Of a stretch of DNA of 64,000 bases, positions 1 to 64,000 are shown piece by piece; position 1 is the first letter of the stretch, and the number at the start of each line of letters is the position of its first letter. Source of the stretch: an uncultured Methylophilaceae bacterium (GTDB lineage Bacteria; Pseudomonadota; Gammaproteobacteria; Burkholderiales; Methylophilaceae); the NCBI GenBank assembly GCA_903834185.1, contig CAILHX010000010.1, positions 1 to 64,000 on the forward strand. The letters run 5' to 3'. The translations under genes were made by a program, and so were the position numbers. Below the pieces are notes generated by a model. It saw only the letters and a program-made list of their open reading frames with translations. It had not been told where the DNA came from and did no database searches.

Positions 1-386
1 AATACCACCGGCTGGGTTTTACCAACTGCAGGCAAGTCATAATTAACCGGACTAACCGTAACACTGTCTTTATTCTGCGGTAATGAGCGTTGAATCTGGG
101 CGATCAGCGCATCAGCCATGCCGATACCTTTGGTCTGCGAGATACTCTGCGAGACCTGTTGATCGAGCATGTCCGTAAATTCTTTGGTTTCCTGGCTGCC
201 GAATATGGAGTCCTGCGGCACTGTTGCCCGCATCGACTTCAGCATCATTTGCAGGAAGTAAGTTTCGAACTGCCTTGCTGCTGCCTTTAAGCCGTCTTGA
301 GTACTGGAATTGTTAGCCTGCAGCCTGACGTTATTGAGCGCATTCGGGTCAATTGCTAGCTGATTGGCAAGAGCGTTGGTAGACAT
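1..386 (-). CDS. flgJ: FlgJ, flagellar rod-binding protein (N-terminal part, cut by window edge)
   Basis: The reverse-strand reading frame starts at 386 (MSTNALANQLAIDPNAL) and stays open to the window edge, showing about 128 residues. The stretch reading AARQFETYFLQMMLKSM matches the N-terminal rod-binding domain of FlgJ, which caps and scaffolds rod assembly in the periplasm. In many betaproteobacteria and enterobacteria this domain is followed by a muramidase domain; that part lies outside the window, so single- or two-domain architecture cannot be decided. The ATG lies 3 bases after the flgI stop, so the gene is the continuation of the flgB-flgJ operon. Identification rests on the motif plus position directly downstream of flgI. 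Confidence 0.9.
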   Translation of the reverse strand, partial: MSTNALANQLAIDPNALNNVRLQANNSSTQDGLKAAARQFETYFLQMMLKSMRATVPQDSIFGSQETKEFTDMLDQQVSQSISQTKGIGMADALIAQIQRSLPQNKDSVTVSPVNYDLPAVGKTQPVV

Positions 387-389
387 GGC

Positions 390-1490
390 TTAGATAACTT
401 CCAGCTCAGCTTTCAATGCGCCTGCAGCTTTCATCGCCTGCAGGATAGCGAGCAAATCCTCGGGTGTAGCGCCCACTGCATTGAGTGCTTTGACCACTTC
501 ACCCAAGGTAGCGCCGGCACGCAACATCACCAGCTCGCCCTTTTTATCCTTGACTTCGATCTGTGCTTGACTGCTGACAGTGGTGTCGCCGTTGGCCAGC
601 GCATTAGGCTGACTTACCAGCGGTTCGCTACTGATCACGACTGACAATCCGCCGTGCGCAACTGCCACCGTATCCAGCACCACTTCCTTGTTCATGACGA
701 TAGAACCGGTGCGGGCATTCAGAATCACTCTGGCGATATCTTCACCTGGTGCCACCTGCAGATTTTCCATGCGTGAAATAAACGCTACCCGCTGATTGAC
801 GTCAGCTGGCGCATTCACTCTTATCTGGCGGCCATCCAGTGCCACTGCGGTATTCGGGCCAAAACTGCGGTTAACGGCATTGACCAGTCTGGTCGCAGTT
901 GTAAAATCAGTTTGATTCAGTTCCAGATTCACAAAGTCACCTTGCCCGACACTGGCAGGCACCGAACGTTCTACCGTGGCGCCACTGGGTACCAAACCTG
1001 CATTCAGCTGGTTGATATGGATACTTGAACCGGAAGAAGATGCGCCGGCACCGGAGATCAGCACATTGCCTTGTGCCATGGCATATACCTGGCCATCAGC
1101 ACCCTTGAGCGGGGTCATCAACAAGGTACCGCCGCGCAGACTCTTGGCATTACCCAGAGAAGATACGTTGATGTCCAGTTGTTGCCCTGGACGCGCAAAT
1201 GAAGGCAAATTGGTGGTCACCATCACGGCTGCCACGTTCTTCAGTTGCAGATTCGATGTCGTCGTCGCTGGCACGTTGACGCCCAACTGACCCAGCATGT
1301 TGACGATACTTTGTACCGTGAATGGAGTCTGTGTCGTCTGGTCACCTGTACCATCCAGACCTGCCACCAAACCGTAACCCACCAATTGGTTGGAACGTAC
1401 GCCCTGTATCGAAGCGAGATCTTTCACTCGCTCTGCATAGGCGGGCATTGCCAGAAATAGACTCAAACCTATGATGCAAAGTTTTTTCAT
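390..1490 (-). CDS. flgI: FlgI, flagellar P-ring protein
   Basis: FlgI forms the P-ring around the distal rod in the peptidoglycan layer. The chosen start at 1490 gives 366 residues, the normal family length, and begins with a clear Sec signal peptide (MKKLCIIGLSLFLAMPAYA). A longer in-frame start at 1547 would add 19 polar residues in front of the signal peptide and overlap flgH, so it is rejected. The mature N-terminus reads ERVKDLASIQGVRSNQLVGY, which is typical of the family, and the C-terminus ends in the usual LLAILQAMKAAGAL helix. The gene sits 16 bases after flgH and 3 bases before flgJ. Export and assembly need the chaperone FlgA, encoded at 9149-9838. Confidence 0.96.
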   Translation of the reverse strand: MKKLCIIGLSLFLAMPAYAERVKDLASIQGVRSNQLVGYGLVAGLDGTGDQTTQTPFTVQSIVNMLGQLGVNVPATTTSNLQLKNVAAVMVTTNLPSFARPGQQLDINVSSLGNAKSLRGGTLLMTPLKGADGQVYAMAQGNVLISGAGASSSGSSIHINQLNAGLVPSGATVERSVPASVGQGDFVNLELNQTDFTTATRLVNAVNRSFGPNTAVALDGRQIRVNAPADVNQRVAFISRMENLQVAPGEDIARVILNARTGSIVMNKEVVLDTVAVAHGGLSVVISSEPLVSQPNALANGDTTVSSQAQIEVKDKKGELVMLRAGATLGEVVKALNAVGATPEDLLAILQAMKAAGALKAELEVI

Positions 1491-1506
1491 TTTCTTTATC
1501 TCGCCG

Positions 1507-2214
1507 TTAGAACGGGAATAATACCGTGAAGAAGCGTGCCAAGCCACTGATCAACTGCGCTGTATCTATGCTTTGCTTCTCTTTGCTTTCAATCTTCGCA
1601 TCAGCCAGCTGAGTCGAATTGATGGTGTTGGTACCGCTGATATAGATAGGGTTGACCACACCGGACAAACGCACAAACTCAGTTCCCTGATTGACCGCGA
1701 CCATTTTCTCGCCACTCACCATCAGATTGCCATTGGGTAATACCTCGATCACGGTCACCGTGATCGAACCTGCCACCACATTGCTGTTGGTGTCAGCCTG
1801 CTTGTTGGTGCTTGCCGTGGTAGAAGCAGCATTGAAACTGGTGTTCAACCCGGTTCCTATTTTGGTATTCAGCAGAGTACCCGATACCGGTAGCGCTGGC
1901 GTTATACCCAGCACCGTAGGGGTACCAATATTTACCGCAGCGTTACCAGAAGTATTCAGGTTATCGTTGGTATTACGATTGGACGAGGTGTTCTCGACCA
2001 GATTCACGGTGATGGTGTCACCGACAAAACGGGCACGTCTGTCTTCATACAGCGGACGACTGCCGTTGACACGATAGATAGAACCATCAGCTGCGACATC
2101 CGGAGCTGGGTTTGGCCTGATTGTGGTTGGCAGTTGTACGCGAGTTGGAGGATCGCTATCACAACCTACCAGCACCAGGGCACTGAACAGCACTAATGTG
2201 AAACGAAACATCAT
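1507..2214 (-). CDS. flgH: FlgH, flagellar L-ring lipoprotein
   Basis: FlgH forms the outer-membrane L-ring of the flagellar basal body. From the start at 2214 the protein is 235 residues, beginning MMFRFTLVLFSALVLVGC. This is a lipoprotein signal peptide with lipobox LVGC, making Cys18 the lipidated residue. Internal family signatures include SLYEDRRARFVGDTITV-like sequence (here SRPLYEDRRARFVGD) and a C-terminal LARFFTVLFPF. An upstream in-frame start at 2247 would add 11 residues before the signal sequence and is less likely; an AAAGG motif lies about 10 bases before the chosen ATG. A second ATG follows directly at 2211. The gene is 58 bases after flgG and 16 bases before flgI. Confidence 0.95.
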   Translation of the reverse strand: MMFRFTLVLFSALVLVGCDSDPPTRVQLPTTIRPNPAPDVAADGSIYRVNGSRPLYEDRRARFVGDTITVNLVENTSSNRNTNDNLNTSGNAAVNIGTPTVLGITPALPVSGTLLNTKIGTGLNTSFNAASTTASTNKQADTNSNVVAGSITVTVIEVLPNGNLMVSGEKMVAVNQGTEFVRLSGVVNPIYISGTNTINSTQLADAKIESKEKQSIDTAQLISGLARFFTVLFPF

Positions 2215-2272
2215 GTTAACCACACCTTTTCCACTACATACATTCAATAAATTATTCTATCAATTAAAGCGC

Positions 2273-3055
2273 TTATGTCATTTGTACCAGGCGCTGCAGC
2301 ATTGCATCAGAAGCTTCGATCGCCTTGGAGTTGATTTCATATGCGCGTTGAGCTTGTATCATATTGACCAGCTCATTCACCACGCTCACATTGGAGTTTT
2401 CCAGGAAGCCTTGTTGCACACTGCCCAGAGCATTGGTGCCAGGAGTACCGGTATTAGGAGCGCCGGAAGCCACTGTCTCCAGATAAAGATTATCGCCAAC
2501 GCTTTCCAACCCTGTCGGGCTGATGAAATTGGTCAAAGTGATCGGGCCTTGCGTCGTAACCGCATTATTCGGGCCGGTTAGCGTTACTGTACCATCTCTT
2601 GCAATAGTCACAGACACCGTATTTACCGGAACCGTGATTTGAGGTTGCACAGGGTCACCGTTCGCAGTCACCAGTACACCCTGATTATTGATCTGGAATG
2701 CGCCATCACGCGTATATGCCAGCGTACCATCAGGTTGTTGCACCTGAAAAAAACCGTTGCCTTCAATCGCCAGGTCAAACGAGTTCTGCGTTTGTTGTAG
2801 ACCGCCCTGGAGATGGATACGTTCAGTCGCCACCGGACGGGCACCCGTACCCAGTTGCAAACCTGAAGGCACTTGCGTCTGCTGCGAAGCTTGTGAGCCG
2901 GGCTGACGTAGTGTCACATAAATCAGATCTTCAAACACAGGACGTGAAGTCTTGAAACCATTGGTACTGGCGTTAGCCAAGTTATTGGAAATAACGTCAA
3001 TATTGGTTTGCTGGGTTTCCATCCCGGTTTTAGCAATCCATAGCGATCTAAGCAT
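2273..3055 (-). CDS. flgG: FlgG, distal rod protein
   Basis: FlgG polymerises into the distal rod of the flagellar basal body. The protein is 260 residues, the standard length, and starts [20 protein letters not shown]. It carries the N-terminal rod/hook motif [12 protein letters not shown] and the C-terminal heptad helix ending [20 protein letters not shown], which pair as the D0 coiled coil shared by all axial proteins. A TTAGGA ribosome site precedes the ATG. It lies 27 bases after flgF and before flgH, the canonical order. It is exported by the flagellar type III system, so no Sec signal is expected or seen. Confidence 0.97.
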
Positions 3056-3082
3056 GATTTTTCCTAAAATTTCAGTTAGTTA

Positions 3083-3823
3083 TTATGCGTTGATGGACAT
3101 GACCGAAGCCGCGTCCTTGGAGTTATCATCCGCTGTCTGCATCAGTTTCACTTGCATATCAAACAGGCGCGAGTGGTCTATCATATCGATCAGCGAATTC
3201 ACGGCGCTGACATTACTGGTTTCCAGCGCGCCAGCAGCCAGATTCACGCCCGCATCAGCCGGAGCGATCTGATTGCTTTTAGTGCGGAACAACCCGTCAT
3301 CGCCACGTACCATATCGGCATCGGGTGGATTCACCAATTTCAAGCGTCCGATACTGACCGAGTTCTGCACCAGACCATTAGCCACCAGCGTCACCGTACC
3401 ATCTTTGGCGATATTGACTTCTGAGTCAGGCGGAACGGTAATCGTACCGCCATCACCGATTACCGGCCGACCATTATCGGTCACCAGCAAACCGGTTTCC
3501 GTGACTTGAAACGCGCCGTTACGGGTATAAGCTTCACGACCTGTGGCATCTTGCACCGCGAACCAGCCACGACCATGCACTGCCATATCCAGCGGATTCC
3601 CCGTTGTCGTCAGCGTCCCTCCGGAAAGATCGGCATTAGGTGTTGAATCCACCACAAAAGTGCGGGTCGGCATGCCTGGGCCATATACCGGCAAAGCCCT
3701 GAAAGCACCGTTTTGCGCTTTATAGCCATTGGTAGACGCATTTGCCAGATTATTCGCCGTCACAGCCTGCTGCAGCATGCTGTGTTTGGCGCCGTTCATG
3801 GCAATGTAAAGCAAGCGATCCAT
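3083..3823 (-). CDS. flgF: FlgF, proximal rod protein
   Basis: FlgF is one of the four proximal rod proteins of the flagellar basal body. It has 246 residues and starts MDRLLYIAMNGAKHSMLQQA, followed by the rod motif [13 protein letters not shown]. The C-terminal helix reads VNSLIDMIDHSRLFDMQVKL, as in FlgF and FlgG. It is distinguished from FlgG by the opening MDRLLYIAM and by position between flgE and flgG. An AAGGAA ribosome site precedes the start. It is exported by the flagellar type III apparatus. Confidence 0.95.
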   Translation of the reverse strand: MDRLLYIAMNGAKHSMLQQAVTANNLANASTNGYKAQNGAFRALPVYGPGMPTRTFVVDSTPNADLSGGTLTTTGNPLDMAVHGRGWFAVQDATGREAYTRNGAFQVTETGLLVTDNGRPVIGDGGTITVPPDSEVNIAKDGTVTLVANGLVQNSVSIGRLKLVNPPDADMVRGDDGLFRTKSNQIAPADAGVNLAAGALETSNVSAVNSLIDMIDHSRLFDMQVKLMQTADDNSKDAASVMSINA

Positions 3824-3859
3824 ATGGTTTCCTTAAATGCTCTTAACTATGCGTAACTA

Positions 3860-5461
3860 TTAGCGTAGATTGACCAGAGTTTGCAGAATCTGGTCTTCCA
3901 CCTTGATGGTCTGTGCATTGGCCTGATAAACACGTTGCGCGACAATCATGTCTACCAGTTGCTTGGTCAGATCAACGTTGGAATCTTCGGTAGCTGACGC
4001 TTGCAGCACCCCTACGCTACCGCTACCAGGCGTTTGACCGCTGATAGGATTGCCTGATTTTGAAGTTTCCACGTATTGATTGTTACCGATGTCTTGCAAG
4101 CCTTGATCGTTCTTGAAAGTATCCAAGGTCACCTGACCCAGATCCTGGGTGACACCATTGGTATAATTACCCACGATAATGCCATCCGAACCCACGTTAA
4201 AGCCAGCCAGCGTTCCCGAGGCATAACCATCCTGCTTCAGATCATTGACAACAAAACCTGCCCCAAACTGCGTGGAACCCGAGAAGTTCACGTTATAGGT
4301 CAAACCCGCTGCATTGATGCCCAAAGAGCCCAGTTGCGCTGCAGTGATGTTTTGGGAAACGATACCCGATGCTGGAGATGTCAACACACCGGAGGTAGAG
4401 AAAACCAGGTTAGTCAACGGCGTTGGGTTGTTACCACCACCGGACAAGTCGGTGAATTGTTGCGATGCGCCCGCAGGGTTGGCTACGGTAGCATATACAT
4501 TCCACTGACCCGCTGCTACTGCAGCGCCAGCTACATTACCGGCATTCCCTTGCGCTGCAGTTGCAGTGAAGTTTGCATTAGGCAACCCGGTTACTGCGGC
4601 CTGACCAGCTGCGATTTGTGCTGCAGACAACCCTGGCACTGCAGCTATCGCGGCAGATGCAGCGACCGCAGTACCAGCTGAAATTGTTGCTTGAGCGGCA
4701 GCGGCTGCTTGTATATTGGTACCGCCAGCACCAGCTACTGCATCTGCGACTGCTTTCGCGGTCGTGACCTGAGCAACGGTAGCGCCTGCATTTAAAGCCG
4801 CCTGGTAGAACGCGTTGCCAGCAGAAGCCTTGGCGAAGTACATGGTATAGGTGTGGGCGTTACCCAGACTGTCATACACCGAGATCGCGGTTGAGTTATT
4901 GTAAGAAGAGGCGTTGCCATATGCAAAAACTGGCACGGTAGGCGCAGCCAATCCGGAATTCAGGTTGAGTTGCGCTGTCACCCCGGTGCCGGCTGCACTA
5001 CCGCCGGTTACCTGAGGTGCAATGCTGCCGCTGGTTGGCAACTGGATATTCGACAATACATTGGCGATCACGCCGTTGGTTGCTTGATATCCCTGCAACT
5101 TAAGGCCTGTAGCGTTCACAATGAAGCCGTTCTTATCCAATTGGAATTGACCATTGCGGGTATAGCTGATGGCGCCGTTATTACTCATGCGGAAGAATCC
5201 GCCGCCATTGATTGCGATATCTAGTGGGTTGCTGTCAACCGTGATCCCGCCTTGGGTGAACTGTTGAGCAACGGTGCTTACCTGAGAACCCAACCCGACC
5301 TGAGGCGCACCCGCACCATTCAGGGAATTTGCATAGATGTCTGCGAATTCGGCGCGTGAATCCTTGAAGCCGACGGTGCTGGCGTTGGCTACGTTGTTGC
5401 CGATGACGCTGAGGCTGGTATCTGCTGAAGTTAAGCCGCTTAATCCTTGTTGAAAGCCCAT
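3860..5461 (-). CDS. flgE: FlgE, flagellar hook protein with an Ala-rich insert
   Basis: FlgE polymerises into the flagellar hook. The 533-residue protein opens MGFQQGLSGLTSADTSLSVI with the axial motif GNNVANASTVGFKDSR. It closes with the D0 helix (TKQLVDMIVAQRVYQANAQT). An AAGGAG site lies 6 bases before the ATG. The protein is roughly 100 residues longer than a compact FlgE. Most of the excess is residues about 215-318, a low-complexity Ala/Gly/Thr/Gln-rich stretch placed between the conserved DSLGNAHTYTMYFAK and QWNVYATV strands of the outer domain. This region would face outward on the hook surface. The gene is 25 bases after flgD and 36 before flgF. Confidence 0.95.
   Translation of the reverse strand: MGFQQGLSGLTSADTSLSVIGNNVANASTVGFKDSRAEFADIYANSLNGAGAPQVGLGSQVSTVAQQFTQGGITVDSNPLDIAINGGGFFRMSNNGAISYTRNGQFQLDKNGFIVNATGLKLQGYQATNGVIANVLSNIQLPTSGSIAPQVTGGSAAGTGVTAQLNLNSGLAAPTVPVFAYGNASSYNNSTAISVYDSLGNAHTYTMYFAKASAGNAFYQAALNAGATVAQVTTAKAVADAVAGAGGTNIQAAAAAQATISAGTAVAASAAIAAVPGLSAAQIAAGQAAVTGLPNANFTATAAQGNAGNVAGAAVAAGQWNVYATVANPAGASQQFTDLSGGGNNPTPLTNLVFSTSGVLTSPASGIVSQNITAAQLGSLGINAAGLTYNVNFSGSTQFGAGFVVNDLKQDGYASGTLAGFNVGSDGIIVGNYTNGVTQDLGQVTLDTFKNDQGLQDIGNNQYVETSKSGNPISGQTPGSGSVGVLQASATEDSNVDLTKQLVDMIVAQRVYQANAQTIKVEDQILQTLVNLR
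4508..4819 (-). other. Ala-rich low-complexity insert inside flgE
   Basis: Codons for FlgE residues about 215-318 encode mostly Ala, Gly, Thr, Val and Gln, for example AVADAVAGAGGTNIQAAAAA. The insert interrupts the expected continuity between the TYTMYFAK strand and the QWNVYATV strand. It keeps the frame and has no stop codon. It is presumably a species-specific surface loop of the hook; the insertion boundaries are estimated by eye from the family pattern. Confidence 0.6.
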
Positions 5462-5486
5462 TACGATCTCCTTAAATTTGGTATTT

Positions 5487-6152
5487 TTACAAAACTTCTA
5501 ACACAGAGGACACAGGCACATTACCCAGCCCGGATATATTCAGTGTCGGCGTGGCACCATTCAGCAACACACTATTCACATTACCTGCAGTCAAGGCAAC
5601 CGGAGAAACCGAATTGCCGGATGCAGTCGCATCAACCACGAACTTGTAAGTACCTGCCGCTGCAACGCCGCCCGCATCTGTGGTGCCATCCCAGGCAAAC
5701 AAGCCAACGCCTGCATCCTGGCTCCCCATGTTGATGGTTTTGACAGTCGCACCGGTAGAATCGACCACCTTGACGACAACATTGTCCGCAGCGGTCGGCA
5801 ATTTGAATCCGCCAGCACCACTAAAACCACTCTTCGCGTTAGTGTCTGCTGCGAGACCAATCACTGAACCTGGAGCCACCGCTGTATGTCCGATCAAACC
5901 TGCAGTCTGGTAAGCCTGTGATGCGCTCATGTTTGACAGCGTGGTATTCAGTTGCTGGATGCCGGTCACTGTGCTGAGCTGTGCCATTTGCGAAGTGATC
6001 GCCGCATTGTCCATTGGATTCAGCGGATCCTGATTTTGCAGTTGCGTCACCAGGAGAGTGAGAAATCGATTGGTCTGATCCTGAACAGATGGCAAGCTAC
6101 TGCCGCTGCTGGATGCTGCTGTACCTGTTGAACCGGAGACTGCTGTTGTCAT
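5487..6152 (-). CDS. flgD: FlgD, hook assembly (capping) protein
   Basis: FlgD caps the growing hook and is needed for FlgE polymerisation. The protein is 221 residues. The N-terminal part is a Ser/Gly/Thr-rich flexible segment followed by the conserved QDQTNRFLTLLVTQLQNQDP and LNPMDNAAITSQMAQLSTV motifs. The C-terminal half is beta-rich (FlgD Ig-like and tudor-like regions), with FAWDGTTDAGGVAAAGTYKF matching the family signature. The gene follows flgC after 68 bases and precedes flgE by 25 bases. There is no Sec signal, consistent with type III export. Confidence 0.95.
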   Translation of the reverse strand: MTTAVSGSTGTAASSSGSSLPSVQDQTNRFLTLLVTQLQNQDPLNPMDNAAITSQMAQLSTVTGIQQLNTTLSNMSASQAYQTAGLIGHTAVAPGSVIGLAADTNAKSGFSGAGGFKLPTAADNVVVKVVDSTGATVKTINMGSQDAGVGLFAWDGTTDAGGVAAAGTYKFVVDATASGNSVSPVALTAGNVNSVLLNGATPTLNISGLGNVPVSSVLEVL

Positions 6153-6220
6153 GATTGGTTTCTGCCTTTCCTAATACTGTTTATAAAGTGTTCGTTTACG
6201 AAACTACTGTTATGCCCTGA

Positions 6221-6634
6221 TTAAGTCCCTAATGCGATCGTGCGCTGAATGAGCGCCTTGGTCGTATTCATGACTTCTACATTGGCCTGATAAGAACGCG
6301 ATGCAGAAATCATATTGGTCATTTCTTCAACTACATTCACATTCGGCATGGTGACGTAGCCTTTTTGATCGGCATACGGACTGGCCGGGTCGTACACCAG
6401 TTTCATAGGAGAGGGATCATCAATCACCTTTTGCACCACGACTCCCGATACACCTTTTGGGGTTTCCGCTGAAATTGGCTTGGCTTCAAACACTACCTGC
6501 TTGGCCACATATGCCTTGCCATTGGAACTGGTTACGCTGTCTGCGTTGGCCATATTACTGGCCACCACGTTAAGGCGCATGGACTGTGCCGTCATTGCGG
6601 AACCGGCTATTTCAAATATGCTGGATAAAGACAT
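6221..6634 (-). CDS. flgC: FlgC, proximal rod protein
   Basis: FlgC is a proximal rod subunit of the flagellar basal body. It has 137 residues, starts [20 protein letters not shown] and continues with the motif [13 protein letters not shown]. The conserved [24 protein letters not shown] helix is near the C-terminus. The ATG overlaps the flgB stop codon by one base (TAATG), so the two genes are probably translationally coupled. Confidence 0.96.
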
Positions 6635-7038
6635 TAATTGCTCCTCAGGGCGTAACCGTCGCCTTGGATCGTGCCGTTGATGAAGGTAAGGGTAGACATG
6701 TAGCTGAGTGAATTCTCAGCGAACTGCCCTTGCTCGATGTTGCTGTCTACGGTGTTGCCGTCGATACTTGGCTGAACTGCCGTGCGATAAAGAGGCTTCA
6801 CGCCATTAATGCCACTGGTGTCCAAGCCGCTCAGATGACGCTCGTTAGTCTTCTTCAGCTCGAGACCGCTGGTGATGCCTGCCAGTGCCTTTTTCATGGC
6901 ATCGGCAAAATCGATATCTACCGCGTTATAGTGCGGCGTATCCGCGTTGGCAATGTTGGAAGAAATAAGCTGTTGCCGGTAGCTACGCAGGGCAAGTGCT
7001 TTTTCCTGAAATGCAAAGGCTTTGTCGATGCTGTTCAT
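6634..7038 (-). CDS. flgB: FlgB, proximal rod protein
   Basis: FlgB is a proximal rod subunit and the first gene of this flagellar operon. The 134-residue protein opens [20 protein letters not shown], followed by [20 protein letters not shown], the FlgB-type rod motif. The last codon region overlaps flgC by one base. A sigma-54-like promoter lies 43-57 bases upstream of the ATG (7081-7095), suggesting that the operon is transcribed from here. Confidence 0.96.
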
Positions 7039-7080
7039 GCTGCCAAAATCCTAATAGAAATAGATGACAGAGCGAATTAA

Positions 7081-7095
7081 GCATTATCCATGCCA
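7081..7095 (-). promoter_or_regulatory. Candidate sigma-54 promoter of the flgB operon
   Basis: On the minus strand the sequence TGGCATGGATAATGC has the invariant GG and GC doublets separated by exactly 10 bases, as in the sigma-54 consensus TGGCAC-N5-TTGC, with two mismatches outside the doublets. Transcription would start near 7070, about 30 bases before flgB. The rest of the 7039-7252 gap holds only an imperfect inverted repeat at 7161-7174 (GGCAAG-AG-CTTGCC), which may belong to the end of the diguanylate cyclase transcript. The match is by eye and activator sites were not identified. Confidence 0.5.
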
Positions 7096-7252
7096 ATCAT
7101 CAGAAATGGCTTAAATAAAGGGTTTCAGAGGTATTGAAGGAAAACGCTGGAGCCTGAGATGGCAAGAGCTTGCCGCTTGTGGCAAATAAACCAGGTCATA
7201 AGCGGAACGTCGGTGTAGCGCCTATTTTGTGAGTCCTGAGAAATTCATCGAC

Positions 7253-9007
7253 TTATACAATCGCGCCCAGGACGCGATTCCGTCCGGCATGTTTAGCGCG
7301 ATACATCGCTTCATCGGCACGCTTGACGATCGTTTCCTGCAATTCCATAGGCCGGCGCTCAGCCACACCGGCGCTAAATGTAATCAAGGCTTTCTGATTT
7401 TCATGCATAAAGATATTTTTGGTAAGGTCGCGCTGTACCCGCGTCATCACCTCTATCCCTTCCTCCATGTTGGTTTCAGGCAGAATAATCACGAACTCTT
7501 CTCCACCATAACGTGCCAGCACATCTGTGGGACGTAACGCTTCGCGCGTTACCTGTGCCAGATGCTTCAACGCTGCATCGCCGCCATCATGCCCCATGGT
7601 GTCGTTGAGCTTTTTGAAATGATCAATATCGAGCAACGCCACACTAATTGGCTTCCCCGCGCGCTCGGCACGACTGAATTCGCGTTCAAACGCTTCATCC
7701 ATACCACGGCGGTTAAGCGTTCCTGTCAGATAATCTTCATGCGCAAGTTCACTGAGTTGACTGATCTCCATCGTCAATTCCCTGACTTTGATATGCGCCT
7801 CATCCGCTTTGACCTGCATGTCCTTCATGTCGTCATGTGCACGCAATGAATCCATCTGCATGGAATGCGTATCTCGCATCAGACCATCCAGCACGGCACT
7901 CAACTCCACCACATCCTGAGTATTGCTGATCTGCGTCTGATAAGCCTCGATCTTTCCGTGATAGCGATTAGTGTATTCCGTCATTTGTGCAAGACGAGCG
8001 ACAAAATCCTCCGCCATCTTTTTCATCGCCTCCCTGGCCTCTATCACGCTATGCTTGAGCTTGCCCTGCTTGAACAGCAACTCCTTCAAAGCGCTTTCTG
8101 CCTCATACAACGTGCCGATTTCGAGCGGCTGCATCATGATGTCATTGATGATTTGTGTCTGACCCTGCATCCATTCGTCATCTATCACCAGTTCGGAGAC
8201 GTTAGCCATCAGCAGGCGCATCAGTTGCAATAGCGCCTCATGTAATCGCGATTGCGCGTCGCGATTAATCTCCAGACGCATCCAGAAGGATTTTAGAGCC
8301 GTTCCCAGGCTGTAAAGCTGTTTATCAGTGCGTGCTGACCTGGCCTGATCCAGCACTTCCTGAGCGTGGCGGGCAAGCTCCGGCAAGTGGCTTAGGCTTG
8401 CCAGCACGCCGAACTCCAGTGTTTGTACCAGCATCTCACGCCACCAGATGGCAGTCGCCGCAGGCGAGCCCGGCGCTTCTTCATCCGCAGGCGGTGAAGA
8501 CTCCTTCAGTTCTGCCAGTAATTCTGGCGGCAGATTTTCGCCCTCGCCTCGCCATAAGGCAGTGAGGCCTTGCAGTTTGCTTGCCAGAGCTGTCGCATCG
8601 CCTCCGAAATTACTGAGCACACGCTCTATCGCATCCTTTTTCTTGCTGCGGGTATAGCCGGGGCGATTCGCTTCCAGTTCAGTCAATACCTCACGCAGGA
8701 TTTCACCCCAGCTTCCACTGACATTACCAGCCGGCATCAATTGGCGAACAAGCTGCTCCAGCGCCGCCATATCGCCCTTGGCGGCGGCAGCCTCCATCTG
8801 CGTGGCCAATCCCAGCCACTTGGAATTGGAAATGCCTGCATCACGCAAGGCGCGTGTGAGCATTTGCAATGGAGACTCGGTTTTAACGCCCGCGATATCG
8901 TCATAAGCACGGCGGAAATTGTCCGGCGTAGGTGGCAATTGACGTTGACCTAGTTCACGCAGCGCCAGACGTGCAATGTCGGTTGGAGTTTGCTGTTGCG
9001 CCATCAT
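7253..9007 (-). CDS. GGDEF-domain diguanylate cyclase
   Basis: The 584-residue protein has a C-terminal GGDEF domain from about residue 425 (DYLTGTLNRRGMDEAFEREF) to the end. It carries an intact GGEEF active-site motif at about 501-505, and an RxxD inhibitory site (RPTD, about 492-495) five residues before it. It should therefore make cyclic di-GMP from two GTP and be product-inhibited. The first 420 residues are soluble and largely helical, with no membrane segment and no recognised sensor domain. The opening (TDIARLALRELGQRQLPPTP) looks like an N-terminal domain seen on some proteobacterial GGDEF proteins. Two ATGs stand in tandem at 9007 and 9004, preceded by a weak TAGAG. The gene lies between flgB (same strand) and divergent flgA, suggesting a role in motility control. 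Confidence 0.9.
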   Translation of the reverse strand: MMAQQQTPTDIARLALRELGQRQLPPTPDNFRRAYDDIAGVKTESPLQMLTRALRDAGISNSKWLGLATQMEAAAAKGDMAALEQLVRQLMPAGNVSGSWGEILREVLTELEANRPGYTRSKKKDAIERVLSNFGGDATALASKLQGLTALWRGEGENLPPELLAELKESSPPADEEAPGSPAATAIWWREMLVQTLEFGVLASLSHLPELARHAQEVLDQARSARTDKQLYSLGTALKSFWMRLEINRDAQSRLHEALLQLMRLLMANVSELVIDDEWMQGQTQIINDIMMQPLEIGTLYEAESALKELLFKQGKLKHSVIEAREAMKKMAEDFVARLAQMTEYTNRYHGKIEAYQTQISNTQDVVELSAVLDGLMRDTHSMQMDSLRAHDDMKDMQVKADEAHIKVRELTMEISQLSELAHEDYLTGTLNRRGMDEAFEREFSRAERAGKPISVALLDIDHFKKLNDTMGHDGGDAALKHLAQVTREALRPTDVLARYGGEEFVIILPETNMEEGIEVMTRVQRDLTKNIFMHENQKALITFSAGVAERRPMELQETIVKRADEAMYRAKHAGRNRVLGAIV

Positions 9008-9148
9008 TTATACTCTATGAAAAGTAAGCCCAAGCCTTGAGGGATACGTTATATTTATAGTACTTAATATTTACTGCAGTATTATTTATTCTATTCTTCT
9101 ATTCAGTGCAATTTTTCACTGCATTATGTTCACACACCTGTATGCTAC

Positions 9149-9838
9149 ATGCTAATGCGTAATATCTTCTTAGTGTTCACCTTTCTGCCTTTGTTGGCAA
9201 CTGCTGACGTGATTGAATGGCAATCATTGGAAGCGGTGCAATCTGCGGCAGAATCCTTTGTTCAGGAAAGAACGGCAAATATTGATGGCGACGTCAGTAT
9301 AAGCACAGCCGCGCCAGATAAACGCATCAAAGTTCCGAGTTGCGACCATCTGGAAACCTCTCTTCCAAGCGGAAACCACTTATGGGGACGCACTAGCGTC
9401 AAAGTCAGTTGTTCCAGCCCCAGATGGGCATTGTATGTGCCCGTCACGGTCCGAGTCACAGGCAAAGCACTGGTTGCCACCCGCTCCATTGGCAGTGGAC
9501 AAGTGATCGCCGATCAGGATGTTGAAGTTCAGATACTGGATCTGACCCCCTACCCTATAGGTGTATTCACTCGACCTGAACAGGCCATAGGCAAAACGAC
9601 TGCCGCCAACATCCCTGCCGGCAATCCTCTCCGTGCAGAAGTGTTGAGGGCGCAGTTTGTAGTCAAGCAAGGCCAACAGGTCGTCGTCATTGCCAAGGGG
9701 GCGAGCTTCAAAGTTACCTCCGAAGGAGTTGCCATGAACAATGCTACGGTCGGTCAGATCGTGGGGGTTAAAACCAGTTCCGGGCAAATGATAAAAGGCG
9801 TTGCAACGGATAGCGGGACGGTGGAAATCAATTTTTAG
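9149..9838 (+). CDS. flgA: FlgA, P-ring assembly chaperone
   Basis: FlgA is a periplasmic chaperone that promotes FlgI assembly into the P-ring. The protein is 229 residues with a short Sec signal (LMRNIFLVFTFLPLLATAD). The C-terminal half is a SAF-type domain: ALVATRSIGSGQVIADQDVE, later AGNPLRAEVLRAQFVVKQGQ and QQVVVIAKGASFKVTSEGVA. Two Met codons (9149 and 9155) are possible starts, neither with a strong ribosome site. It is transcribed away from the other flagellar genes and is separated from flgB by the GGDEF gene. No flgM or flgN follows it, unlike many flgA loci. Confidence 0.93.
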   Translation: MLMRNIFLVFTFLPLLATADVIEWQSLEAVQSAAESFVQERTANIDGDVSISTAAPDKRIKVPSCDHLETSLPSGNHLWGRTSVKVSCSSPRWALYVPVTVRVTGKALVATRSIGSGQVIADQDVEVQILDLTPYPIGVFTRPEQAIGKTTAANIPAGNPLRAEVLRAQFVVKQGQQVVVIAKGASFKVTSEGVAMNNATVGQIVGVKTSSGQMIKGVATDSGTVEINF

Positions 9839-9863
9839 TTGTTTTCAATCCTGATCCAAGTTC

Positions 9864-9886
9864 GAGCTGGGCATTCAGCCCAGCTC
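9864..9886. terminator. Hairpin between convergent flgA and the SMP-30-like gene
   Basis: A 9-bp perfect stem (GAGCTGGGC / GCCCAGCTC) with a 5-base loop sits midway between the two convergent stop codons. The plus-strand side is followed by ATTATTCT rather than a clean T run, so it may act as a bidirectional terminator of moderate strength. Confidence 0.55.
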
Positions 9887-9895
9887 ATTATTCTG

Positions 9896-10744
9896 CTAAT
9901 GGCTGATCGGCAGCCAATTCAAGGTACCTGCCTTCATATCCGGCACCAAAATGAATTTGCCATCAGCCGATATGTTGATGTCTGCTGCTGACTGATAGCC
10001 ATCTTTGACCAACTTAACAGTACCGTCCGCTTTCACCGAAAATACTCGCCCGTTTTTCCAGTCGCTTACCCAAATCACATTCTTGTGATCGCGTGCTACG
10101 CCATCACCGCCGCCAAAACCTTCGGCTATCGCCTCCATCTTGCCTGTAGCAACCTTAATGCGGTATAAAATTCCTGACACGAAATCAACCATCAGGATAT
10201 GTTCCTTACCATCAGCCAGCACCCCATTAGGTGCAAGCACGCGTGGGTCGTCACCATTGACCAGGGTAGTCACCTTGCCTTTTGCATCAACCTGATAAAC
10301 GGCGCCACCCTTGCCTTGCAGGTCGCCGCTATCAGATACGTATAGCAAACCGTCATCACCGAATGCCAAGTCGTTCAGGAATTGTGGCTTGACCGGGAAA
10401 GCATCCGCGGCAGCAAAAACACTCCATTTGCCATTTTTTGCAATCTTCAGGATGCGTGTTTTGTCTGCAACGTAAAGCACTCCCTTGGCATAAGCCAAGC
10501 CTTTTGGATCATCCATGCCGGTGGCAAACGGTTTGACTTTGCCACCTTCGATGATGGCAATGCCCCCGTCTCCATCCTTGCCAAACTCACCTATTTCCGA
10601 AACGTAAATATGTCCATCAACCGCCAGTACCGATTCCGGCATACGCAGACCCGTGACCACTTTATCTGCACCATAGGCATTCGGCAGGCACGCTGCAGCC
10701 AGCATGGCGATGATAGAAAGCTTTATTGAAATATTGCGCGTCAA
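9896..10744 (-). CDS. Exported SMP-30/NHL-like beta-propeller protein
   Basis: The 282-residue protein begins with a Sec signal (ISIKLSIIAMLAAACLPNAYG) and then shows repeated propeller-blade motifs such as DDPKGLAYAKGVLYVADKTR, LNDLAFGDDGLLYVSDSGDL, APNGVLADGKEHILMVDFVS and NVIWVSDWKNGRVFSVKADG. This pattern fits the SMP-30/gluconolactonase and NHL superfamily, so a sugar lactonase or a non-catalytic binding propeller are both possible; substrate and catalysis cannot be told from sequence. The start codon is TTG at 10744, supported by a strong TAAGGAG ribosome site 7 bases upstream. The only nearby ATG would cut off the signal-peptide n-region. It is the last of four minus-strand genes for exported proteins. 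Confidence 0.75.
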   Translation of the reverse strand: MTRNISIKLSIIAMLAAACLPNAYGADKVVTGLRMPESVLAVDGHIYVSEIGEFGKDGDGGIAIIEGGKVKPFATGMDDPKGLAYAKGVLYVADKTRILKIAKNGKWSVFAAADAFPVKPQFLNDLAFGDDGLLYVSDSGDLQGKGGAVYQVDAKGKVTTLVNGDDPRVLAPNGVLADGKEHILMVDFVSGILYRIKVATGKMEAIAEGFGGGDGVARDHKNVIWVSDWKNGRVFSVKADGTVKLVKDGYQSAADINISADGKFILVPDMKAGTLNWLPISH

Positions 10745-10796
10745 TTTAATACTCCTTAATGTTTAAAACCGTTTTCACAAGTAGCTTTTTCTACAA

Positions 10797-11396
10797 TTAG
10801 TCATTATTCCTAGGAGAGGACAGTACTGTCACCATGCCGCAGGGGCTACGGGTAAAGCCTGCGGTCATTGCAGACTGAATTTTAGTTTGCAGATTACTAT
10901 CCGCTTGCACTTTAAGCATGATCTGGCGCATGGCATCATCAAAGGCCTGAGTCACCTCGTCCACCATGAATATCGAATTGACGCTCCCATCATGCTGCCC
11001 TTCTGCTTTATAGGTAGCTAACGGACGACCATCCCCAAGATGAAATTCGACTTTGAGTTTGGCGAAATAAGTACCTACCGCCGGATTGTAAACCAGGCGC
11101 GGTTTGACCCAGGCGATGACATCCGCACGCTTTCCTGCTTCACAGGTGCTTACATCTGCAAATTTGGTTGCCAGAGCCTTGGTCGCCGCATCCTCCGCAA
11201 TCTCGGCCTGATAGACCCAGCGTGTATAGAGTGGTGCAACGCCTACCAACACCGGATGGTTAAATTTTTCCGGGCTCATATAAACGATCAGACTCGGCTG
11301 GGCCTCTGCACACGCCGAACTGATCGCGATCAGGCTCAGCGCCAATGTTATCAAAATTTGTTTTATAACACCTTGCTTCATAACGCCATGTCTCAT
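10797..11396 (-). CDS. Exported protein of unknown function
   Basis: I do not recognise this 199-residue protein. It has a Sec signal (QILITLALSLIAISSACA) and then about 165 soluble residues with two Cys (in STCEAGK and SPCGMV), which could form a disulfide. The segment ADVIAWVKPRLVYNPAVGTY reads like a beta-rich domain. The ATG overlaps the stop of the upstream gene as ATGA, supporting this start and translational coupling; a second Met lies five codons in. It is therefore probably made together with the sorbosone-dehydrogenase-like protein. A periplasmic accessory role is an inference from this coupling only. Confidence 0.7.
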   Translation of the reverse strand: MRHGVMKQGVIKQILITLALSLIAISSACAEAQPSLIVYMSPEKFNHPVLVGVAPLYTRWVYQAEIAEDAATKALATKFADVSTCEAGKRADVIAWVKPRLVYNPAVGTYFAKLKVEFHLGDGRPLATYKAEGQHDGSVNSIFMVDEVTQAFDDAMRQIMLKVQADSNLQTKIQSAMTAGFTRSPCGMVTVLSSPRNND

Positions 11397-12625
11397 TTGG
11401 ATCCCCCCTTGTATTCGATACGGTAAACCAAACCAGCTCTATCATCCGAAACGTACACGGCACCGTCCTGCGGACTGACTGCCAGACCTACAGGCCGCCC
11501 CCAGGCACCTGCAGCACTTAACCAGCCAGTCACAAAATCACTCACTGCCACCGGCCTGTCCTGCACAAAATGTACCCTGACTATTTTATACCCACTTGGC
11601 TGCGCCCGGTTCCATGAACCGTGCAATGCCACCAGCATATCGCTGCGATATTCAGAGGGAAAACTGGTTTTATCCAGAAACACCAAACCTATCGGCGTAC
11701 TGTGTGCTGGGAACGTCATCACCGGCGCCTGCATGCTTGCACAGAAATCATTGCTTGAATCAACACCGGCGGGGAAATTCGGATCGTTCACATGGTCGCC
11801 CCAGCAATGCGGCCAACCATAATTTGCACCTGCTTTGATCACATTCAAGTGTTCGGGCGGCAAGTCATCCAGTGCAGCAGCGCCTTTCCTGTCGGAGCGC
11901 ATATCTGCCCCTTCATTGCTGGCATACATCTCGCCCGTGACCGGATGCCAAACGTAATCCTGTGAATTACGTAATCCTGATGCCCATATCGGGTTCGGCG
12001 CATGACGTCCATAGGTGGTTAAGGCACCGGCTGGCTTACCTTCCATGGTGTAGCGCAATATGCTGGCACGTAGTGGATCTTCCTCATCGCACACATTACA
12101 GCTTGAACCTACACTCACATATATAAAACCGTCAGGACCCTGCTTAACCGTTTTTAGCGTATGCCCGCCGCTAGGCAGATTGCTGATGATGTGCTTTATT
12201 CCATCCGGCAGCAATTCCACCACACCATCCTGATTTGCCACATACAGATTGCTGCCTATAAACGCCAGCCCTTGCGGTGCATTCAGGTGATCGGCAACGG
12301 TGACTATGTCATCCGCCACGCCATCGTGATTTCGGTCCGGCAACATCACGACCTTGTTATCCCGCCCCAGCGATAAATAAAGATCGCCTGCAGGTGAAAA
12401 AGTCATGAATCGGGGGCCCCGAAAAAAGTCGCTACCGCCAGGGTTAAGCTTGGCGAATACGCGCATGCTAAAACCAGGGGGAAGTTGTAGTGCCGCTACG
12501 GGATTGTCCGGCACAGCTACGACTTGCGCCATGCCGGCACATGCCAACAGTGGAAAAGCGAGTACTACCGCTACAGAGCAAACGCGGATTAGATACCCGC
12601 ATGCTCTGTAATTCAAGTATTTCAA
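11393..12625 (-). CDS. Exported PQQ-dependent sugar/sorbosone dehydrogenase-like protein
   Basis: The 410-residue protein has a hydrophobic leader (VCSVAVVLAFPLLACAGMAQ) and a six-bladed propeller of the soluble glucose/L-sorbosone dehydrogenase family. Diagnostic stretches are LPPGFSMRVFAKLNPGGSDF, NAPQGLAFIGSNLYVANQDG, ASGLRNSQDYVWHPVTGEMY, LNVIKAGANYGWPHCWGD and AVYVSDDRAGLVYRIEYK. Family members oxidise sugars or aldehydes using PQQ in the periplasm; the true substrate here is unknown. Four Cys occur in SSCNVCDEED, PHCWGD and NDFCASM. The first in-frame start is TTG at 12625 with no obvious ribosome site, and another TTG follows at 12616; the exact start is uncertain. It overlaps the following gene by 4 bases. 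Confidence 0.75.
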   Translation of the reverse strand: MKYLNYRACGYLIRVCSVAVVLAFPLLACAGMAQVVAVPDNPVAALQLPPGFSMRVFAKLNPGGSDFFRGPRFMTFSPAGDLYLSLGRDNKVVMLPDRNHDGVADDIVTVADHLNAPQGLAFIGSNLYVANQDGVVELLPDGIKHIISNLPSGGHTLKTVKQGPDGFIYVSVGSSCNVCDEEDPLRASILRYTMEGKPAGALTTYGRHAPNPIWASGLRNSQDYVWHPVTGEMYASNEGADMRSDRKGAAALDDLPPEHLNVIKAGANYGWPHCWGDHVNDPNFPAGVDSSNDFCASMQAPVMTFPAHSTPIGLVFLDKTSFPSEYRSDMLVALHGSWNRAQPSGYKIVRVHFVQDRPVAVSDFVTGWLSAAGAWGRPVGLAVSPQDGAVYVSDDRAGLVYRIEYKGGSK

Positions 12626-12656
12626 CCGGTAGTAAACCAGGAGTTTTTAAGCTGGG

Positions 12657-13142
12657 TCAGAAGCACTTTTCGTCCTGGCAGCCATCATCCTTGGCACCGT
12701 ATTTCACCAGAATATCGGCTGTCGCAGCACGACCTTCCTGACGTGTTACACGCAATACAGAAATACCACCACGCATCTGGATGTTTGGGTCACCGCCGTT
12801 TTTCAGCAGGTATTCCAGCAACTCGTTGTTACCATCATAAGCTGCGGTTGATACCGGGGTCAGCTTGGTGATCGGGTGCTGGTAATTGATATTGGCACCG
12901 TGCTCAACCAGAAACTTGACCATAGGCAGTTGACCCTGCGAGGCGGCCGACAATACCGGAGCCCAGCCAAAGAACACGTCATTGACCTTCATCACGCCCG
13001 AATCCAGATATTTTTTGACAATAGGGATATTACCGTCCACTACTGCACCGCAGAACTCGATCTGCTCATCATCGGTGTAGGCAAATACATGGGTTGAAAG
13101 TAGCAGCAGTACTGCCAAAAAAATCGCTTTTATTGTTCTCAC
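12657..13142 (-). CDS. Exported ankyrin-repeat protein
   Basis: The protein has a Sec signal (TIKAIFLAVLLLLSTHVFA) followed by about four ankyrin-type repeats, with consensus pieces VDGNIPIVKKYLDSG, PVLSAASQGQLPMVKFLVEH, TPVSTAAYDGNNELLEYLLK and AATADILVKYGA. Ankyrin repeats mediate protein contacts, here in the periplasm. The start is placed at a GTG (13142) because a GGAG sits 9 bases before it; this gives 161 residues. A TTG at 13157 would add five residues but has no ribosome site. Mature Cys residues (FCGAV, GCQDEKCF) could form disulfides. It begins 27 bases after the purL stop. Confidence 0.75.
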   Translation of the reverse strand: MRTIKAIFLAVLLLLSTHVFAYTDDEQIEFCGAVVDGNIPIVKKYLDSGVMKVNDVFFGWAPVLSAASQGQLPMVKFLVEHGANINYQHPITKLTPVSTAAYDGNNELLEYLLKNGGDPNIQMRGGISVLRVTRQEGRAATADILVKYGAKDDGCQDEKCF

Positions 13143-13169
13143 GTTTCTTATCTCCAATTAAATAACTTT

Positions 13170-16100
13170 TTAACCTACAAACTTACGTGCATTTCCAAAC
13201 ATACGTAACCACGGCCCTGCTTCGCTCCATCCATCCGGCTTCCATGAATGCTGCACTGCGCGGAATACCCGCTCAGGATGCGGCATCATAATGCTAAAAC
13301 GCCCGTCAGAAGTGGTCAATCCGGCAATTCCCATGGGCGAACCATTGGGATTCAACGGATAGGTTTCCGTCGCTTTACCGTAGTGATCAACAAAACGCAC
13401 ACTCACCAGCTTATCTTGCAACACTTCTTCGACATGCTGTTGCGAAGAAAATTCCGCAAAACCTTCACCATGCGCTACGGCAATAGGCATGCGGCTACCA
13501 GCCATGCCATTAAAAAACAGTGATGGCGATTCTAACACTTCAACCAAAACGAAACGCGCTTCGAACTGTTCGGACTTATTTCGTACAAAATGCGGCCATA
13601 ACTCTGCGCCAGGGATGATCTGGTGCAGATTACTCATCATCTGGCAGCCATTGCATACCCCTAAAGCAAATACATCCTGACGCTGGAAAAACGCGCTGAA
13701 TTCATCGCGCGCACGCGCATTGAACAGAATGGATTTGGCCCAGCCCTCACCTGCCCCAAGAACATCGCCATAGGAAAACCCCCCGCAGGCGACGAAGCCT
13801 GAGAAATCACGCAAAGAGACACGCCCGGCAATGATGTCGCTCATATGTACATCCCGCGCCTCAAAGCCCGAACGGTCGAATGCAGCCGCCATCTCCACCT
13901 GTCCATTCACCCCTTGCTCGCGAAGTACCGCCATCTTGGGTCGTGCCAGATTGAGGTAAGGCGCAGCGACATCATCATGATTGTCAAACGTCAGCTTCAC
14001 ACTCAAACCAGGGTCGGCGGCGTCCAGAATATTGTCGTATTCCTGTTGTGCGCATTGCGGATTATCCCGCATGCTTTGCATACGATAGGTGGTTTCCGAC
14101 CAGATGCGATGCAGGGCGACACGCGACTCGCTCAGCACTACCTTGCCGTTACATTTGATATGGATGTTTACGCCCGGCTGTGGCTTAGCAACAACCCTAG
14201 CCATTCCGTCAAATACTTCCAATACGGCGTCAACATCGGCAGCCGGTACCTGCAACACCGCTCCCAATTCTTCGCTGAACAAGGCCGACATGATATCGGT
14301 TTCGCCCAGATCCACTTCGAGTCCGCAATGCCCGGCAAAAGCCATCTCCAACAGAGTCACCAATAATCCGCCATCCGAACGGTCATGATAGGCCAGTATT
14401 TTGCCGAGACTATTGAGCGTTTGTATGCCGGCAAAGAATTTTTTCATGTCATACGCGCTATCCAGATCAGGAGCAGTATCCCCTGTCATTCCGAACACCT
14501 GGGCCAGTGAGGAACCTCCCATACGGTTCTTGCCGCGCCCCAGATCCACCAGCACCAACACCGTATCACCGTCCCTCAGTTGCGGCGTCAGGGTAAGCCG
14601 CGCATCCAGCACCGGAGCGAATGCCGTCACAACCAACGAGATCGGCGCTGTCACTGACTTGCTGTGACCCGCCTCATCCCAGACTGTCTTCATCGACATC
14701 GAATCCTTGCCGACCGGAATACTGATGCCTAATGCCGGACATAACTCCATGCCCACGGCGTATACCGTATCGTAAAGGGCTGCGTCTTCGCCTGAATGTC
14801 CGGCTGGAGCCATCCAGTTGGCGGAAAGCTTGATATCACCGATATCTCCAATAAAACTGGCGGCGATATTGGTCAAAGCTTCACCTATCGCCATACGCCC
14901 GGAAGCCGGAGCATCCACCAGCGCCAGCGGCGCTTTCTCGCCGATGGCAAACGCCTCTCCTCTGTATGTCTGGTATCCCGCCAGAGTGACCGCAACATCG
15001 GCGACCGGCACTTGCCATGGACCGACCATCTGGTCTCTGGCCACCAGCCCGGTGACTGTGCGGTCGCCTATGGTGATGAGAAAGGTCTTATCGGCGACGC
15101 CTGGCAGATGCAGCACCCGGGTTACTGCCTCATTCAGGCCTATGCCGCTATAGTCAAATGCCGCAAAACTGGGCTGCCGATGCACGACATTACGCGTCAT
15201 TTTTGGCGGCTTGCCAAGCAATACCGACAGCTCCATATCTACCGATTTATTATTGAAGTGGGCATCCTCGACGATCAGTTTTTTCTGTTCCGTCGCGTTA
15301 CCGACAATGGCGTAAGGACAGCGCTCGCGTTCACATATCTGCCTGAACAATTCGAGATTTTCCGGAAGTATCGCCAATACATAGCGTTCCTGAGCCTCAT
15401 TGCACCATAGCTCTTTCGGTGACATCCCCGGCGCTTCGTTCTGGATATCGCGCAACTGGAATACCGCTCCACGCCCTGCATCATTCACCAACTCGGGAAA
15501 CGCATTGGAAAGTCCGCCTGCGCCGACATCGTGTATCGCCAGGATGGGATTCGCCTCATCCATCTGCCAGCATCGGTCTATCACTTCCTGCGCGCGGCGT
15601 TCCAGTTCAGGATTACCGCGTTGCACCGAATCGAAATCCAGATTCTCTGCATTGGCACCGGTATCCATGCTGGAAGCCGCACCGCCGCCGAGGCCGATCA
15701 ACATTGCCGGACCACCCAGTTGTATCAAGTAAGCGTGGGCGGGAATGGGGTGTTTTTTCGAGTGTTGCGCGGCAATATTGCCGATGCCGCCAGCCAGCAT
15801 GATGGGTTTATGGTAACCCCGTATCTCCCCCGCAGCCTCGATTTCCAGTGTGCGGAAATATCCGGCAATATTGGGGCGGCCGAATTCGTTGTTATAAGCA
15901 GCGCCCCCCAAGGGGCCGTCTACCATGATCTGCAATGCCGAGGCGATACGCCCGGGCTTACCGTAGTCGCCTTCCCACGGTTGCTTGAACCCGGGAATAT
16001 TCAGGTTGGATACTGAAAACCCGGTCAACCCGGCTTTGGGCTTGGAACCGCAGCCGGTAGCACCTTCATCGCGTATCTCTCCGCCAGCACCGGTGGCCGC

Positions 16101-17024
16101 CCCGGCAAATGGGGAAATGGCTGTGGGATGGTTGTGGGTCTCCACCTTCATCAGGAAATGCGTGTCCTGTTCGTGGTAGCCGTAACGGCCGTCCGCCTGC
16201 GGATAGAAGCGGCGCGTGATGCCGCCCTGTACCACGGAAGCGTTATCAGAATATGCCACTACGGTCTTGCCGGGGTGCAACTTGTGGGTATTACGTATCA
16301 TGCCGAACAAGGACTGTGCTTGTGCCACGCCGTCGATCACCCAGTCGGCATTAAATATCTTGTGACGGCAGTGCTCGGAATTCGCCTGCGCGAACATCAT
16401 CAGTTCCACATCGGTAGGGTTACGCGCGATGCGCGTGAAATTTTCAACCAAGTAATCAATTTCATCGGCAGACAACGCCAAGCCCAATTGGGCATTCGCC
16501 ACTTCCAGCGCAGGTTTTCCGCCGCTCAGAATATCTACATATGCCAAAGGTTGGGGCTGGGCAGTTTCCACCAGTTTTGCCGCATCTTCCAGGCTGGTAA
16601 AAACCGCTTCCGTCATCCGGTCATGAATCACTGCTTTTAATGCCAGCTTTTCATCTGTGGAGAGCGGCGCGCCATCACTGGTCGTCACGTAATACACCAC
16701 ACCACGCTCCAAACGGGTAACGCCCGGTAAGCCGCAATGTCGGGCAATATCTGTGGCACGAGACGACCAGGGCGAGATGGTGCCGGGACGCGGGACCACC
16801 AGGAATAATTCTCCGTGTGGTGCTTCTTCTGCCATTTTCGGGCCGTAGGTCAGAATCTTGGCTAGCACGGCTTGTTGCTCTTCGCCAAGCTCACCATCGG
16901 ACCAGATGAAGTGCCAGAATTCAGCGTAAAGGTGTGAGATTCGCGGTACGGCTGGCTTTAGCGCATTCAGAATCTTGTCGAGACGGAAGGAAGAGAGGGC
17001 GGCGCTACCACGTATGCGAAGCAT
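13170..17024 (-). CDS. purL: Phosphoribosylformylglycinamidine synthase
   Basis: PurL converts FGAR, ATP and glutamine to FGAM in the fourth step of purine synthesis. This is the long single-chain form: about 1284 residues from the start at 17024 ([19 protein letters not shown]), against about 1295 in E. coli. An upstream Met at 17054 would add 10 residues with no family match. Domains run in order: PurS-like N-domain, linker ([20 protein letters not shown]), two AIRS-type synthetase halves ([20 protein letters not shown] is the first catalytic signature), and a C-terminal class I glutaminase. The glutaminase has GVCNGCQMM as nucleophile region and AHGEGF and PHPERVFR for the rest of the triad. 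The enzyme is cytoplasmic. Confidence 0.97.
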
Positions 17025-17118
17025 GAGAAATTGAGCGTATTTGATAAAGCACAATTTTAACAGAAAGTACTTATCAGAAAGTGCTTACCGGAAAGCGAAG
17101 TACTAAGTTCCGGCAGAG

Positions 17119-17577
17119 CTAGCTCTTTAATGTTTTTTGAATAAACTTATCCAATTGCGCTGCAAACGCCTGACGGTCATTATGATTGAAACTAGCGGGC
17201 CCGGAGATGTCTACGCCGCTGCCGCGCAGCTCTTCCATGAAATTACGCATGCCAAGGCGCTGACTGATATTGTCGAGTGTATAGAGTTCGCCGCGCGGAT
17301 TGAGCGCGTGACCGCCGCGCGCGATGACTTGGGCGGCCAGAGGGATGTCGGCAGTAATCACAAGGTCGCCCGGCTCTACTTCCTGCACGATCTTGTTATC
17401 CGCCACGTCGAAACCCTGCGGCACCTGCAATGCCCTGATGTAAGGCGAATGCGGTACACGCAACAACTTGTTGGCCACCAGTATGGTCATGATGCTTGCG
17501 CGTTGCGCTGCCCGAAACAGAATCTCCTTAATAACCATGGGGCAAGCGTCGGCATCAACCCATATTTGCATCAGCAT
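17119..17577 (-). CDS. yaiI: UPF0178 family protein (YaiI-like)
   Basis: The 152-residue protein matches the UPF0178/YaiI/YqxD family: [20 protein letters not shown] at the start, [40 protein letters not shown] and [14 protein letters not shown]. The acidic D-x-D and later D residues suggest a PIN-like nuclease fold, but the family has no established function. The ATG at 17577 overlaps the recQ stop (ATGCTGATG); a second Met at 17571 fits the family start [11 protein letters not shown] better. Both give nearly the same product. It is probably translated together with recQ. Confidence 0.88.
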
Positions 17578-19415
17578 GCTCCAGTTGCAGCGTCTTTTAT
17601 TTCTTGCAGAAATGCATCTCCATAGCGTGCCAGTTTGGCTTGTCCTATGCCGCTGATGCGCCCCATTTCATCCAGCGTTTGCGGCTTCTGGTTGAGTATT
17701 TCGAGCAAGGTACTGTCATGGAAGATGACGTAAGGCGGTACGCCCTGCTCTTTCGCCAACTCCATGCGCTTGGCCTTGAGAACCAGCCATAATGGATCTT
17801 CATGGGCACCGGCGTAAGCCTCTTTGACACGGCTGGAACGTTCGACCTTGCTGCTTTTTCGAGATGACACTTCGGCATCGCGCCGCAACCAGACTTCCTG
17901 TTCGCCACGCAATACCGGTCGTGCAGCTTCTGTGAGTTTCAGACCACCGTAGAGTTGCATGTCCGATTCCAGAAACCCGCCTGCAACCAGCTGCCGGAAT
18001 ACGCTGCTCCACTGCGCCTGCGCCAATCCCTGACCTACTCCGAAAGTGGAAAGTGCTTGATGATTGAATTGCTGTATCTTTTCCGTGACTTTACCCAGCA
18101 ACACATCAATCAGATGCACCACGCCAAAACGCTGGCCTGTACGGTAAACGCAAGACAACGCCATTTGCGCGGCTTGTGTGGCATCCCAGGTATCGACGGG
18201 TTGCAAACAGTTGTCGCATTGACCGCAGTCGCCCGGGTGCTGTTCACCGAAATAGCGTAATAATGTCTGGTGACGGCAGGCGGTGGATTCGCAGAATCCA
18301 AGTAACGCATCCAGCTTTTGCCGCTCTACCCGTTTACGTTCTTCCGGCGCATCGCCGGAATCCAGCATCTGGCGCATGGAAACCACATCCCCCAGGCCGT
18401 AGGTCATCCAGGCATTCGCAAGTAATCCATCGCGCCCGGCACGGCCGGTCTCCTGATAATAGCCTTCCATGCTCTTGGGCAAGTCGAGGTGGGCGACAAA
18501 TCGCACATTGGGTTTATCGATACCCATGCCGAAAGCAACCGTCGCCACCATGATCACGCCTTCTTCGCGCAGGAAGCGGCGCTGGTTAAGGTTGCGGGTA
18601 TCGGCATCCAATCCGGCGTGGTACGGCAGGGCATCCCAGCCTCTCGCCTTTAGCCATTCGGCCGTTTCTTCCACTTTTTTACGCGACAAACAATAAACGA
18701 TACCCGCATCGTCCGGGTGCTCGGCTTTTAAAAAAGCTTCCAGTTGCTGGCGGGCATTGGCTTTCAGCGTGATTCTGTATTTGATATTGGGACGGTCAAA
18801 ACTGGATACAAATTGCTGCGCGTTTTCCAGCGCCAGACGTTCAACAATCTCTCCGCGCGTCGGGGCATCAGCGGTTGCGGTGAGCGCAATGCGCGGCACC
18901 GAAGGGAAACGCTCGTGCAACACGGTCAACTGGCGGTACTCGGGACGGAAATCGTGCCCCCACTGCGAAACACAATGCGCTTCGTCTATGGCGAACAGGG
19001 CAATGCCGTAACCGGCTTGTACTTGTTCCATCAGTACCAGAAAATTCGGCATCAACAATCTTTCCGGGGCTACATAAAGTATCTTAAGCTCACCGCGCGT
19101 CAGTTGTCCGCTGACCTCCCGCACGGCTTCGGCTTCCAGGCTGGAATTGAGAAAAGCCGCCTTGACCCCAAGTTGTTGCAACGCTTCCACTTGATTCTGC
19201 ATCAGCGCGATCAACGGCGAAACCACGATGGCAACACCATCGCGTAACAATGCCGGGAGTTGGTAACATAGAGACTTGCCGCCACCCGTGGGCATCAGCA
19301 CCAAGGCATCGCCGCCTGCCGATACGTGCTCAACAATGGCTTGTTGCGCGTCGCGAAAAGCAGTGTAGCCAAAGATGTCGTGCAGTAGCTGTAGAGGAGT
19401 GTGGGTGGTGGGCAT
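17571..19415 (-). CDS. recQ: ATP-dependent DNA helicase RecQ
   Basis: RecQ is a 3'-5' DNA helicase of the RecF recombination pathway. From 19415 ([20 protein letters not shown]) the protein is 614 residues, close to E. coli RecQ. It shows helicase motif I ([15 protein letters not shown]), DEAH box ([20 protein letters not shown]) and motif VI ([12 protein letters not shown]). A zinc-binding RQC Cys set (CESTACRH and CGQCDNC) follows, and a C-terminal HRDC domain ([20 protein letters not shown]). Earlier in-frame starts at 19442 and 19421 add up to 9 residues without family support. It reads away from the tRNA-Pro promoter and its stop overlaps the yaiI-like gene. Confidence 0.96.
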
Positions 19416-19539
19416 GCACATGGATTTTACCCGAAACGGCACACTGGATCGCGGCTAGTTAATCTATCAAACCATATCTATTCCGAACCAATTCCGATGC
19501 GATTCCACACTTGTTATGGCGGGTAGAGGTGCTTTCCGC

Positions 19540-19545
19540 TATAAT
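19540..19545 (+). promoter_or_regulatory. -10 box upstream of tRNA-Pro
   Basis: A perfect TATAAT lies 43-48 bases before the mature tRNA. No good -35 is present at 17 bp spacing; the nearest TTG-like hexamer (TTGTTA, 19511) is 23 bases away. It probably starts the tRNA-Pro-nudJ-mnmA transcript near 19552. The rest of the 19416-19587 gap shows nothing else. Confidence 0.5.
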
Positions 19546-19587
19546 CCGCAACCTCCTAGCTAGGGCTCTATGCATAGCTGGCCCGGT

Positions 19588-19664
19588 CGGGATGTAGCGC
19601 AGCCTGGTAGCGCACTTGCATGGGGTGCAAGGGGTCGCGAGTTCGAATCCCGCCATCCCGACCA
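19588..19664 (+). tRNA. tRNA-Pro (anticodon GGG)
   Basis: The 77-nt sequence folds as a cloverleaf: acceptor stem CGGGATG/CATCCCG, D-arm with AGCGCAGCCTGGTAGCGC, anticodon stem CTTGC/GCAAG with loop ATGGGGT, and T-arm with GTTCGAATC. Discriminator A and encoded CCA follow. The anticodon reads GGG, specific for proline CCC/CCU codons. There is no terminator between it and nudJ, whose ATG is only 31 bases downstream, so the tRNA is probably cut from a longer mRNA. Confidence 0.97.
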
Positions 19665-19695
19665 TTTTTATTCTCATCTTCGTCACCACATCATC

Positions 19696-20148
19696 ATGAC
19701 CGCACAGTGGAAACCGAACGTCACCGTCGCCGCCATCATCGAACAGGATGGCAAATTCCTCATGGTGGAAGAAGAGTGCGCCGACGGCTTGCGCTTTAAT
19801 CAACCCGCCGGACATCTGGAAAACATGGAAACCCTGTTGCAGGCTGCAGTACGCGAAGTGCAGGAGGAGACCGCTTACCGTTTCCAGCCCACTGCCCTGC
19901 TAGGCACTTACTTGTGGAAACACCCGGACAAGGACCTTACTTATCTGCGTTTTGCCTTTATCGGCAACGTCACCGACCACGATCCCGAACAGCCGCTGGA
20001 TGATGGCATTACACGCGCTATCTGGATGACTGCTGATGAGATCCGTGCGTCGCAACAGTGGCACCGTAGCCCGCAAGTACTGCTGTGCCTGGAACATTAC
20101 CTTGCAGGACAACGATTCCCCCTTAATGTGATGGCACATCTATCGTGA
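19696..20148 (+). CDS. nudJ: NudJ-like Nudix phosphohydrolase
   Basis: The 150-residue protein contains a Nudix box, [14 protein letters not shown] followed by REVQEETA (pattern G-x5-E-x7-REUxEExG with the last G replaced by A). It starts [20 protein letters not shown], as in E. coli NudJ (YmfB), which removes phosphate from HMP-PP and nucleoside di/triphosphates. The ATG at 19696 lies 31 bases after the tRNA; longer in-frame readings run back through the tRNA gene and are not real. It overlaps mnmA by 4 bases, the same nudJ-mnmA order as in E. coli. Confidence 0.88.
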
Positions 20149-21221
20149 AAATGCCGCGCGTCGTGGTCGGATTATCCGGCGGAGTGGATTCCTCTGTCGC
20201 CGCGTTGCTGCTCAAACAGCAAGGTTACGAGGTGGTAGGCCTGTTCATGAAGAACTGGGAAGACGACGACACTGAGGAATTCTGTCCATCCCGCCAGGAT
20301 CTGATCGACGCAGCTGCAGTTGCAGACCGCATCGGCATTGAGATCGAAGCGGTCAATTTTTCCAAGGAATACAAGGAAAGGGTATTCGCCAATTTCCTGG
20401 CGGAGTACAGTGCAGGACGTACGCCTAACCCCGATATCCTGTGTAATTCGGAGATCAAGTTCCGCGCCTTTCTGGATCACGCAATGCAACTGGGGGCTGA
20501 CCTCATCGCCACCGGCCACTACGCCAGAGTGCGTGAAGTGGATGGTTTATTCCAACTACTCAAGGCGGAAGATGGCAGCAAGGACCAAAGCTACTTTCTT
20601 TATCGCCTGAATCAGTCACAACTGGCGAAAACGCTTTTTCCGCTGGGCGATCTATACAAACGCGATGTGCGCGAGATCGCCCGTCAGGCAGGGCTGCCTA
20701 CCAGTGAAAAAAAGGACTCTACCGGCATCTGCTTCATCGGCGAGCGCCCTTTCCGCGAATTCCTCAATCGCTATCTACCCAAGCAACCTGGCGAAATGCG
20801 CACGGCTGAAGGCAAGGTCGTTGGCCGGCATGAAGGGCTGATGTACTACACTCTGGGTCAACGCCAGGGGCTGAATATCGGGGGTAGCAAGGATGGTAGC
20901 GGCGAACCCTGGTTTGTTGCAGCCAAGGACATGGTCAACAATGTGCTGACCGTAGTACAGGGGCACGAACATCCGCTATTGCTTAAACAACGCCTGGTAG
21001 CTCAGGATCTGCACTGGATTGCAGGCCATCAACCACGGGAGCATTGGGTGTATGCGGCCAAGACCCGCTACCGGCAGGCCGATGCGCCTTGCGAGATCGA
21101 CTCGCTCATTGCATCATCATGTGAAATCTGTTTTGCTGGAAAACAATGGGCGATCACGCCAGGCCAGTCCGTTGTGGTATATGAGAGCCAGGTATGTCTT
21201 GGTGGTGGAATAATCGTTTGA
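20145..21221 (+). CDS. mnmA: tRNA-specific 2-thiouridylase MnmA
   Basis: MnmA inserts sulfur at C2 of the wobble uridine (s2U34) of tRNAs for Lys, Glu and Gln, using ATP and a sulfur relay. The 358-residue protein has the PP-loop SGGVDSS at 11-17. The catalytic Cys pair is at Cys100 ([14 protein letters not shown]) and Cys196 ([17 protein letters not shown]), and the tRNA-binding stretch ATGHYARV is present. The start is GTG at 20145, overlapping the nudJ stop as GTGA; an ATG two codons later is the alternative. Cytoplasmic. The gene is convergent with merR, 25 bases apart. Confidence 0.97.
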
Positions 21222-21246
21222 ACTAGGCCTGTTCAGCCAGCCACAC

Positions 21247-21657
21247 TTACTCGGAAAATTGCAGCAAATCCGCTACTTCCTGTAGTTCAGCACGCAAGCC
21301 AGCCCAATCGAAAGGCATCGCTTCCTCCTCAACCAGAGGTGGAACGAAGGGGATCACTTCGATCACAGGCCCTGCAACCGCAGCCTGAGCAGACTCTTCC
21401 AGACGGTGGCGTGCACCGTTGATAGTGAACCCTTGCTCATACAGCAGGTCGCGGATGCGACGAATGAGGATAACTTCATGATGCTGGTAATAGCGGCGGT
21501 TACCGCGTCTTTTTACGGGTTTAAGTTGCGTGAACTCCTGTTCCCAATAACGCAGCACATGCGGCTTGACTCCGCACAGGTCGCTCACTTCACCGATGGT
21601 GAAATAGCGCTTTGCCGGAATGGGCGGCAGTGGGGTTTTACTTACGGCTTCCGGCAT
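21247..21657 (-). CDS. MerR-family transcriptional regulator
   Basis: The 136-residue protein has a winged-helix MerR DNA-binding domain near the N-terminus ([20 protein letters not shown] then [20 protein letters not shown]). A dimerisation helix and a short acidic C-terminal tail follow. No metal-binding Cys cluster is present. This is the small MerR protein that commonly follows ihfA in proteobacteria; its regulon is unknown. The gene overlaps the end of ihfA by 20 bases, so the two are almost certainly co-transcribed. Confidence 0.88.
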
Positions 21658-21940
21658 AAGTTTGTTCCACCGTGGTCTTTAACTTTTGACTTGCGTGGAA
21701 TGTCACAACGCGCCGCGCCGTGATAGGGATACCTTCGCCGGTCTTGGGGTTACGACCAGGTCGTTCGGATTTTTGACGCAATTCGAAATTGCCGAAGCCG
21801 GACAACTTTACAATCTCACCATCTTCCAGTGACGTGCGGATCTCCTCAAAAAAGGCCTCCACCATGTCTTTGGCTTCACGCTTGTTCAGTCCGACCTGTT
21901 CAAACAGCATGTCGGCCAAATCTGCTTTAGTTAGTGTCAT
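21638..21940 (-). CDS. ihfA: Integration host factor subunit alpha
   Basis: IHF-alpha pairs with IHF-beta to bend DNA sharply at specific sites and helps sigma-54 activation, recombination and replication. The 100-residue protein starts [20 protein letters not shown] and has the beta-arm signature [20 protein letters not shown] followed by [16 protein letters not shown]. The length is standard. It lies 34 bases after pheT, the conserved pheST-ihfA order, and overlaps merR. Confidence 0.96.
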
Positions 21941-21974
21941 ACATACCCTCTTGCATATTTATCTAGCTATTTTA

Positions 21975-24335
21975 TCAATTACGTAAAACTGCACCAAATT
22001 TCTGCGACAACAAATCAAGCAACTTCGCTACCGCAGAATCGGCATCCTGATCCATCAATGTTTTTTGAGTATCTTGCATAAGCACTAGAAATGCAAGGCT
22101 TTTTTTATGTTCTTCTATGCCTTTTCCGCGATAAACATCAAACAGGGCAATCTCACTGACTGCCGGAATCTTCGCATCTCGCATGGCATCTATGAGATTT
22201 TGCGCTGCTATGTTCTCATCGACCACTACGGCGATATCGCGGCGTAATGGCGGAAATTTAGCGATCTCCGTGAATTTAGTCACCGATGTTTTCAGCACTG
22301 CCGACAACTCCAGCTCAAACATCACTACGCCCTGTTGCAGACCATATTGTTGCTGCCAGCGCGGGTGCAAAACACCTATGATGCCGACTTCCTCATCGCC
22401 GATGAAGATACGCGCGCATTGCCCCGGATGCAAAGCCGGGTGAGATGCAACAACAAACCGCAGCGGCACTCCCAACACAGCTTCAACGTCTGCTTTTACA
22501 TCAAAAAAATCTACTTTACGCGCAACCTCACCCCATTGCTCGGGATCAACATCGCCATAACACAACCCTGATAATTTTGTTTTTTGCGCATAATTTTCAG
22601 AATCTTTTGTAAAACACGCACCGATCTCAAACAATCTCACCCGTTCCTGTTGACGGTTCAGATTGAAAATCAGCGTATCAAGCAAACCGCCAAAGATACT
22701 GGAGCGCATCACACTCATATTGCTGGCGATAGGATTGGCCAGTTTGATCGGGCTGGTATTCCCCGCCAGATCGCGCTCCCAGGCTGCTTCTACAAAACTG
22801 TAAGTCACCACTTCCCGATAAGCTCTGGCAGCCAGCAAGGCACGGATATCATGCGCAGTGCGCAGACTCTCATTTTGCGGCAACATGTTCAGCGCGGCTA
22901 TGGGCGGCAACGCCGGGATGTTATTGTATCCGTGCAGACGTGCCAGCTCCTCGATCAGGTCTTCTTCGATCTCGATATCAAAGCGGTATGAAGGAGGACT
23001 CACCACAAAATCATCACCGCGTTGCTCAAACTCAAATCCGGATTCGCGTAGCATTTTGGCGATGCTCGCCGGCCCCAGTGCAATGCCCAACACCTTGTCG
23101 GCACGCTGGGTACGCAGTGTAACTGGCGAACGTTGCGGCAAATCCTGTTGCGACACAGCTTCCGTCACGCTTCCGGGGTTGCCGCCGCAGATTTCCACCA
23201 CCAGTTGCGTGGCACGCTCAATCGCACCGCGTTGCAGATTGAAATCGACACCGCGCTCAAAACGATATGACGCATCCGATGAAAAACCCAGCTCTCGTGC
23301 CTTACCGGCAATGACGGCAGGCTGGAAAAAGGCGCTTTCCAGAAATACTTCTGTGGTCACATCGCTTACAGCACTATCCGCACCGCCCATCACCCCGGCA
23401 AGCGCCAGAACCTGGTTGTCGTCGGCGATCAACAATGTTGAGGCATCGGGGCTCACGACAAGCTCGTTGAGCAACTTGAGTTGTTCGCCGGGCAGGGCCC
23501 AACGCACATGAATGTGCCCCTGCAGCTTGCGGTTATCGAAAGCATGCAGAGGCTGCCCGAGCTCGAGCATGACGTAATTGGTGATGTCTACCAGTACGCT
23601 GATACAGCGCAGTCCGCAACGCTCGATACGCTGTTTCATCCATTCCGGTGTCGCCCGGCTGGCATCGATGCCGGTGATGATACGACCACAGTAACGCGGG
23701 CAGGCTTGCGCCGCATCCAGCTCCACTTCACGCTGTTGGTTGTGGGTAGCTTTCACGGGGGAAATGTCCGGCAGATTGAGTGCTGTCGCGGTTAACGCGC
23801 TCACTTCGCGCGCAATACCGGTCAGCGACAAACAATCTGCACGGTTCGGCGTGAGCTTCAGGGTCAGCAGCTGGTCATCCAGCCTCAGATATTCGCGTAT
23901 AGGGGTACCGACTGGCGCATCCTCCGGCAATATCATCAGCCCGACGGCTTCCTCTGTGATGCCCAATTCGCGCGACGAACACAGCATGCCGAATGATTCT
24001 ATACCGCGCACTTTCGCCTGACTGATCTCCAGTCCGGGCAATTTGGCACCCACCAATGCACAAGGCACTTTCAGGCCGGCGGCTACATTGGAAGCACCGC
24101 ACACAATCTGCAGCGGTGCGTTCTGGCCGACTTCGATTTTGCATAGCTTCAGCTTGTCGGCATCAGGATGCTTTTCAACGGAGAGCACCTGCGCGACCAC
24201 CACATTGCTAAAGGTTGCTGCAGCCGGGTGCAGCTCTTCCAGCTCGAGCCCGGCCATGGTCAGCAAATCGCCCAGCGCCTCGGTGGAGAGCGGGGGATTG
24301 ACCAGACTGCGCAGCCATTGTTCGGAGAATTGCAT
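21975..24335 (-). CDS. pheT: Phenylalanine-tRNA ligase beta subunit
   Basis: PheT is the large subunit of the alpha2-beta2 enzyme that charges tRNA-Phe and carries editing activity. From the start at 24335 (MQFSEQWLRSLVNPPLSTEA) it has 786 residues. A Met at 24407 would add 24 hydrophobic residues that overlap pheS, and is rejected. Domains in order: tRNA-binding OB-fold (VVVAQVLSVEKHPDADKLKL), B3/B4 editing domain, B5, catalytic-like core (RSSIFGGLLDTLIFNLNRQQ), and the C-terminal anticodon-binding domain (KFTEIAKFPPLRRDIAVVVD). It lies 16 bases after pheS. Confidence 0.96.
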   Translation of the reverse strand: MQFSEQWLRSLVNPPLSTEALGDLLTMAGLELEELHPAAATFSNVVVAQVLSVEKHPDADKLKLCKIEVGQNAPLQIVCGASNVAAGLKVPCALVGAKLPGLEISQAKVRGIESFGMLCSSRELGITEEAVGLMILPEDAPVGTPIREYLRLDDQLLTLKLTPNRADCLSLTGIAREVSALTATALNLPDISPVKATHNQQREVELDAAQACPRYCGRIITGIDASRATPEWMKQRIERCGLRCISVLVDITNYVMLELGQPLHAFDNRKLQGHIHVRWALPGEQLKLLNELVVSPDASTLLIADDNQVLALAGVMGGADSAVSDVTTEVFLESAFFQPAVIAGKARELGFSSDASYRFERGVDFNLQRGAIERATQLVVEICGGNPGSVTEAVSQQDLPQRSPVTLRTQRADKVLGIALGPASIAKMLRESGFEFEQRGDDFVVSPPSYRFDIEIEEDLIEELARLHGYNNIPALPPIAALNMLPQNESLRTAHDIRALLAARAYREVVTYSFVEAAWERDLAGNTSPIKLANPIASNMSVMRSSIFGGLLDTLIFNLNRQQERVRLFEIGACFTKDSENYAQKTKLSGLCYGDVDPEQWGEVARKVDFFDVKADVEAVLGVPLRFVVASHPALHPGQCARIFIGDEEVGIIGVLHPRWQQQYGLQQGVVMFELELSAVLKTSVTKFTEIAKFPPLRRDIAVVVDENIAAQNLIDAMRDAKIPAVSEIALFDVYRGKGIEEHKKSLAFLVLMQDTQKTLMDQDADSAVAKLLDLLSQKFGAVLRN

Positions 24336-24351
24336 GCTGTTAGTTACTAGG

Positions 24352-25398
24352 TTAGTTAAATTGGGAAAGAAAACGTAGATCGCCTTCAAAAAACAGGCGC
24401 AGATCATTGATGCCGTAACGCAACATGGTCAAACGATCCGGCCCCATGCCGAAAGCGAAGCCAAGATATTTTTCCGGGTCTATGCCGCCAGCCCGCAGCA
24501 CGTTGGGGTGTACCATGCCGCAACCGGCGATCTCCAGCCAGCGGCCTTTATTGGCGCCGCTGATGAAGGCAACATCAATCTCGGCGGATGGCTCGGTGAA
24601 TGGGAAGAATGAAGGACGGAAGCGGACCTGCAAGTCATCCGACTCAAAGAACTGGCGCAGGAAATCGATCACCACGCCTTTTAGCGCGGCGAAGCTGGCG
24701 TTCTCGCTGACCCACAAACCTTCCACCTGATGGAACATGGGTGAATGCGTAGCATCGGAATCCACCCGGTAAACGCGCCCGGGGGCGATCATGCGTATCT
24801 CCGGCATCACTTCCAAACCCGCATATTTTTCCATGTGCGCCTGCATATAACGAATCTGTACCGGGCTGGTGTGCGTGCGCAGCAGTACGTCTTCGCGCAC
24901 ATTGCCGTCATCGTCCTGCAAATAGAAAGTGTCGTGCATGGAACGCGCAGGATGTTTTTCCGGCGTGTTCATGGCGGTGAAATTATGCCAATCTGTTTCG
25001 ATCTCCGGCCCTTCAGCCACTTCAAAACCTATGGATTGGAACAGCCTTTCAATACGCGCCAGCGTTTGCGATACCGGGTGTATGCTACCCACACCGCGCC
25101 CACGACCTGGCAGCGTCACATCCACCGTATCGCTCGCCAGCTTTTGCGCTTGCTCGGCCATCAATATGGATTCACGTCTGCTGCTGACCAGCCCTTCCAC
25201 GGCTTGCTTGGCAACATTGATCGCGGCCCCGGCTGCGGGGCGCTCTTCCGCCGACAACTTGCCCAATTGCTTGAGTTGTTCGGTAAGTACGCCGCTCTTG
25301 CCCAGGAAACGGGCTTTGACCTGTTCCAGATCGTTTATGGTAGCCACTGCCGCAAGTGCGGTTTCGGCTTCAGCAATAATGGGAGCGAATTGACTCAT
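24352..25398 (-). CDS. pheS: Phenylalanine-tRNA ligase alpha subunit
   Basis: PheS is the catalytic subunit of phenylalanyl-tRNA synthetase. The 348-residue protein has an N-terminal coiled coil (residues about 1-85, [20 protein letters not shown]). The class II core follows with motif 2 ([29 protein letters not shown]) and motif 3 ([20 protein letters not shown]). No ribosome site of standard strength is seen before the ATG. A hairpin plus T run separates it from rplT. No Phe-rich leader peptide such as E. coli pheM is present in the gap. Confidence 0.97.
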
Positions 25399-25453
25399 TT
25401 AATATGAATTATGCAGTATGAGACAAAAAATCAGAATCCAAAAAAACAGGAAC

Positions 25454-25480
25454 AAAAAAAGGAGGCTCAGCCTCCTTTTT
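25454..25480 (-). terminator. Rho-independent terminator or attenuator between rplT and pheS
   Basis: On the minus strand a GGAGGC-TGA-GCCTCC hairpin (25461-25475) is followed by seven T residues (25454-25460). On the plus strand the same stem is followed by five T. It lies in the 96-bp rplT-pheS gap, so part of the ribosomal-protein transcripts should stop here, letting pheST be set lower than rplT. Confidence 0.85.
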
Positions 25481-25494
25481 CTGCTTGCACCTGA

Positions 25495-25857
25495 TTAAGC
25501 AGCGCCGAGGCTGGCCTTTGCCAATTCAACGAACTTGGCGAATGCCGGCTTATCGAACACAGCCAGATCGGACAGCATCTTGCGATCCACTTCAACTGCG
25601 GATTTCTTCAAGCCGTTCATAAACCGGCTGTAGGTCAGGCCGAACTCACGGGAACCCGCATTGATACGTGCGATCCACAAGGTACGGAACTGACGCTTCC
25701 TTTGTCTACGGTCACGGTACGCATATTGTCCGGCCTTCATCACCGCCTGCTTGGCGATGCGGTAGACATTCTTGCGACGACCGCGATAGCCCTTGGCTGC
25801 GTCTAAAACTTTTTTGTGTCGTGCGCGAGCGATGACACCACGTTTTACTCTTGGCAT
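25495..25857 (-). CDS. rplT: Ribosomal protein L20
   Basis: L20 binds 23S rRNA early in 50S assembly and in some bacteria represses its own operon. The 120-residue basic protein starts [20 protein letters not shown] and has the conserved [20 protein letters not shown] and [20 protein letters not shown] segments. It follows rpmI after 12 bases in the classic infC-rpmI-rplT order, and a strong terminator-like hairpin follows. Confidence 0.98.
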
Positions 25858-25869
25858 GCCTTCTCTCCT

Positions 25870-26067
25870 TTATGCGAACGGCAACATGGCGCGTATGGAT
25901 TTCACATCACTCGCCACAATGTTAACGGTACCACGCAGCTGACGCTTGTTTTTGGTGGTCTTCTTGGTGAGGATGTGGCGCTTGAACGCCTGTCCCCGCT
26001 TGATAGTGCCACCAGCGCGGACTTTGAACCGCTTGGCTGCACCACTTTTGGTCTTCATCTTGGGCAT
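25870..26067 (-). CDS. rpmI: Ribosomal protein L35
   Basis: L35 is a small basic protein of the large ribosomal subunit. The 65-residue sequence starts [20 protein letters not shown] and continues [20 protein letters not shown], both diagnostic. It sits between infC (109 bases upstream) and rplT (12 bases downstream). Confidence 0.98.
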
Positions 26068-26176
26068 TTTGTAACTCCTGGTTAAACTATTTTCATAGTC
26101 GGATTACTGAAATAAGCAATCGGGCATCCCATAGCCACGTCACTTACTACTTATTACCTTAGCCAACTTAATTGAA

Positions 26177-26707
26177 TTAAGCGGCTTTCGGCTTCTTAAC
26201 GGGAGAAAGCACCATCACCAGCTGCCTTCCCTCCATCTTCGGGTACTGCTCTACTGCTGCATATTCGGCCAGATCGGCTTCCACACGCTTCAACAGGGCA
26301 TGCCCCAATTCCTGGTGGGTGATTTCACGGCCACGAAAACGCAACGTGATCTTGGCCTTGTCACCCTCTTCTAAAAATCGCACCAAGTTACGCAACTTGA
26401 CGCCGTAGTCCCCATCGTCCGTTCCCGGACGGAATTTCACTTCTTTAACATGAACCTGCTTTTGTTTCAGCTTGGTCTCGTGTTGCTTTTTGCTCTCACG
26501 ATATTTGAATTTGCCGTAATCCATCAGCCTGCAAACCGGCGGCTTGGCGGTAGGCGCAATTTCAACCAGGTCAATATCAGCCTCTTCCGCCAATGCCAAC
26601 GCTTGCTGCAAACTGACGATGCCTATAGGTTCGCCTTCTATACCGACCAGTCGAATCTCGGGTGTCGTAATGTCGCCGTTGATCCGTGTTTCTTTATCTT
26701 GAGCTAT
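26177..26707 (-). CDS. infC: Translation initiation factor IF-3 (AUA start codon)
   Basis: IF-3 checks start-codon pairing on the 30S subunit and keeps the subunits apart. The family N-terminus ([20 protein letters not shown]) lies upstream of the first ordinary start codon. It is preceded by an ATA codon at 26705-26707 with a GGAG ribosome site 8 bases before it, giving 176 residues. No ATG, GTG or TTG exists in a suitable place. E. coli infC uses AUU in the same way, which lets IF-3 repress its own translation; AUA here should act likewise. Later signatures: [48 protein letters not shown] and [14 protein letters not shown]. Confidence 0.93.
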
Positions 26708-26845
26708 CGCAAATTCTCCAAGTTAATCCCGTCAATTTTTGTCACCATAATTAAGCAAGTGGTGCCAATTCCGGGTAATTTTAATAAAAATCTACTATTA
26801 ATTTATTAAAAGTTAAAAGCCAATACCAATAAAAACAAAACCGCG

Positions 26846-28753
26846 CTAACCCCTGTTAGTGACCTCTGCCGCAAGCTTGTCCAGCAAGTCTTGTAGCGGC
26901 ATTGAACCTAGGTCTTCACCTTTTCGGGTACGCACGGCAAGTTGCCCACTTTGCATTTCCCTATCACCAGCAACCAGCTGATAAGGGATACGCTGTAAGC
27001 TATGTTCGCGGATTTTATAGCTTATTTTTTCATTTCTCAAGTCCGATTGCACGCGCAAGCCCAACTGTTGCATTTGTGAGACAACATTTTGCACGTATTC
27101 CGCCTGTGCACTGGTGATATTCATCACCACCGCTTGTACCGGAGCAAGCCACAACGGCATTGCTCCAGCATGGTTCTCGATCAATATACCGATAAAGCGT
27201 TCCATGGAGCCGAGAATAGCACGGTGCAACATCACCGGCGGCTTGCGAGCGCTGTCTTCATCCACATATTCAGCGCCCAGACGTACCGGCAGATTGAAAT
27301 CCAGTTGTATGGTACCGCATTGCCACAGGCGACCCAATGAATCTTTCAACGTGAATTCCACTTTGGGGCCGTAGAACGCACCTTCGCCAGGCTGCAGGTC
27401 ATACGCCAGATTGTTCTGCTGCAACGCAGCCGCCAAACCCGCCTCCGCCTTGTCCCAGGTTTCGTCGCTACCTACGCGTTTTTCAGGACGGGTGGAGAGC
27501 TTGACCAACACATCGTCGAAACCGAAATCCTTGTAAACATCCTGCAGCATGACGATAAACGCCGAAACTTCACTCTGCACTTGTTCTTCGGTACAGAAGA
27601 TATGCGCATCGTCCTGGGTAAAGCCGCGCACCCGCATCAGGCCGTGCAAAGCGCCGGAAGGCTCATTGCGATGACAGGAGCCGAATTCAGCCAGGCGTAA
27701 CGGCAATTCACGGTAACTATGCAAACCGTGGTTGAATATCTGTACATGGCCGGGGCAGTTCATCGGCTTAACCGCGTATTCGCGATTCTCGGATGACGTG
27801 GAGAACATATTCTCGTGATAGTTCTCCCAGTGGCCGGACTTCTCCCACAAACTGCGGTCCATGATGGTGGGCGTGCGCACTTCCTGATAACCGTACTGCA
27901 CGAACTTGTCGCGCATATATTGTTCGATCTGCTGCCACAAAGACCAGCCTTTGGGATGCCAGAACACCATACCGGGGGCTTCGTCCTGCATATGGAACAA
28001 TTCCAGATGCTTGCCCAGCTTGCGGTGATCGCGTTTTTCGGCTTCCTCCAGCATATGCAGGTATGCATTCTGGTCTTCCTTTTTTGCCCAGGCCGTGCCA
28101 TACACACGCTGCAGCATTTCATTCTTTGAGTCGCCACGCCAGTAAGCGCCCGCTAACTTCATCAGCTTGAATACCTTGAGTTTGCCGGTGGAAGGCACAT
28201 GCGGACCGCGACACAAGTCGGTGAAGTCGCCTTCGGTATACAAGGACACTTCCTCATTGGAAGGGATGCTGGCAATGATCTCGGCCTTGTAGTGCTCATT
28301 GATGGATTTGAAATAGGCCACCGCCTCATCGCGCGGCAGTACGCTTCTGCTCACCGGAATATCGCGTTTGGAGAGTTCCAGCATGCGTTTTTCTATGGCT
28401 TCCAGATCATCCGGAGTGAATGGACGTTTGTATGAAAAATCATAAAAGAAACCGTTTTCGATCACCGGGCCTATGGTTACCTGTGCATCCGGGAACAACT
28501 CTTTCACCGCATATGCCAGTAAGTGCGCGGTGGAGTGGCGGATCACATCCAGACCTTCAGCATCGCGGTCGGTGACGATGGCGAGATCGACATCATCACT
28601 GATGAGATGAGATGTATCCACCAGCTTGCCATTCACCTTGCCTGCAAGTGCCGCACGTGCCAACCCCGCGCCTATACTGGCAGCGACATCAGCAACGGTG
28701 ACGGCAGCATCGAACTTGCGCTCGGAACCGTCTGGAAGGCGGACAACAGGCAT
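26846..28753 (-). CDS. thrS: Threonine-tRNA ligase
   Basis: ThrRS charges tRNA-Thr. The 635-residue protein has the full bacterial architecture: an N-terminal TGS domain ([20 protein letters not shown]), the editing domain with [20 protein letters not shown], then the class II catalytic core. The core includes zinc-binding residues ([10 protein letters not shown], and His in [20 protein letters not shown]). A C-terminal anticodon-binding domain ([20 protein letters not shown]) ends it. In E. coli thrS represses its own translation through a tRNA-like leader; the 5' region here was not resolved for such a fold. The gene leads the thrS-infC-rpmI-rplT block and lies downstream of tRNA-Val. Confidence 0.97.
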
Positions 28754-28799
28754 AGCTGTACTCTAAAAACCTACACTACAAAAAATTAACAGAAGCCTT

Positions 28800-28822
28800 A
28801 AAACAGGATCTTAATGTCCTGT
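28800..28822 (-). terminator. Terminator after tRNA-Val
   Basis: On the minus strand ACAGGA, an 8-base loop and TCCTGT are followed directly by TTT. The hairpin lies 25 bases after the tRNA-Val 3' end and 47 bases before the thrS start, and would separate the tRNA transcript from thrS. Confidence 0.55.
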
Positions 28823-28846
28823 CCGCCGACTTCTGTCATTTATCAT

Positions 28847-28923
28847 TGGTAGGCGCGATTGGACTCGAACCAACGACCCCCACCATGTCAAGGTGGTGCT
28901 CTAACCAGCTGAGCTACGCGCCT
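28847..28923 (-). tRNA. tRNA-Val (anticodon GAC)
   Basis: On the minus strand the 77-nt cloverleaf has acceptor AGGCGCG/CGCGCCT, D-arm AGCTCAGCTGGTTAGAGC, anticodon stem CCACC/GGTGG with loop TTGACAT, T-arm GTTCGAGTC, discriminator A and encoded CCA. The anticodon is GAC, reading valine GUC/GUU. A candidate -10 (TACAAT on the minus strand) lies about 35 bases upstream. Confidence 0.97.
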
Positions 28924-29005
28924 GCTTATCTCTTATGCTGTAGCAAAAGAGCCGTGGATTGTACCGAAAACAGCAGGTCAAAGCAAACTTGCAACGGGCT
29001 ATAAT

Positions 29006-29608
29006 GTGAAAGTGTCTCCCCTTCCCGACCCCGCTATTCTTGAAAAAATCACTGAGCTGCTAACTAGTCAGGGATGGGCTGTGATTGAGAATTTTGTGCC
29101 ACGTGTGGTGATTACCCAGCTCGCGCAAGAAACACGGCAACAGGAATTGCGGCGTGCCGGCGTTGGCAAACCTCGTACTGTGAACAACGATATCCGCGGC
29201 GATCATATCCTGTGGCTGGACGCATCCAATTCCAGCAAATTGCAGCAAGCGTATCTGAAGCTTACCGAACATCTCAGATTGGCGCTTAACCGCGACATGA
29301 GGCTGGGCTTATTCGAATTCGAAGCGCACCTCGCGCACTATCCTGTAGGCGCTTTTTACCGTAAACATCTGGATAGCTTTCAGCAGGATAACCACAGGGT
29401 GTTGAGTAGCGTGCTGTATCTGAACCAGGACTGGCAGACGGAGCACGGCGGGCAATTACGCTTGTATCTGAACAGCGACAAGCATGTAGATGTATTGCCG
29501 CACGGTGGGACGCTGGTGCTATTTTTCTCCGACCAATTCTGGCATGAAGTACTTCCCGCTACGCGCGACCGGCTGAGCATTACCGGCTGGTTCAAGAGCC
29601 GCAGTTGA
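29006..29608 (+). CDS. 2-oxoglutarate/Fe(II)-dependent oxygenase (prolyl 4-hydroxylase/SM-20-like)
   Basis: The 200-residue protein carries the metal-binding HxD...H triad: His121 and Asp123 in FYRKHLDSF, and His180 in SDQFWHEVLP. An Arg for 2-oxoglutarate is near 189 (RDRLSITGWFK). This is the pattern of SM-20/EGL-9-like prolyl hydroxylases; the target protein or substrate is unknown. The first start is GTG at 29006, with a second GTG at 29012. A perfect TATAAT (29000-29005) touches the first GTG, so transcription may begin at about 29012 and the mRNA could be leaderless. It is convergent with the DUF2818 gene, 7 bases apart. Confidence 0.88.
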   Translation: MKVSPLPDPAILEKITELLTSQGWAVIENFVPRVVITQLAQETRQQELRRAGVGKPRTVNNDIRGDHILWLDASNSSKLQQAYLKLTEHLRLALNRDMRLGLFEFEAHLAHYPVGAFYRKHLDSFQQDNHRVLSSVLYLNQDWQTEHGGQLRLYLNSDKHVDVLPHGGTLVLFFSDQFWHEVLPATRDRLSITGWFKSRS

Positions 29609-29615
29609 CTAAAAT

Positions 29616-29906
29616 CTATCTGCGCCAGAAATAGCGCCAGACAAATCCAGGAAATGCAAACACCAGAAACAGGCACGCAGTTACCGCGTAAAATTCCCAA
29701 TGTTGCGCGGCAACCTGCCCCATGGTTTTGTGTTCCACCAGCATGCTCACCCCGCCGATGACGAAGTAAAGTACCAGCACTTCCAATAAATGCCAGCCGA
29801 AATGCTTGCGCAGAAGTGGTATGACATAGAAAAGTTTTTCGCTGAACCAGGGTAGATTAGCAGCAACAAAGGCAAGCGTGAGCAGGATGATGATGTTGGT
29901 GTTCAT
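29616..29906 (-). CDS. DUF2818 family membrane protein
   Basis: The 96-residue protein has three predicted membrane segments (NIIILLTLAFVAANLPWF; LLEVLVLYFVIGGVSMLV; YAVTACLFLVFAFPGFVWRY) and a basic end. It matches the DUF2818 family, small inner-membrane proteins that in betaproteobacteria usually follow nuoN. Its function is unknown; a link to complex I is inferred from position only. It lies 153 bases after nuoN on the same strand, with a long inverted repeat in between. Confidence 0.8.
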   Translation of the reverse strand: MNTNIIILLTLAFVAANLPWFSEKLFYVIPLLRKHFGWHLLEVLVLYFVIGGVSMLVEHKTMGQVAAQHWEFYAVTACLFLVFAFPGFVWRYFWRR

Positions 29907-29955
29907 TTATAGTTATCCAATTTCAAATGTGGGATAGCTCGCCGTACCGTGCCGC

Positions 29956-30057
29956 GTCTCTTGTAAAATCAAAGGCGGGCAAGGCGCGCGAGTGCAGACA
30001 GTACATTTATTATGGCAAACGAGTGCAACACAGTCCGCGTTTGATTTTACAAGAGAC
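29956..30057. repeat. 102-bp element with 18-bp perfect terminal inverted repeats
   Basis: GTCTCTTGTAAAATCAAA (29956-29973) recurs as its exact reverse complement at 30040-30057, with 66 bp between. The right arm ends 2 bases before the nuoN stop codon. No flanking target duplication and no ORF were seen. It could be a small non-autonomous mobile element, or an RNA hairpin that ends or processes the nuo transcript before DUF2818. Two short direct copies of CGAGTGCA lie in the core. Confidence 0.7.
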
Positions 30058-30059
30058 AA

Positions 30060-31505
30060 TTACTGGATGCTGTGGAGGATGGCAGTGGCACAGACCCCCA
30101 TCAAACGTTCCGGCAATAAACCAAATGCCAGTACTGCCAGACCATTTGCGCTGAGTAGCAGCGCCATATCCAGCGGCGGTTGTATGGGTGCGGCATCTAG
30201 CGGCTCATCAAAATACATCAGCTTGACGATGCGCAGGTAGTAGAAAGCTCCTACCACCGCCATCAACACCGCGAACACCACCAATCCGACATGACCCGCC
30301 TGTAATGCCGCTTGCATGACAGCAAATTTTGCATAGAAACCTACGGTAGGAGGCACCCCAGCCATGGAAAACATCAGCAGCAACATGATAAATGCATACC
30401 ACGGGCTGCGTACATTCAAGCCACGCAAATCATCTAGCTCTTCAGCCTCGAATCCCTCGCGCGATAGCAGCAGGATGATGCCGAACCCACCCAGCGTCAT
30501 AAGCACGTAAGCCACGATGTAGAACATGGAGGAGACAAAACCATTCATGGTCCCGCTAAAGAAGCCGAATAACAGAAACCCGACATGCGATATGGTGGAG
30601 TATGCCAGCATGCGTTTCAAATTGGTCTGGGCAATGGCAGCGACGTTACCGATGATGATGGATAGCACCGCCATGATTATCAGCATGCCCTGCCAATCAT
30701 GCGCCAGAATCTGCAAGCCCTGGATCAGTAAGCGCATGACAAAAGCAAACGCGGCCAGCTTGGTCACTGATCCAATAAATAGTGTCACCGCAGTTGGTGC
30801 CCCATGATACACATCCGGCAACCACATCTGGAATGGAACAGCACCCAGTTTGAATGCCAAGCCAGCCACCACAAACACCAGGCCCAGTATCAGCACCGGG
30901 TGGTTAAGCTCTCCGCCCATGATGGCGGCACTGACTTGCGTCAGATCCAGACTTCCGGTCATGCCATACAACATGGACATGCCGTACAGCAACATGCCGG
31001 AAGCCAGTGCCCCCAGGACGAAGTATTTCATTGCCGCTTCCGTAGCACGTGCATTTTCCCTATCCAGCGCGACCAGTGAATACAGGCACAAGGAAAGTAA
31101 CTCCAAGCCCATGTACAGCGTAAGGAAATTCTGACCGGAGACCATCACCATCATGCCCAGCATGGCGAACAGTATGAGCACGAAAAACTCGCCGCGGAAC
31201 ATGCCGCGCAAAGCAATGTAAGTACGTGAATACACCAGCACCACGGAGGTAGACAGATAAATCATTAATTTGAGTGTGTGTGCCATGGCATCGTCCACAA
31301 ACAGGCCACTAAAAGCGTAGCCGACTGCGTTGCTGTGCGCCACGGCGGTCATTACCGCCGCCCCCAATAATGTCAGCTGCGTCAGGGCATAGGTAAGATA
31401 GCGTTGTGTATCGTCAAGGAACAAGTCCACGATCAGAATCAGCATCGCCATGCATAGCACGAAGAATTCAGGCAAGGCGGTGTAAATGTCGCTAAGTATA
31501 TTCAT
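30060..31505 (-). CDS. nuoN: NADH-quinone oxidoreductase subunit N
   Basis: NuoN is one of three antiporter-like proton-pumping membrane subunits of complex I. It has 481 residues and about 14 membrane helices, starting MNILSDIYTALPEFFVLCMA. Core signatures are GLAFKLGAVPFQMWLPDVYH (with the functional Lys), TNLKRMLAYSTISHVGFLL and FSMAGVPPTVGFYAKFAVMQ. It is the last nuo gene, 20 bases after nuoM, and DUF2818 follows. Confidence 0.97.
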   Translation of the reverse strand: MNILSDIYTALPEFFVLCMAMLILIVDLFLDDTQRYLTYALTQLTLLGAAVMTAVAHSNAVGYAFSGLFVDDAMAHTLKLMIYLSTSVVLVYSRTYIALRGMFRGEFFVLILFAMLGMMVMVSGQNFLTLYMGLELLSLCLYSLVALDRENARATEAAMKYFVLGALASGMLLYGMSMLYGMTGSLDLTQVSAAIMGGELNHPVLILGLVFVVAGLAFKLGAVPFQMWLPDVYHGAPTAVTLFIGSVTKLAAFAFVMRLLIQGLQILAHDWQGMLIIMAVLSIIIGNVAAIAQTNLKRMLAYSTISHVGFLLFGFFSGTMNGFVSSMFYIVAYVLMTLGGFGIILLLSREGFEAEELDDLRGLNVRSPWYAFIMLLLMFSMAGVPPTVGFYAKFAVMQAALQAGHVGLVVFAVLMAVVGAFYYLRIVKLMYFDEPLDAAPIQPPLDMALLLSANGLAVLAFGLLPERLMGVCATAILHSIQ

Positions 31506-31525
31506 TCGCTTTACTCAAAAGGCGC

Positions 31526-33007
31526 TCATGGAAGTTTGCTCTGGCTCAAATGATTGAGCAAATTGTTTGCCGTTGCATGCGTCATGTCGGTGAGTGGTTT
31601 GGGATAGACGCCCAGGCCCAAAGTCATGACCGCCAGTATCGCCAGTATCAGGAACTCGCGTTTGCCGATATCTTTCAATGCCGCCACATGTGAGTTACCA
31701 ACTTCGCCGTAGTAAACACGTTTTACCATCCATAGCGTGTAGGCAGCACCGAATATCAATGTGGTAGCGGCAAGGAAGGCAAACAGGAAATTGGCCTGTA
31801 GCGCCCCCAGGATCACCATGAACTCGCCCACAAAACCGGAGGTACCGGGCAAGCCGGTATTGGCCATGGCAAACAATACTGCGAAGGCGGCGAAAGTGGG
31901 CATGACATTCACCACTCCGCCGTAATCGGCGATCTGACGCGAATGCATACGGTCATACAACACGCCCACGCAAAGGAACAATGCGCCGGATACAAAGCCG
32001 TGCGAGATCATTTGCACAATGCCGCCCTCCATCCCCAACGGATTGAAAATGAAAAATCCCAGGGTGACGAAACCCATGTGTGAGATTGATGAATAGGCGA
32101 TGAGCTTTTTCATGTCCTGCTGCACCAGCGCCACAAAGGCGATATACACCACTGCGATCAAGGACAGGGTGATGATGAAATTAGCCAGATAATGTGCTGC
32201 ATCCGGCGCGATCGGCATGGCAAAGCGCAGGAAACCGTAAGCTCCCATTTTCAGCGCGATCGCCGCCAGCACCACGGAACCACCAGTGGGCGCTTCCACG
32301 TGCGCATCGGGCAACCATGTATGTACCGGCCACATAGGCACTTTCACCGAGAATGCAGCGAAGAAGGCAAGGAATATCCATATCTGCACATTCAATGGCA
32401 TCTTGAAAGCATAGAAATCAACCAACTCGAAGCTGTTGGTCTGATGATAGAGGTAGATGAATGCCACCAGCATCAGCAGAGAACCGAGCAAGGTATAGAG
32501 GAAGAATTTGATGGTGGCATACACCCGGTTCGGTCCGCCCCAAACCCCGATGATAAGGAACATGGGGATCAGCATCGCTTCCCAGAACATATAGAACAGG
32601 ATGCCATCCAGGGCCGAGAACACGCCTATCATCAATCCCGACATGATGAGAAACGCGGCAAGGTATTGCGCCACGCGTTTCTGGATGACTTCCCAAGCTG
32701 CCAACACCACAATCACGGTTGTAAAACTGGTGAGCAGAATCAGCGGTACGGCAATGCCGTCCACACCCAAATGGTAATGAATATTAAAACTGGGGATCCA
32801 GTTGTATCCTTCGTCAAACTGAAAGCCGCCATCCTGGCAGTCAAATTTGAAGTACAGGGGCAACGTCACCAGAAAAGCGGCGATACTGCCAAGCAACGCC
32901 AGCCAGCGCGCCATTTTGGCGTTCCTGTCGTCACCGGTGCATAGTACTGCCACGCCCGCCACGATAGGCACCCAGATGGACAAGCTGAGGAAAGGAAGGT
33001 TAGCCAT
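31526..33007 (-). CDS. nuoM: NADH-quinone oxidoreductase subunit M
   Basis: NuoM is an antiporter-like proton-pumping subunit of complex I. The 493-residue, multi-helix protein starts MANLPFLSLSIWVPIVAGVA. It carries AFSVKVPMWPVHTWLPDAHV and EAPTGGSVVLAAIALKMGAY, then DMKKLIAYSSISHMGFVTLG, all typical. The start lies 2 bases after the nuoL stop. A broken Glu/Lys network is not seen. Confidence 0.97.
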   Translation of the reverse strand: MANLPFLSLSIWVPIVAGVAVLCTGDDRNAKMARWLALLGSIAAFLVTLPLYFKFDCQDGGFQFDEGYNWIPSFNIHYHLGVDGIAVPLILLTSFTTVIVVLAAWEVIQKRVAQYLAAFLIMSGLMIGVFSALDGILFYMFWEAMLIPMFLIIGVWGGPNRVYATIKFFLYTLLGSLLMLVAFIYLYHQTNSFELVDFYAFKMPLNVQIWIFLAFFAAFSVKVPMWPVHTWLPDAHVEAPTGGSVVLAAIALKMGAYGFLRFAMPIAPDAAHYLANFIITLSLIAVVYIAFVALVQQDMKKLIAYSSISHMGFVTLGFFIFNPLGMEGGIVQMISHGFVSGALFLCVGVLYDRMHSRQIADYGGVVNVMPTFAAFAVLFAMANTGLPGTSGFVGEFMVILGALQANFLFAFLAATTLIFGAAYTLWMVKRVYYGEVGNSHVAALKDIGKREFLILAILAVMTLGLGVYPKPLTDMTHATANNLLNHLSQSKLP

Positions 33008-33009
33008 GC

Positions 33010-35025
33010 TTATAATTTCATGAAGAGTGTCAGCAACAGGAAAACGCCTATGATCATGGCGAACGCGTAGTGATAAATGAGTCCGGATTGCAACTGCCGG
33101 ACAATACCGGAAATACGCCCGATCAAACGTGCCGTTCCGTTGACCAGCGTTCCGTCAATGATTTGTACATCGCCTATCTGCCAAAGCTTGCTGCCGATAA
33201 AGCGCGAAACTGCGGCAAAAACACGTTCATTGAAGCTATCGAAATAGTATTTGTTTTCCATGACACGGTACAGCCAGTGCATGCGACGTTTGATCGCAGC
33301 AGGAATGCTGGGGCGTCGAATATAAAAATGATGCGCCAGCGCTACGCCTGAGGCGGCAAGAATGAATGGAACGGAAAAGAATGCATGCAACCCCATCCTC
33401 AAAGCGCCATGAAAATCGTGTGCGAGTTCAAACATTGCGGGATGCAGACCAAAATCCACATAGATCACATTTTTGAAAAATCCGCCGAACAGCATAGGCT
33501 GGATAGTCCACGCACCGATCAGTACTGAGGGGATGGCCAGCGCGATCAGCGGCCCTGTGATCACCCAGGGAGACTCATGCGGGATATGCACATGCGCGTG
33601 GTTGTTATGGCCATGCGTGTCATCATGATGCGCATCATGCGTTGCATCTGCGGGTTCAAGAAATCTTTCCTTACCGTGGAATACCAGAAAATACATGCGG
33701 AAGGAATAGAACGCAGTGATGAATACACCGGCCAGCACTGCGAAATGGGCAAAACCGCTGCCTGGAATATCGGAGGCGGCGACGGCTTCGATAATCGAAT
33801 CCTTGGAATAGAAACCGGAAAAGAACGGTGTTCCTATCAGTGCCAGCGAACCCAGTAGCGAGGTGATCCAGGTAATAGGCATGTATTTACGCAGGCCGCC
33901 CATCTTGCGTATGTCCTGTTCATGGTGCATACCCATGATCACCGAGCCCGCTGCCAAGAACAGCAGCGCCTTGAAGAAGGCATGCGTCATCAAGTGAAAA
34001 ATCGCGACCGAGTAGGCAGACGCGCCCAACGCTACGGTCATGTATCCCAATTGGGACAATGTGGAATAAGCAACCACGCGCTTGATATCGTTCTGGATGA
34101 TGCCGAGAAAGCCCATGAAAAGTGCGGTGATCGCACCTATGATCATCACCGTAGACAAGGCGGTAGTAGAAAGCTCGAACAAAGGCGACATGCGTGCCAC
34201 CATGAAGATACCGGCAGTTACCATGGTTGCCGCATGAATCAGCGCAGAGATAGGTGTAGGGCCTTCCATCGAATCTGGCAGCCACACATGTAATGGGACT
34301 TGCGCAGATTTACCCATTGCACCTACGAATAACAACAAACAGATGACAGTCATCAGCGACCAGTCCACGCCGGGGATTGGGCTTCTTACCGTGGCATCCG
34401 CAAACTCCGGGGCAACCGAGAAAACTGCCGCATAATCCAGACTGCCAAGGTAATACAGCACCATGCCGATACCCAGCAGGAAGCCAAAGTCGCCTACACG
34501 ATTGACCAGAAATGCTTTGAGATTGGCGTAAATCGCTGTGGGGCGTGTGTACCAGAAGCCGATCAGCAGGTAGGAAACCAGACCCACCGCTTCCCAGCCA
34601 AAGAACAGTTGCATGAAATTGTTGCTCATCACCAGCATCAGCATGGAAAAGGTAAACAGAGAGATATAGCTGAAAAAGCGTTTGTAGCCGGGGTCATCAT
34701 GCATATAGCCTATGGTGTAGATATGCACCATCAGCGATACGAATGTCACCACCACCATCATCATGGCCGACAGGCTATCAATGAGGAACCCTATCTCAAA
34801 ACTGGTATCGCCGCTGGTCAGCCAGGTGTAAACCGGACCGTTGAATACATGGCCTGCAATAACATCGCGCAGTACCACTACCGATAGCACGAACGCGCCG
34901 CCGACGCCTATTATAGTCAGCCAATGCGCTGCAGATCGCGGCATAAAACGTCCGAACAGCCCGACAACAACGGCTGCGATCAAGGGCAACAACGGGGTAG
35001 CGAGATAGATTGATTGCATCGTCAT
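33010..35025 (-). CDS. nuoL: NADH-quinone oxidoreductase subunit L
   Basis: NuoL is the distal proton-pumping subunit of complex I, with the long lateral helix at its C-terminus. The 671-residue protein starts MTMQSIYLATPLLPLIAAVV; a second Met two codons in is also possible. Signatures: MGKSAQVPLHVWLPDSMEGP, TPISALIHAATMVTAGIFMV and DIKRVVAYSTLSQLGYMTVA. A His-rich loop (HDAHHDDTHGHNNHAHVHIP) precedes the last part; such loops are common in betaproteobacterial NuoL and may bind metal. An AAGGG ribosome site precedes the start, directly after nuoK. Confidence 0.97.
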   Translation of the reverse strand: MTMQSIYLATPLLPLIAAVVVGLFGRFMPRSAAHWLTIIGVGGAFVLSVVVLRDVIAGHVFNGPVYTWLTSGDTSFEIGFLIDSLSAMMMVVVTFVSLMVHIYTIGYMHDDPGYKRFFSYISLFTFSMLMLVMSNNFMQLFFGWEAVGLVSYLLIGFWYTRPTAIYANLKAFLVNRVGDFGFLLGIGMVLYYLGSLDYAAVFSVAPEFADATVRSPIPGVDWSLMTVICLLLFVGAMGKSAQVPLHVWLPDSMEGPTPISALIHAATMVTAGIFMVARMSPLFELSTTALSTVMIIGAITALFMGFLGIIQNDIKRVVAYSTLSQLGYMTVALGASAYSVAIFHLMTHAFFKALLFLAAGSVIMGMHHEQDIRKMGGLRKYMPITWITSLLGSLALIGTPFFSGFYSKDSIIEAVAASDIPGSGFAHFAVLAGVFITAFYSFRMYFLVFHGKERFLEPADATHDAHHDDTHGHNNHAHVHIPHESPWVITGPLIALAIPSVLIGAWTIQPMLFGGFFKNVIYVDFGLHPAMFELAHDFHGALRMGLHAFFSVPFILAASGVALAHHFYIRRPSIPAAIKRRMHWLYRVMENKYYFDSFNERVFAAVSRFIGSKLWQIGDVQIIDGTLVNGTARLIGRISGIVRQLQSGLIYHYAFAMIIGVFLLLTLFMKL

Positions 35026-35337
35026 TTATCCCTTGAGTACATCCATATCGTCCACGTTAATGGTTTTCAGGTTGCGGAACAGCAACACCAGGATCGCCAG
35101 GCCTATCGCAGATTCGGCTGCAGCTACCGTCAAAATGAAGAACACGAATATCTGCCCGGTCGGATTGCCCAGGTAATGTGAAAAGGCGATGAAATTGGTA
35201 TTCACTGCCAATAGCATCAGTTCAATCGCCATCAGCAGAATGATGACATTCTTGCGGTTGAGGAAAATCCCCACCACGCTCAATGCAAACAGCAGGGAGC
35301 CTAAAATCAGATAGTGCGACAAGCCCACATGCATCAT
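35026..35337 (-). CDS. nuoK: NADH-quinone oxidoreductase subunit K
   Basis: NuoK is a small three-helix membrane subunit of complex I that links proton channels to the quinone site. It has 103 residues, starting [20 protein letters not shown], with the two membrane Glu positions in [13 protein letters not shown] and [18 protein letters not shown]. The ATG overlaps the nuoJ stop (ATGA); a second ATG follows directly. Confidence 0.97.
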
Positions 35338-35975
35338 GATTCTCCGTCTATTCCAACAGATTGTTCTACATCCGCTTGCATCTTGACGATGCGCAGCCTG
35401 TCATCGCGTTTTACTTTCACTTGTTGCGCCGGATCAGTATATTTACTGTTCTTGCGCCTGCGCATGGTAAGCGCAATGGCGGCAATGATGGCCACCAGCA
35501 GTATCACGGCTGCCAACTCGAACGGCAGCACGTAATCGGTATATAACAAGTGCCCCAACTCTGCAGTGTTGCTGTAGTCGGCCGCGTGCGGCGCCGGCTC
35601 AATCACCCAGTCGGCACCAAAATGACGGGTACCAAGCACCATCACCATCTCTATCGCCATCAACACACCGACGAACCCAGCCAGCGGAAAATAATCCCAA
35701 AACCCTTCACGTAACCGGTCCAGATTGATATCCAGCATCATCACCACGAACAGGAACAGCACCATCACTGCACCTACATATACCAGCACCAGTGTGATCG
35801 CCAGAAATTCGGCCTGCAGCAACATCCAGATGCCTGCCGCAGTAAAGAATGCCAGCACCAGAAACAGTGCTGCCTGGACCGGGTTGCGTGTGGTGATGAC
35901 GCGCAGCCCTGCATACAGCAGTACCGCCGCAAGAAAATAAAACACGATTTCAGAAAATGAGAGCAAGAGAGTCAT
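35334..35975 (-). CDS. nuoJ: NADH-quinone oxidoreductase subunit J
   Basis: NuoJ is a membrane subunit of complex I. It has 213 residues with five helices near the N-terminus ([60 protein letters not shown]) and a hydrophilic tail of about 40 residues. The start overlaps the nuoI stop by 4 bases and its end overlaps nuoK by 4 bases, so the genes are translationally coupled. Confidence 0.96.
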
Positions 35976-36463
35976 CTGAATTTTGCATCCGCTGTTCTAT
36001 CTGTTGCGATCTGCGTTTCATACTTACGCCCCATCTCCAGCAGCATAGGCTTGGTATAGAGCAAGTCACCTCGCTTCTCACCATGATAATCCAGTACCCG
36101 TGTTTCCACGATGGAATCCACAGGGCACGATTCTTCGCAAAAGCCGCAGAAGATGCATTTGGTCAGGTCTATATCGTAGCGTGTGGTACGCCGGGTACCA
36201 TCGTCCCGCTGTTCGGACTCTATGGTGATCGCCAGCGCCGGACATACTGCTTCACACAACTTGCAGGCAATACAGCGTTCCTCGCCGTTGGGATATAGAC
36301 GCAGGGCATGCAAGCCGCGGAAACGGCCTGATTGCGGCGTACGTTCTTCCGGATATTGCACGGTGATCTTGCGTGCGAACAGATAGCGCCCTGTCAGCAT
36401 CATGCCTTTCAGCAGCTCCACCAGCATCAAACTTCTCAGCACATCCTTAATTCGATTGAACAT
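35972..36463 (-). CDS. nuoI: NADH-quinone oxidoreductase subunit I
   Basis: NuoI carries the N6a and N6b 4Fe-4S clusters that pass electrons towards the quinone. From the start at 36463 ([20 protein letters not shown]) the protein is 163 residues with Cys64/67/70/74 ([12 protein letters not shown]) and Cys103/106/109/113 ([12 protein letters not shown]). A longer reading from 36532 would add 23 residues and overlap nuoH; it is not supported. It lies 11 bases after nuoH and overlaps nuoJ. Confidence 0.97.
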
Positions 36464-36474
36464 GATGGCTAACC

Positions 36475-37500
36475 TCAATGAAATAGATAGGCCCATCGGG
36501 TTTGCATCATGACCCCGATGAAGACTATCCACACAATAGTGATAGGAATGAACACCTTCCAGCCCAGGCGCATGATCTGGTCATAGCGGTAGCGGGGGAA
36601 AGTGGCCCTGAACCACAGAAAAAGAAACAGCATGAAGGCGATTTTCGCCAGCAACCATAAAAAGCTATCCGGCAGGAACGGCAATGGCGACAGCCATCCG
36701 CCCAGGAACATGATGGCCGCCAGCGCAGCGACCAGTATCATGTTGGCATATTCTGCCAGGAAGAAAATGGCGAATGCCATGCCGGAATATTCCACATGGA
36801 AACCGGCGACGATTTCCGACTCGCCTTCGGCGACATCGAACGGGGCACGGTTGGTTTCAGCCACGCCGGAAATAAAGTAGACGATGAACAGCGGGAACAG
36901 CGGCAACCAATACCATTGCCAGAATCCGCCTGCCTGTGCCTGAACGATCTTGACCAGATTCAGACTGTTGGCACACATCAGCACGCCCACCAGCGCAAAG
37001 CCCATGGCGATCTCGTACGACACGATCTGCGCTGCGGAACGCAAGCTGCCAAGGAAGGCGTATTTGGAATTGGATGCCCAACCGGCAATGATCACGCCGT
37101 AAACCCCCATGGAAGTCACTGCCATGATATAGAGCAAACTGGCATCCACATTCGCCAGTACCAGATTCGGGTTGAACGGTACCACCGCCCAGGCCGCCAG
37201 TGCCGGCGCGATCGACATCACCGGCCCTAGCAGGAATAAGGTCTTGTTTGCTGCTGTGGGGATGATGACTTCTTTCATCAACAGCTTGAGCGCATCGGCG
37301 ATAGGCTGCAGCCAACCATAACCCACACGATTAGGACCGATACGTATCTGCATATAGCCGATCACCTTGCGCTCTGCAAGAGTGAGATAGGCCACGCACA
37401 CCATCAGCGGCAAAACGATGGCCACGATCTTGACCAGGCTCCACACCAGCGGCCATAGCACGCCGAAGAATGGTTGCAGCATGTGGGTCAGGGCATTCAT
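36475..37500 (-). CDS. nuoH: NADH-quinone oxidoreductase subunit H
   Basis: NuoH connects the membrane and peripheral arms of complex I and forms much of the quinone-binding tunnel. The 341-residue, eight-helix protein has the signatures [40 protein letters not shown] and [20 protein letters not shown]. Further on come [20 protein letters not shown] and [20 protein letters not shown]. The ATG overlaps the nuoG stop by 4 bases. Confidence 0.97.
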
Positions 37501-39917
37501 GCGGCTTTTATCTCCACTGCTTTTATCTCTAGGGGGCCGAACATGTCACCCAATGCTGCCGTTTCTTTCAGCGCTGCGGCAATGCGGATACAACCGATAG
37601 GCACATGATCGTCTATCTGTGCCATTAAACTTACGCTGCCGTTACCCTGACTGACCGTCACCGCACCACCCGCCTGAAAACCGAGCTGTGCCAATTGTGC
37701 GTGGTGCATATAGGCTGCCAACGGTACAGCGTACTTTGTTTTTTGCAGCGGCGCTGCTCGTCTTACCAGAGCATCCGCCTGATACAACGAAATTTCACCT
37801 ATGCGCTGCAAGATATTTGGTGTTTCATCATTCACTCTTGCCGCATCGCGCACACCGCTGTCATACAAATGATTGTTCAAGCGATTGGACGCCAGCTGCG
37901 AAGGGTCTTCGCCGCCGAATATCTCGCGGCTGACTTGTTCGCTGCTATCAAAATCAAAACCCGGAATATTAAGCACATTGCCCAACACACGTAACACTTT
38001 CCAGGCCGGACGACATTCGCCCAGCGGCTTGACCGCAGCAGAAAAGGTCTGCACGCGGCCTTCCATGTTCATAAAGGTGCCGGAAGTCTCACTGAACGGC
38101 GCGATCGGCAGCAACACATCTGCATCGCGCAATGCTTCGGACTTGAACACCGTGAGTGCCACTACGCACTCGGCTTCGGCCATGGCTTTGGCTGCCAGAT
38201 GCGCATTATGGCAATCCAGTTCCGGCTCTACATTGACCAGCAAATATCCTTTGCGCGGCGATTCCAGCATGGTACGGGCGTTCATCGCGTCCGCATTCGG
38301 TAACACTTGCGCAAAATCGGCACCCACACTATTGGCGGCTTCACTCAGCACACCAAAACTGGCACCGCATAATTCGGCGATCGCTTCGCCCAAACTGTAA
38401 ATTTCAGCATAACGCGGATGATGCACGGCAATATTGCCTAGCAGCACCGCGGCTCTAGGCGCAACCAGATCCACGCTGGCACTAGAGCCGGACAGACTTT
38501 CAGCGATGGCCTGGGCACTCGATTGCGGGCCGCTTTGCACCTTTACCTTGTCGATCAGATTGCTGACAGCTGGAGACAGATGCCCAGCATAACGCGGCAT
38601 CACAGACATGGCCTTGAGAATTTGCGCTAAGGCATTCACCATGGCATCCGGCGCGCATATGGTCTTGTGGGCAACCGGCATCAGCGGATCATCGTCGATC
38701 GGATTCAGCAGTGACAGTTCTGCACCTGCTTTTACCGCTTTACGTAACCTGTGGGTCAATAAAGGATGTTCGTTGCGCAGATTGCTTCCGATTACCAGCA
38801 CCCGCTCCATACTTTGCACATCGGAAATATTGCAACCCATCCATACCGTGCCTATGTGTTTGCTGTCCAGCCTGAAATCGCTCTGACGCAACCTGTGATC
38901 CACATTTCCGCATCCCAACCCCTGGGCAAGTTTCTTCGCCAGATAAGCTTCCTCCATGGTGCTGTTAGGCGACACCAGCACACCGATATCCTGCGGATTA
39001 TTCCTGGCGATGTCATTCAGACGCGTGGCGGCGAATTCCAGTGCGCTTTGCCAGTCGGTTTCCACCCAAACCCCATTATCCTTGATCATCGGAGTGGTTA
39101 GACGATCAGCACTATTCAGGGCTTCGTAAGAATAACGGTCACGGTCGGAGATCCAGCACTCGTTGATTGCTTCATCCTCGCGTGGCAAAACGCGCATCAC
39201 AGTGTTACCTTTAACATGCATTTCTATCGGCGAACCAAGGCCGTCGTGCGGTGCGATGCTATGGCGACGGATCAATTCCCAGGTGCGCGCAGAATATCGG
39301 AAAGGCTTGCTGGTCAGCGCACCCACCGGGCATAAATCTATGATATTGCCGGAAAGTTCGGAATCCACACTCTTGTCGACGTAGGCAGTAATCTCAGCAT
39401 GCTCACCGCGCCCCACCATACCCAGCTCCATCATGCCGCCTACTTCCTTCAGGAAGCGTACACAACGGGTACACTGGATACAACGGGTCATGTCTGTGGA
39501 AATCAGCGGGCCGATGTTCTTGTTCAGCACGACACGTTTTTCTTCGGTATAGCGCGACCCGCTCGCACCGTACCCAACAGCGATGTCCTGCAGCTCGCAT
39601 TCCCCGCCCTGATCGCAGATCGGGCAATCCAGCGGGTGATTGATCAATAGAAATTCCATTACGCTCTTTTGCGCTTTTACCGCAAATTGCGAACGGGTAA
39701 ACACCTTCATGCCATCGGTCACCGGAGTTGCACAAGCAGGCAAGGGCTTGCCCATTTTTTCCACCTGTACCAGACACATGCGGCAGTTGGCGGCGACTGA
39801 AAGTTTTTTGTGGTAACAGAAACGCGGGATGGGGATGCCCATGCTGTCGGCAGCCTCGATGATGGTGCTGCCCGCTTTGACCTCGATCACTTTATCGTCT
39901 ATCTCTATGGTAGGCAT
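37497..39917 (-). CDS. nuoG: NADH-quinone oxidoreductase subunit G
   Basis: NuoG is the largest peripheral subunit of complex I and carries several iron-sulfur clusters. The 806-residue protein has an N-terminal 2Fe-2S ferredoxin domain (Cys34, 45, 48, 62). A His-Cys3 cluster ([18 protein letters not shown]) and 4Fe-4S cysteines ([36 protein letters not shown]) follow. A molybdopterin-oxidoreductase-like domain without its own cofactor makes up the rest. The start is an ATG 10 bases after nuoF, and the end overlaps nuoH. Confidence 0.96.
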
Positions 39918-39927
39918 TTTTCCGCTC

Positions 39928-41220
39928 TCATCCAGTGATCATGCTACGGCCGTGTTGAATGTAATATTCGAATTCAGGCCGGAAATGCTTGATAAAACTC
40001 AGTACGGGTGTTGCTGCAGCATCACCCAATGCACAAATAGTGCGCCCTGAAATGTTGGTGCTGACATCGGTCAACAGATCAAGGTCTTCCATCCTCCCTT
40101 TACCATCGGCGATACGCCTTACTACACGCCATAGCCAGCCGGTGCCTTCGCGACATGGGGTACATTGACCGCAGGATTCCTCAAAATAGAAATAGGAAAG
40201 CCTGTCCAGCGCTTTCACCATGTCCGTGCTTTCATCCATCACAATAACAGAACCTGCGCCCAGCATGGAACCTGCCTTGGTGATGGAGTCGTAATCCATA
40301 TTGGTGGCCATCATCACATCAGCCGGTACTACAGGTACCGAAGACCCACCGGGAATGACTGCTTTTAATTTGCGGCCTTTCCAGACACCGCCTGCCAAAG
40401 CCAGCAGTTCAGGGAATGGCAAGCCCATATTCACTTCAAAATTGCCGGGCTTTTCGACATGGCCGGACACCGAGAACAACTTGGTACCGCCCGAGTTGGC
40501 TACACCCAAGTCCAGGAAATGTTGCCCGCCATGCTGCAGAATATAAGGTACAGAAGCGAAGGTTTCGGTATTGTTGATGGTAGTTGGTTTCCCGTACAGT
40601 CCATAACTGGCGGGAAAAGGCGGCTTGAACCGCGGTTGCCCTTTTTTGCCTTCGACCGACTCAAGCAGGGCCGTTTCCTCGCCACAGATGTACGCACCAT
40701 AGCCATGATGCGCATACAGATTAAAGCTGAAATTGGTCCCGAACAGATTATCTCCCAGCAACCCGGCGGCGCGTGCTTCATCCAGGGCACGCTCGAAGAT
40801 CTCGTACTCAGCCCAAATCTCGCCGTGGATATAGTTGTAACCGGTTTTTGCACCCATCACATAACCGCCGATAGCCATGCCTTCGATGAGTTGATGCGGG
40901 TTATAGCGCAGAATATCGCGGTCTTTGAAGGTGCCCGGTTCGCCCTCGTCCGAATTGCACAACAAATACTTATCGCCTTCATAGTTCTTGGGCATGAAGC
41001 TCCATTTCAACCCTGTAGGGAACCCTGCTCCACCTCTTCCCCGCAAATTGGACAGCTTGAGTTCATTGATGATCTCAACCGCCGGAGTCTGCTCGGTGAT
41101 GATGCGCTTTAATACTTCGTAACCACCAAGGCTACGATAGGTTTCCAATGATGCCGGATTGGGCTTGTCTATAGTGCGGAAACAAACACTGTTTAATGTA
41201 GCATTCAACGAGGGGCTCAC
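39928..41220 (-). CDS. nuoF: NADH-quinone oxidoreductase subunit F
   Basis: NuoF binds NADH, FMN and cluster N3, the entry point of electrons into complex I. The 430-residue protein has the NADH/FMN motif [40 protein letters not shown], and [20 protein letters not shown]. The 4Fe-4S motif is [15 protein letters not shown] with a later Cys in GRTICALGD. The ATG overlaps the nuoE stop by 4 bases. Confidence 0.97.
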
Positions 41221-41690
41221 TTTAGGCCCTCCAGCATTTCATCCACTTTTTCATTGGTTAAAAATTCGCGCATATCCTTGTTATTGACCAGCAACAAAGG
41301 TGCACTACCGCACGCGCCCATACACTCCCCTTCTTTCAGGGTGAATTTTCCGTCCGCGGTGGTTTCTCCGCAATGTATGCCCAGCCTATGTTCAAGATGT
41401 TCGACGATGCCGTGGGCATCGCGCAGCATGCAGGAAATATTGGTGCATACGGTCAACTTGTATTTGCCTGTCGGCTTCAACTCATACATATTATAAAAAC
41501 TGGCGACTTCCAGCACCGCGATGTCGGGGATACCCAGATAAGCAGCGACATCGGAGATGCTTTCCTTGGACAGCCAGCCGTGCTCATCCTGCACGATAGC
41601 CAATGACGACATCACTGCAGAACGGCGCTGGTTGGCTGGGTATTTGGCCAACTCGCGGTCTATTTTAGCGATGGATTCAGCGGATAACAT
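41217..41690 (-). CDS. nuoE: NADH-quinone oxidoreductase subunit E
   Basis: NuoE carries the N1a 2Fe-2S cluster next to NuoF. The 157-residue protein has the four ligands Cys82, Cys87 ([10 protein letters not shown]), Cys123 and Cys127 (GECMGACG) in a thioredoxin-like fold. The ATG overlaps the nuoD stop codon by one base (TAATG), and its end overlaps nuoF by 4 bases. Confidence 0.97.
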
Positions 41691-42943
41691 TACCTGTCTA
41701 TTTCTCCAAAAACGATATCCTGTGTTCCGATAATCGCCACCAGATCGGCGATCATGTGTCCGCGCGTCATTTCGTCCAGAGCCGCCAGATGCGCGAAACC
41801 CGGTGCGCGTATTTTCAGGCGATAGGGCTTATTGGCGCCATCGGAAATCAAATAGATGCCGAACTCGCCCTTGGGGTGCTCCACTGCTGCGTAAGCCTCG
41901 CCTTCCGGCACGTGGAAACCTTCGGTAAACAACTTGAAATGATGGATCAGCGCTTCCATATCGTGCTTCATGGTGGCACGCGAGGGCGGGGCTACCTTGT
42001 AGCTATCGCTGATCACCGGACCCGGGTTGGCGCGCAACCATGCGATACATTGCTTGATGATGCGATTGGATTCGCGGAATTCCTGCATGCGTACCAGATA
42101 GCGGTCATAACAATCGCCATTGGTACCCACCGGGATATCGAAATCCATGTGCTCATATACTTCATACGGTTGCTTCTTGCGCAAATCCCATTCAATGCCG
42201 GAGCCTCGCAGCATGGGGCCAGTCATTCCCAGCGCCAAGGCGCGCTCCGGAGTGACGATGCCGATATCCACGGTACGTTGTTTCCATATCCGGTTATCGG
42301 TGAGCAAAGTCTCATACTCATCTACATAGCCGGGGAAACGATTAGTGAAGTCTTCAATGAAATCAAGCAGCGAACCCTGACGGTTGGCGTTCATGCGCTT
42401 CATGTCTTTCGCATCATGTATTTTTGACGCTTCATACTGCGGCATGTGCTCGGGCAGATCACGATATACGCCGCCGGGACGGTAATAGGCAGCGTGCATA
42501 CGCGCGCCGGACACGGCTTCATAACAATCGAAAAGATCTTCGCGCTCGCGGAACGCATAAAGGAACACCGACATCGCGCCTACGTCCAGCGCATGCGCCC
42601 CCAGCCATAACAGGTGATTGAGGATGCGCGTGATCTCGTCGAACATAACCCGGATATACTGGGCGCGGACAGGCACCACCACTCCCATCAGCTTCTCGAT
42701 CGCCATTACATAGGCGTGCTCGTTCGCCATCATGGACACATAATCCAGCCTGTCCATATAGGGTACGGTTTGCAAAAAGGTACGATGCTCTGCCAGTTTT
42801 TCCGTGGCACGGTGCAGCAGGCCGATATGTGGATCGGCACGCTCGATCACCTCGCCATCCAGTTCCAACACCAGCCGCAGTACCCCATGCGCTGCCGGGT
42901 GTTGCGGGCCAAAATTCATTGTGTAATTTCTAATCTCTGCCAC
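41690..42943 (-). CDS. nuoD: NADH-quinone oxidoreductase subunit D
   Basis: NuoD (49-kDa type) shapes the quinone-binding cavity of complex I with NuoB. The 417-residue protein starts [20 protein letters not shown] and includes [40 protein letters not shown] and [20 protein letters not shown]. The start is GTG at 42943 with a GGGAG 9 bases before it. A second, near-identical copy of the first 11 codons lies 135 bases upstream at 43078 with an ATG, closed by an in-frame TGA. The native start has therefore probably been displaced by a duplication, and translation may depend on reinitiation. Confidence 0.95.
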
Positions 42944-43078
42944 AGCGCATCACTCCCGCACCATGCCAACCAAGGCACGTTCACAATGAATTTCAGTGAA
43001 GGCTAACTTGCGATAGCAAGTTAAGACCGAAGGCCGACCGGAGCTAAAATTCATTGTGTAATTTCTGATCTCGGCCAT
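42911..43078 (-). repeat. 135-bp partial duplication at the nuoD start
   Basis: Thirty-three bases beginning ATGGCCGAGATCAGAAATTA (43046-43078) recur with three differences at 42911-42943, where they form the working nuoD start. The 12-mer CACAATGAATTT occurs in both, and once inverted in the spacer (AAATTCATTGTG in the minus-strand reading). The spacer also holds a stem-loop AACTTGC-TATC-GCAAGTT at 43005-43022 (minus-strand reading). The offset of 135 bases keeps the frame. Confidence 0.85.
42950..43078 (-). CDS. 42-residue decoy ORF made from the duplicated nuoD start
   Basis: The ATG at 43078, one base after the nuoC stop codon (TAAGATG), opens [11 protein letters not shown] exactly like NuoD. 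It then runs into unrelated sequence (SSGRPSVLTCYRKLAFTEIH and so on) and stops at 42950-42952, six bases before the nuoD GTG. If translated it would give a useless NuoD-like peptide and let ribosomes reinitiate on nuoD. It is probably a remnant rather than a gene with its own function. Confidence 0.4.
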   Translation of the reverse strand: MAEIRNYTMNFSSGRPSVLTCYRKLAFTEIHCERALVGMVRE

Positions 43079-43079
43079 C

Positions 43080-43685
43080 TTAGTTTAGTTTAATCCCGTG
43101 TACGCCTTCGTCGCGGATGATACGTGGAACGTTATTACGCAACTCGATGGAAACGGGCTGATAAACCACGCGCTTCTGATCCGGGTCGTAGCGCATCTCG
43201 ACATTGCCAATAACAGGGAAATCCTTTCTGAAAGGATGACCGACAAAACCGTAGTCAGTAAGGATACGGCGCAAATCCGGATGACCATCGAACATGATGC
43301 CGAACAGGTCGAATGCTTCACGCTCATACCAGTTTGCCGAAGGCCAGATGCCGACTGCCGTCGGTATCACCGGAAATTCGTCATCCTCGACAAAAGCTTT
43401 TACTCTTACACGCTGATTCAAAGCAACTGACAGCAGATGGTAAACGACCGCATAGCGTTTACCCTGCCATGCGCCCTCCTTGTAATCGCTGTAATCCACG
43501 CCACACAGATCAGTCAACTGCTCAAATTGCAATCCTGCGCGGTCACGCAGGGTACGGCAGACTTCAACGGCATCCGCCGCGGCGATTTCTATCGTCAGCT
43601 CTCCTGTCGCGCATACCAGACGTACCGACTTTTCGCGCAAGGCGCTGGCGAGGTTGGCTTCCAGAATCTCGAGACGTGAACTCAT
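43080..43685 (-). CDS. nuoC: NADH-quinone oxidoreductase subunit C
   Basis: NuoC (30-kDa type) is a peripheral-arm subunit without cofactors. The 201-residue protein starts [20 protein letters not shown] and carries the family signature [20 protein letters not shown] followed by [20 protein letters not shown]. It is a separate gene, not fused to nuoD. It lies 27 bases after nuoB. Confidence 0.97.
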
Positions 43686-43712
43686 GTAATAATTTTTACG
43701 ATATCTTAAGTT

Positions 43713-44189
43713 TTAACGGGCTATGGTATTGGTACGTTTGATCTTCTTCTGCAACTGGATGATACCGTACAGCAATGCCTCTGCAGTAGGTGGACAGCCG
43801 GGCACGTAAACATCAACCGGCACGATACGATCACAACCGCGCACTACAGAATAGGAGTAATGATAGTACCCGCCGCCATTGGCGCAAGAGCCCATGGAGA
43901 TCACCCAGCGCGGCTCTGCCATCTGGTCGTAGACTTTGCGCAACGCTGGAGCCATTTTATTGATGAGCGTACCGGCCACAATCATCACGTCAGATTGGCG
44001 CGGGCTACCGCGAAATACGATGCCGAAGCGATCCAGGTCGTAACGAGCAGCGCCGGCATGCATCATTTCCACTGCACAACAGGCAAGACCGAAAGTCATG
44101 GGCCACATCGAGCCGGTACGGGTGTAATTTATGACCGTATCTAGGGTGGTAGTCACGAACCCTTTATCCATCAGGCCTTCTATGCTCAT
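43713..44189 (-). CDS. nuoB: NADH-quinone oxidoreductase subunit B
   Basis: NuoB carries the terminal N2 4Fe-4S cluster that reduces quinone. The 158-residue protein has the cluster ligands Cys37-Cys38 ([10 protein letters not shown]), Cys102 (MGSCANGG) and Cys132 ([11 protein letters not shown]). It lies 16 bases after nuoA and starts [20 protein letters not shown]. Confidence 0.97.
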
Positions 44190-44205
44190 AGCGTGGTCCC
44201 CAGGT

Positions 44206-44562
44206 TTATTCCCACTCCAAGGCTCCTTTCATCCACTCATAGATGAAACCGACTACCAAAATACCCAGAAACAACATCATGGATAAATAGCCGAACATGC
44301 CGATATCTTTCAGCACCACAGCCCAGGGGAAGAGAAATGCGATCTCCAGATCGAACAGGATGAACAGGATAGCCACCAGGTAGTAACGCACATCAAATTT
44401 CATGCGCGCATCTTCGAACGCTTCAAAACCGCATTCGTAGGGAGAATTCTTTTCATTGTCCGGGCGGCTGGGAGCGACGATCCTCCCTAGCGCGATGGGC
44501 AACACCCCGATGGCTAAACCAACGAAGATGAACAACAAAATCGGGAAGTAATTTTCCAGCAT
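44206..44562 (-). CDS. nuoA: NADH-quinone oxidoreductase subunit A
   Basis: NuoA is a three-helix membrane subunit and the first gene of the nuo operon. It has 118 residues, starting [20 protein letters not shown], with the conserved loop [20 protein letters not shown] (including the Cys of the NuoA loop) and the helix [21 protein letters not shown] sigma-70-like promoter lies about 50 bases upstream. Confidence 0.97.
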
Positions 44563-44609
44563 TTGTATCTAGTAAAACCCCGAATAACATACCTCAAATA
44601 GACCGACTG

Positions 44610-44639
44610 ATTATGCTGGATAGAGTGCTAAGCGGTCAA
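44610..44639 (-). promoter_or_regulatory. Sigma-70-like promoter of the nuo operon
   Basis: On the minus strand TTGACC (44634-44639) and CATAAT (44610-44615) are 18 bases apart. Transcription would begin near 44603, some 40 bases before the nuoA ATG. The rest of the 44563-44735 gap towards the helicase gene shows no further feature. Confidence 0.6.
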
Positions 44640-44735
44640 CAAGATGCAAGGCCTTAAGCACACTTTTTTCCATGAAGTTTTTTTTATACGAAAATTGATA
44701 CCACCTTTGATATAAAAACGACCAGAGCAAACAAG

Positions 44736-46664
44736 TTACGCCACCACGGCGAAAAACCTCTCCACCTCGATCAATGCCTTGGTGCGTTTGAATGGCGGCA
44801 GACTCTGCCAGACGCGTTTACCGTATGATTTGGTCAGCATGCGCGGATCGCAGATCATCAGCACACCCCTATCGGTTTCATCACGTATCAGGCGCCCAGC
44901 CCCTTGTTTAAGTGTGATGGTGGCATAGGGCAGCTGATACTCCATGAATGCGTTCTTGCCCTCGGCGTTCAGCTTATCTATGCGTGCGGAGAGTACCGGG
45001 TCATCCGGCGGCGCAAATGGCAACTTGTCGATAATGACCACGGACAATGCTTCGCCTTTGACGTCCACGCCTTCCCAGAAGCTCTGGCTGCCCACCAGCA
45101 CCGCATTACCCAGTTGACGGAAACGCTCCAGCAACTCGGAACGAGTGGCATCGCCTTGTATCAGCAGCGGATACACCAGCCCATCACGATCGAATGCGTT
45201 TTGCAGCCAGCCGTGGATCTCGCGCATGGCACGCAAGCTGGTGCACAACATAAATGTCCTGCCCCCTGCCGCCTTGATCACAGGTAGCGCGGCTTCTGCC
45301 ACCGCCAGAATATAATCGGGATGATTCGGGTCGGGCAAGCCCTGGGGGGCATATAACAGTGCTTGCGCATCATAATCGAAGGGGCTTTCCCAGCGTGCGG
45401 TTCTGGATTCCAGCAGGCCCATCTGGTTAAGATAATGGCTAAAATCACTCTTCACCGCCAAGGTGGCGGAAGTGAATATCCAGGCACGCGGCTGCGCTGT
45501 AATTTGCTTATTGAATATCTCTGCGACTGATAACGGCGTAGCGTGCAACACTACGGATTGGGTAAATACTTCCACCCAGCGCACCAGATTGACGTCCTCT
45601 CCTGCCAGCCATTTATTCAGTTGCAAATGCAAGGACGTCGCCCGCTGCCAGCAGTTCTCCAGCCACGGGCCGCGCTCGGCCTGCGTTTGCAATAGCTTAC
45701 CCAATTCCAGCAATTTTTCGCCTACATTGCTTAGCGCGCTATCAAAATCTTTCAGCTGCAGCGCGCGCTGTACCGGCATTCTGGCACCTTCCAGGCCGAA
45801 CACCAGGCGAAAATCGCGCACTGCTTTTTCCAGCGCAGCAGTCAACGCAGGCAGATCCACGCAGTCCTTGGCATCGGTAAGATATTCGCCATGCGCATCG
45901 CGCGCCAGCTCCATCAGAAAGCTGGTGGAAATATCTTCGCCAAAAAACAATCCGGCAGTCTCTGGCAACTGATGGGCTTCGTCGAATATCACAGCATTAG
46001 AGGCAGGGAGTAATTCTGCGACACCTTCGTCGCGCAACATCACGTCGGCAAAGAAGAGATGGTGATTCACTACCACTACCTCTGCTGCCAGCGCCCGCTT
46101 ACGTGCTTCCATCACAAAGCACTCCTTATAGTCCGGGCATTCCTGTCCCAGGCAATTATCGCGGGTGGATGTCACGGCCTGCCATACCATTGAATTTTCA
46201 GGCACGGTGGAAAGATCGTTCTTATCCCCGGTTTGACTGGTTTCGGCAAACCGTTTGATCAGGTGCACATATTGCGCATCTTCGCGGCTCATGAAGCGAC
46301 CTTCATTCACCGCACGCTTCATGTGGTAATGACATACATAATTGGCACGCCCCTTGAGAATAGCCGTGGTCACCGGCGCTTTCAGCGCATCGCGTATGGC
46401 AGGCAGGTCACGATTGAATAATTGGTCTTGCAGGGTTTTGGTACCGGTGGATATGATGACCTTGCCGCCCGACAGCAGCGCCGGAACCAGATACGCAAAA
46501 GTCTTGCCGGTGCCGGTGCCGGCTTCGGTCACCAGCGTTGCATTGTCGGTGATCGCCTGCTGGATAGCCTGCGCCATCTCCACTTGCTGCTGGCGCTGAC
46601 GATAGCCTGGAATGGCCTCAGCCAACGGGCCATCGGCACTAAAAATCCGTTCAAGATCAGGCAT
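44736..46664 (-). CDS. YoaA/DinG-family iron-sulfur DNA helicase
   Basis: The 642-residue protein is an XPD-like superfamily 2 helicase of the YoaA/DinG group. Walker A is EAGTGTGKT (about 47-55) and the DEAH box is VIFDEAHQLP (about 228-231). Four Cys suited to a 4Fe-4S cluster lie at 111, 171, 176 and 182 (NYVCHYH; NCLGQECPDYKECF). Motif VI reads KQGAGRLIRDETDRGVLMIC. Length and order match E. coli YoaA (about 636). It should unwind DNA 5'-3' in repair or replication-fork rescue. The start is the ATG at 46664, overlapping the Anbu stop as TGATG; readings from 46775 add 37 unsupported residues. Confidence 0.9.
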   Translation of the reverse strand: MPDLERIFSADGPLAEAIPGYRQRQQQVEMAQAIQQAITDNATLVTEAGTGTGKTFAYLVPALLSGGKVIISTGTKTLQDQLFNRDLPAIRDALKAPVTTAILKGRANYVCHYHMKRAVNEGRFMSREDAQYVHLIKRFAETSQTGDKNDLSTVPENSMVWQAVTSTRDNCLGQECPDYKECFVMEARKRALAAEVVVVNHHLFFADVMLRDEGVAELLPASNAVIFDEAHQLPETAGLFFGEDISTSFLMELARDAHGEYLTDAKDCVDLPALTAALEKAVRDFRLVFGLEGARMPVQRALQLKDFDSALSNVGEKLLELGKLLQTQAERGPWLENCWQRATSLHLQLNKWLAGEDVNLVRWVEVFTQSVVLHATPLSVAEIFNKQITAQPRAWIFTSATLAVKSDFSHYLNQMGLLESRTARWESPFDYDAQALLYAPQGLPDPNHPDYILAVAEAALPVIKAAGGRTFMLCTSLRAMREIHGWLQNAFDRDGLVYPLLIQGDATRSELLERFRQLGNAVLVGSQSFWEGVDVKGEALSVVIIDKLPFAPPDDPVLSARIDKLNAEGKNAFMEYQLPYATITLKQGAGRLIRDETDRGVLMICDPRMLTKSYGKRVWQSLPPFKRTKALIEVERFFAVVA

Positions 46665-47392
46665 CAACACCAGTGCGGATCTGGCAACTCCGAGAAAACG
46701 CGTTTCAAACCCTCTGACCAGCCTTTGCGTAATATGTTGAAATACGGGTCGGTATCGGTAATGCGGATCAAACAATCAGCGCTGAAGGTATTGTTGCGAT
46801 ACATAAACAGATCTATCGGCATGCCTACAGAAAGATTACTGCGTATGGTTGAATCAAACGATACCAGCGTGCATTTTGCCACTTCGTTGATATCGCTTTT
46901 GATGTTAATGACCCGATCCAGGATGGGTTTGCCGTATTTAGTCTCGCCGATCTGAAAATAAGGCGTCTCAGCCACCGCTTCAATAAAGTTACCCGCAGCA
47001 TAGATATTGAACATCCTGGGCTTTTCTCCCTTGATCTGACCGCCAAGCAAGATGGCCTGATTAAAATCCGTCTGATGTATGCGCAGGTGCTCGCCGTCCG
47101 CCTCGTGAACTGCACGCAACGCGTCACCCACAACGCGGGCGGCATCGAACATATTGGTAACACTATGCAGGTTGGGGGTCACGCCGTCTCTGATGCCGTT
47201 ATGCAGAAGGCTGACTACTGCCTGCGAGATGGCGAGATTGCCCGATGTGAGCACCACCAATACACGGTCATCCGGTTTGGAGAAAATATTCATCTTGGGG
47301 AAATTGGCTACATGGTCAACACCCGCATTGGTGCGGGAATCAGAGGCCATCACCAAGCCGGTTTCAAGCAACACGCCTACACAATAAGTCAT
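46664..47392 (-). CDS. Anbu, proteasome-type peptidase
   Basis: The 242-residue protein matches Anbu, the ancestral bacterial relative of proteasome beta subunits. It starts MTYCVGVLLETGLVMASDSR, so removal of Met exposes the nucleophile Thr2. Asp18 (MASDSRTNAG) and Lys33 (ANFPKMNIF) complete the N-terminal-nucleophile active site. Further conserved pieces are VLVVLTSGNLAISQAVVSLL and AILLGGQIKGEKPRMFNIYA. Anbu genes typically sit beside ATP-grasp, alpha-E and transglutaminase genes, as here, where these begin about 3 kb away on the other strand. It is divergent from ppc and is translationally linked to the helicase by a one-base overlap. Confidence 0.9.
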   Translation of the reverse strand: MTYCVGVLLETGLVMASDSRTNAGVDHVANFPKMNIFSKPDDRVLVVLTSGNLAISQAVVSLLHNGIRDGVTPNLHSVTNMFDAARVVGDALRAVHEADGEHLRIHQTDFNQAILLGGQIKGEKPRMFNIYAAGNFIEAVAETPYFQIGETKYGKPILDRVINIKSDINEVAKCTLVSFDSTIRSNLSVGMPIDLFMYRNNTFSADCLIRITDTDPYFNILRKGWSEGLKRVFSELPDPHWC

Positions 47393-47529
47393 GATTTAAA
47401 CAAACAGGGAAAATGGAACGGACTCCATCATAGCCGCCCCGCAGCTCTTAAACAATATGGCTTTCGTATTAGCCTGAAGCCGAGTCCGGGATTACGCCAA
47501 AAACCTGGTCAACACCATGACTATCTGGC

Positions 47530-47565
47530 TTGAAAGTTGCTTGATATTTGGCATAAAAATATGCC
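47530..47565 (+). promoter_or_regulatory. Possible ppc promoter with a palindrome
   Basis: TTGAAA (47530-47535) and CATAAA (47552-47557) are 16 bases apart, upstream of ppc. The -10 lies inside the palindrome GGCATA-AAAA-TATGCC (47550-47565), which could be an operator. A TAAGGAG ribosome site follows, 8 bases before the ppc ATG. The remaining 47393-47608 gap between the divergent genes shows no other clear signal. Confidence 0.35.
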
Positions 47566-47608
47566 TGGTATAAAAATCATACGATCCGGTAAATAAGGAG
47601 TTTTAAGC

Positions 47609-50383
47609 ATGAGCTCAGTTTCAACAGCACCAGAACAGACAATTAAGGAAAATATCCGTTTTCTGGGTCGCATCCTGGGGGAAGTAATCCGGGATAAGGA
47701 AGGCGAACCGACTTTTGAAGTGATAGAGGCGATTCGTCAGGCTGCAGTCAAATTTCATCGGGATAGCGATCCGGCCTCGGCAAAGAAGCTGGATCACCTG
47801 CTGAAGGCCCTTGATACCGACCAGGCGATCGCCGTGGCGCGCGCATTCAGCTATTTCAAACATCTGGTCAACATCGCCGAAGACATTTCCAGCCATGCGC
47901 AGATATCTCTGCAGCAAAACGACCTAGAGCCCGGACAGCTTGCGCACTCCATCGCCAGCTTCAAGCGCGAAAAAATCCCCCTGGAAAAGATTGAGGAGTT
48001 TTTCCAATCCGCCCTTATCTCGCCGGTATTGACCGCACATCCGACCGAAGTACAGCGCAAGAGCCTGCTGGATACCGAACGCACGATATCAGCGTTGCTC
48101 GCCAACAAATCCCAACCATTATCGCTGCGCGAACAGGTGCGTAATAAGCGCATGCTGTATGCCGCCATCACGCTGCTGTGGCAGAGCCGGATATTGCGTT
48201 TTTCACGTCTGACCGTGAATGACGAAATAGATAACGCGCTGTCCTATTATCGCCTGAGTCTTCTGGATACGATCCCGGAGCTGCTGCAAGATCTGGAGCT
48301 GGAAATAGCCAGTGAGTTTGGCGTGCCAGGGCAAGAAATACATTTACCCGGCTTTTTCCAGATGGGGAGCTGGATAGGCGGAGACCGGGACGGCAACCCC
48401 AACGTCAATGCCGCAACACTGGATCATGCGATCCGTCGTCAGGCAACGACAGTGCTTGGATATTATCTGCAGGAGACCAGCGCTTTACGCGGTGAGCTAT
48501 CTCTTACCACCCGACTGGTCGAAGTAACGCCCAAGCTGAAGAAGCTGGCTGACAATTCGCCGGACCAATCGCTACACCATCAGGATGAGCCGTACCGTCT
48601 GGCGTTGATGGGGATATTAGAACGGCTGCAGCAAAGTTACAACGTACTGATTGCTCAGCAGGAGGCCGACAGCAATTGTCTGCCCGCTTATGAAAATTGC
48701 GAAGCGTATCTTGACGATCTCAATCTGGTCGCCGACTCGCTGATGAAGAACCGTGCAGAAGCGTTGATTTACCCACGACTGGGCAAACTCATCAAGGCAG
48801 TGGAAACTTTTGGCTTTCACCTTGCCACCATAGATTTGCGCCAGAGCTCCGATGTACATGAAGCTGTAATCACGGAATTATTCGTGCTGGCGGGTGCCGA
48901 GTTCAGTTATGCCGAACTTGATGAAGAAGAGAAGGTCAGGATACTGCTCGCGGAATTACGGCAACCACGCCTGCTTTACTCGCCGTTCCAGGAATATTCT
49001 GATCTGGTGAAATCCGAGATCGGTGTGGTCAAAAAAGCGCTGGAAGTGCGAAAGTGTTATGGCCCACGTGCCATACGTCAATACATTATCTCGCACACCG
49101 AAACATTGTCGGATCTGCTTGAAGTAGCACTACTACAAAAAGAGTCTGGGTTAATGCGAGGCCGTTGGAGTACTGCCAAGATACAGATGGATCTCAACAT
49201 TGTTCCACTTTTCGAGACCATAGAAGATTTGCGTAATGCGCCCAGAATCATGAGCGAATGGCTCAGCCTGGTGGGCATACGCTCCCTGTTACGCTACCAG
49301 GGCAGCCAGCAGGAAATCATGCTGGGCTATTCTGATAGTAACAAGGATGGCGGCTTTCTTACTTCCAACTGGGAGCTGTACAAGGCTGAAGTTTCATTGG
49401 TGGAGTTATTCAAGCAGGCCAAGATCCGATTAAGACTGTTTCATGGTCGGGGCGGCACCGTAGGCCGAGGTGGTGGCCCCACTTATCAGGCGATCATGGC
49501 TCAGCCTCAAGGCACGGTAGACGGACAGATACGTCTGACCGAACAAGGTGAGATCATCTCCACCAAATTCTCTGACCCCAAAGTGGGGCGTCAGCACCTT
49601 GAAACATTGATTGCCGCCACCATAGACGCCACATTGTTCCCGCAAGACACGCTTACTTCTGCGCAAAGACATTCATACGAAATGCTGATGGATACGCTCT
49701 CAGCGACTGCCATGGCGGAATATCGCGATCTGGTCTACGACACACCGGGGTTCGCCGAATATTTCTTTAGTGCCACACCTATCAATGAGATCGCCGAACT
49801 CAATATCGGTAGCCGTCCATCCTCGCGCAAAGCCACTCAGCGTATCGAAGACCTGCGCGCGATTCCCTGGGGATTCTCGTGGGGGCAGTGCCGCTTGCTA
49901 TTGCCCGGATGGTACGGTTTCGGCAGTGCAATCAGCAAATATCTAGATGCTGCGCAGAACGACAAGGACAAAACAGCCCGTATCAAAACACTGCATCAGA
50001 TGCTGAGTGAATGGCCACTGTTCAAAACCCTGCTGTCCAATATGGATATGGTACTGTCCAAGACCGACATGACCATCGCCTCCCGCTACGCACAACTGGT
50101 AGAAGATAAGGCACTGCGCAACAAGGTATTCAAGCGTATTGAAGATGAGTACAGGCGTACCAGCGAAGCGCTTAATATGCTGCTGAAGAGTCCGTCACGA
50201 CTTGCTTCCAACCCAGGCCTGGCAGAGTCCATCAAGCGCCGTCTGCCATACCTGGATCCACTCAATCACTTGCAGGTAGAGCTCATCAGGCGCTATCGCT
50301 CCGGAGACACGGATGAACGCGTCAAACGCAACATACACCTGACCATCAACGGAATTGCCGCAGGCTTGCGTAATACTGGTTAA
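47609..50383 (+). CDS. ppc: Phosphoenolpyruvate carboxylase
   Basis: Ppc carboxylates phosphoenolpyruvate with bicarbonate to oxaloacetate, refilling the TCA cycle. The 924-residue protein has catalytic His144 in LTAHPTEVQRKS, the region GSWIGGDRDGNPNVNAATLD, and the second active-site block FHGRGGTVGRGGGPTYQAIM. RPSSRKATQRIEDLRAIPWG and a C-terminal RNTG end follow. The normal length for bacteria is about 880-930. A TAAGGAG ribosome site sits 8 bases before the ATG. The gene lies between anbu (divergent) and the ATP-grasp/alpha-E gene (same strand, 88 bases on). Confidence 0.97.
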   Translation: MSSVSTAPEQTIKENIRFLGRILGEVIRDKEGEPTFEVIEAIRQAAVKFHRDSDPASAKKLDHLLKALDTDQAIAVARAFSYFKHLVNIAEDISSHAQISLQQNDLEPGQLAHSIASFKREKIPLEKIEEFFQSALISPVLTAHPTEVQRKSLLDTERTISALLANKSQPLSLREQVRNKRMLYAAITLLWQSRILRFSRLTVNDEIDNALSYYRLSLLDTIPELLQDLELEIASEFGVPGQEIHLPGFFQMGSWIGGDRDGNPNVNAATLDHAIRRQATTVLGYYLQETSALRGELSLTTRLVEVTPKLKKLADNSPDQSLHHQDEPYRLALMGILERLQQSYNVLIAQQEADSNCLPAYENCEAYLDDLNLVADSLMKNRAEALIYPRLGKLIKAVETFGFHLATIDLRQSSDVHEAVITELFVLAGAEFSYAELDEEEKVRILLAELRQPRLLYSPFQEYSDLVKSEIGVVKKALEVRKCYGPRAIRQYIISHTETLSDLLEVALLQKESGLMRGRWSTAKIQMDLNIVPLFETIEDLRNAPRIMSEWLSLVGIRSLLRYQGSQQEIMLGYSDSNKDGGFLTSNWELYKAEVSLVELFKQAKIRLRLFHGRGGTVGRGGGPTYQAIMAQPQGTVDGQIRLTEQGEIISTKFSDPKVGRQHLETLIAATIDATLFPQDTLTSAQRHSYEMLMDTLSATAMAEYRDLVYDTPGFAEYFFSATPINEIAELNIGSRPSSRKATQRIEDLRAIPWGFSWGQCRLLLPGWYGFGSAISKYLDAAQNDKDKTARIKTLHQMLSEWPLFKTLLSNMDMVLSKTDMTIASRYAQLVEDKALRNKVFKRIEDEYRRTSEALNMLLKSPSRLASNPGLAESIKRRLPYLDPLNHLQVELIRRYRSGDTDERVKRNIHLTINGIAAGLRNTG

Positions 50384-50471
50384 ATTAAGCCCGTTCAATT
50401 CAACCTGTGAAAACGGAGTCTCTCTCATTGAATTTGTCACATTCAAACCATGACGGGGTAAACTGCATGCC

Positions 50472-53009
50472 ATGAAGTTGCATAGCACGCATACAAGGCC
50501 AGACTTATCCTACGGGCTTGGTGAGAGCGCCTACGACGAGATGCTTGACTCTAGTGGTCAAGTGCGTCCGCATTGGACTACCTTGATGCATGCTCTGGAA
50601 GAGCTTGGCAGCGCAGAATTGGAATCACGCCATCAGGAAGCGCACAAACTGTTGCGCGAGAATGGCGTTACTTACAATGTCTATGGCGACCCCGACGGCG
50701 TTAACCGGCCATGGCAGCTAGACCCTTTACCGCTGCTGATCTCAGGCGAAGAATGGCGCGAAATGGAGACTGGGCTATTACAGCGCGCCGAATTGCTCAA
50801 TCTGATCCTCGCCGATCTCTACGGTTCGCGCGAACTGATCAAAAAGAATCTGCTGCCGCTGGAACTGATATACAACCATGCCGGATTCCTTCGTGCGTGC
50901 GACCAGGTCAAGTTGCCGACCAGTCGCCAGTTGGTGTTTTATGCAGCAGATCTTGCGCGCGGCCCTGATCAGAAGATGTGGGTCATCAGCGATCGCACCC
51001 AGGCACCTTCAGGTGCAGGGTATGCGCTGGAAAACCGTATGGCGGTTTCTCGCGTACTGCCGCAGTTGTTCCGCGATTCGCAAGCATATCGCCTGGAGCG
51101 TTTCTTCCAGTCCATTCAGGCCGGCCTCAACACCATCGCTTCACCGCGCACAGAAGCACCGCGCATCGTGGTACTGACTCCAGGCCCTTTCAATGAGACC
51201 TTTTTTGAACATTCCTATCTTGCTTCATTTCTGGGTTATTCACTGGTACAGGGCAACGACCTTACTGTGCGTGATGGTTATGTCTGGCTCAAATCACTCA
51301 CCGGATTACAACGCATAGATGTCATTCTGCGCCGTGTAGACGATAACTATTGCGACCCTCTCGAATTGCTTGAGGATTCCTGCCTCGGCGTACCGGGGCT
51401 GCTGGAGGTCGCCCGGCGCGGCAATATCTCGATTGCAAATCCGCTCGGTAGCGGGGTGCTGGAAAATCCGGGGATCCAGCCTTTCCTGCCTGCGATTGCC
51501 AGACATTTTCTCGGGCAACCACTCAAGCTACCGACCGCAGCTACCTGGTGGTGCGGACAGCAGAAGGAATTGGATTATGTGCTGGCTAACCTGGATAACC
51601 TCGTCATCAAATCGATCTACCGACGCCCTGGCGACAGCTCGATATTCGGTTCCCAGTTAAGCAAGAATGAACTCGCAGAATGGCGCGCGCGCATACGGGC
51701 GAATCCGAAAATGTATATAGGGCAGGAGCACGTCACTTTCTCTACTGCACCTTCAGTCACTTCGCAGGGCCTGGATCCGCGCAAGATATTGCTGCGCTGT
51801 TTCGCTGTAGCGCGCCATAATGGCTACGAAATCATGCCGGGCGGTCTCACCCGCAGTGCACCGGAAAAAGGCGACATGCCGATCACCGGCCAGATGGGCA
51901 GTATCAGCAAAGACACCTGGATCATCGCGGCTGAGCCGCAGTATGCCACCGCTAATGCCAGCCAAGCGCAATCCGTATTATCCCGCAGCCATCACAGCAA
52001 TGCATTACCCAGCCGGGCGGCGGACAACATCTTCTGGGTGGGGCGCTACGCAGAGCGTGCCGAAGGAAGCGTCAGGCTGTTGCGTGCCACAGTAAAAAAA
52101 CTATATATCAACCCTGAGCCTGATAATTCGAATTATCAGGCTTGTATCCATAACCTGCTTAGAAGTATCACCAGCCTGACCGGAACTTGGCCGGGATTTT
52201 TCGCGGAAGATACAGACGCTTTATTAAGGCAACCGGAAACTGAACTGCTTTCTGTAACGCTGGACGAAGAGCGTGTGGGCAGCCTGGCTCATTCATTAAG
52301 GCGATTGGTAAAAGCTGGCTACGCTGCGCGGGATCTATGGTCTTCCGACACATGGCGGGTGATGGATGAACTGGAAAATAACCTGATGCAATCACAAGAG
52401 GATCATGATACTGCGCTGTGGCAACTTCAAGGCAACATGGACATGTTGATTACTACGCTATCAGCACTGAGTGGCCTGGTGATGGAAAGCATGACGCGTA
52501 ATGACGGCTGGCTGTTCCTTGATATCGGGCGCAGGCTGGAGCGCGGCCTGCAATTGATCACCATCATGCGCACTGCATTTTCCGTAAAGCATGAAGACCC
52601 TGTAGAAACGCAGTTGATCGAATCACTGCTCAACGCCAGCGACAACCTTATTTGCTACCGCCAGCAATATCGCAGTTATTTCGAGCTGTCTTCATTTCTG
52701 GAATTATTGCTGCTCGACGAAAACAATCCGCGCTCGCTCATTTATCAGATTATGCGCCTGCAGGAACACGTCGCAAAAATCCCCAGCGAGAATTCGGATC
52801 AGCGACTAAGTACCGCGCAACGACTGACTTTGGAAGCCGGCACCATGATCAGGCTGGTCAATCTTAATAATTTACTGGAAGTTTCCGAAGACGGTATGCG
52901 CGAACATCTGGATCAGCAATTGAGCAGGCTTTATTATCTGCTCAGCGCATTATCCGATGCCATCAGTACTGAGCATTTCCGTCATGGCAGTGCACCCCAG
53001 CCTTTGTAA
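50472..53009 (+). CDS. Circularly permuted ATP-grasp / alpha-E domain fusion (predicted amidoligase)
   Basis: The 845-residue protein joins two domains usually encoded by neighbouring genes. Residues about 1-490 match the circularly permuted ATP-grasp type 2 family (YDEMLDSSGQVRPHWTTLMH; RENGVTYNVYGDPDGVNRPW; VILRRVDDNYCDPLELLEDS; NLVIKSIYRRPGDSSIFG). Residues about 512-845 are an alpha-E domain (LPSRAADNIFWVGRYAERAE, the usual start of stand-alone alpha-E proteins). ATP-grasp enzymes of this class are predicted to form amide or peptide bonds through an acyl phosphate; alpha-E is a helical partner domain. Substrate unknown. A transglutaminase-like gene starts 12 bases downstream, suggesting an operon. 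Confidence 0.88.
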   Translation: MKLHSTHTRPDLSYGLGESAYDEMLDSSGQVRPHWTTLMHALEELGSAELESRHQEAHKLLRENGVTYNVYGDPDGVNRPWQLDPLPLLISGEEWREMETGLLQRAELLNLILADLYGSRELIKKNLLPLELIYNHAGFLRACDQVKLPTSRQLVFYAADLARGPDQKMWVISDRTQAPSGAGYALENRMAVSRVLPQLFRDSQAYRLERFFQSIQAGLNTIASPRTEAPRIVVLTPGPFNETFFEHSYLASFLGYSLVQGNDLTVRDGYVWLKSLTGLQRIDVILRRVDDNYCDPLELLEDSCLGVPGLLEVARRGNISIANPLGSGVLENPGIQPFLPAIARHFLGQPLKLPTAATWWCGQQKELDYVLANLDNLVIKSIYRRPGDSSIFGSQLSKNELAEWRARIRANPKMYIGQEHVTFSTAPSVTSQGLDPRKILLRCFAVARHNGYEIMPGGLTRSAPEKGDMPITGQMGSISKDTWIIAAEPQYATANASQAQSVLSRSHHSNALPSRAADNIFWVGRYAERAEGSVRLLRATVKKLYINPEPDNSNYQACIHNLLRSITSLTGTWPGFFAEDTDALLRQPETELLSVTLDEERVGSLAHSLRRLVKAGYAARDLWSSDTWRVMDELENNLMQSQEDHDTALWQLQGNMDMLITTLSALSGLVMESMTRNDGWLFLDIGRRLERGLQLITIMRTAFSVKHEDPVETQLIESLLNASDNLICYRQQYRSYFELSSFLELLLLDENNPRSLIYQIMRLQEHVAKIPSENSDQRLSTAQRLTLEAGTMIRLVNLNNLLEVSEDGMREHLDQQLSRLYYLLSALSDAISTEHFRHGSAPQPL

Positions 53010-53021
53010 AGAAAAAACCAC

Positions 53022-53903
53022 GTGCGATATCGAGTCACCCACACCACTACTTACGAATATACCGACCAGGTCGGGGCATCGTATAACGAAGCCTGCCTGT
53101 TACCACGCTCCTGCCCGCAACAAGCATTACTGGCAGCACGTCTGGAAATCTCGCCGGTGGAAACCGATTTCCGGGTAAGGGAGGATTTTTTCGGCAACCA
53201 AGTGGCTTATTTCTCGATTAACAAACCACACCACGAGTTCAGCGTCACCGCCATCAGCGAAGTACAGGTCTACCCTGCCCCCACGCAACTGAATTTCTCG
53301 CAGGGGATGGCCTGGGAAAACGTAAGGGAAATATTGGAAGAAAACATGAGCCCGCAGAATCTGGACGCTCGCCAGTACGTACTGGATTCACCGCTTATCA
53401 GTGCCAGCAATGAATTATCTTCCTATGCACGGGATTCCTTTTATCCGGGCAGGCCATTGCTGGAGGCCGTACACGATCTGATGCAGCGTATTTTTCACGA
53501 CTTCACATTCGATCCTGAATTCACCACTCTCGCTACTCCGTTGAGCGAAGTACTGGAACATCGGCGCGGGGTATGCCAGGATTTTGCTCATCTTGCCATC
53601 GGCTGCCTGCGTTCTCAAGGCCTGGCTGCACGTTACGTCAGCGGCTATATCGAGACCCTGCCGCCGCCAGGCGAAGAAAAAATGGTGGGAGCGGATGCCT
53701 CGCATGCCTGGTTCTCCGTATTCATTCCCGAACAGGGCTGGATGGATTTCGACCCTACCAACAATCAGGTTCCTAACGATCAGCATATCACCGTTGCCTG
53801 GGGACGCGACTACAGCGATGTCACGCCGCTCAAAGGCGTAATCTTTGGCGGTAAAGATCATGAATTGAGCGTATCCGTTGACGTACAACGGCTGGGCGAA
53901 TAA
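53022..53903 (+). CDS. Transglutaminase-like cysteine protease/amidase (complete triad)
   Basis: The 293-residue protein is a bacterial transglutaminase-fold enzyme (COG1305 type). It has an N-terminal beta domain (MRYRVTHTTTYEYTDQVGAS; EDFFGNQVAYFSI) followed by the catalytic core. Cys185 is in RRGVCQDFAHLAIG, His228 in DASHAWFSVFIPEQ and Asp244 in WMDFDPTNNQV, so the triad is intact. These enzymes act as peptidases or amide transferases; here the product of the ATP-grasp partner is the likely substrate. The start is GTG at 53022, 12 bases after the previous stop, with no strong ribosome site. No signal peptide, so cytoplasmic. Confidence 0.88.
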   Translation: MRYRVTHTTTYEYTDQVGASYNEACLLPRSCPQQALLAARLEISPVETDFRVREDFFGNQVAYFSINKPHHEFSVTAISEVQVYPAPTQLNFSQGMAWENVREILEENMSPQNLDARQYVLDSPLISASNELSSYARDSFYPGRPLLEAVHDLMQRIFHDFTFDPEFTTLATPLSEVLEHRRGVCQDFAHLAIGCLRSQGLAARYVSGYIETLPPPGEEKMVGADASHAWFSVFIPEQGWMDFDPTNNQVPNDQHITVAWGRDYSDVTPLKGVIFGGKDHELSVSVDVQRLGE

Positions 53904-54027
53904 CCCTACCTTCAGCAATTAATCCCTATTGTGTGCTTGTGCACAGACGCCGCAACCGAACCCGGTCATTGTTCCTGCGTTCTCATAAGTATTACCGAAA
54001 CTACATATTAAGAATGCGAGGTTTTAC

Positions 54028-54897
54028 ATGGTACGGCTGAAATTTTTTATTGAGCTTAATTACGAAATCGACTATGCCCCCGCCGATTTCATTTTCAACA
54101 TACATGCGGCACAAACACAGTCCCAATCGCTGGTCACGGAAAATCTCCAGGTCAATCAGCCTATCCCCACTTCTCTATACACAGATCCCGTAAGGGGTAA
54201 TCGTTACGTGCGTTTGCGTGCCAACCCGGGAAAACTCACTGTACGCTATGACGCGACTGTGGATATCGTGCACCATATTGCATCGCCCGATAGTGTGCAA
54301 GAAGTGCCGATCGCCGAGGTGCCATGGGAAGCGCTTCCTTACATATACCCCAGCCGTTACTGCCAGTCCGACCGGCTACAGCATCTGGCGAATAGCGAAT
54401 TCGGCGCCCTGCAACCCGGGTATTGGCGGGTAAGAGCAATTCAGGACTGGGTGAAACGTCAAACCAGATTTGTCTCCGGCAGTTCGAATGCGACGACATC
54501 AGCGGTCGACACTCTGGTGGAGCAAGTCGGTGTATGCCGTGATTTCGCGCACCTGATGATTGCCCTGTGCCGTGCGCTCAATATACCTGCTCGTTTCGCT
54601 ACGGGGATCGACTACGGTGCGGACCCGATTTTCGGCCCAACCGACTTCCATGCCTACGTGGAAACTTTCCTCAGCGGTCGCTGGTATTTGTTCGATGCCA
54701 CCGGGATGGCTTTGCCCACAGGATTGATTCGGCTTGGCGTTGGGCGTGATGCCGCAGATGTTTCTTTTGCCACGATATTCGGATCTGTCAGATCCGAACC
54801 TCCGGTCATCGGTATTGAAGCTATTGAAGATAGCGAAAGCGGAATTGTATTACCGTATGCCTGCGTAGACGCAATCTCCACTCACGACGGAAATTAA
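54028..54897 (+). CDS. Second transglutaminase-like enzyme (complete triad)
   Basis: The 289-residue protein is a different branch of the transglutaminase fold. It starts MVRLKFFIELNYEIDYAPAD and ends with the catalytic core: Cys170 (VEQVGVCRDFAHLMIALCRA), His208 (GPTDFHAYVETFL) and Asp223 (WYLFDATGMALP). The N-terminal domain is beta-rich and shares little with the 53022 protein. No signal peptide is visible. It lies 124 bases after the previous gene; the gap shows no feature. A short hairpin (GCCGT-ATAA-ACGGC) lies just after the stop codon but lacks a T run. Confidence 0.85.
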   Translation: MVRLKFFIELNYEIDYAPADFIFNIHAAQTQSQSLVTENLQVNQPIPTSLYTDPVRGNRYVRLRANPGKLTVRYDATVDIVHHIASPDSVQEVPIAEVPWEALPYIYPSRYCQSDRLQHLANSEFGALQPGYWRVRAIQDWVKRQTRFVSGSSNATTSAVDTLVEQVGVCRDFAHLMIALCRALNIPARFATGIDYGADPIFGPTDFHAYVETFLSGRWYLFDATGMALPTGLIRLGVGRDAADVSFATIFGSVRSEPPVIGIEAIEDSESGIVLPYACVDAISTHDGN

Positions 54898-55120
54898 TCA
54901 TCCCAGCCGTATAAACGGCAATCGTACGATGATATGACCGCCATGCAATCCATGGCAGAGTCTCCGTAATCGCAATCTGTTGGTCAGGCTGCACCGAAAA
55001 GTCGCAAAAATTCGCCCCCGGCCTCAAAAAATCCTGAAAAAGGTGCACGACTATGCTCATCGCACACTGCTTAAGCCATAAATCCCTTATCCAACAGGGG
55101 CTGCAGGCCGATATTTCGCA

Positions 55121-55135
55121 TGGCACATATTATGC
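55121..55135 (+). promoter_or_regulatory. Candidate sigma-54 promoter before the PCD-like gene
   Basis: TGGCACATATTATGC has a perfect TGGCAC -24 element and a GC at -12 with the correct 10-base distance between the GG and GC doublets; only the first T of TTGC is changed. Start of transcription would be near 55147, about 20 bases before the coding sequence. The upstream 54898-55120 stretch holds two weak hairpins and no gene. Confidence 0.55.
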
Positions 55136-55170
55136 TCTATTAAATCAGGTACATTTTAAGGAGCACTATG

Positions 55171-55563
55171 ATGATGAAAACCATGTCAAGCAGATTGCAA
55201 ACCAAACCGAGTCAGCCCCCTCTCGCCTCAATGACGCTGGCCCAGATGAGACATTCCCTGCTGGAAGTTCCGGATTGGGAAATCGACAATCACGGCACGG
55301 TACTCAAGCGTACGTTCCAAGGCAATAACTTTACCGGCGCACTGATATTGGCGAACAAAATCGGCGTTCTGTGCGACCATGAAGGGCACTGTCCGGAAAT
55401 GACCGTCGGCCCAAATTACTGCAAAGTCACGTTTCAATCACAGGAAACAGGCGGATTGCAGGAAAACGACTTTATTATGGCATTTAAAATAAATCAGCTT
55501 CTGGACAAACTACGCAAGGCAACCAAGACTTACAATCTGGATCAGTTCAGCCTTATTGCATAA
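55171..55563 (+). CDS. PCD/DCoH-family protein with altered active-site residues
   Basis: The protein matches pterin-4a-carbinolamine dehydratase (PhhB/DCoH), which recycles the pterin cofactor of aromatic amino-acid hydroxylases. The fold signature is present (PDWEIDNHGTVLKRTF; DHEGHCPEMTVGPNY; ETGGLQENDFIMAFKINQLL). In the enzyme the motif is HHP with a third His before the GGL/AGL loop. Here they are His-Cys-Pro and Gln (positions 74-76 and 92, counting from the first of three ATGs). Two of three catalytic His are therefore changed, and activity is doubtful. Three ATGs stand in tandem (55168, 55171, 55174). AAGGAG at 55158-55163 is best spaced (7 bases) for the second. An N-terminal tail of about 20 residues precedes the fold. 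Confidence 0.8.
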   Translation: MMKTMSSRLQTKPSQPPLASMTLAQMRHSLLEVPDWEIDNHGTVLKRTFQGNNFTGALILANKIGVLCDHEGHCPEMTVGPNYCKVTFQSQETGGLQENDFIMAFKINQLLDKLRKATKTYNLDQFSLIA

Positions 55564-55608
55564 GCCTGAGGTATCAATCCGGTCAATCCACCTCACGCTG
55601 GCGATCAT

Positions 55609-55652
55609 GCAGGTCGCGAGACCTGCCCCTCCTGTATAGGTAAAGGTACAGG
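55609..55652 (+). other. Two hairpins between the PCD-like gene and uppP
   Basis: GCAGGTC-GCGA-GACCTGC (55609-55626) has a 7-bp stem with a GNRA-type loop, followed by CCTGTA-N10-TACAGG (55631-55652). Neither has a T run, so they are not classical terminators. They could be a processing or protein-binding site. The remaining gap (55564-55714) shows nothing else. Confidence 0.4.
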
Positions 55653-55714
55653 AATAGCTTTATGGTATGAGATAATCCGGAAATCCACTATCTCAATACT
55701 TCTTCTGATTAATT

Positions 55715-56572
55715 ATGGATTTCCTACAGATTCTAATTCTCGCCATCGTACAAGGCGTGGCCGAACTTCTGCCTGTCTCCAGCTCTGCCCATGTAATCGT
55801 CGCTGAAAAACTGATGGGGATTGACCCGACCACCCCCCAAATGACACTGCTACTGGTAATGCTGCATACCGGTACCATGTTCGCCGTCATCATCTATTTC
55901 TGGAAATCATGGCGTACGACCTATTTCAGCTCTATGCCCGCCTTCCGCAATAATGCGCTGCATATCATCATTGCAACGCTGGTCACCGGCATCGTTGGCT
56001 TGGTAATGCTGGCATTGATCAAACATCTATTTGCTGGTGATGCTCCCGATTTCGAAATCGAACATCTGTTCGGCAATGCTAGGCTGATGGCAGCTTCGCT
56101 TGCTACCGTTGGCGTGCTGATTATTGTTTCGTCGCGTTTCCCGGAAAACGGCAACAAGCTCGGCAATGCTCGATTATCTATACCTATCGCAGCATGGATA
56201 GGGGCGGTACAAGGCTTGTGTTTACCGTTTCGCGGCTTTTCCCGTTCCGGAGCCACAATCTCAACTGGCTTGATCTTAGGCGTGGTTCGCCGGCAATCAG
56301 AGGAGTTCAGCTTCGCGCTCGCTGTAGTGCTAACTCCGGCAGTCATCGCCAAGGAAGCCTATCGCCTCTACAAGTCGCATGTTATTTCTGCTGCGGGACA
56401 ATCACCCGAATTGCTGCATTTGGTTACTCCCAGCTTATTCGGCATGATGCTGAGTTTTTTGGCGGGGCTGGTTGCGCTAAGATGGCTCTCGCGCTGGCTG
56501 GAACAAGGTCGCTGGCATTACTTCGGCGCCTATTGTTTGCTGGCCTCTCTGGTAGTGCTTTGGGTAGGCTGA
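55715..56572 (+). CDS. uppP: Undecaprenyl-diphosphatase UppP/BacA
   Basis: UppP dephosphorylates undecaprenyl diphosphate at the inner membrane, recycling the lipid carrier for peptidoglycan synthesis. The 285-residue protein has about eight membrane helices. It shows the (E/Q)xxxE motif in VQGVAELLPVSSSAHVIV and the second motif as FRGFSRSGATISTG (residues 172-180), where most homologues read PGxSRSG. The start is an ATG at 55715 (MDFLQILILAIVQGVAELLP). Convergent with the CYTH-CHAD gene. Confidence 0.93.
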   Translation: MDFLQILILAIVQGVAELLPVSSSAHVIVAEKLMGIDPTTPQMTLLLVMLHTGTMFAVIIYFWKSWRTTYFSSMPAFRNNALHIIIATLVTGIVGLVMLALIKHLFAGDAPDFEIEHLFGNARLMAASLATVGVLIIVSSRFPENGNKLGNARLSIPIAAWIGAVQGLCLPFRGFSRSGATISTGLILGVVRRQSEEFSFALAVVLTPAVIAKEAYRLYKSHVISAAGQSPELLHLVTPSLFGMMLSFLAGLVALRWLSRWLEQGRWHYFGAYCLLASLVVLWVG

Positions 56573-56593
56573 CGATTACTCTTCAGGCAGTCA

Positions 56594-58108
56594 TTAATTC
56601 CAAAAAGGCTTTTGTGCGCTAAATGCCTGCCAAACAGCATCCATATGACTTAGTTGGTGCGTGACATGTTGGTCGTTCCATCCGCAAAGGATATGCAGCG
56701 CTTCATCCAATGCTTGATCAGGGGAATCCCCTGCCAAGCGATGCGCGAGTACTTGGGTGACGTTGAGGTCATTTAGCTTGCCGAGCACCTCCTGCAACTC
56801 AGTCAGTTTTTGCAGAAAGGAAGCTGTGCTGCGAGAAGGGTAGAAGCTGGCAAATAACTCCGTGGCGTAACGCAGCTTTTTGCACAGGATACGCATGTGG
56901 TGCCGTTGTCCGGCATCAAATTCGCGTAATAACTTCCCCTGCTTGTGTAGTTGCTTATAACGCTTTTGCAGGATGTCTTGGGCGATGACGATGACAGGGA
57001 CCGCGTGTGAATCCAATTGCATGTTTTCCAGCAACAAGCCCATTTTGAGCAGCAAGCGTTGATACCGTTGCGACCTGATTGCCGAGCGTGCCGAGAGATA
57101 GGCCACGCACTGTGCCGTCATCGCCCGGCAGCGTAGCGTCTGCAGGCCGGGGTGATGCTCGAACTGCTGCATCACCGTCGGTAAGGTTTGGGTAAGAAAT
57201 ACATCGGTATCACGTGCAGGGCTCAGCTTATCCGAAATCCACATCAGCTCGGCCTTCAATTCGGCAGCCACGTCCACCACTGAGTCAAAGACCATCAAGG
57301 CAGAACGGAGGCGGCGCAAAGCGACCCGCATCTGGTGCACACCTTCCACATCTTCACCATGCAGTACCATGTCCTGATTACCCTGTAACCGGGCAAGGCA
57401 TTCCCAACCGATTTGGCGCAAGGCTTCGAGCGCGCTCAAGTTTTTTGCAAGCGGCTTCACTCTCGCTTTTACCACTGCCGGCAAACCAGGACGATAGTAG
57501 GCATAGCCAAGTTGCGCTTTGCTGGTATTTTCAATATGCAACGGGATGTCGGTTTGCAATTGCAATGCCAGCTCAAACAGCCAGCTGGCATGACCTGACT
57601 TGAGTTCCAGTTCGACTTCATTTATCAGTCGAGGGGGGGTGATCATTCCATTAACCCGCAACACTCCCCTATCCAGCGCCATTTCAATCAGGCTGCCATC
57701 TGCCATCGTCAATTGCCATTCGGTACGTTGCACTTCCGTGATGAAAATAGGCTGTAACGCAGCGCGTAACTCGTCGCTGGAAAAGATTGGTATCAGCGCC
57801 GGATCGTTGATCTTGCTGAAGTCAGGATGTCCGGCAGCAATGATGTCTTCCCATTCCATACGCTGATGCAAGCCGGCAAGCGAGCTACCTGCCGCTTTGA
57901 CCGCCTGGAACCAGCTGCCTGACATGCGCCTTACTCGCAAGGAAACATGGGCATCCAGCAATTGAAGATCGGGGGTGTCGTAATAAATACTGGTGAGCTT
58001 GCGTGTCACCGGTTTACCCGTGGTGGCCGCAACGATGACAGGGTGACGTCGCAAACGGGCAGCGTGTGCAGGATTGATGCGCAACTTCAGTTCAACTTCG
58101 TTAGGCAT
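56594..58108 (-). CDS. CYTH-CHAD domain protein (inorganic triphosphatase type)
   Basis: The 504-residue protein has an N-terminal CYTH domain (residues about 1-205). The metal/phosphate-binding ExExK motif is at the start (NEVELKLRI), with later YYDTPDLQLL, SLRVRR and NEVELELKSG. A CHAD domain (about 225-490) carries the conserved His/Arg/Lys helices (GVHQMRVALRRLRSALMVFD; HHMRILCKKLRYATELFA). E. coli YgiF, of the same architecture, hydrolyses triphosphate; CHAD binds polyphosphate. The substrate here is not proven. It follows the DUF2126 gene on the same strand, 143 bases apart. Confidence 0.9.
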   Translation of the reverse strand: MPNEVELKLRINPAHAARLRRHPVIVAATTGKPVTRKLTSIYYDTPDLQLLDAHVSLRVRRMSGSWFQAVKAAGSSLAGLHQRMEWEDIIAAGHPDFSKINDPALIPIFSSDELRAALQPIFITEVQRTEWQLTMADGSLIEMALDRGVLRVNGMITPPRLINEVELELKSGHASWLFELALQLQTDIPLHIENTSKAQLGYAYYRPGLPAVVKARVKPLAKNLSALEALRQIGWECLARLQGNQDMVLHGEDVEGVHQMRVALRRLRSALMVFDSVVDVAAELKAELMWISDKLSPARDTDVFLTQTLPTVMQQFEHHPGLQTLRCRAMTAQCVAYLSARSAIRSQRYQRLLLKMGLLLENMQLDSHAVPVIVIAQDILQKRYKQLHKQGKLLREFDAGQRHHMRILCKKLRYATELFASFYPSRSTASFLQKLTELQEVLGKLNDLNVTQVLAHRLAGDSPDQALDEALHILCGWNDQHVTHQLSHMDAVWQAFSAQKPFWN

Positions 58109-58251
58109 TGCAGTCGCTCTGACTAAGGGGTGATGACTAGCTTAATGCATATTCGGAACCTATAACAGAAGGCCGCAAACTTCTCGCGCGCCCGGATTTG
58201 CCTTCAATGCGCAATCATGAATATTACATGTCGGCTATTTAGCGTTCTATC

Positions 58252-61200
58252 TTATTGCTTTGCGTTCCATCTTAAATCCAGGGTAAACGGATAATCCTTG
58301 TTGATTTCTTCTACCGGTATTTCTATTGGTTTTTTGTTTGCAGTGTGCCCGTGATTCCAAAAGCGGCTGATGCGGCGGCCTTCCGCTTCATTGGCGTTGA
58401 CGGGGAGCGTGTCGTAGTTGCGCCCTCCTGGGTGGCTGACGTGATAGGTACATCCACCGACAGCGCGATTATTCCAGCTATCTATAATGTCGAATACCAG
58501 CGGGGCCTGTACGCCTATGGTGGGGTGCAAGGCGGAAGGCGGATTCCATGCGCGAAAACGAACCCCGGCGACTAATTCACCTTGCGTGCCGGTGGCATGT
58601 AACGGCACACGGCGGCCATTGCATGTGACGACATAACGGTCTCCGGTAGCTCCACTAAGCCTGACCTGAAGTCGTTCGACCGAGGAATCCACATAGCGTG
58701 CAGTCCCGCTACTGGTAATTTCTTCACCCATTACATGCCATGGCTCGATCGCAGTGTGCAGATCCAATTGCATATCGCCGACCTGCACAGTCCCACAACG
58801 CGGGAACCTGAATTCGAGAAAAGGGGCGAACCATTCCGGCTTGAAGTCGTAACCTGCGGCTTTAAGATCGAGCGCAACATCCTGAATATCGCTGGCGACA
58901 AAATGCGGCAGCATGAAGCGGTCATGCAGATGTGTACCCCAGCGTACAAGCGGTTTCTGATAAGGTTGTTTCCAGAACCATGCCACCAGGGTTCGTAGCA
59001 GCAACATCTGCATCAGGCTCATCTCTGCGTGGGGCGGCATCTCGAAGGCACGTAGTTCGAGCAAGCCCAAACGCCCGGCATCGGTACCAGGGGCATAAAG
59101 CTTGTCTATGCAGAATTCGCTACGGTGGGTGTTACCTGTCATATCCACCAGCAGGTTACGCAATAACCTGTCCACCAGCCAAGGTGCCGGCACTTCACCC
59201 GCAGGCATTTGCTGGAAGGCGATCTCAAGCTCATACAAGCTATCGTTACGCGCTTCGTCCACGCGTGGTGCCTGACTGGTCGGCCCGATGAACAGACCGG
59301 AAAACAAATAGGATAATGCCGGGTGATGCTGCCAGTAAGTGATCAGGCTACGTAATAAATCCGGACGACGCAGGATGGGACTATCCGCGGGGGTGATGCC
59401 GCCGAGCGTGACGTGATTGCCGCCACCGGTACCTGTATGACGACCATCCAGCATGAATTTTTCGGTGCCCAGCCGAGTCAGCCGCGCCTGTTCATAAAGT
59501 GTAGTGGTGTTATGCACCAACTCTTTCCAGCTTTTGGCGGGATGAATATTGACCTCGATCACGCCGGGATCAGGCGTTACTGGCAATCGGGTGAGGCGAA
59601 GATCATGCGGCGGCTGGTAACCCTCTATCAGTACCGGCATGTTGAGTTTTTTACTGGTGGCCTCGACTGAAGCAATGATATCGAGATAGTGCTCCAGGGC
59701 ATTGGTCGGCGGAATGAATATATACAGGCGACCATGACGCGCCTCTACACATAGCGCTGTGTGGGGCGTCCATTTTGGGTTGACCTCTTTTTCCGTTGCT
59801 GCGGGATCTATTGTCTTGGCTTTGTCTTTGCTATAGCGACGACTGACTTCTGCATCCATATCCTGCAATGGCTCTACCGCCTCGTACAGACTGCGTTCCG
59901 GCTCGTGGTCGCGATCCTTGTAGTCGACCCAGGGCAGGCTATTCAACGGTAGCCGCAAACCCATGGCGGAATCGCCTGGGATCAGGAACATCTCCCCGCG
60001 ACGGAATTCCCACTGGCTGCTGCTCCATGTCTTGCGCAGATGGCTCCAGTGTACAGGCAACACATAACCCACTTGTGCGCCTAGCCCAGCAGTCAACACT
60101 CTGGTCAAACGCTTGCGTTCAAGGTCATCTTTCAAATCAATTTTTAATGGATCAATATTTTCCGGCAATACACCTTCCTGCAGCAGATAATGCAGAGGGT
60201 CCTCATACCCGGCGCGTATATAGCTCCCCTTCAAGCCCAGATGCCGGGCCAGCTCCTTGATATATGTCTCTGCGTGTTTGACTTTGAAGCCGTAATTCTT
60301 GGTCAGATTCGCCAATAACTCAGGATCTTTCCACACAGGTTTTCCGTCCTTACGCCAGAAACAGGCCAACTGCCAGCGCGGCAATTGCTCGCCCGGATAC
60401 CACTTACCCTGACCAAAATAAAGCAGGCCGCCTGGGGCGAAAGCATCGCGCAAGCGGCAGATCAATTCTCCCGCAAGTTTGCGCTTTTGCTCGCCATCGG
60501 CATCGGTATTCCATTCCGGCGCATCCATCTTGACTATGGACACGAAGGTGGGTTCACCGCCCATGGTCAGGCGCACATCCCCTTTTTTGAGTTCGCCATC
60601 TACCTTGTCCCCCAGTTTTTCTATCTGGCTCCACTGTTCTCGGGTGTAGGGTTTGGTAACACGCGGATCTTCAAGGATGCGCTTGACGCTATTACTGAAT
60701 TCAAATGTGATTTTGGCCTGACCGGTAAACCCACCCGTCACTGGCGCGGCACTGACAAAATCCGCAGTGCACGCCAGCGGGATATGGCCTTCTCCGGCAA
60801 ACAAACCGGAGGTGGGATCCAGGCCTATCCAGCCGGCACCTGGAATGAACACCTCGGCCCACGCATGAAGGTCGGTAAAGTCTTTTTCCGTACCGGAAGG
60901 ACCATCCAAAGCCTTCACATCAGCAGTCAGCTGTACCAGATATCCGGATACAAAACGTGCTGCCAAACCAAGATGACGCAATACCTGTACCAGCAACCAG
61001 CCTGAATCACGGCACGAACCCAATCTTTTCTGCAGCGTTTCTTCACAGGTCTGCACGCCGGGCTCCATACGGATACTGTAGTTCACGGCCTGATTGATAC
61101 GCTGGTTGATCGCTACCAGAAAGTCAACAATAGCGGTTTTGTCGCGTGGGATATCGGCAAGAAACTCCTGTAGCAATACCCCCTTCTCTTTAATTTCCAG

Positions 61201-61551
61201 ATATGGCAACAGCTCTTTTTGCAGTTGTTCAGGATAGTGGAAAGGGTAATACTCGGCATATTCTTCAAGGAAAAAATCGAACGGGTTGATTACCGTCATT
61301 TCGGCTATCAGATCGACTTCTACGGAGAGCTCGCTGGATTTTTCCGGAAACACCACCCGTGCCAGATAATTTCCGAAAGGGTCTTGCTGCCAGTTGATGA
61401 AGTGCTTTTCCGGCTTGATCTTGAGCGAGTAAGCACTGACTGGCGTACGTGAATGTGCCGCCGGACGCAGCCGGAATACATGCGGTGACAATTGTACCGG
61501 TTGGTCGTAAACGTAGCGGGTTTTGTGATGAAGCGCGACCTTGATGGTCAT
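58252..61551 (-). CDS. Transglutaminase-DUF2126 fusion (predicted GS-type amidoligase)
   Basis: From the start at 61551 (MTIKVALHHKTRYVYDQPVQ) the protein is 1099 residues; a longer reading from 61671 overlaps the previous gene and lacks family support. Residues about 1-290 are a transglutaminase-like module with a full triad: Cys180 (RLGSCRDSGWLL), His229 (DLHAWAEVFI), Asp245 (GLDPTSGLF). The rest is DUF2126, listed as a putative amidoligase related to glutamine synthetase. Signatures are TMGGEPTFVSI (about 330-340), GVIEVNIHPAKSW (about 663-675) and DGRHTGTGGGNHVTLGG (about 702-718). A ligase and a transglutaminase on one chain suggest building and trimming or transfer of one amide-linked product. 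One base separates its start from the previous stop. Confidence 0.88.
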   Translation of the reverse strand: MTIKVALHHKTRYVYDQPVQLSPHVFRLRPAAHSRTPVSAYSLKIKPEKHFINWQQDPFGNYLARVVFPEKSSELSVEVDLIAEMTVINPFDFFLEEYAEYYPFHYPEQLQKELLPYLEIKEKGVLLQEFLADIPRDKTAIVDFLVAINQRINQAVNYSIRMEPGVQTCEETLQKRLGSCRDSGWLLVQVLRHLGLAARFVSGYLVQLTADVKALDGPSGTEKDFTDLHAWAEVFIPGAGWIGLDPTSGLFAGEGHIPLACTADFVSAAPVTGGFTGQAKITFEFSNSVKRILEDPRVTKPYTREQWSQIEKLGDKVDGELKKGDVRLTMGGEPTFVSIVKMDAPEWNTDADGEQKRKLAGELICRLRDAFAPGGLLYFGQGKWYPGEQLPRWQLACFWRKDGKPVWKDPELLANLTKNYGFKVKHAETYIKELARHLGLKGSYIRAGYEDPLHYLLQEGVLPENIDPLKIDLKDDLERKRLTRVLTAGLGAQVGYVLPVHWSHLRKTWSSSQWEFRRGEMFLIPGDSAMGLRLPLNSLPWVDYKDRDHEPERSLYEAVEPLQDMDAEVSRRYSKDKAKTIDPAATEKEVNPKWTPHTALCVEARHGRLYIFIPPTNALEHYLDIIASVEATSKKLNMPVLIEGYQPPHDLRLTRLPVTPDPGVIEVNIHPAKSWKELVHNTTTLYEQARLTRLGTEKFMLDGRHTGTGGGNHVTLGGITPADSPILRRPDLLRSLITYWQHHPALSYLFSGLFIGPTSQAPRVDEARNDSLYELEIAFQQMPAGEVPAPWLVDRLLRNLLVDMTGNTHRSEFCIDKLYAPGTDAGRLGLLELRAFEMPPHAEMSLMQMLLLRTLVAWFWKQPYQKPLVRWGTHLHDRFMLPHFVASDIQDVALDLKAAGYDFKPEWFAPFLEFRFPRCGTVQVGDMQLDLHTAIEPWHVMGEEITSSGTARYVDSSVERLQVRLSGATGDRYVVTCNGRRVPLHATGTQGELVAGVRFRAWNPPSALHPTIGVQAPLVFDIIDSWNNRAVGGCTYHVSHPGGRNYDTLPVNANEAEGRRISRFWNHGHTANKKPIEIPVEEINKDYPFTLDLRWNAKQ

Positions 61552-61552
61552 G

Positions 61553-62815
61553 CTAACCTGTACTTTCAGCTTGCAGCAGCTTGAGATTTTCTTCCACCCC
61601 GGCAGCAGCAGTAAGCTCTGCCACATTCTGTTTGGTGAAGAAACCGTCAAAACCGCCGAAGCGCTGCACATACTCCACGATCAACGAGGAATGCTCGGAA
61701 GCACTTGAGAATATCTGCTTCAAACCTTCTTCTCTGGAACCGATCACATCCAGCAGAAAATCCTTGCCCTTGGCCTTGATCGCCTCTACCACGTAATCAA
61801 TATTGGCCAAGCCTTTGGTTTCACCGTCGGCTACGCTCAATGCTACATGATGCAGTCTGGGCCCATAGTTACGCACAAAACTTTCGGTGGGTGAAGGAAG
61901 TCCGATCAGATGATTCACGAAATAGGGATGGTTGGCTGCTGTGAACACTTTGGCAGGACTAAAACTTTCATCGGCATAATGCACGCTTTTGGTCACATTG
62001 GTTGACGAGTTCTGATTTTCGATATTGTAAGAACCCCAATAGTAGTAACTTGAAAGCGTCAGGTATTCGAGTATCGCCACTTCGCGATTCTGGCTGTAAA
62101 CGCGCGTTGCCAGATGGTCGATGGGCAGGATCAGCTTGTCCAGACTCAACTCTTTCTGCATCTCCTTGGCTTCCAGATAACCGCGGTTGACGTCGTTATG
62201 TATCGTGCTATTACCCAGGGCATAGACACGTATATCTTCCGGCGGACGTTCCCAGTAGCCGACGATATTATGGGTATAGGGCGAAGGCTTGACGATGGCC
62301 ATATTGCCCGGCAATTCCAATTTGCGGATCTGATCCTGATTAAAGAATCGTACCTCGCGTGATTTCTGCATTTCCATTACTTCATGCAGATTGCTAACGC
62401 GGAAGATCTCCCCCATGTAGCGCGAATTCGGTTTATGCGCACCTATGGGATAAACCTCGTTCAGACTGCGGAAGATCCCGTGGGTATTGGGATCGCGGAC
62501 TTCACGTACCAGCAGGTCAGGTGAATTCATGTCGATACGTAACACATGGGTCCAGTGCGACTCGGATTCCAGCGTGACCAGATAATGATATGGCGTCATC
62601 AACGCCAGTTCGCTGACATAGGCGACCGAACATCCCGGCTCTACTGTAATCATCAATGCATCCACCTGATGGATGATATCGGTCAAGCCGATACGGTCAC
62701 GATCTTCCAGCAGTTTGACCAAAAATTCGTCAAACCAGGGAGAGTTGGTTTTGTCACCCTGTTTAGGGTGAGCCAGAGAGTTTGCTGAAGGGCTGCCTGC
62801 TTTTAAGGAGTTCAT
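61553..62815 (-). CDS. HPPD-like VOC-fold protein in the amidoligase cluster
   Basis: I do not know a named family for this 420-residue protein (start ATG at 62815; a reading from 62923 adds 36 residues overlapping the previous gene). Its C-terminal half resembles 4-hydroxyphenylpyruvate dioxygenase. IDHLATRV gives His234, RLHHVALSV gives His322/323, and LIVEYVQRFGGFDGFFTK gives Glu381, matching the His-His-Glu iron triad and the QR..GF end of HPPD. The N-terminal half has only weak similarity to anything I recognise (HWTHVLRIDMNSPDLLVREV). It may be a non-heme iron oxygenase or a related VOC enzyme. It lies between a Cys-less transglutaminase-like gene (20 bases upstream) and the DUF2126 fusion (1 base downstream), so it is part of the operon. 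Confidence 0.6.
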   Translation of the reverse strand: MNSLKAGSPSANSLAHPKQGDKTNSPWFDEFLVKLLEDRDRIGLTDIIHQVDALMITVEPGCSVAYVSELALMTPYHYLVTLESESHWTHVLRIDMNSPDLLVREVRDPNTHGIFRSLNEVYPIGAHKPNSRYMGEIFRVSNLHEVMEMQKSREVRFFNQDQIRKLELPGNMAIVKPSPYTHNIVGYWERPPEDIRVYALGNSTIHNDVNRGYLEAKEMQKELSLDKLILPIDHLATRVYSQNREVAILEYLTLSSYYYWGSYNIENQNSSTNVTKSVHYADESFSPAKVFTAANHPYFVNHLIGLPSPTESFVRNYGPRLHHVALSVADGETKGLANIDYVVEAIKAKGKDFLLDVIGSREEGLKQIFSSASEHSSLIVEYVQRFGGFDGFFTKQNVAELTAAAGVEENLKLLQAESTG

Positions 62816-62835
62816 AAAGTGCTCGTAGATACCAA

Positions 62836-63636
62836 TTACTGCTGTGATTGTTCCATGTTGTGTGCCAAAAGGGTACTGGTCATGGATTGTTTTGCATGTG
62901 GCGTGAGTCCCTTGAACGGACATGCATCATTATCGTCCAAGCCTGTCGCCAGCCTAACATGTATCCCGTTGGCACGCTGCCGGTTGGAAACATCAAAACT
63001 GTGCCAGCCGCTACCTTCCAGCCACGCATCGGCCCAGGCATGACTTTCCATCTTGCCGCCTTGCGGGGTGTACAGATAGCCGCTGACATATCGTCCGGGG
63101 ATTCCCAGACTGCGGCAACAGGCGATGAAGATATGCGCGTGATCCTGATAAGAGCCCTTACCGGCAGCCAATGCCTCGGAAGCACTGGAATGACGACTGG
63201 CAGACGACCTGCGACAGGCGACAGAATCAGCAATGCCGTGCATCAGCTCAGTGAGAACGACCTCATCCAGTTTGCCGCTTGCAGGTACAAATAATCGCGC
63301 AAAATTGCGTATGCGAATGTCAGGCTTGGTGAGTGGTGTATCACGCAGATAGACTTCTATCGGAAACAAGTCGTCATTGGGCGGCAGGTCAATATCCGTT
63401 TCAACCTCACCGTGAGCGGTGATGACGACCTCACTATGCGGCTCGTCCAGCACCAGCGTATGGGTGGTATTACCAAAAGCATCCGCGTACGACTGCAATT
63501 TACCGTTGACCCGGATATCCCAGTTCTTCACCCGTTGCCCGAAACCATCCTGTGGTGTCAGATGAAGCTGCTGTATGGTGTATGTCATCGGCATATCGAA
63601 TTCGTAGCATGCCCTGTGTTCAATATTCAAATTCAT
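62836..63636 (-). CDS. Transglutaminase-like protein with Cys replaced by Tyr
   Basis: The 266-residue protein has the layout of bacterial transglutaminase-like proteins (COG1305 type): N-terminal beta domain (MNLNIEHRACYEFDMPMTYT; QLHLTPQDGFGQRVKNWDI), then the core. The expected GVCQDHAH motif reads KGSYQDHAHIFIACCRSLG, so position 163 is Tyr (TAT) in place of the nucleophile Cys. His199 (MESHAWADAWLEGSG) and Asp215 (HSFDVSNRQ) remain. It is therefore either an inactive partner protein or uses other chemistry; Cys173/174 lie close by. It follows an alpha-E gene after 39 bases and precedes the HPPD-like gene by 20 bases. Confidence 0.85.
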   Translation of the reverse strand: MNLNIEHRACYEFDMPMTYTIQQLHLTPQDGFGQRVKNWDIRVNGKLQSYADAFGNTTHTLVLDEPHSEVVITAHGEVETDIDLPPNDDLFPIEVYLRDTPLTKPDIRIRNFARLFVPASGKLDEVVLTELMHGIADSVACRRSSASRHSSASEALAAGKGSYQDHAHIFIACCRSLGIPGRYVSGYLYTPQGGKMESHAWADAWLEGSGWHSFDVSNRQRANGIHVRLATGLDDNDACPFKGLTPHAKQSMTSTLLAHNMEQSQQ

Positions 63637-63675
63637 CGCAATACCCTTTCAAAATACACTTTCAATAATTCCCTG

Positions 63676-64000
63676 TCATCGAGGGGCGTTAAGGAAAGTC
63701 TTTTGAATTTCCACACCTAGGTTGTTATTAAGAATGATGAAGTCCTGTAAAAACTCATGCAGTCCGTTATCGGCAATCACATTCATGCGCCCAAAATGCA
63801 GTTTTGCGTGCAGCTCGCCCGCCTGACGCATGCACTCCATACCGCGGTCAGCACAGATTTTTTCCAGGATAGGCGATATCTCGTCCAGACAGGTATGCAG
63901 GGATCTCGGCATGTCATCGCGCAACACCAGCAACTCTGCGACTTTTCTGGCATCTATGGTGTCGCGGAACACTTTTTGGTAAGCCTCCATGGCAGACACC
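63676..64000 (-). CDS. Alpha-E domain protein (C-terminal part, cut by window edge)
   Basis: The reading frame runs off the right edge. The 107 visible residues, with MEAYQKVFRDTIDARKVAEL and LVLRDDMPRSLHTCLDEISP, match the C-terminal helices of the stand-alone alpha-E domain family (COG2307). Alpha-E proteins are normally encoded next to a circularly permuted ATP-grasp gene, which would be expected to the right of the window. It is the first visible gene of a second minus-strand amidoligase/transglutaminase operon. Confidence 0.8.
   Translation of the reverse strand, partial: VSAMEAYQKVFRDTIDARKVAELLVLRDDMPRSLHTCLDEISPILEKICADRGMECMRQAGELHAKLHFGRMNVIADNGLHEFLQDFIILNNNLGVEIQKTFLNAPR

Follow-up and report, generated by a model that had tools for sequence, protein, structure and literature searches.

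A predicted HPPD-type oxygenase as a frequent, optional component of Anbu/Alpha-E/ATP-grasp gene clusters

The window, i.e. the whole stretch of 64,000 nucleotides analysed here (contig CAILHX010000010.1 of an uncultured Methylophilaceae bacterium), contained near its end a gene for a 420-aa protein with the predicted fold of 4-hydroxyphenylpyruvate dioxygenase (HPPD) and hydroxymandelate synthase (HMS), lying between a transglutaminase-like gene and a transglutaminase-DUF2126 fusion. The features of this locus and of related genes were as follows.

46664–47392, minus strand: Anbu, a bacterial proteasome homologue (PDB Anbu entries, best E = 9.9e-88)
50472–53009, plus strand: second cluster, 845-aa fusion of CP-ATP-grasp and Alpha-E
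53022–53903, plus strand: second cluster, transglutaminase-like protein
54028–54897, plus strand: second cluster, transglutaminase-like protein (Bact_transglu_N_2)
58252–61551, minus strand: transglutaminase-DUF2126 (putative amidoligase) fusion, operon downstream (PF09899, 1357 bits)
61553–62815, minus strand: HPPD/HMS-fold protein, 420 aa (open reading frame, homologues, profile alignment, model, fold search)
61673–61675, minus strand: Glu381 codon, predicted third iron ligand (profile alignment with HPPD)
61847–61849, minus strand: His323 codon, predicted second iron ligand (profile alignment with HPPD)
61850–61852, minus strand: His322 codon, also invariant
62114–62116, minus strand: His234 codon, predicted first iron ligand (invariant in 102 homologues, pairs with an HPPD ligand)
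62836–63636, minus strand: transglutaminase-like protein, 266 aa, operon upstream (PF08379 and PF01841)
63676–64000, minus strand: Alpha-E, cut at the window end (whole gene 63676–64632 of the contig)
64632–66110 of the contig, beyond the window: CP-ATP-grasp, same strand as Alpha-E and nearly touching it

In the reading of open frames, the HPPD-fold gene started with the ATG at 62815; an alternative in-frame ATG was present at 62923, yet conservation began at about residue 13. The gene was separated by 20 bases from the upstream transglutaminase-like gene (ending at 62836) and by 1 base from the ATG (61551) of the downstream fusion, as an earlier note on this DNA had reported for an HPPD-like gene. 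The system was wider than first noted, comprising CP-ATP-grasp, Alpha-E and Anbu besides the transglutaminase-like and DUF2126 genes. The Anbu gene, which no Pfam model recognised at E ≤ 0.001, lay 14 kb away from the HPPD-fold gene; its distance to the second cluster was 3 kb. The second amidoligase cluster (50472–54897, plus strand) was in the opposite orientation to the first, both being inside one 25-kb region. Directly 3′ of the second cluster was a gene for pterin-4a-carbinolamine dehydratase (55168–55563, plus strand; PF01329, E = 2e-19), which was absent from the gene clusters recurring in at least five HPPD-fold loci. Between both clusters (55715–58108) were an undecaprenyl-diphosphatase-type gene (BacA family, plus strand) and a gene for a CYTH-CHAD protein (minus strand).

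Searches with the HPPD-fold protein gave nothing significant in Pfam, NCBIfam, PHROGs, PADLOC or PDB sequences. Its sole Pfam result was Glyoxalase_4 (E = 0.043, below significance), PF07063 (HglS/DUF1338) in Pfam was not matched, and no NCBIfam model, TIGR01263 included (curated cut-off 277 bits), was matched at E up to 1. Homologues from other families of the same class were 63–86% identical to it, indicating a real, strongly conserved protein. Among 274 genomes of the class, 23 (source genome counted) had a match, and 293 stretches of the GTDB species set encoded a relative; plasmid and phage records contained no homologue. The homologues were assembled into an alignment of 102 sequences with 37–88% identity. 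Distant alphaproteobacterial copies were 37–43% identical to the window protein, and on this distant branch (L115, L116 and L118–L123) the triad was unchanged. Genome G043 had two full-length copies (L009 and L024) on separate contigs, each near an Alpha-E gene. In G156 the gene was broken into two abutting open frames (L021/L025), and in G206 it was fragmentary (L022/L027), one piece containing an internal stop; these broken copies are either decaying genes or assembly errors.

A tree built quickly from 46 sequences placed the window copy among interleaved Methylophilaceae, Gallionellaceae and Methylococcales. The Methylomonas operon was much nearer to betaproteobacterial operons than were most other gammaproteobacterial copies, its proteins being ~85% (ATP-grasp), ~80% (DUF2126) and ~88% (HPPD-fold) identical to those of the window, a similarity of sequences consistent with joint transfer of the whole operon.

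The earlier note had proposed a search against VOC and HPPD profiles. Ordinary family models being silent, the 102-sequence alignment was compared by hhalign with an alignment of 12 HPPDs of the same class found with TIGR01263 (11 over the cut-off and 1 just below it). A match with E = 2.3e-4 and a score of 38.8 was obtained over residues 229–409; 60 column-shuffled HPPD alignments scored at most 25.6 and a reversed alignment 15.9, indicating that the match to the HPPD profile exceeded chance. The alignment put His234, His323 and Glu381 on the three HPPD iron ligands. Of the neighbouring histidines 322 and 323, offered together as a ligand in the earlier note, His323 was thus aligned with the HPPD ligand and His322 was not. 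Further pairs with HPPD were Gln367 and Phe369 (QIF), Gln384-Arg385 (E.VQR), Gly391 and Phe393 (GF), Asn397 (N..L) and Asn295. His234, His322, His323 and Glu381 were invariant in all 102 sequences, as were Asn295 and Gln367 at positions of the keto-acid pocket. A putative second metal site in the N-terminal part (His87, His90 and Glu105) was dropped, these residues being lost in the distant group.

Differences from HPPD were found elsewhere in the pocket. The invariant residues Pro309 (paired by the sequence-profile alignment alone) and His322 were the counterparts of two HPPD pocket glutamines, Gln293 and Gln307 in Arabidopsis numbering, which are usually assigned to the substrate ring. Thus Gln293, Gln307 and Gln379 of the Arabidopsis pocket corresponded to Pro309, His322 and Gln367, and one of three was kept. 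Since two pocket glutamines were replaced, the substrate is probably not 4-hydroxyphenylpyruvate, and the reaction may differ from that of HPPD. These changes argue for unchanged keto-acid chemistry on another side chain.

To obtain a predicted structure, as the earlier note had also suggested, an AlphaFold model was built from the 102-homologue alignment, with pLDDT 85.2 and pTM 0.87; an earlier model from 21 close homologues (pLDDT 54) was discarded. All of the 50 best structural matches in the PDB were HPPD or HMS (best E = 5e-17). TM-scores were ~0.6 when normalised to the query and reached 0.72 when normalised to the target; identity was ~15%. The ten best matches aligned over 404–428 columns, i.e. 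over both domains and the whole protein. The C-terminal His-His-Glu set and QR..GF motif that had first drawn attention to the gene were aligned with HPPD, but the homology was not confined to the C-terminal half. In the model the predicted ligands were on predicted strands 229–239, 321–328 and 379–385, positions that fit the VOC arrangement, and the predicted full-length HPPD fold makes a wide separation of the triad residues unlikely.

The protein shared with HPPD (TIGR01263) the full-length two-domain fold, the iron triad, the QIF, E.IQR, GF and N..L positions, and two keto-acid pocket residues, Asn and Gln. It differed in having no TIGR01263 or Pfam match, in its low identity, in the Pro and His at two pocket glutamines, and in the location of its gene in a ligase operon. 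A designation as HPPD proper was not supported, TIGR01263 giving no match and one of three pocket glutamines being retained. HMS (e.g. 2R5V) had the same triad and gave the top target TM-score among the matches; its gene context was different, and the likeness was judged on fold and triad. Together these data make it likely that the protein is an active HPPD-type oxygenase.

Two other readings of the active site were considered. The protein might be a VOC metalloenzyme of the system with other chemistry (a lyase, an isomerase or a hydroxyacid synthase of the HglS kind), the metal perhaps not being iron. The VOC superfamily is chemically diverse (cf. PMC1431709), and the invariant His322 beside the ligand His323 was lacking in most HPPDs compared. 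The 2-oxoadipate dioxygenase HglS (DUF1338), too, is a VOC-type iron oxygenase with an alpha-keto acid as its substrate (PMC7286885), but the absence of a Pfam DUF1338 match, and of HglS from the 50 best fold matches, all of them HPPD or HMS, makes other chemistry unlikely. The protein might also be a VOC protein that has lost catalysis and serves the system structurally or by binding, catalysis being here a prediction from sequence and model; the ligands and keto-acid pocket residues were, however, invariant throughout the 102 sequences at identities as low as 37%, a conservation that an inactive site would not lead one to expect, and we give this reading very little credence.

Linkage was examined in a sample of 80 named loci, Alpha-E being counted alone or fused to ATP-grasp. 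Alpha-E was within 6 kb of the HPPD-fold gene in 61 of the 80 loci; in 41 it preceded the gene on the same strand by no more than 600 bases. DUF2126 followed downstream within 400 bases in 19. The gene was therefore present in many homologous clusters, and not absent from them, as regards the conservation in other genomes that the earlier note had asked about. Gene order around it was highly variable between loci, indicating that its association with the system was maintained across many rearrangements. In L099, two Anbu-like genes (7186–8022 and 9129–9947) with the same N-terminal sequence flanked a transglutaminase-like gene, this trio being directly upstream of the HPPD-fold gene. The flanks examined of 19/80 loci contained no system gene, several of these flanks being short. 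In Mariprofundus, Acidithiobacillus, Acidihalobacter and some Methylococcales the gene was unlinked across 10 kb on each side, and the alphaproteobacterial copy that was examined, L116, had no system gene alongside.

Genomes holding the HPPD-fold gene were also compared with non-holders. Alpha-E was encoded in 27/27 holders vs 7/27 non-holders (p = 5.5e-9; 19/19 with each holder family counted once, p = 2.5e-7) and DUF2126 in 21/27 vs 4/27 (p = 6e-6), p-values that are only a guide because the non-holders were taken as listed, mostly from one class, and species are non-independent points. Anbu was found in 25/27 holders (none in G184 and G370) vs 6/27 non-holders, one by a partial match. Alpha-E was encoded elsewhere in the genomes of the unlinked zetaproteobacterial holders and of G607 and G716, the holders on the distant alphaproteobacterial branch. 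The HPPD-fold gene thus follows the Alpha-E core more than DUF2126. Alpha-E in seven non-holders, which lack the HPPD-fold gene, indicated an optional partner, without which the system can occur.

Could the gene lie near ligase genes by chance and encode an HPPD/HPDL-type housekeeping enzyme, for tyrosine breakdown or supply of quinone head groups? Fold and triad match HPPD and HMS, and canonical HPPD was not found in the source genome or in five other holders searched. Human HPDL, which is likened here by its published function and not by sequence, forms 4-hydroxymandelate by an HPPD/HMS-like mechanism as an intermediate towards CoQ10 (PMC13111500). However, if the enzyme served quinone supply, chorismate lyase should tend to be missing from holders, and this prediction failed: PF04345 was present in 20/27 holders vs 16/27 non-holders (p = 0.39), with no inverse relation, and the source genome encodes chorismate lyase, which makes 4-hydroxybenzoate. 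With the Alpha-E linkage and co-occurrence, the two replaced pocket glutamines and the missing TIGR01263 match also against it, a housekeeping enzyme is quite improbable. It is very likely, instead, that the HPPD-fold protein is a functional part of the Anbu/Alpha-E/ATP-grasp system. That it is at once this and an active HPPD-type oxygenase also seems probable, if less so than either part taken separately. The earlier proposal that the amidoligase operon includes an HPPD-type oxygenase was thus well supported by the computed fold, conserved triad, operon linkage and genome co-occurrence. The protein defines a new family within a known fold; its gene is a new, frequent and optional component of a known operon type.

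The published Anbu operon consists of genes for ATP-grasp, Alpha-E, transglutaminase-like and Anbu proteins (PMC5666114, PMC6376114), and all four components were present in the 64-kb window and the bases just past it. The published version lacks the oxygenase; here there were also the DUF2126 fusion and the second ATP-grasp/Alpha-E cluster, and Anbu was well away from the HPPD-fold gene. Word searches of PMC5666114 and PMC6376114 found no dioxygenase or glyoxalase. Full-text literature searches found no paper linking HPPD-type enzymes to the Anbu/Alpha-E system; the gene may be mentioned by Iyer et al. 2009, reportedly the founding paper on amidoligase-type operons.

HMS, by supplying a building block of peptide antibiotics, sets a precedent for the role proposed here; ATP-grasp ligases, for their part, activate carboxylic acids. 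In HPPD and HMS the alpha-keto acid is bound on iron, CO2 is lost with O2 and the bound acid is oxygenated (PMC13111500). We infer that in the HPPD-fold protein, too, the metal is iron, the reaction HPPD-like and the substrate a small keto acid, and that the product feeds the ligases. On this reading the protein would be an Fe(II)-dependent oxygenase of alpha-keto acids with the two-domain HPPD/HMS fold, and would belong to a CP-ATP-grasp/Alpha-E/transglutaminase-like/DUF2126/Anbu system. With Fe(II) bound through His234, His323 and Glu381, it would take up a small alpha-keto acid and O2, decarboxylate the acid and then hydroxylate the remainder, giving a shortened hydroxy- or aryl-carboxylic acid. 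As this product would be a carboxylic acid, of the kind activated by ATP-grasp enzymes, the simplest join may be that the ligases attach an unusual acid: the ATP-grasp and DUF2126 ligases would activate it and couple it into a peptide, conjugate or tag that would be the target of Anbu and the transglutaminase-like proteins. The ATP-grasp protein of an Anbu operon was reported to liberate phosphate from ATP (PMC6376114).

Alternatively, the oxygenase of the system could act on a finished peptide, conjugate or protein-bound residue, and not on a free keto acid. Operon membership and co-occurrence would suit this equally, and the altered side-chain pocket (Pro309 and His322) leaves the substrate open. 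Against it, Asn295 and Gln367 of the keto-acid pocket were kept throughout, and the pocket of HPPD and HMS is closed, a small keto acid serving as substrate and co-substrate at once. We regard action on a finished product as doubtful. Oxidation of an aromatic group on the product, as the earlier note had suggested, is likewise not favoured, the HPPD architecture suiting a small alpha-keto acid over a peptide and two pocket glutamines being replaced. The preferred reading, that the protein makes a building block and does not modify the finished product, is a serious but tentative candidate. In its fullest form, in which a non-proteinogenic hydroxy or aryl acid is made by the oxygenase, attached to proteins or peptides by the CP-ATP-grasp and DUF2126 ligases, and removed by Anbu and the transglutaminase-like proteins, this reading is speculative.

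Direct tests of Anbu gave no peptidase activity and no stable partners, and the published hypotheses for the Anbu/Alpha-E/ATP-grasp system were untested (PMC6376114). The recognisable predicted chemistry of the HPPD-fold protein, with Alpha-E in every sampled holder, offers a handle on this unexplained system: an expected metal (Fe(II)), a co-substrate (O2), a class of substrates (alpha-keto acids) and a triad for mutagenesis. The unannotated family, with ~290 stretches in the GTDB species set, enlarges the HPPD/HMS group, and a peptide-bond-making system with a proteasome relative, Anbu, gains a testable piece of chemistry. If the proposed role is true, this would be a new kind of O2-dependent conjugation or peptide-metabolite system, whose carriers would include methanotrophs, methylotrophs, and iron and sulfur oxidisers.
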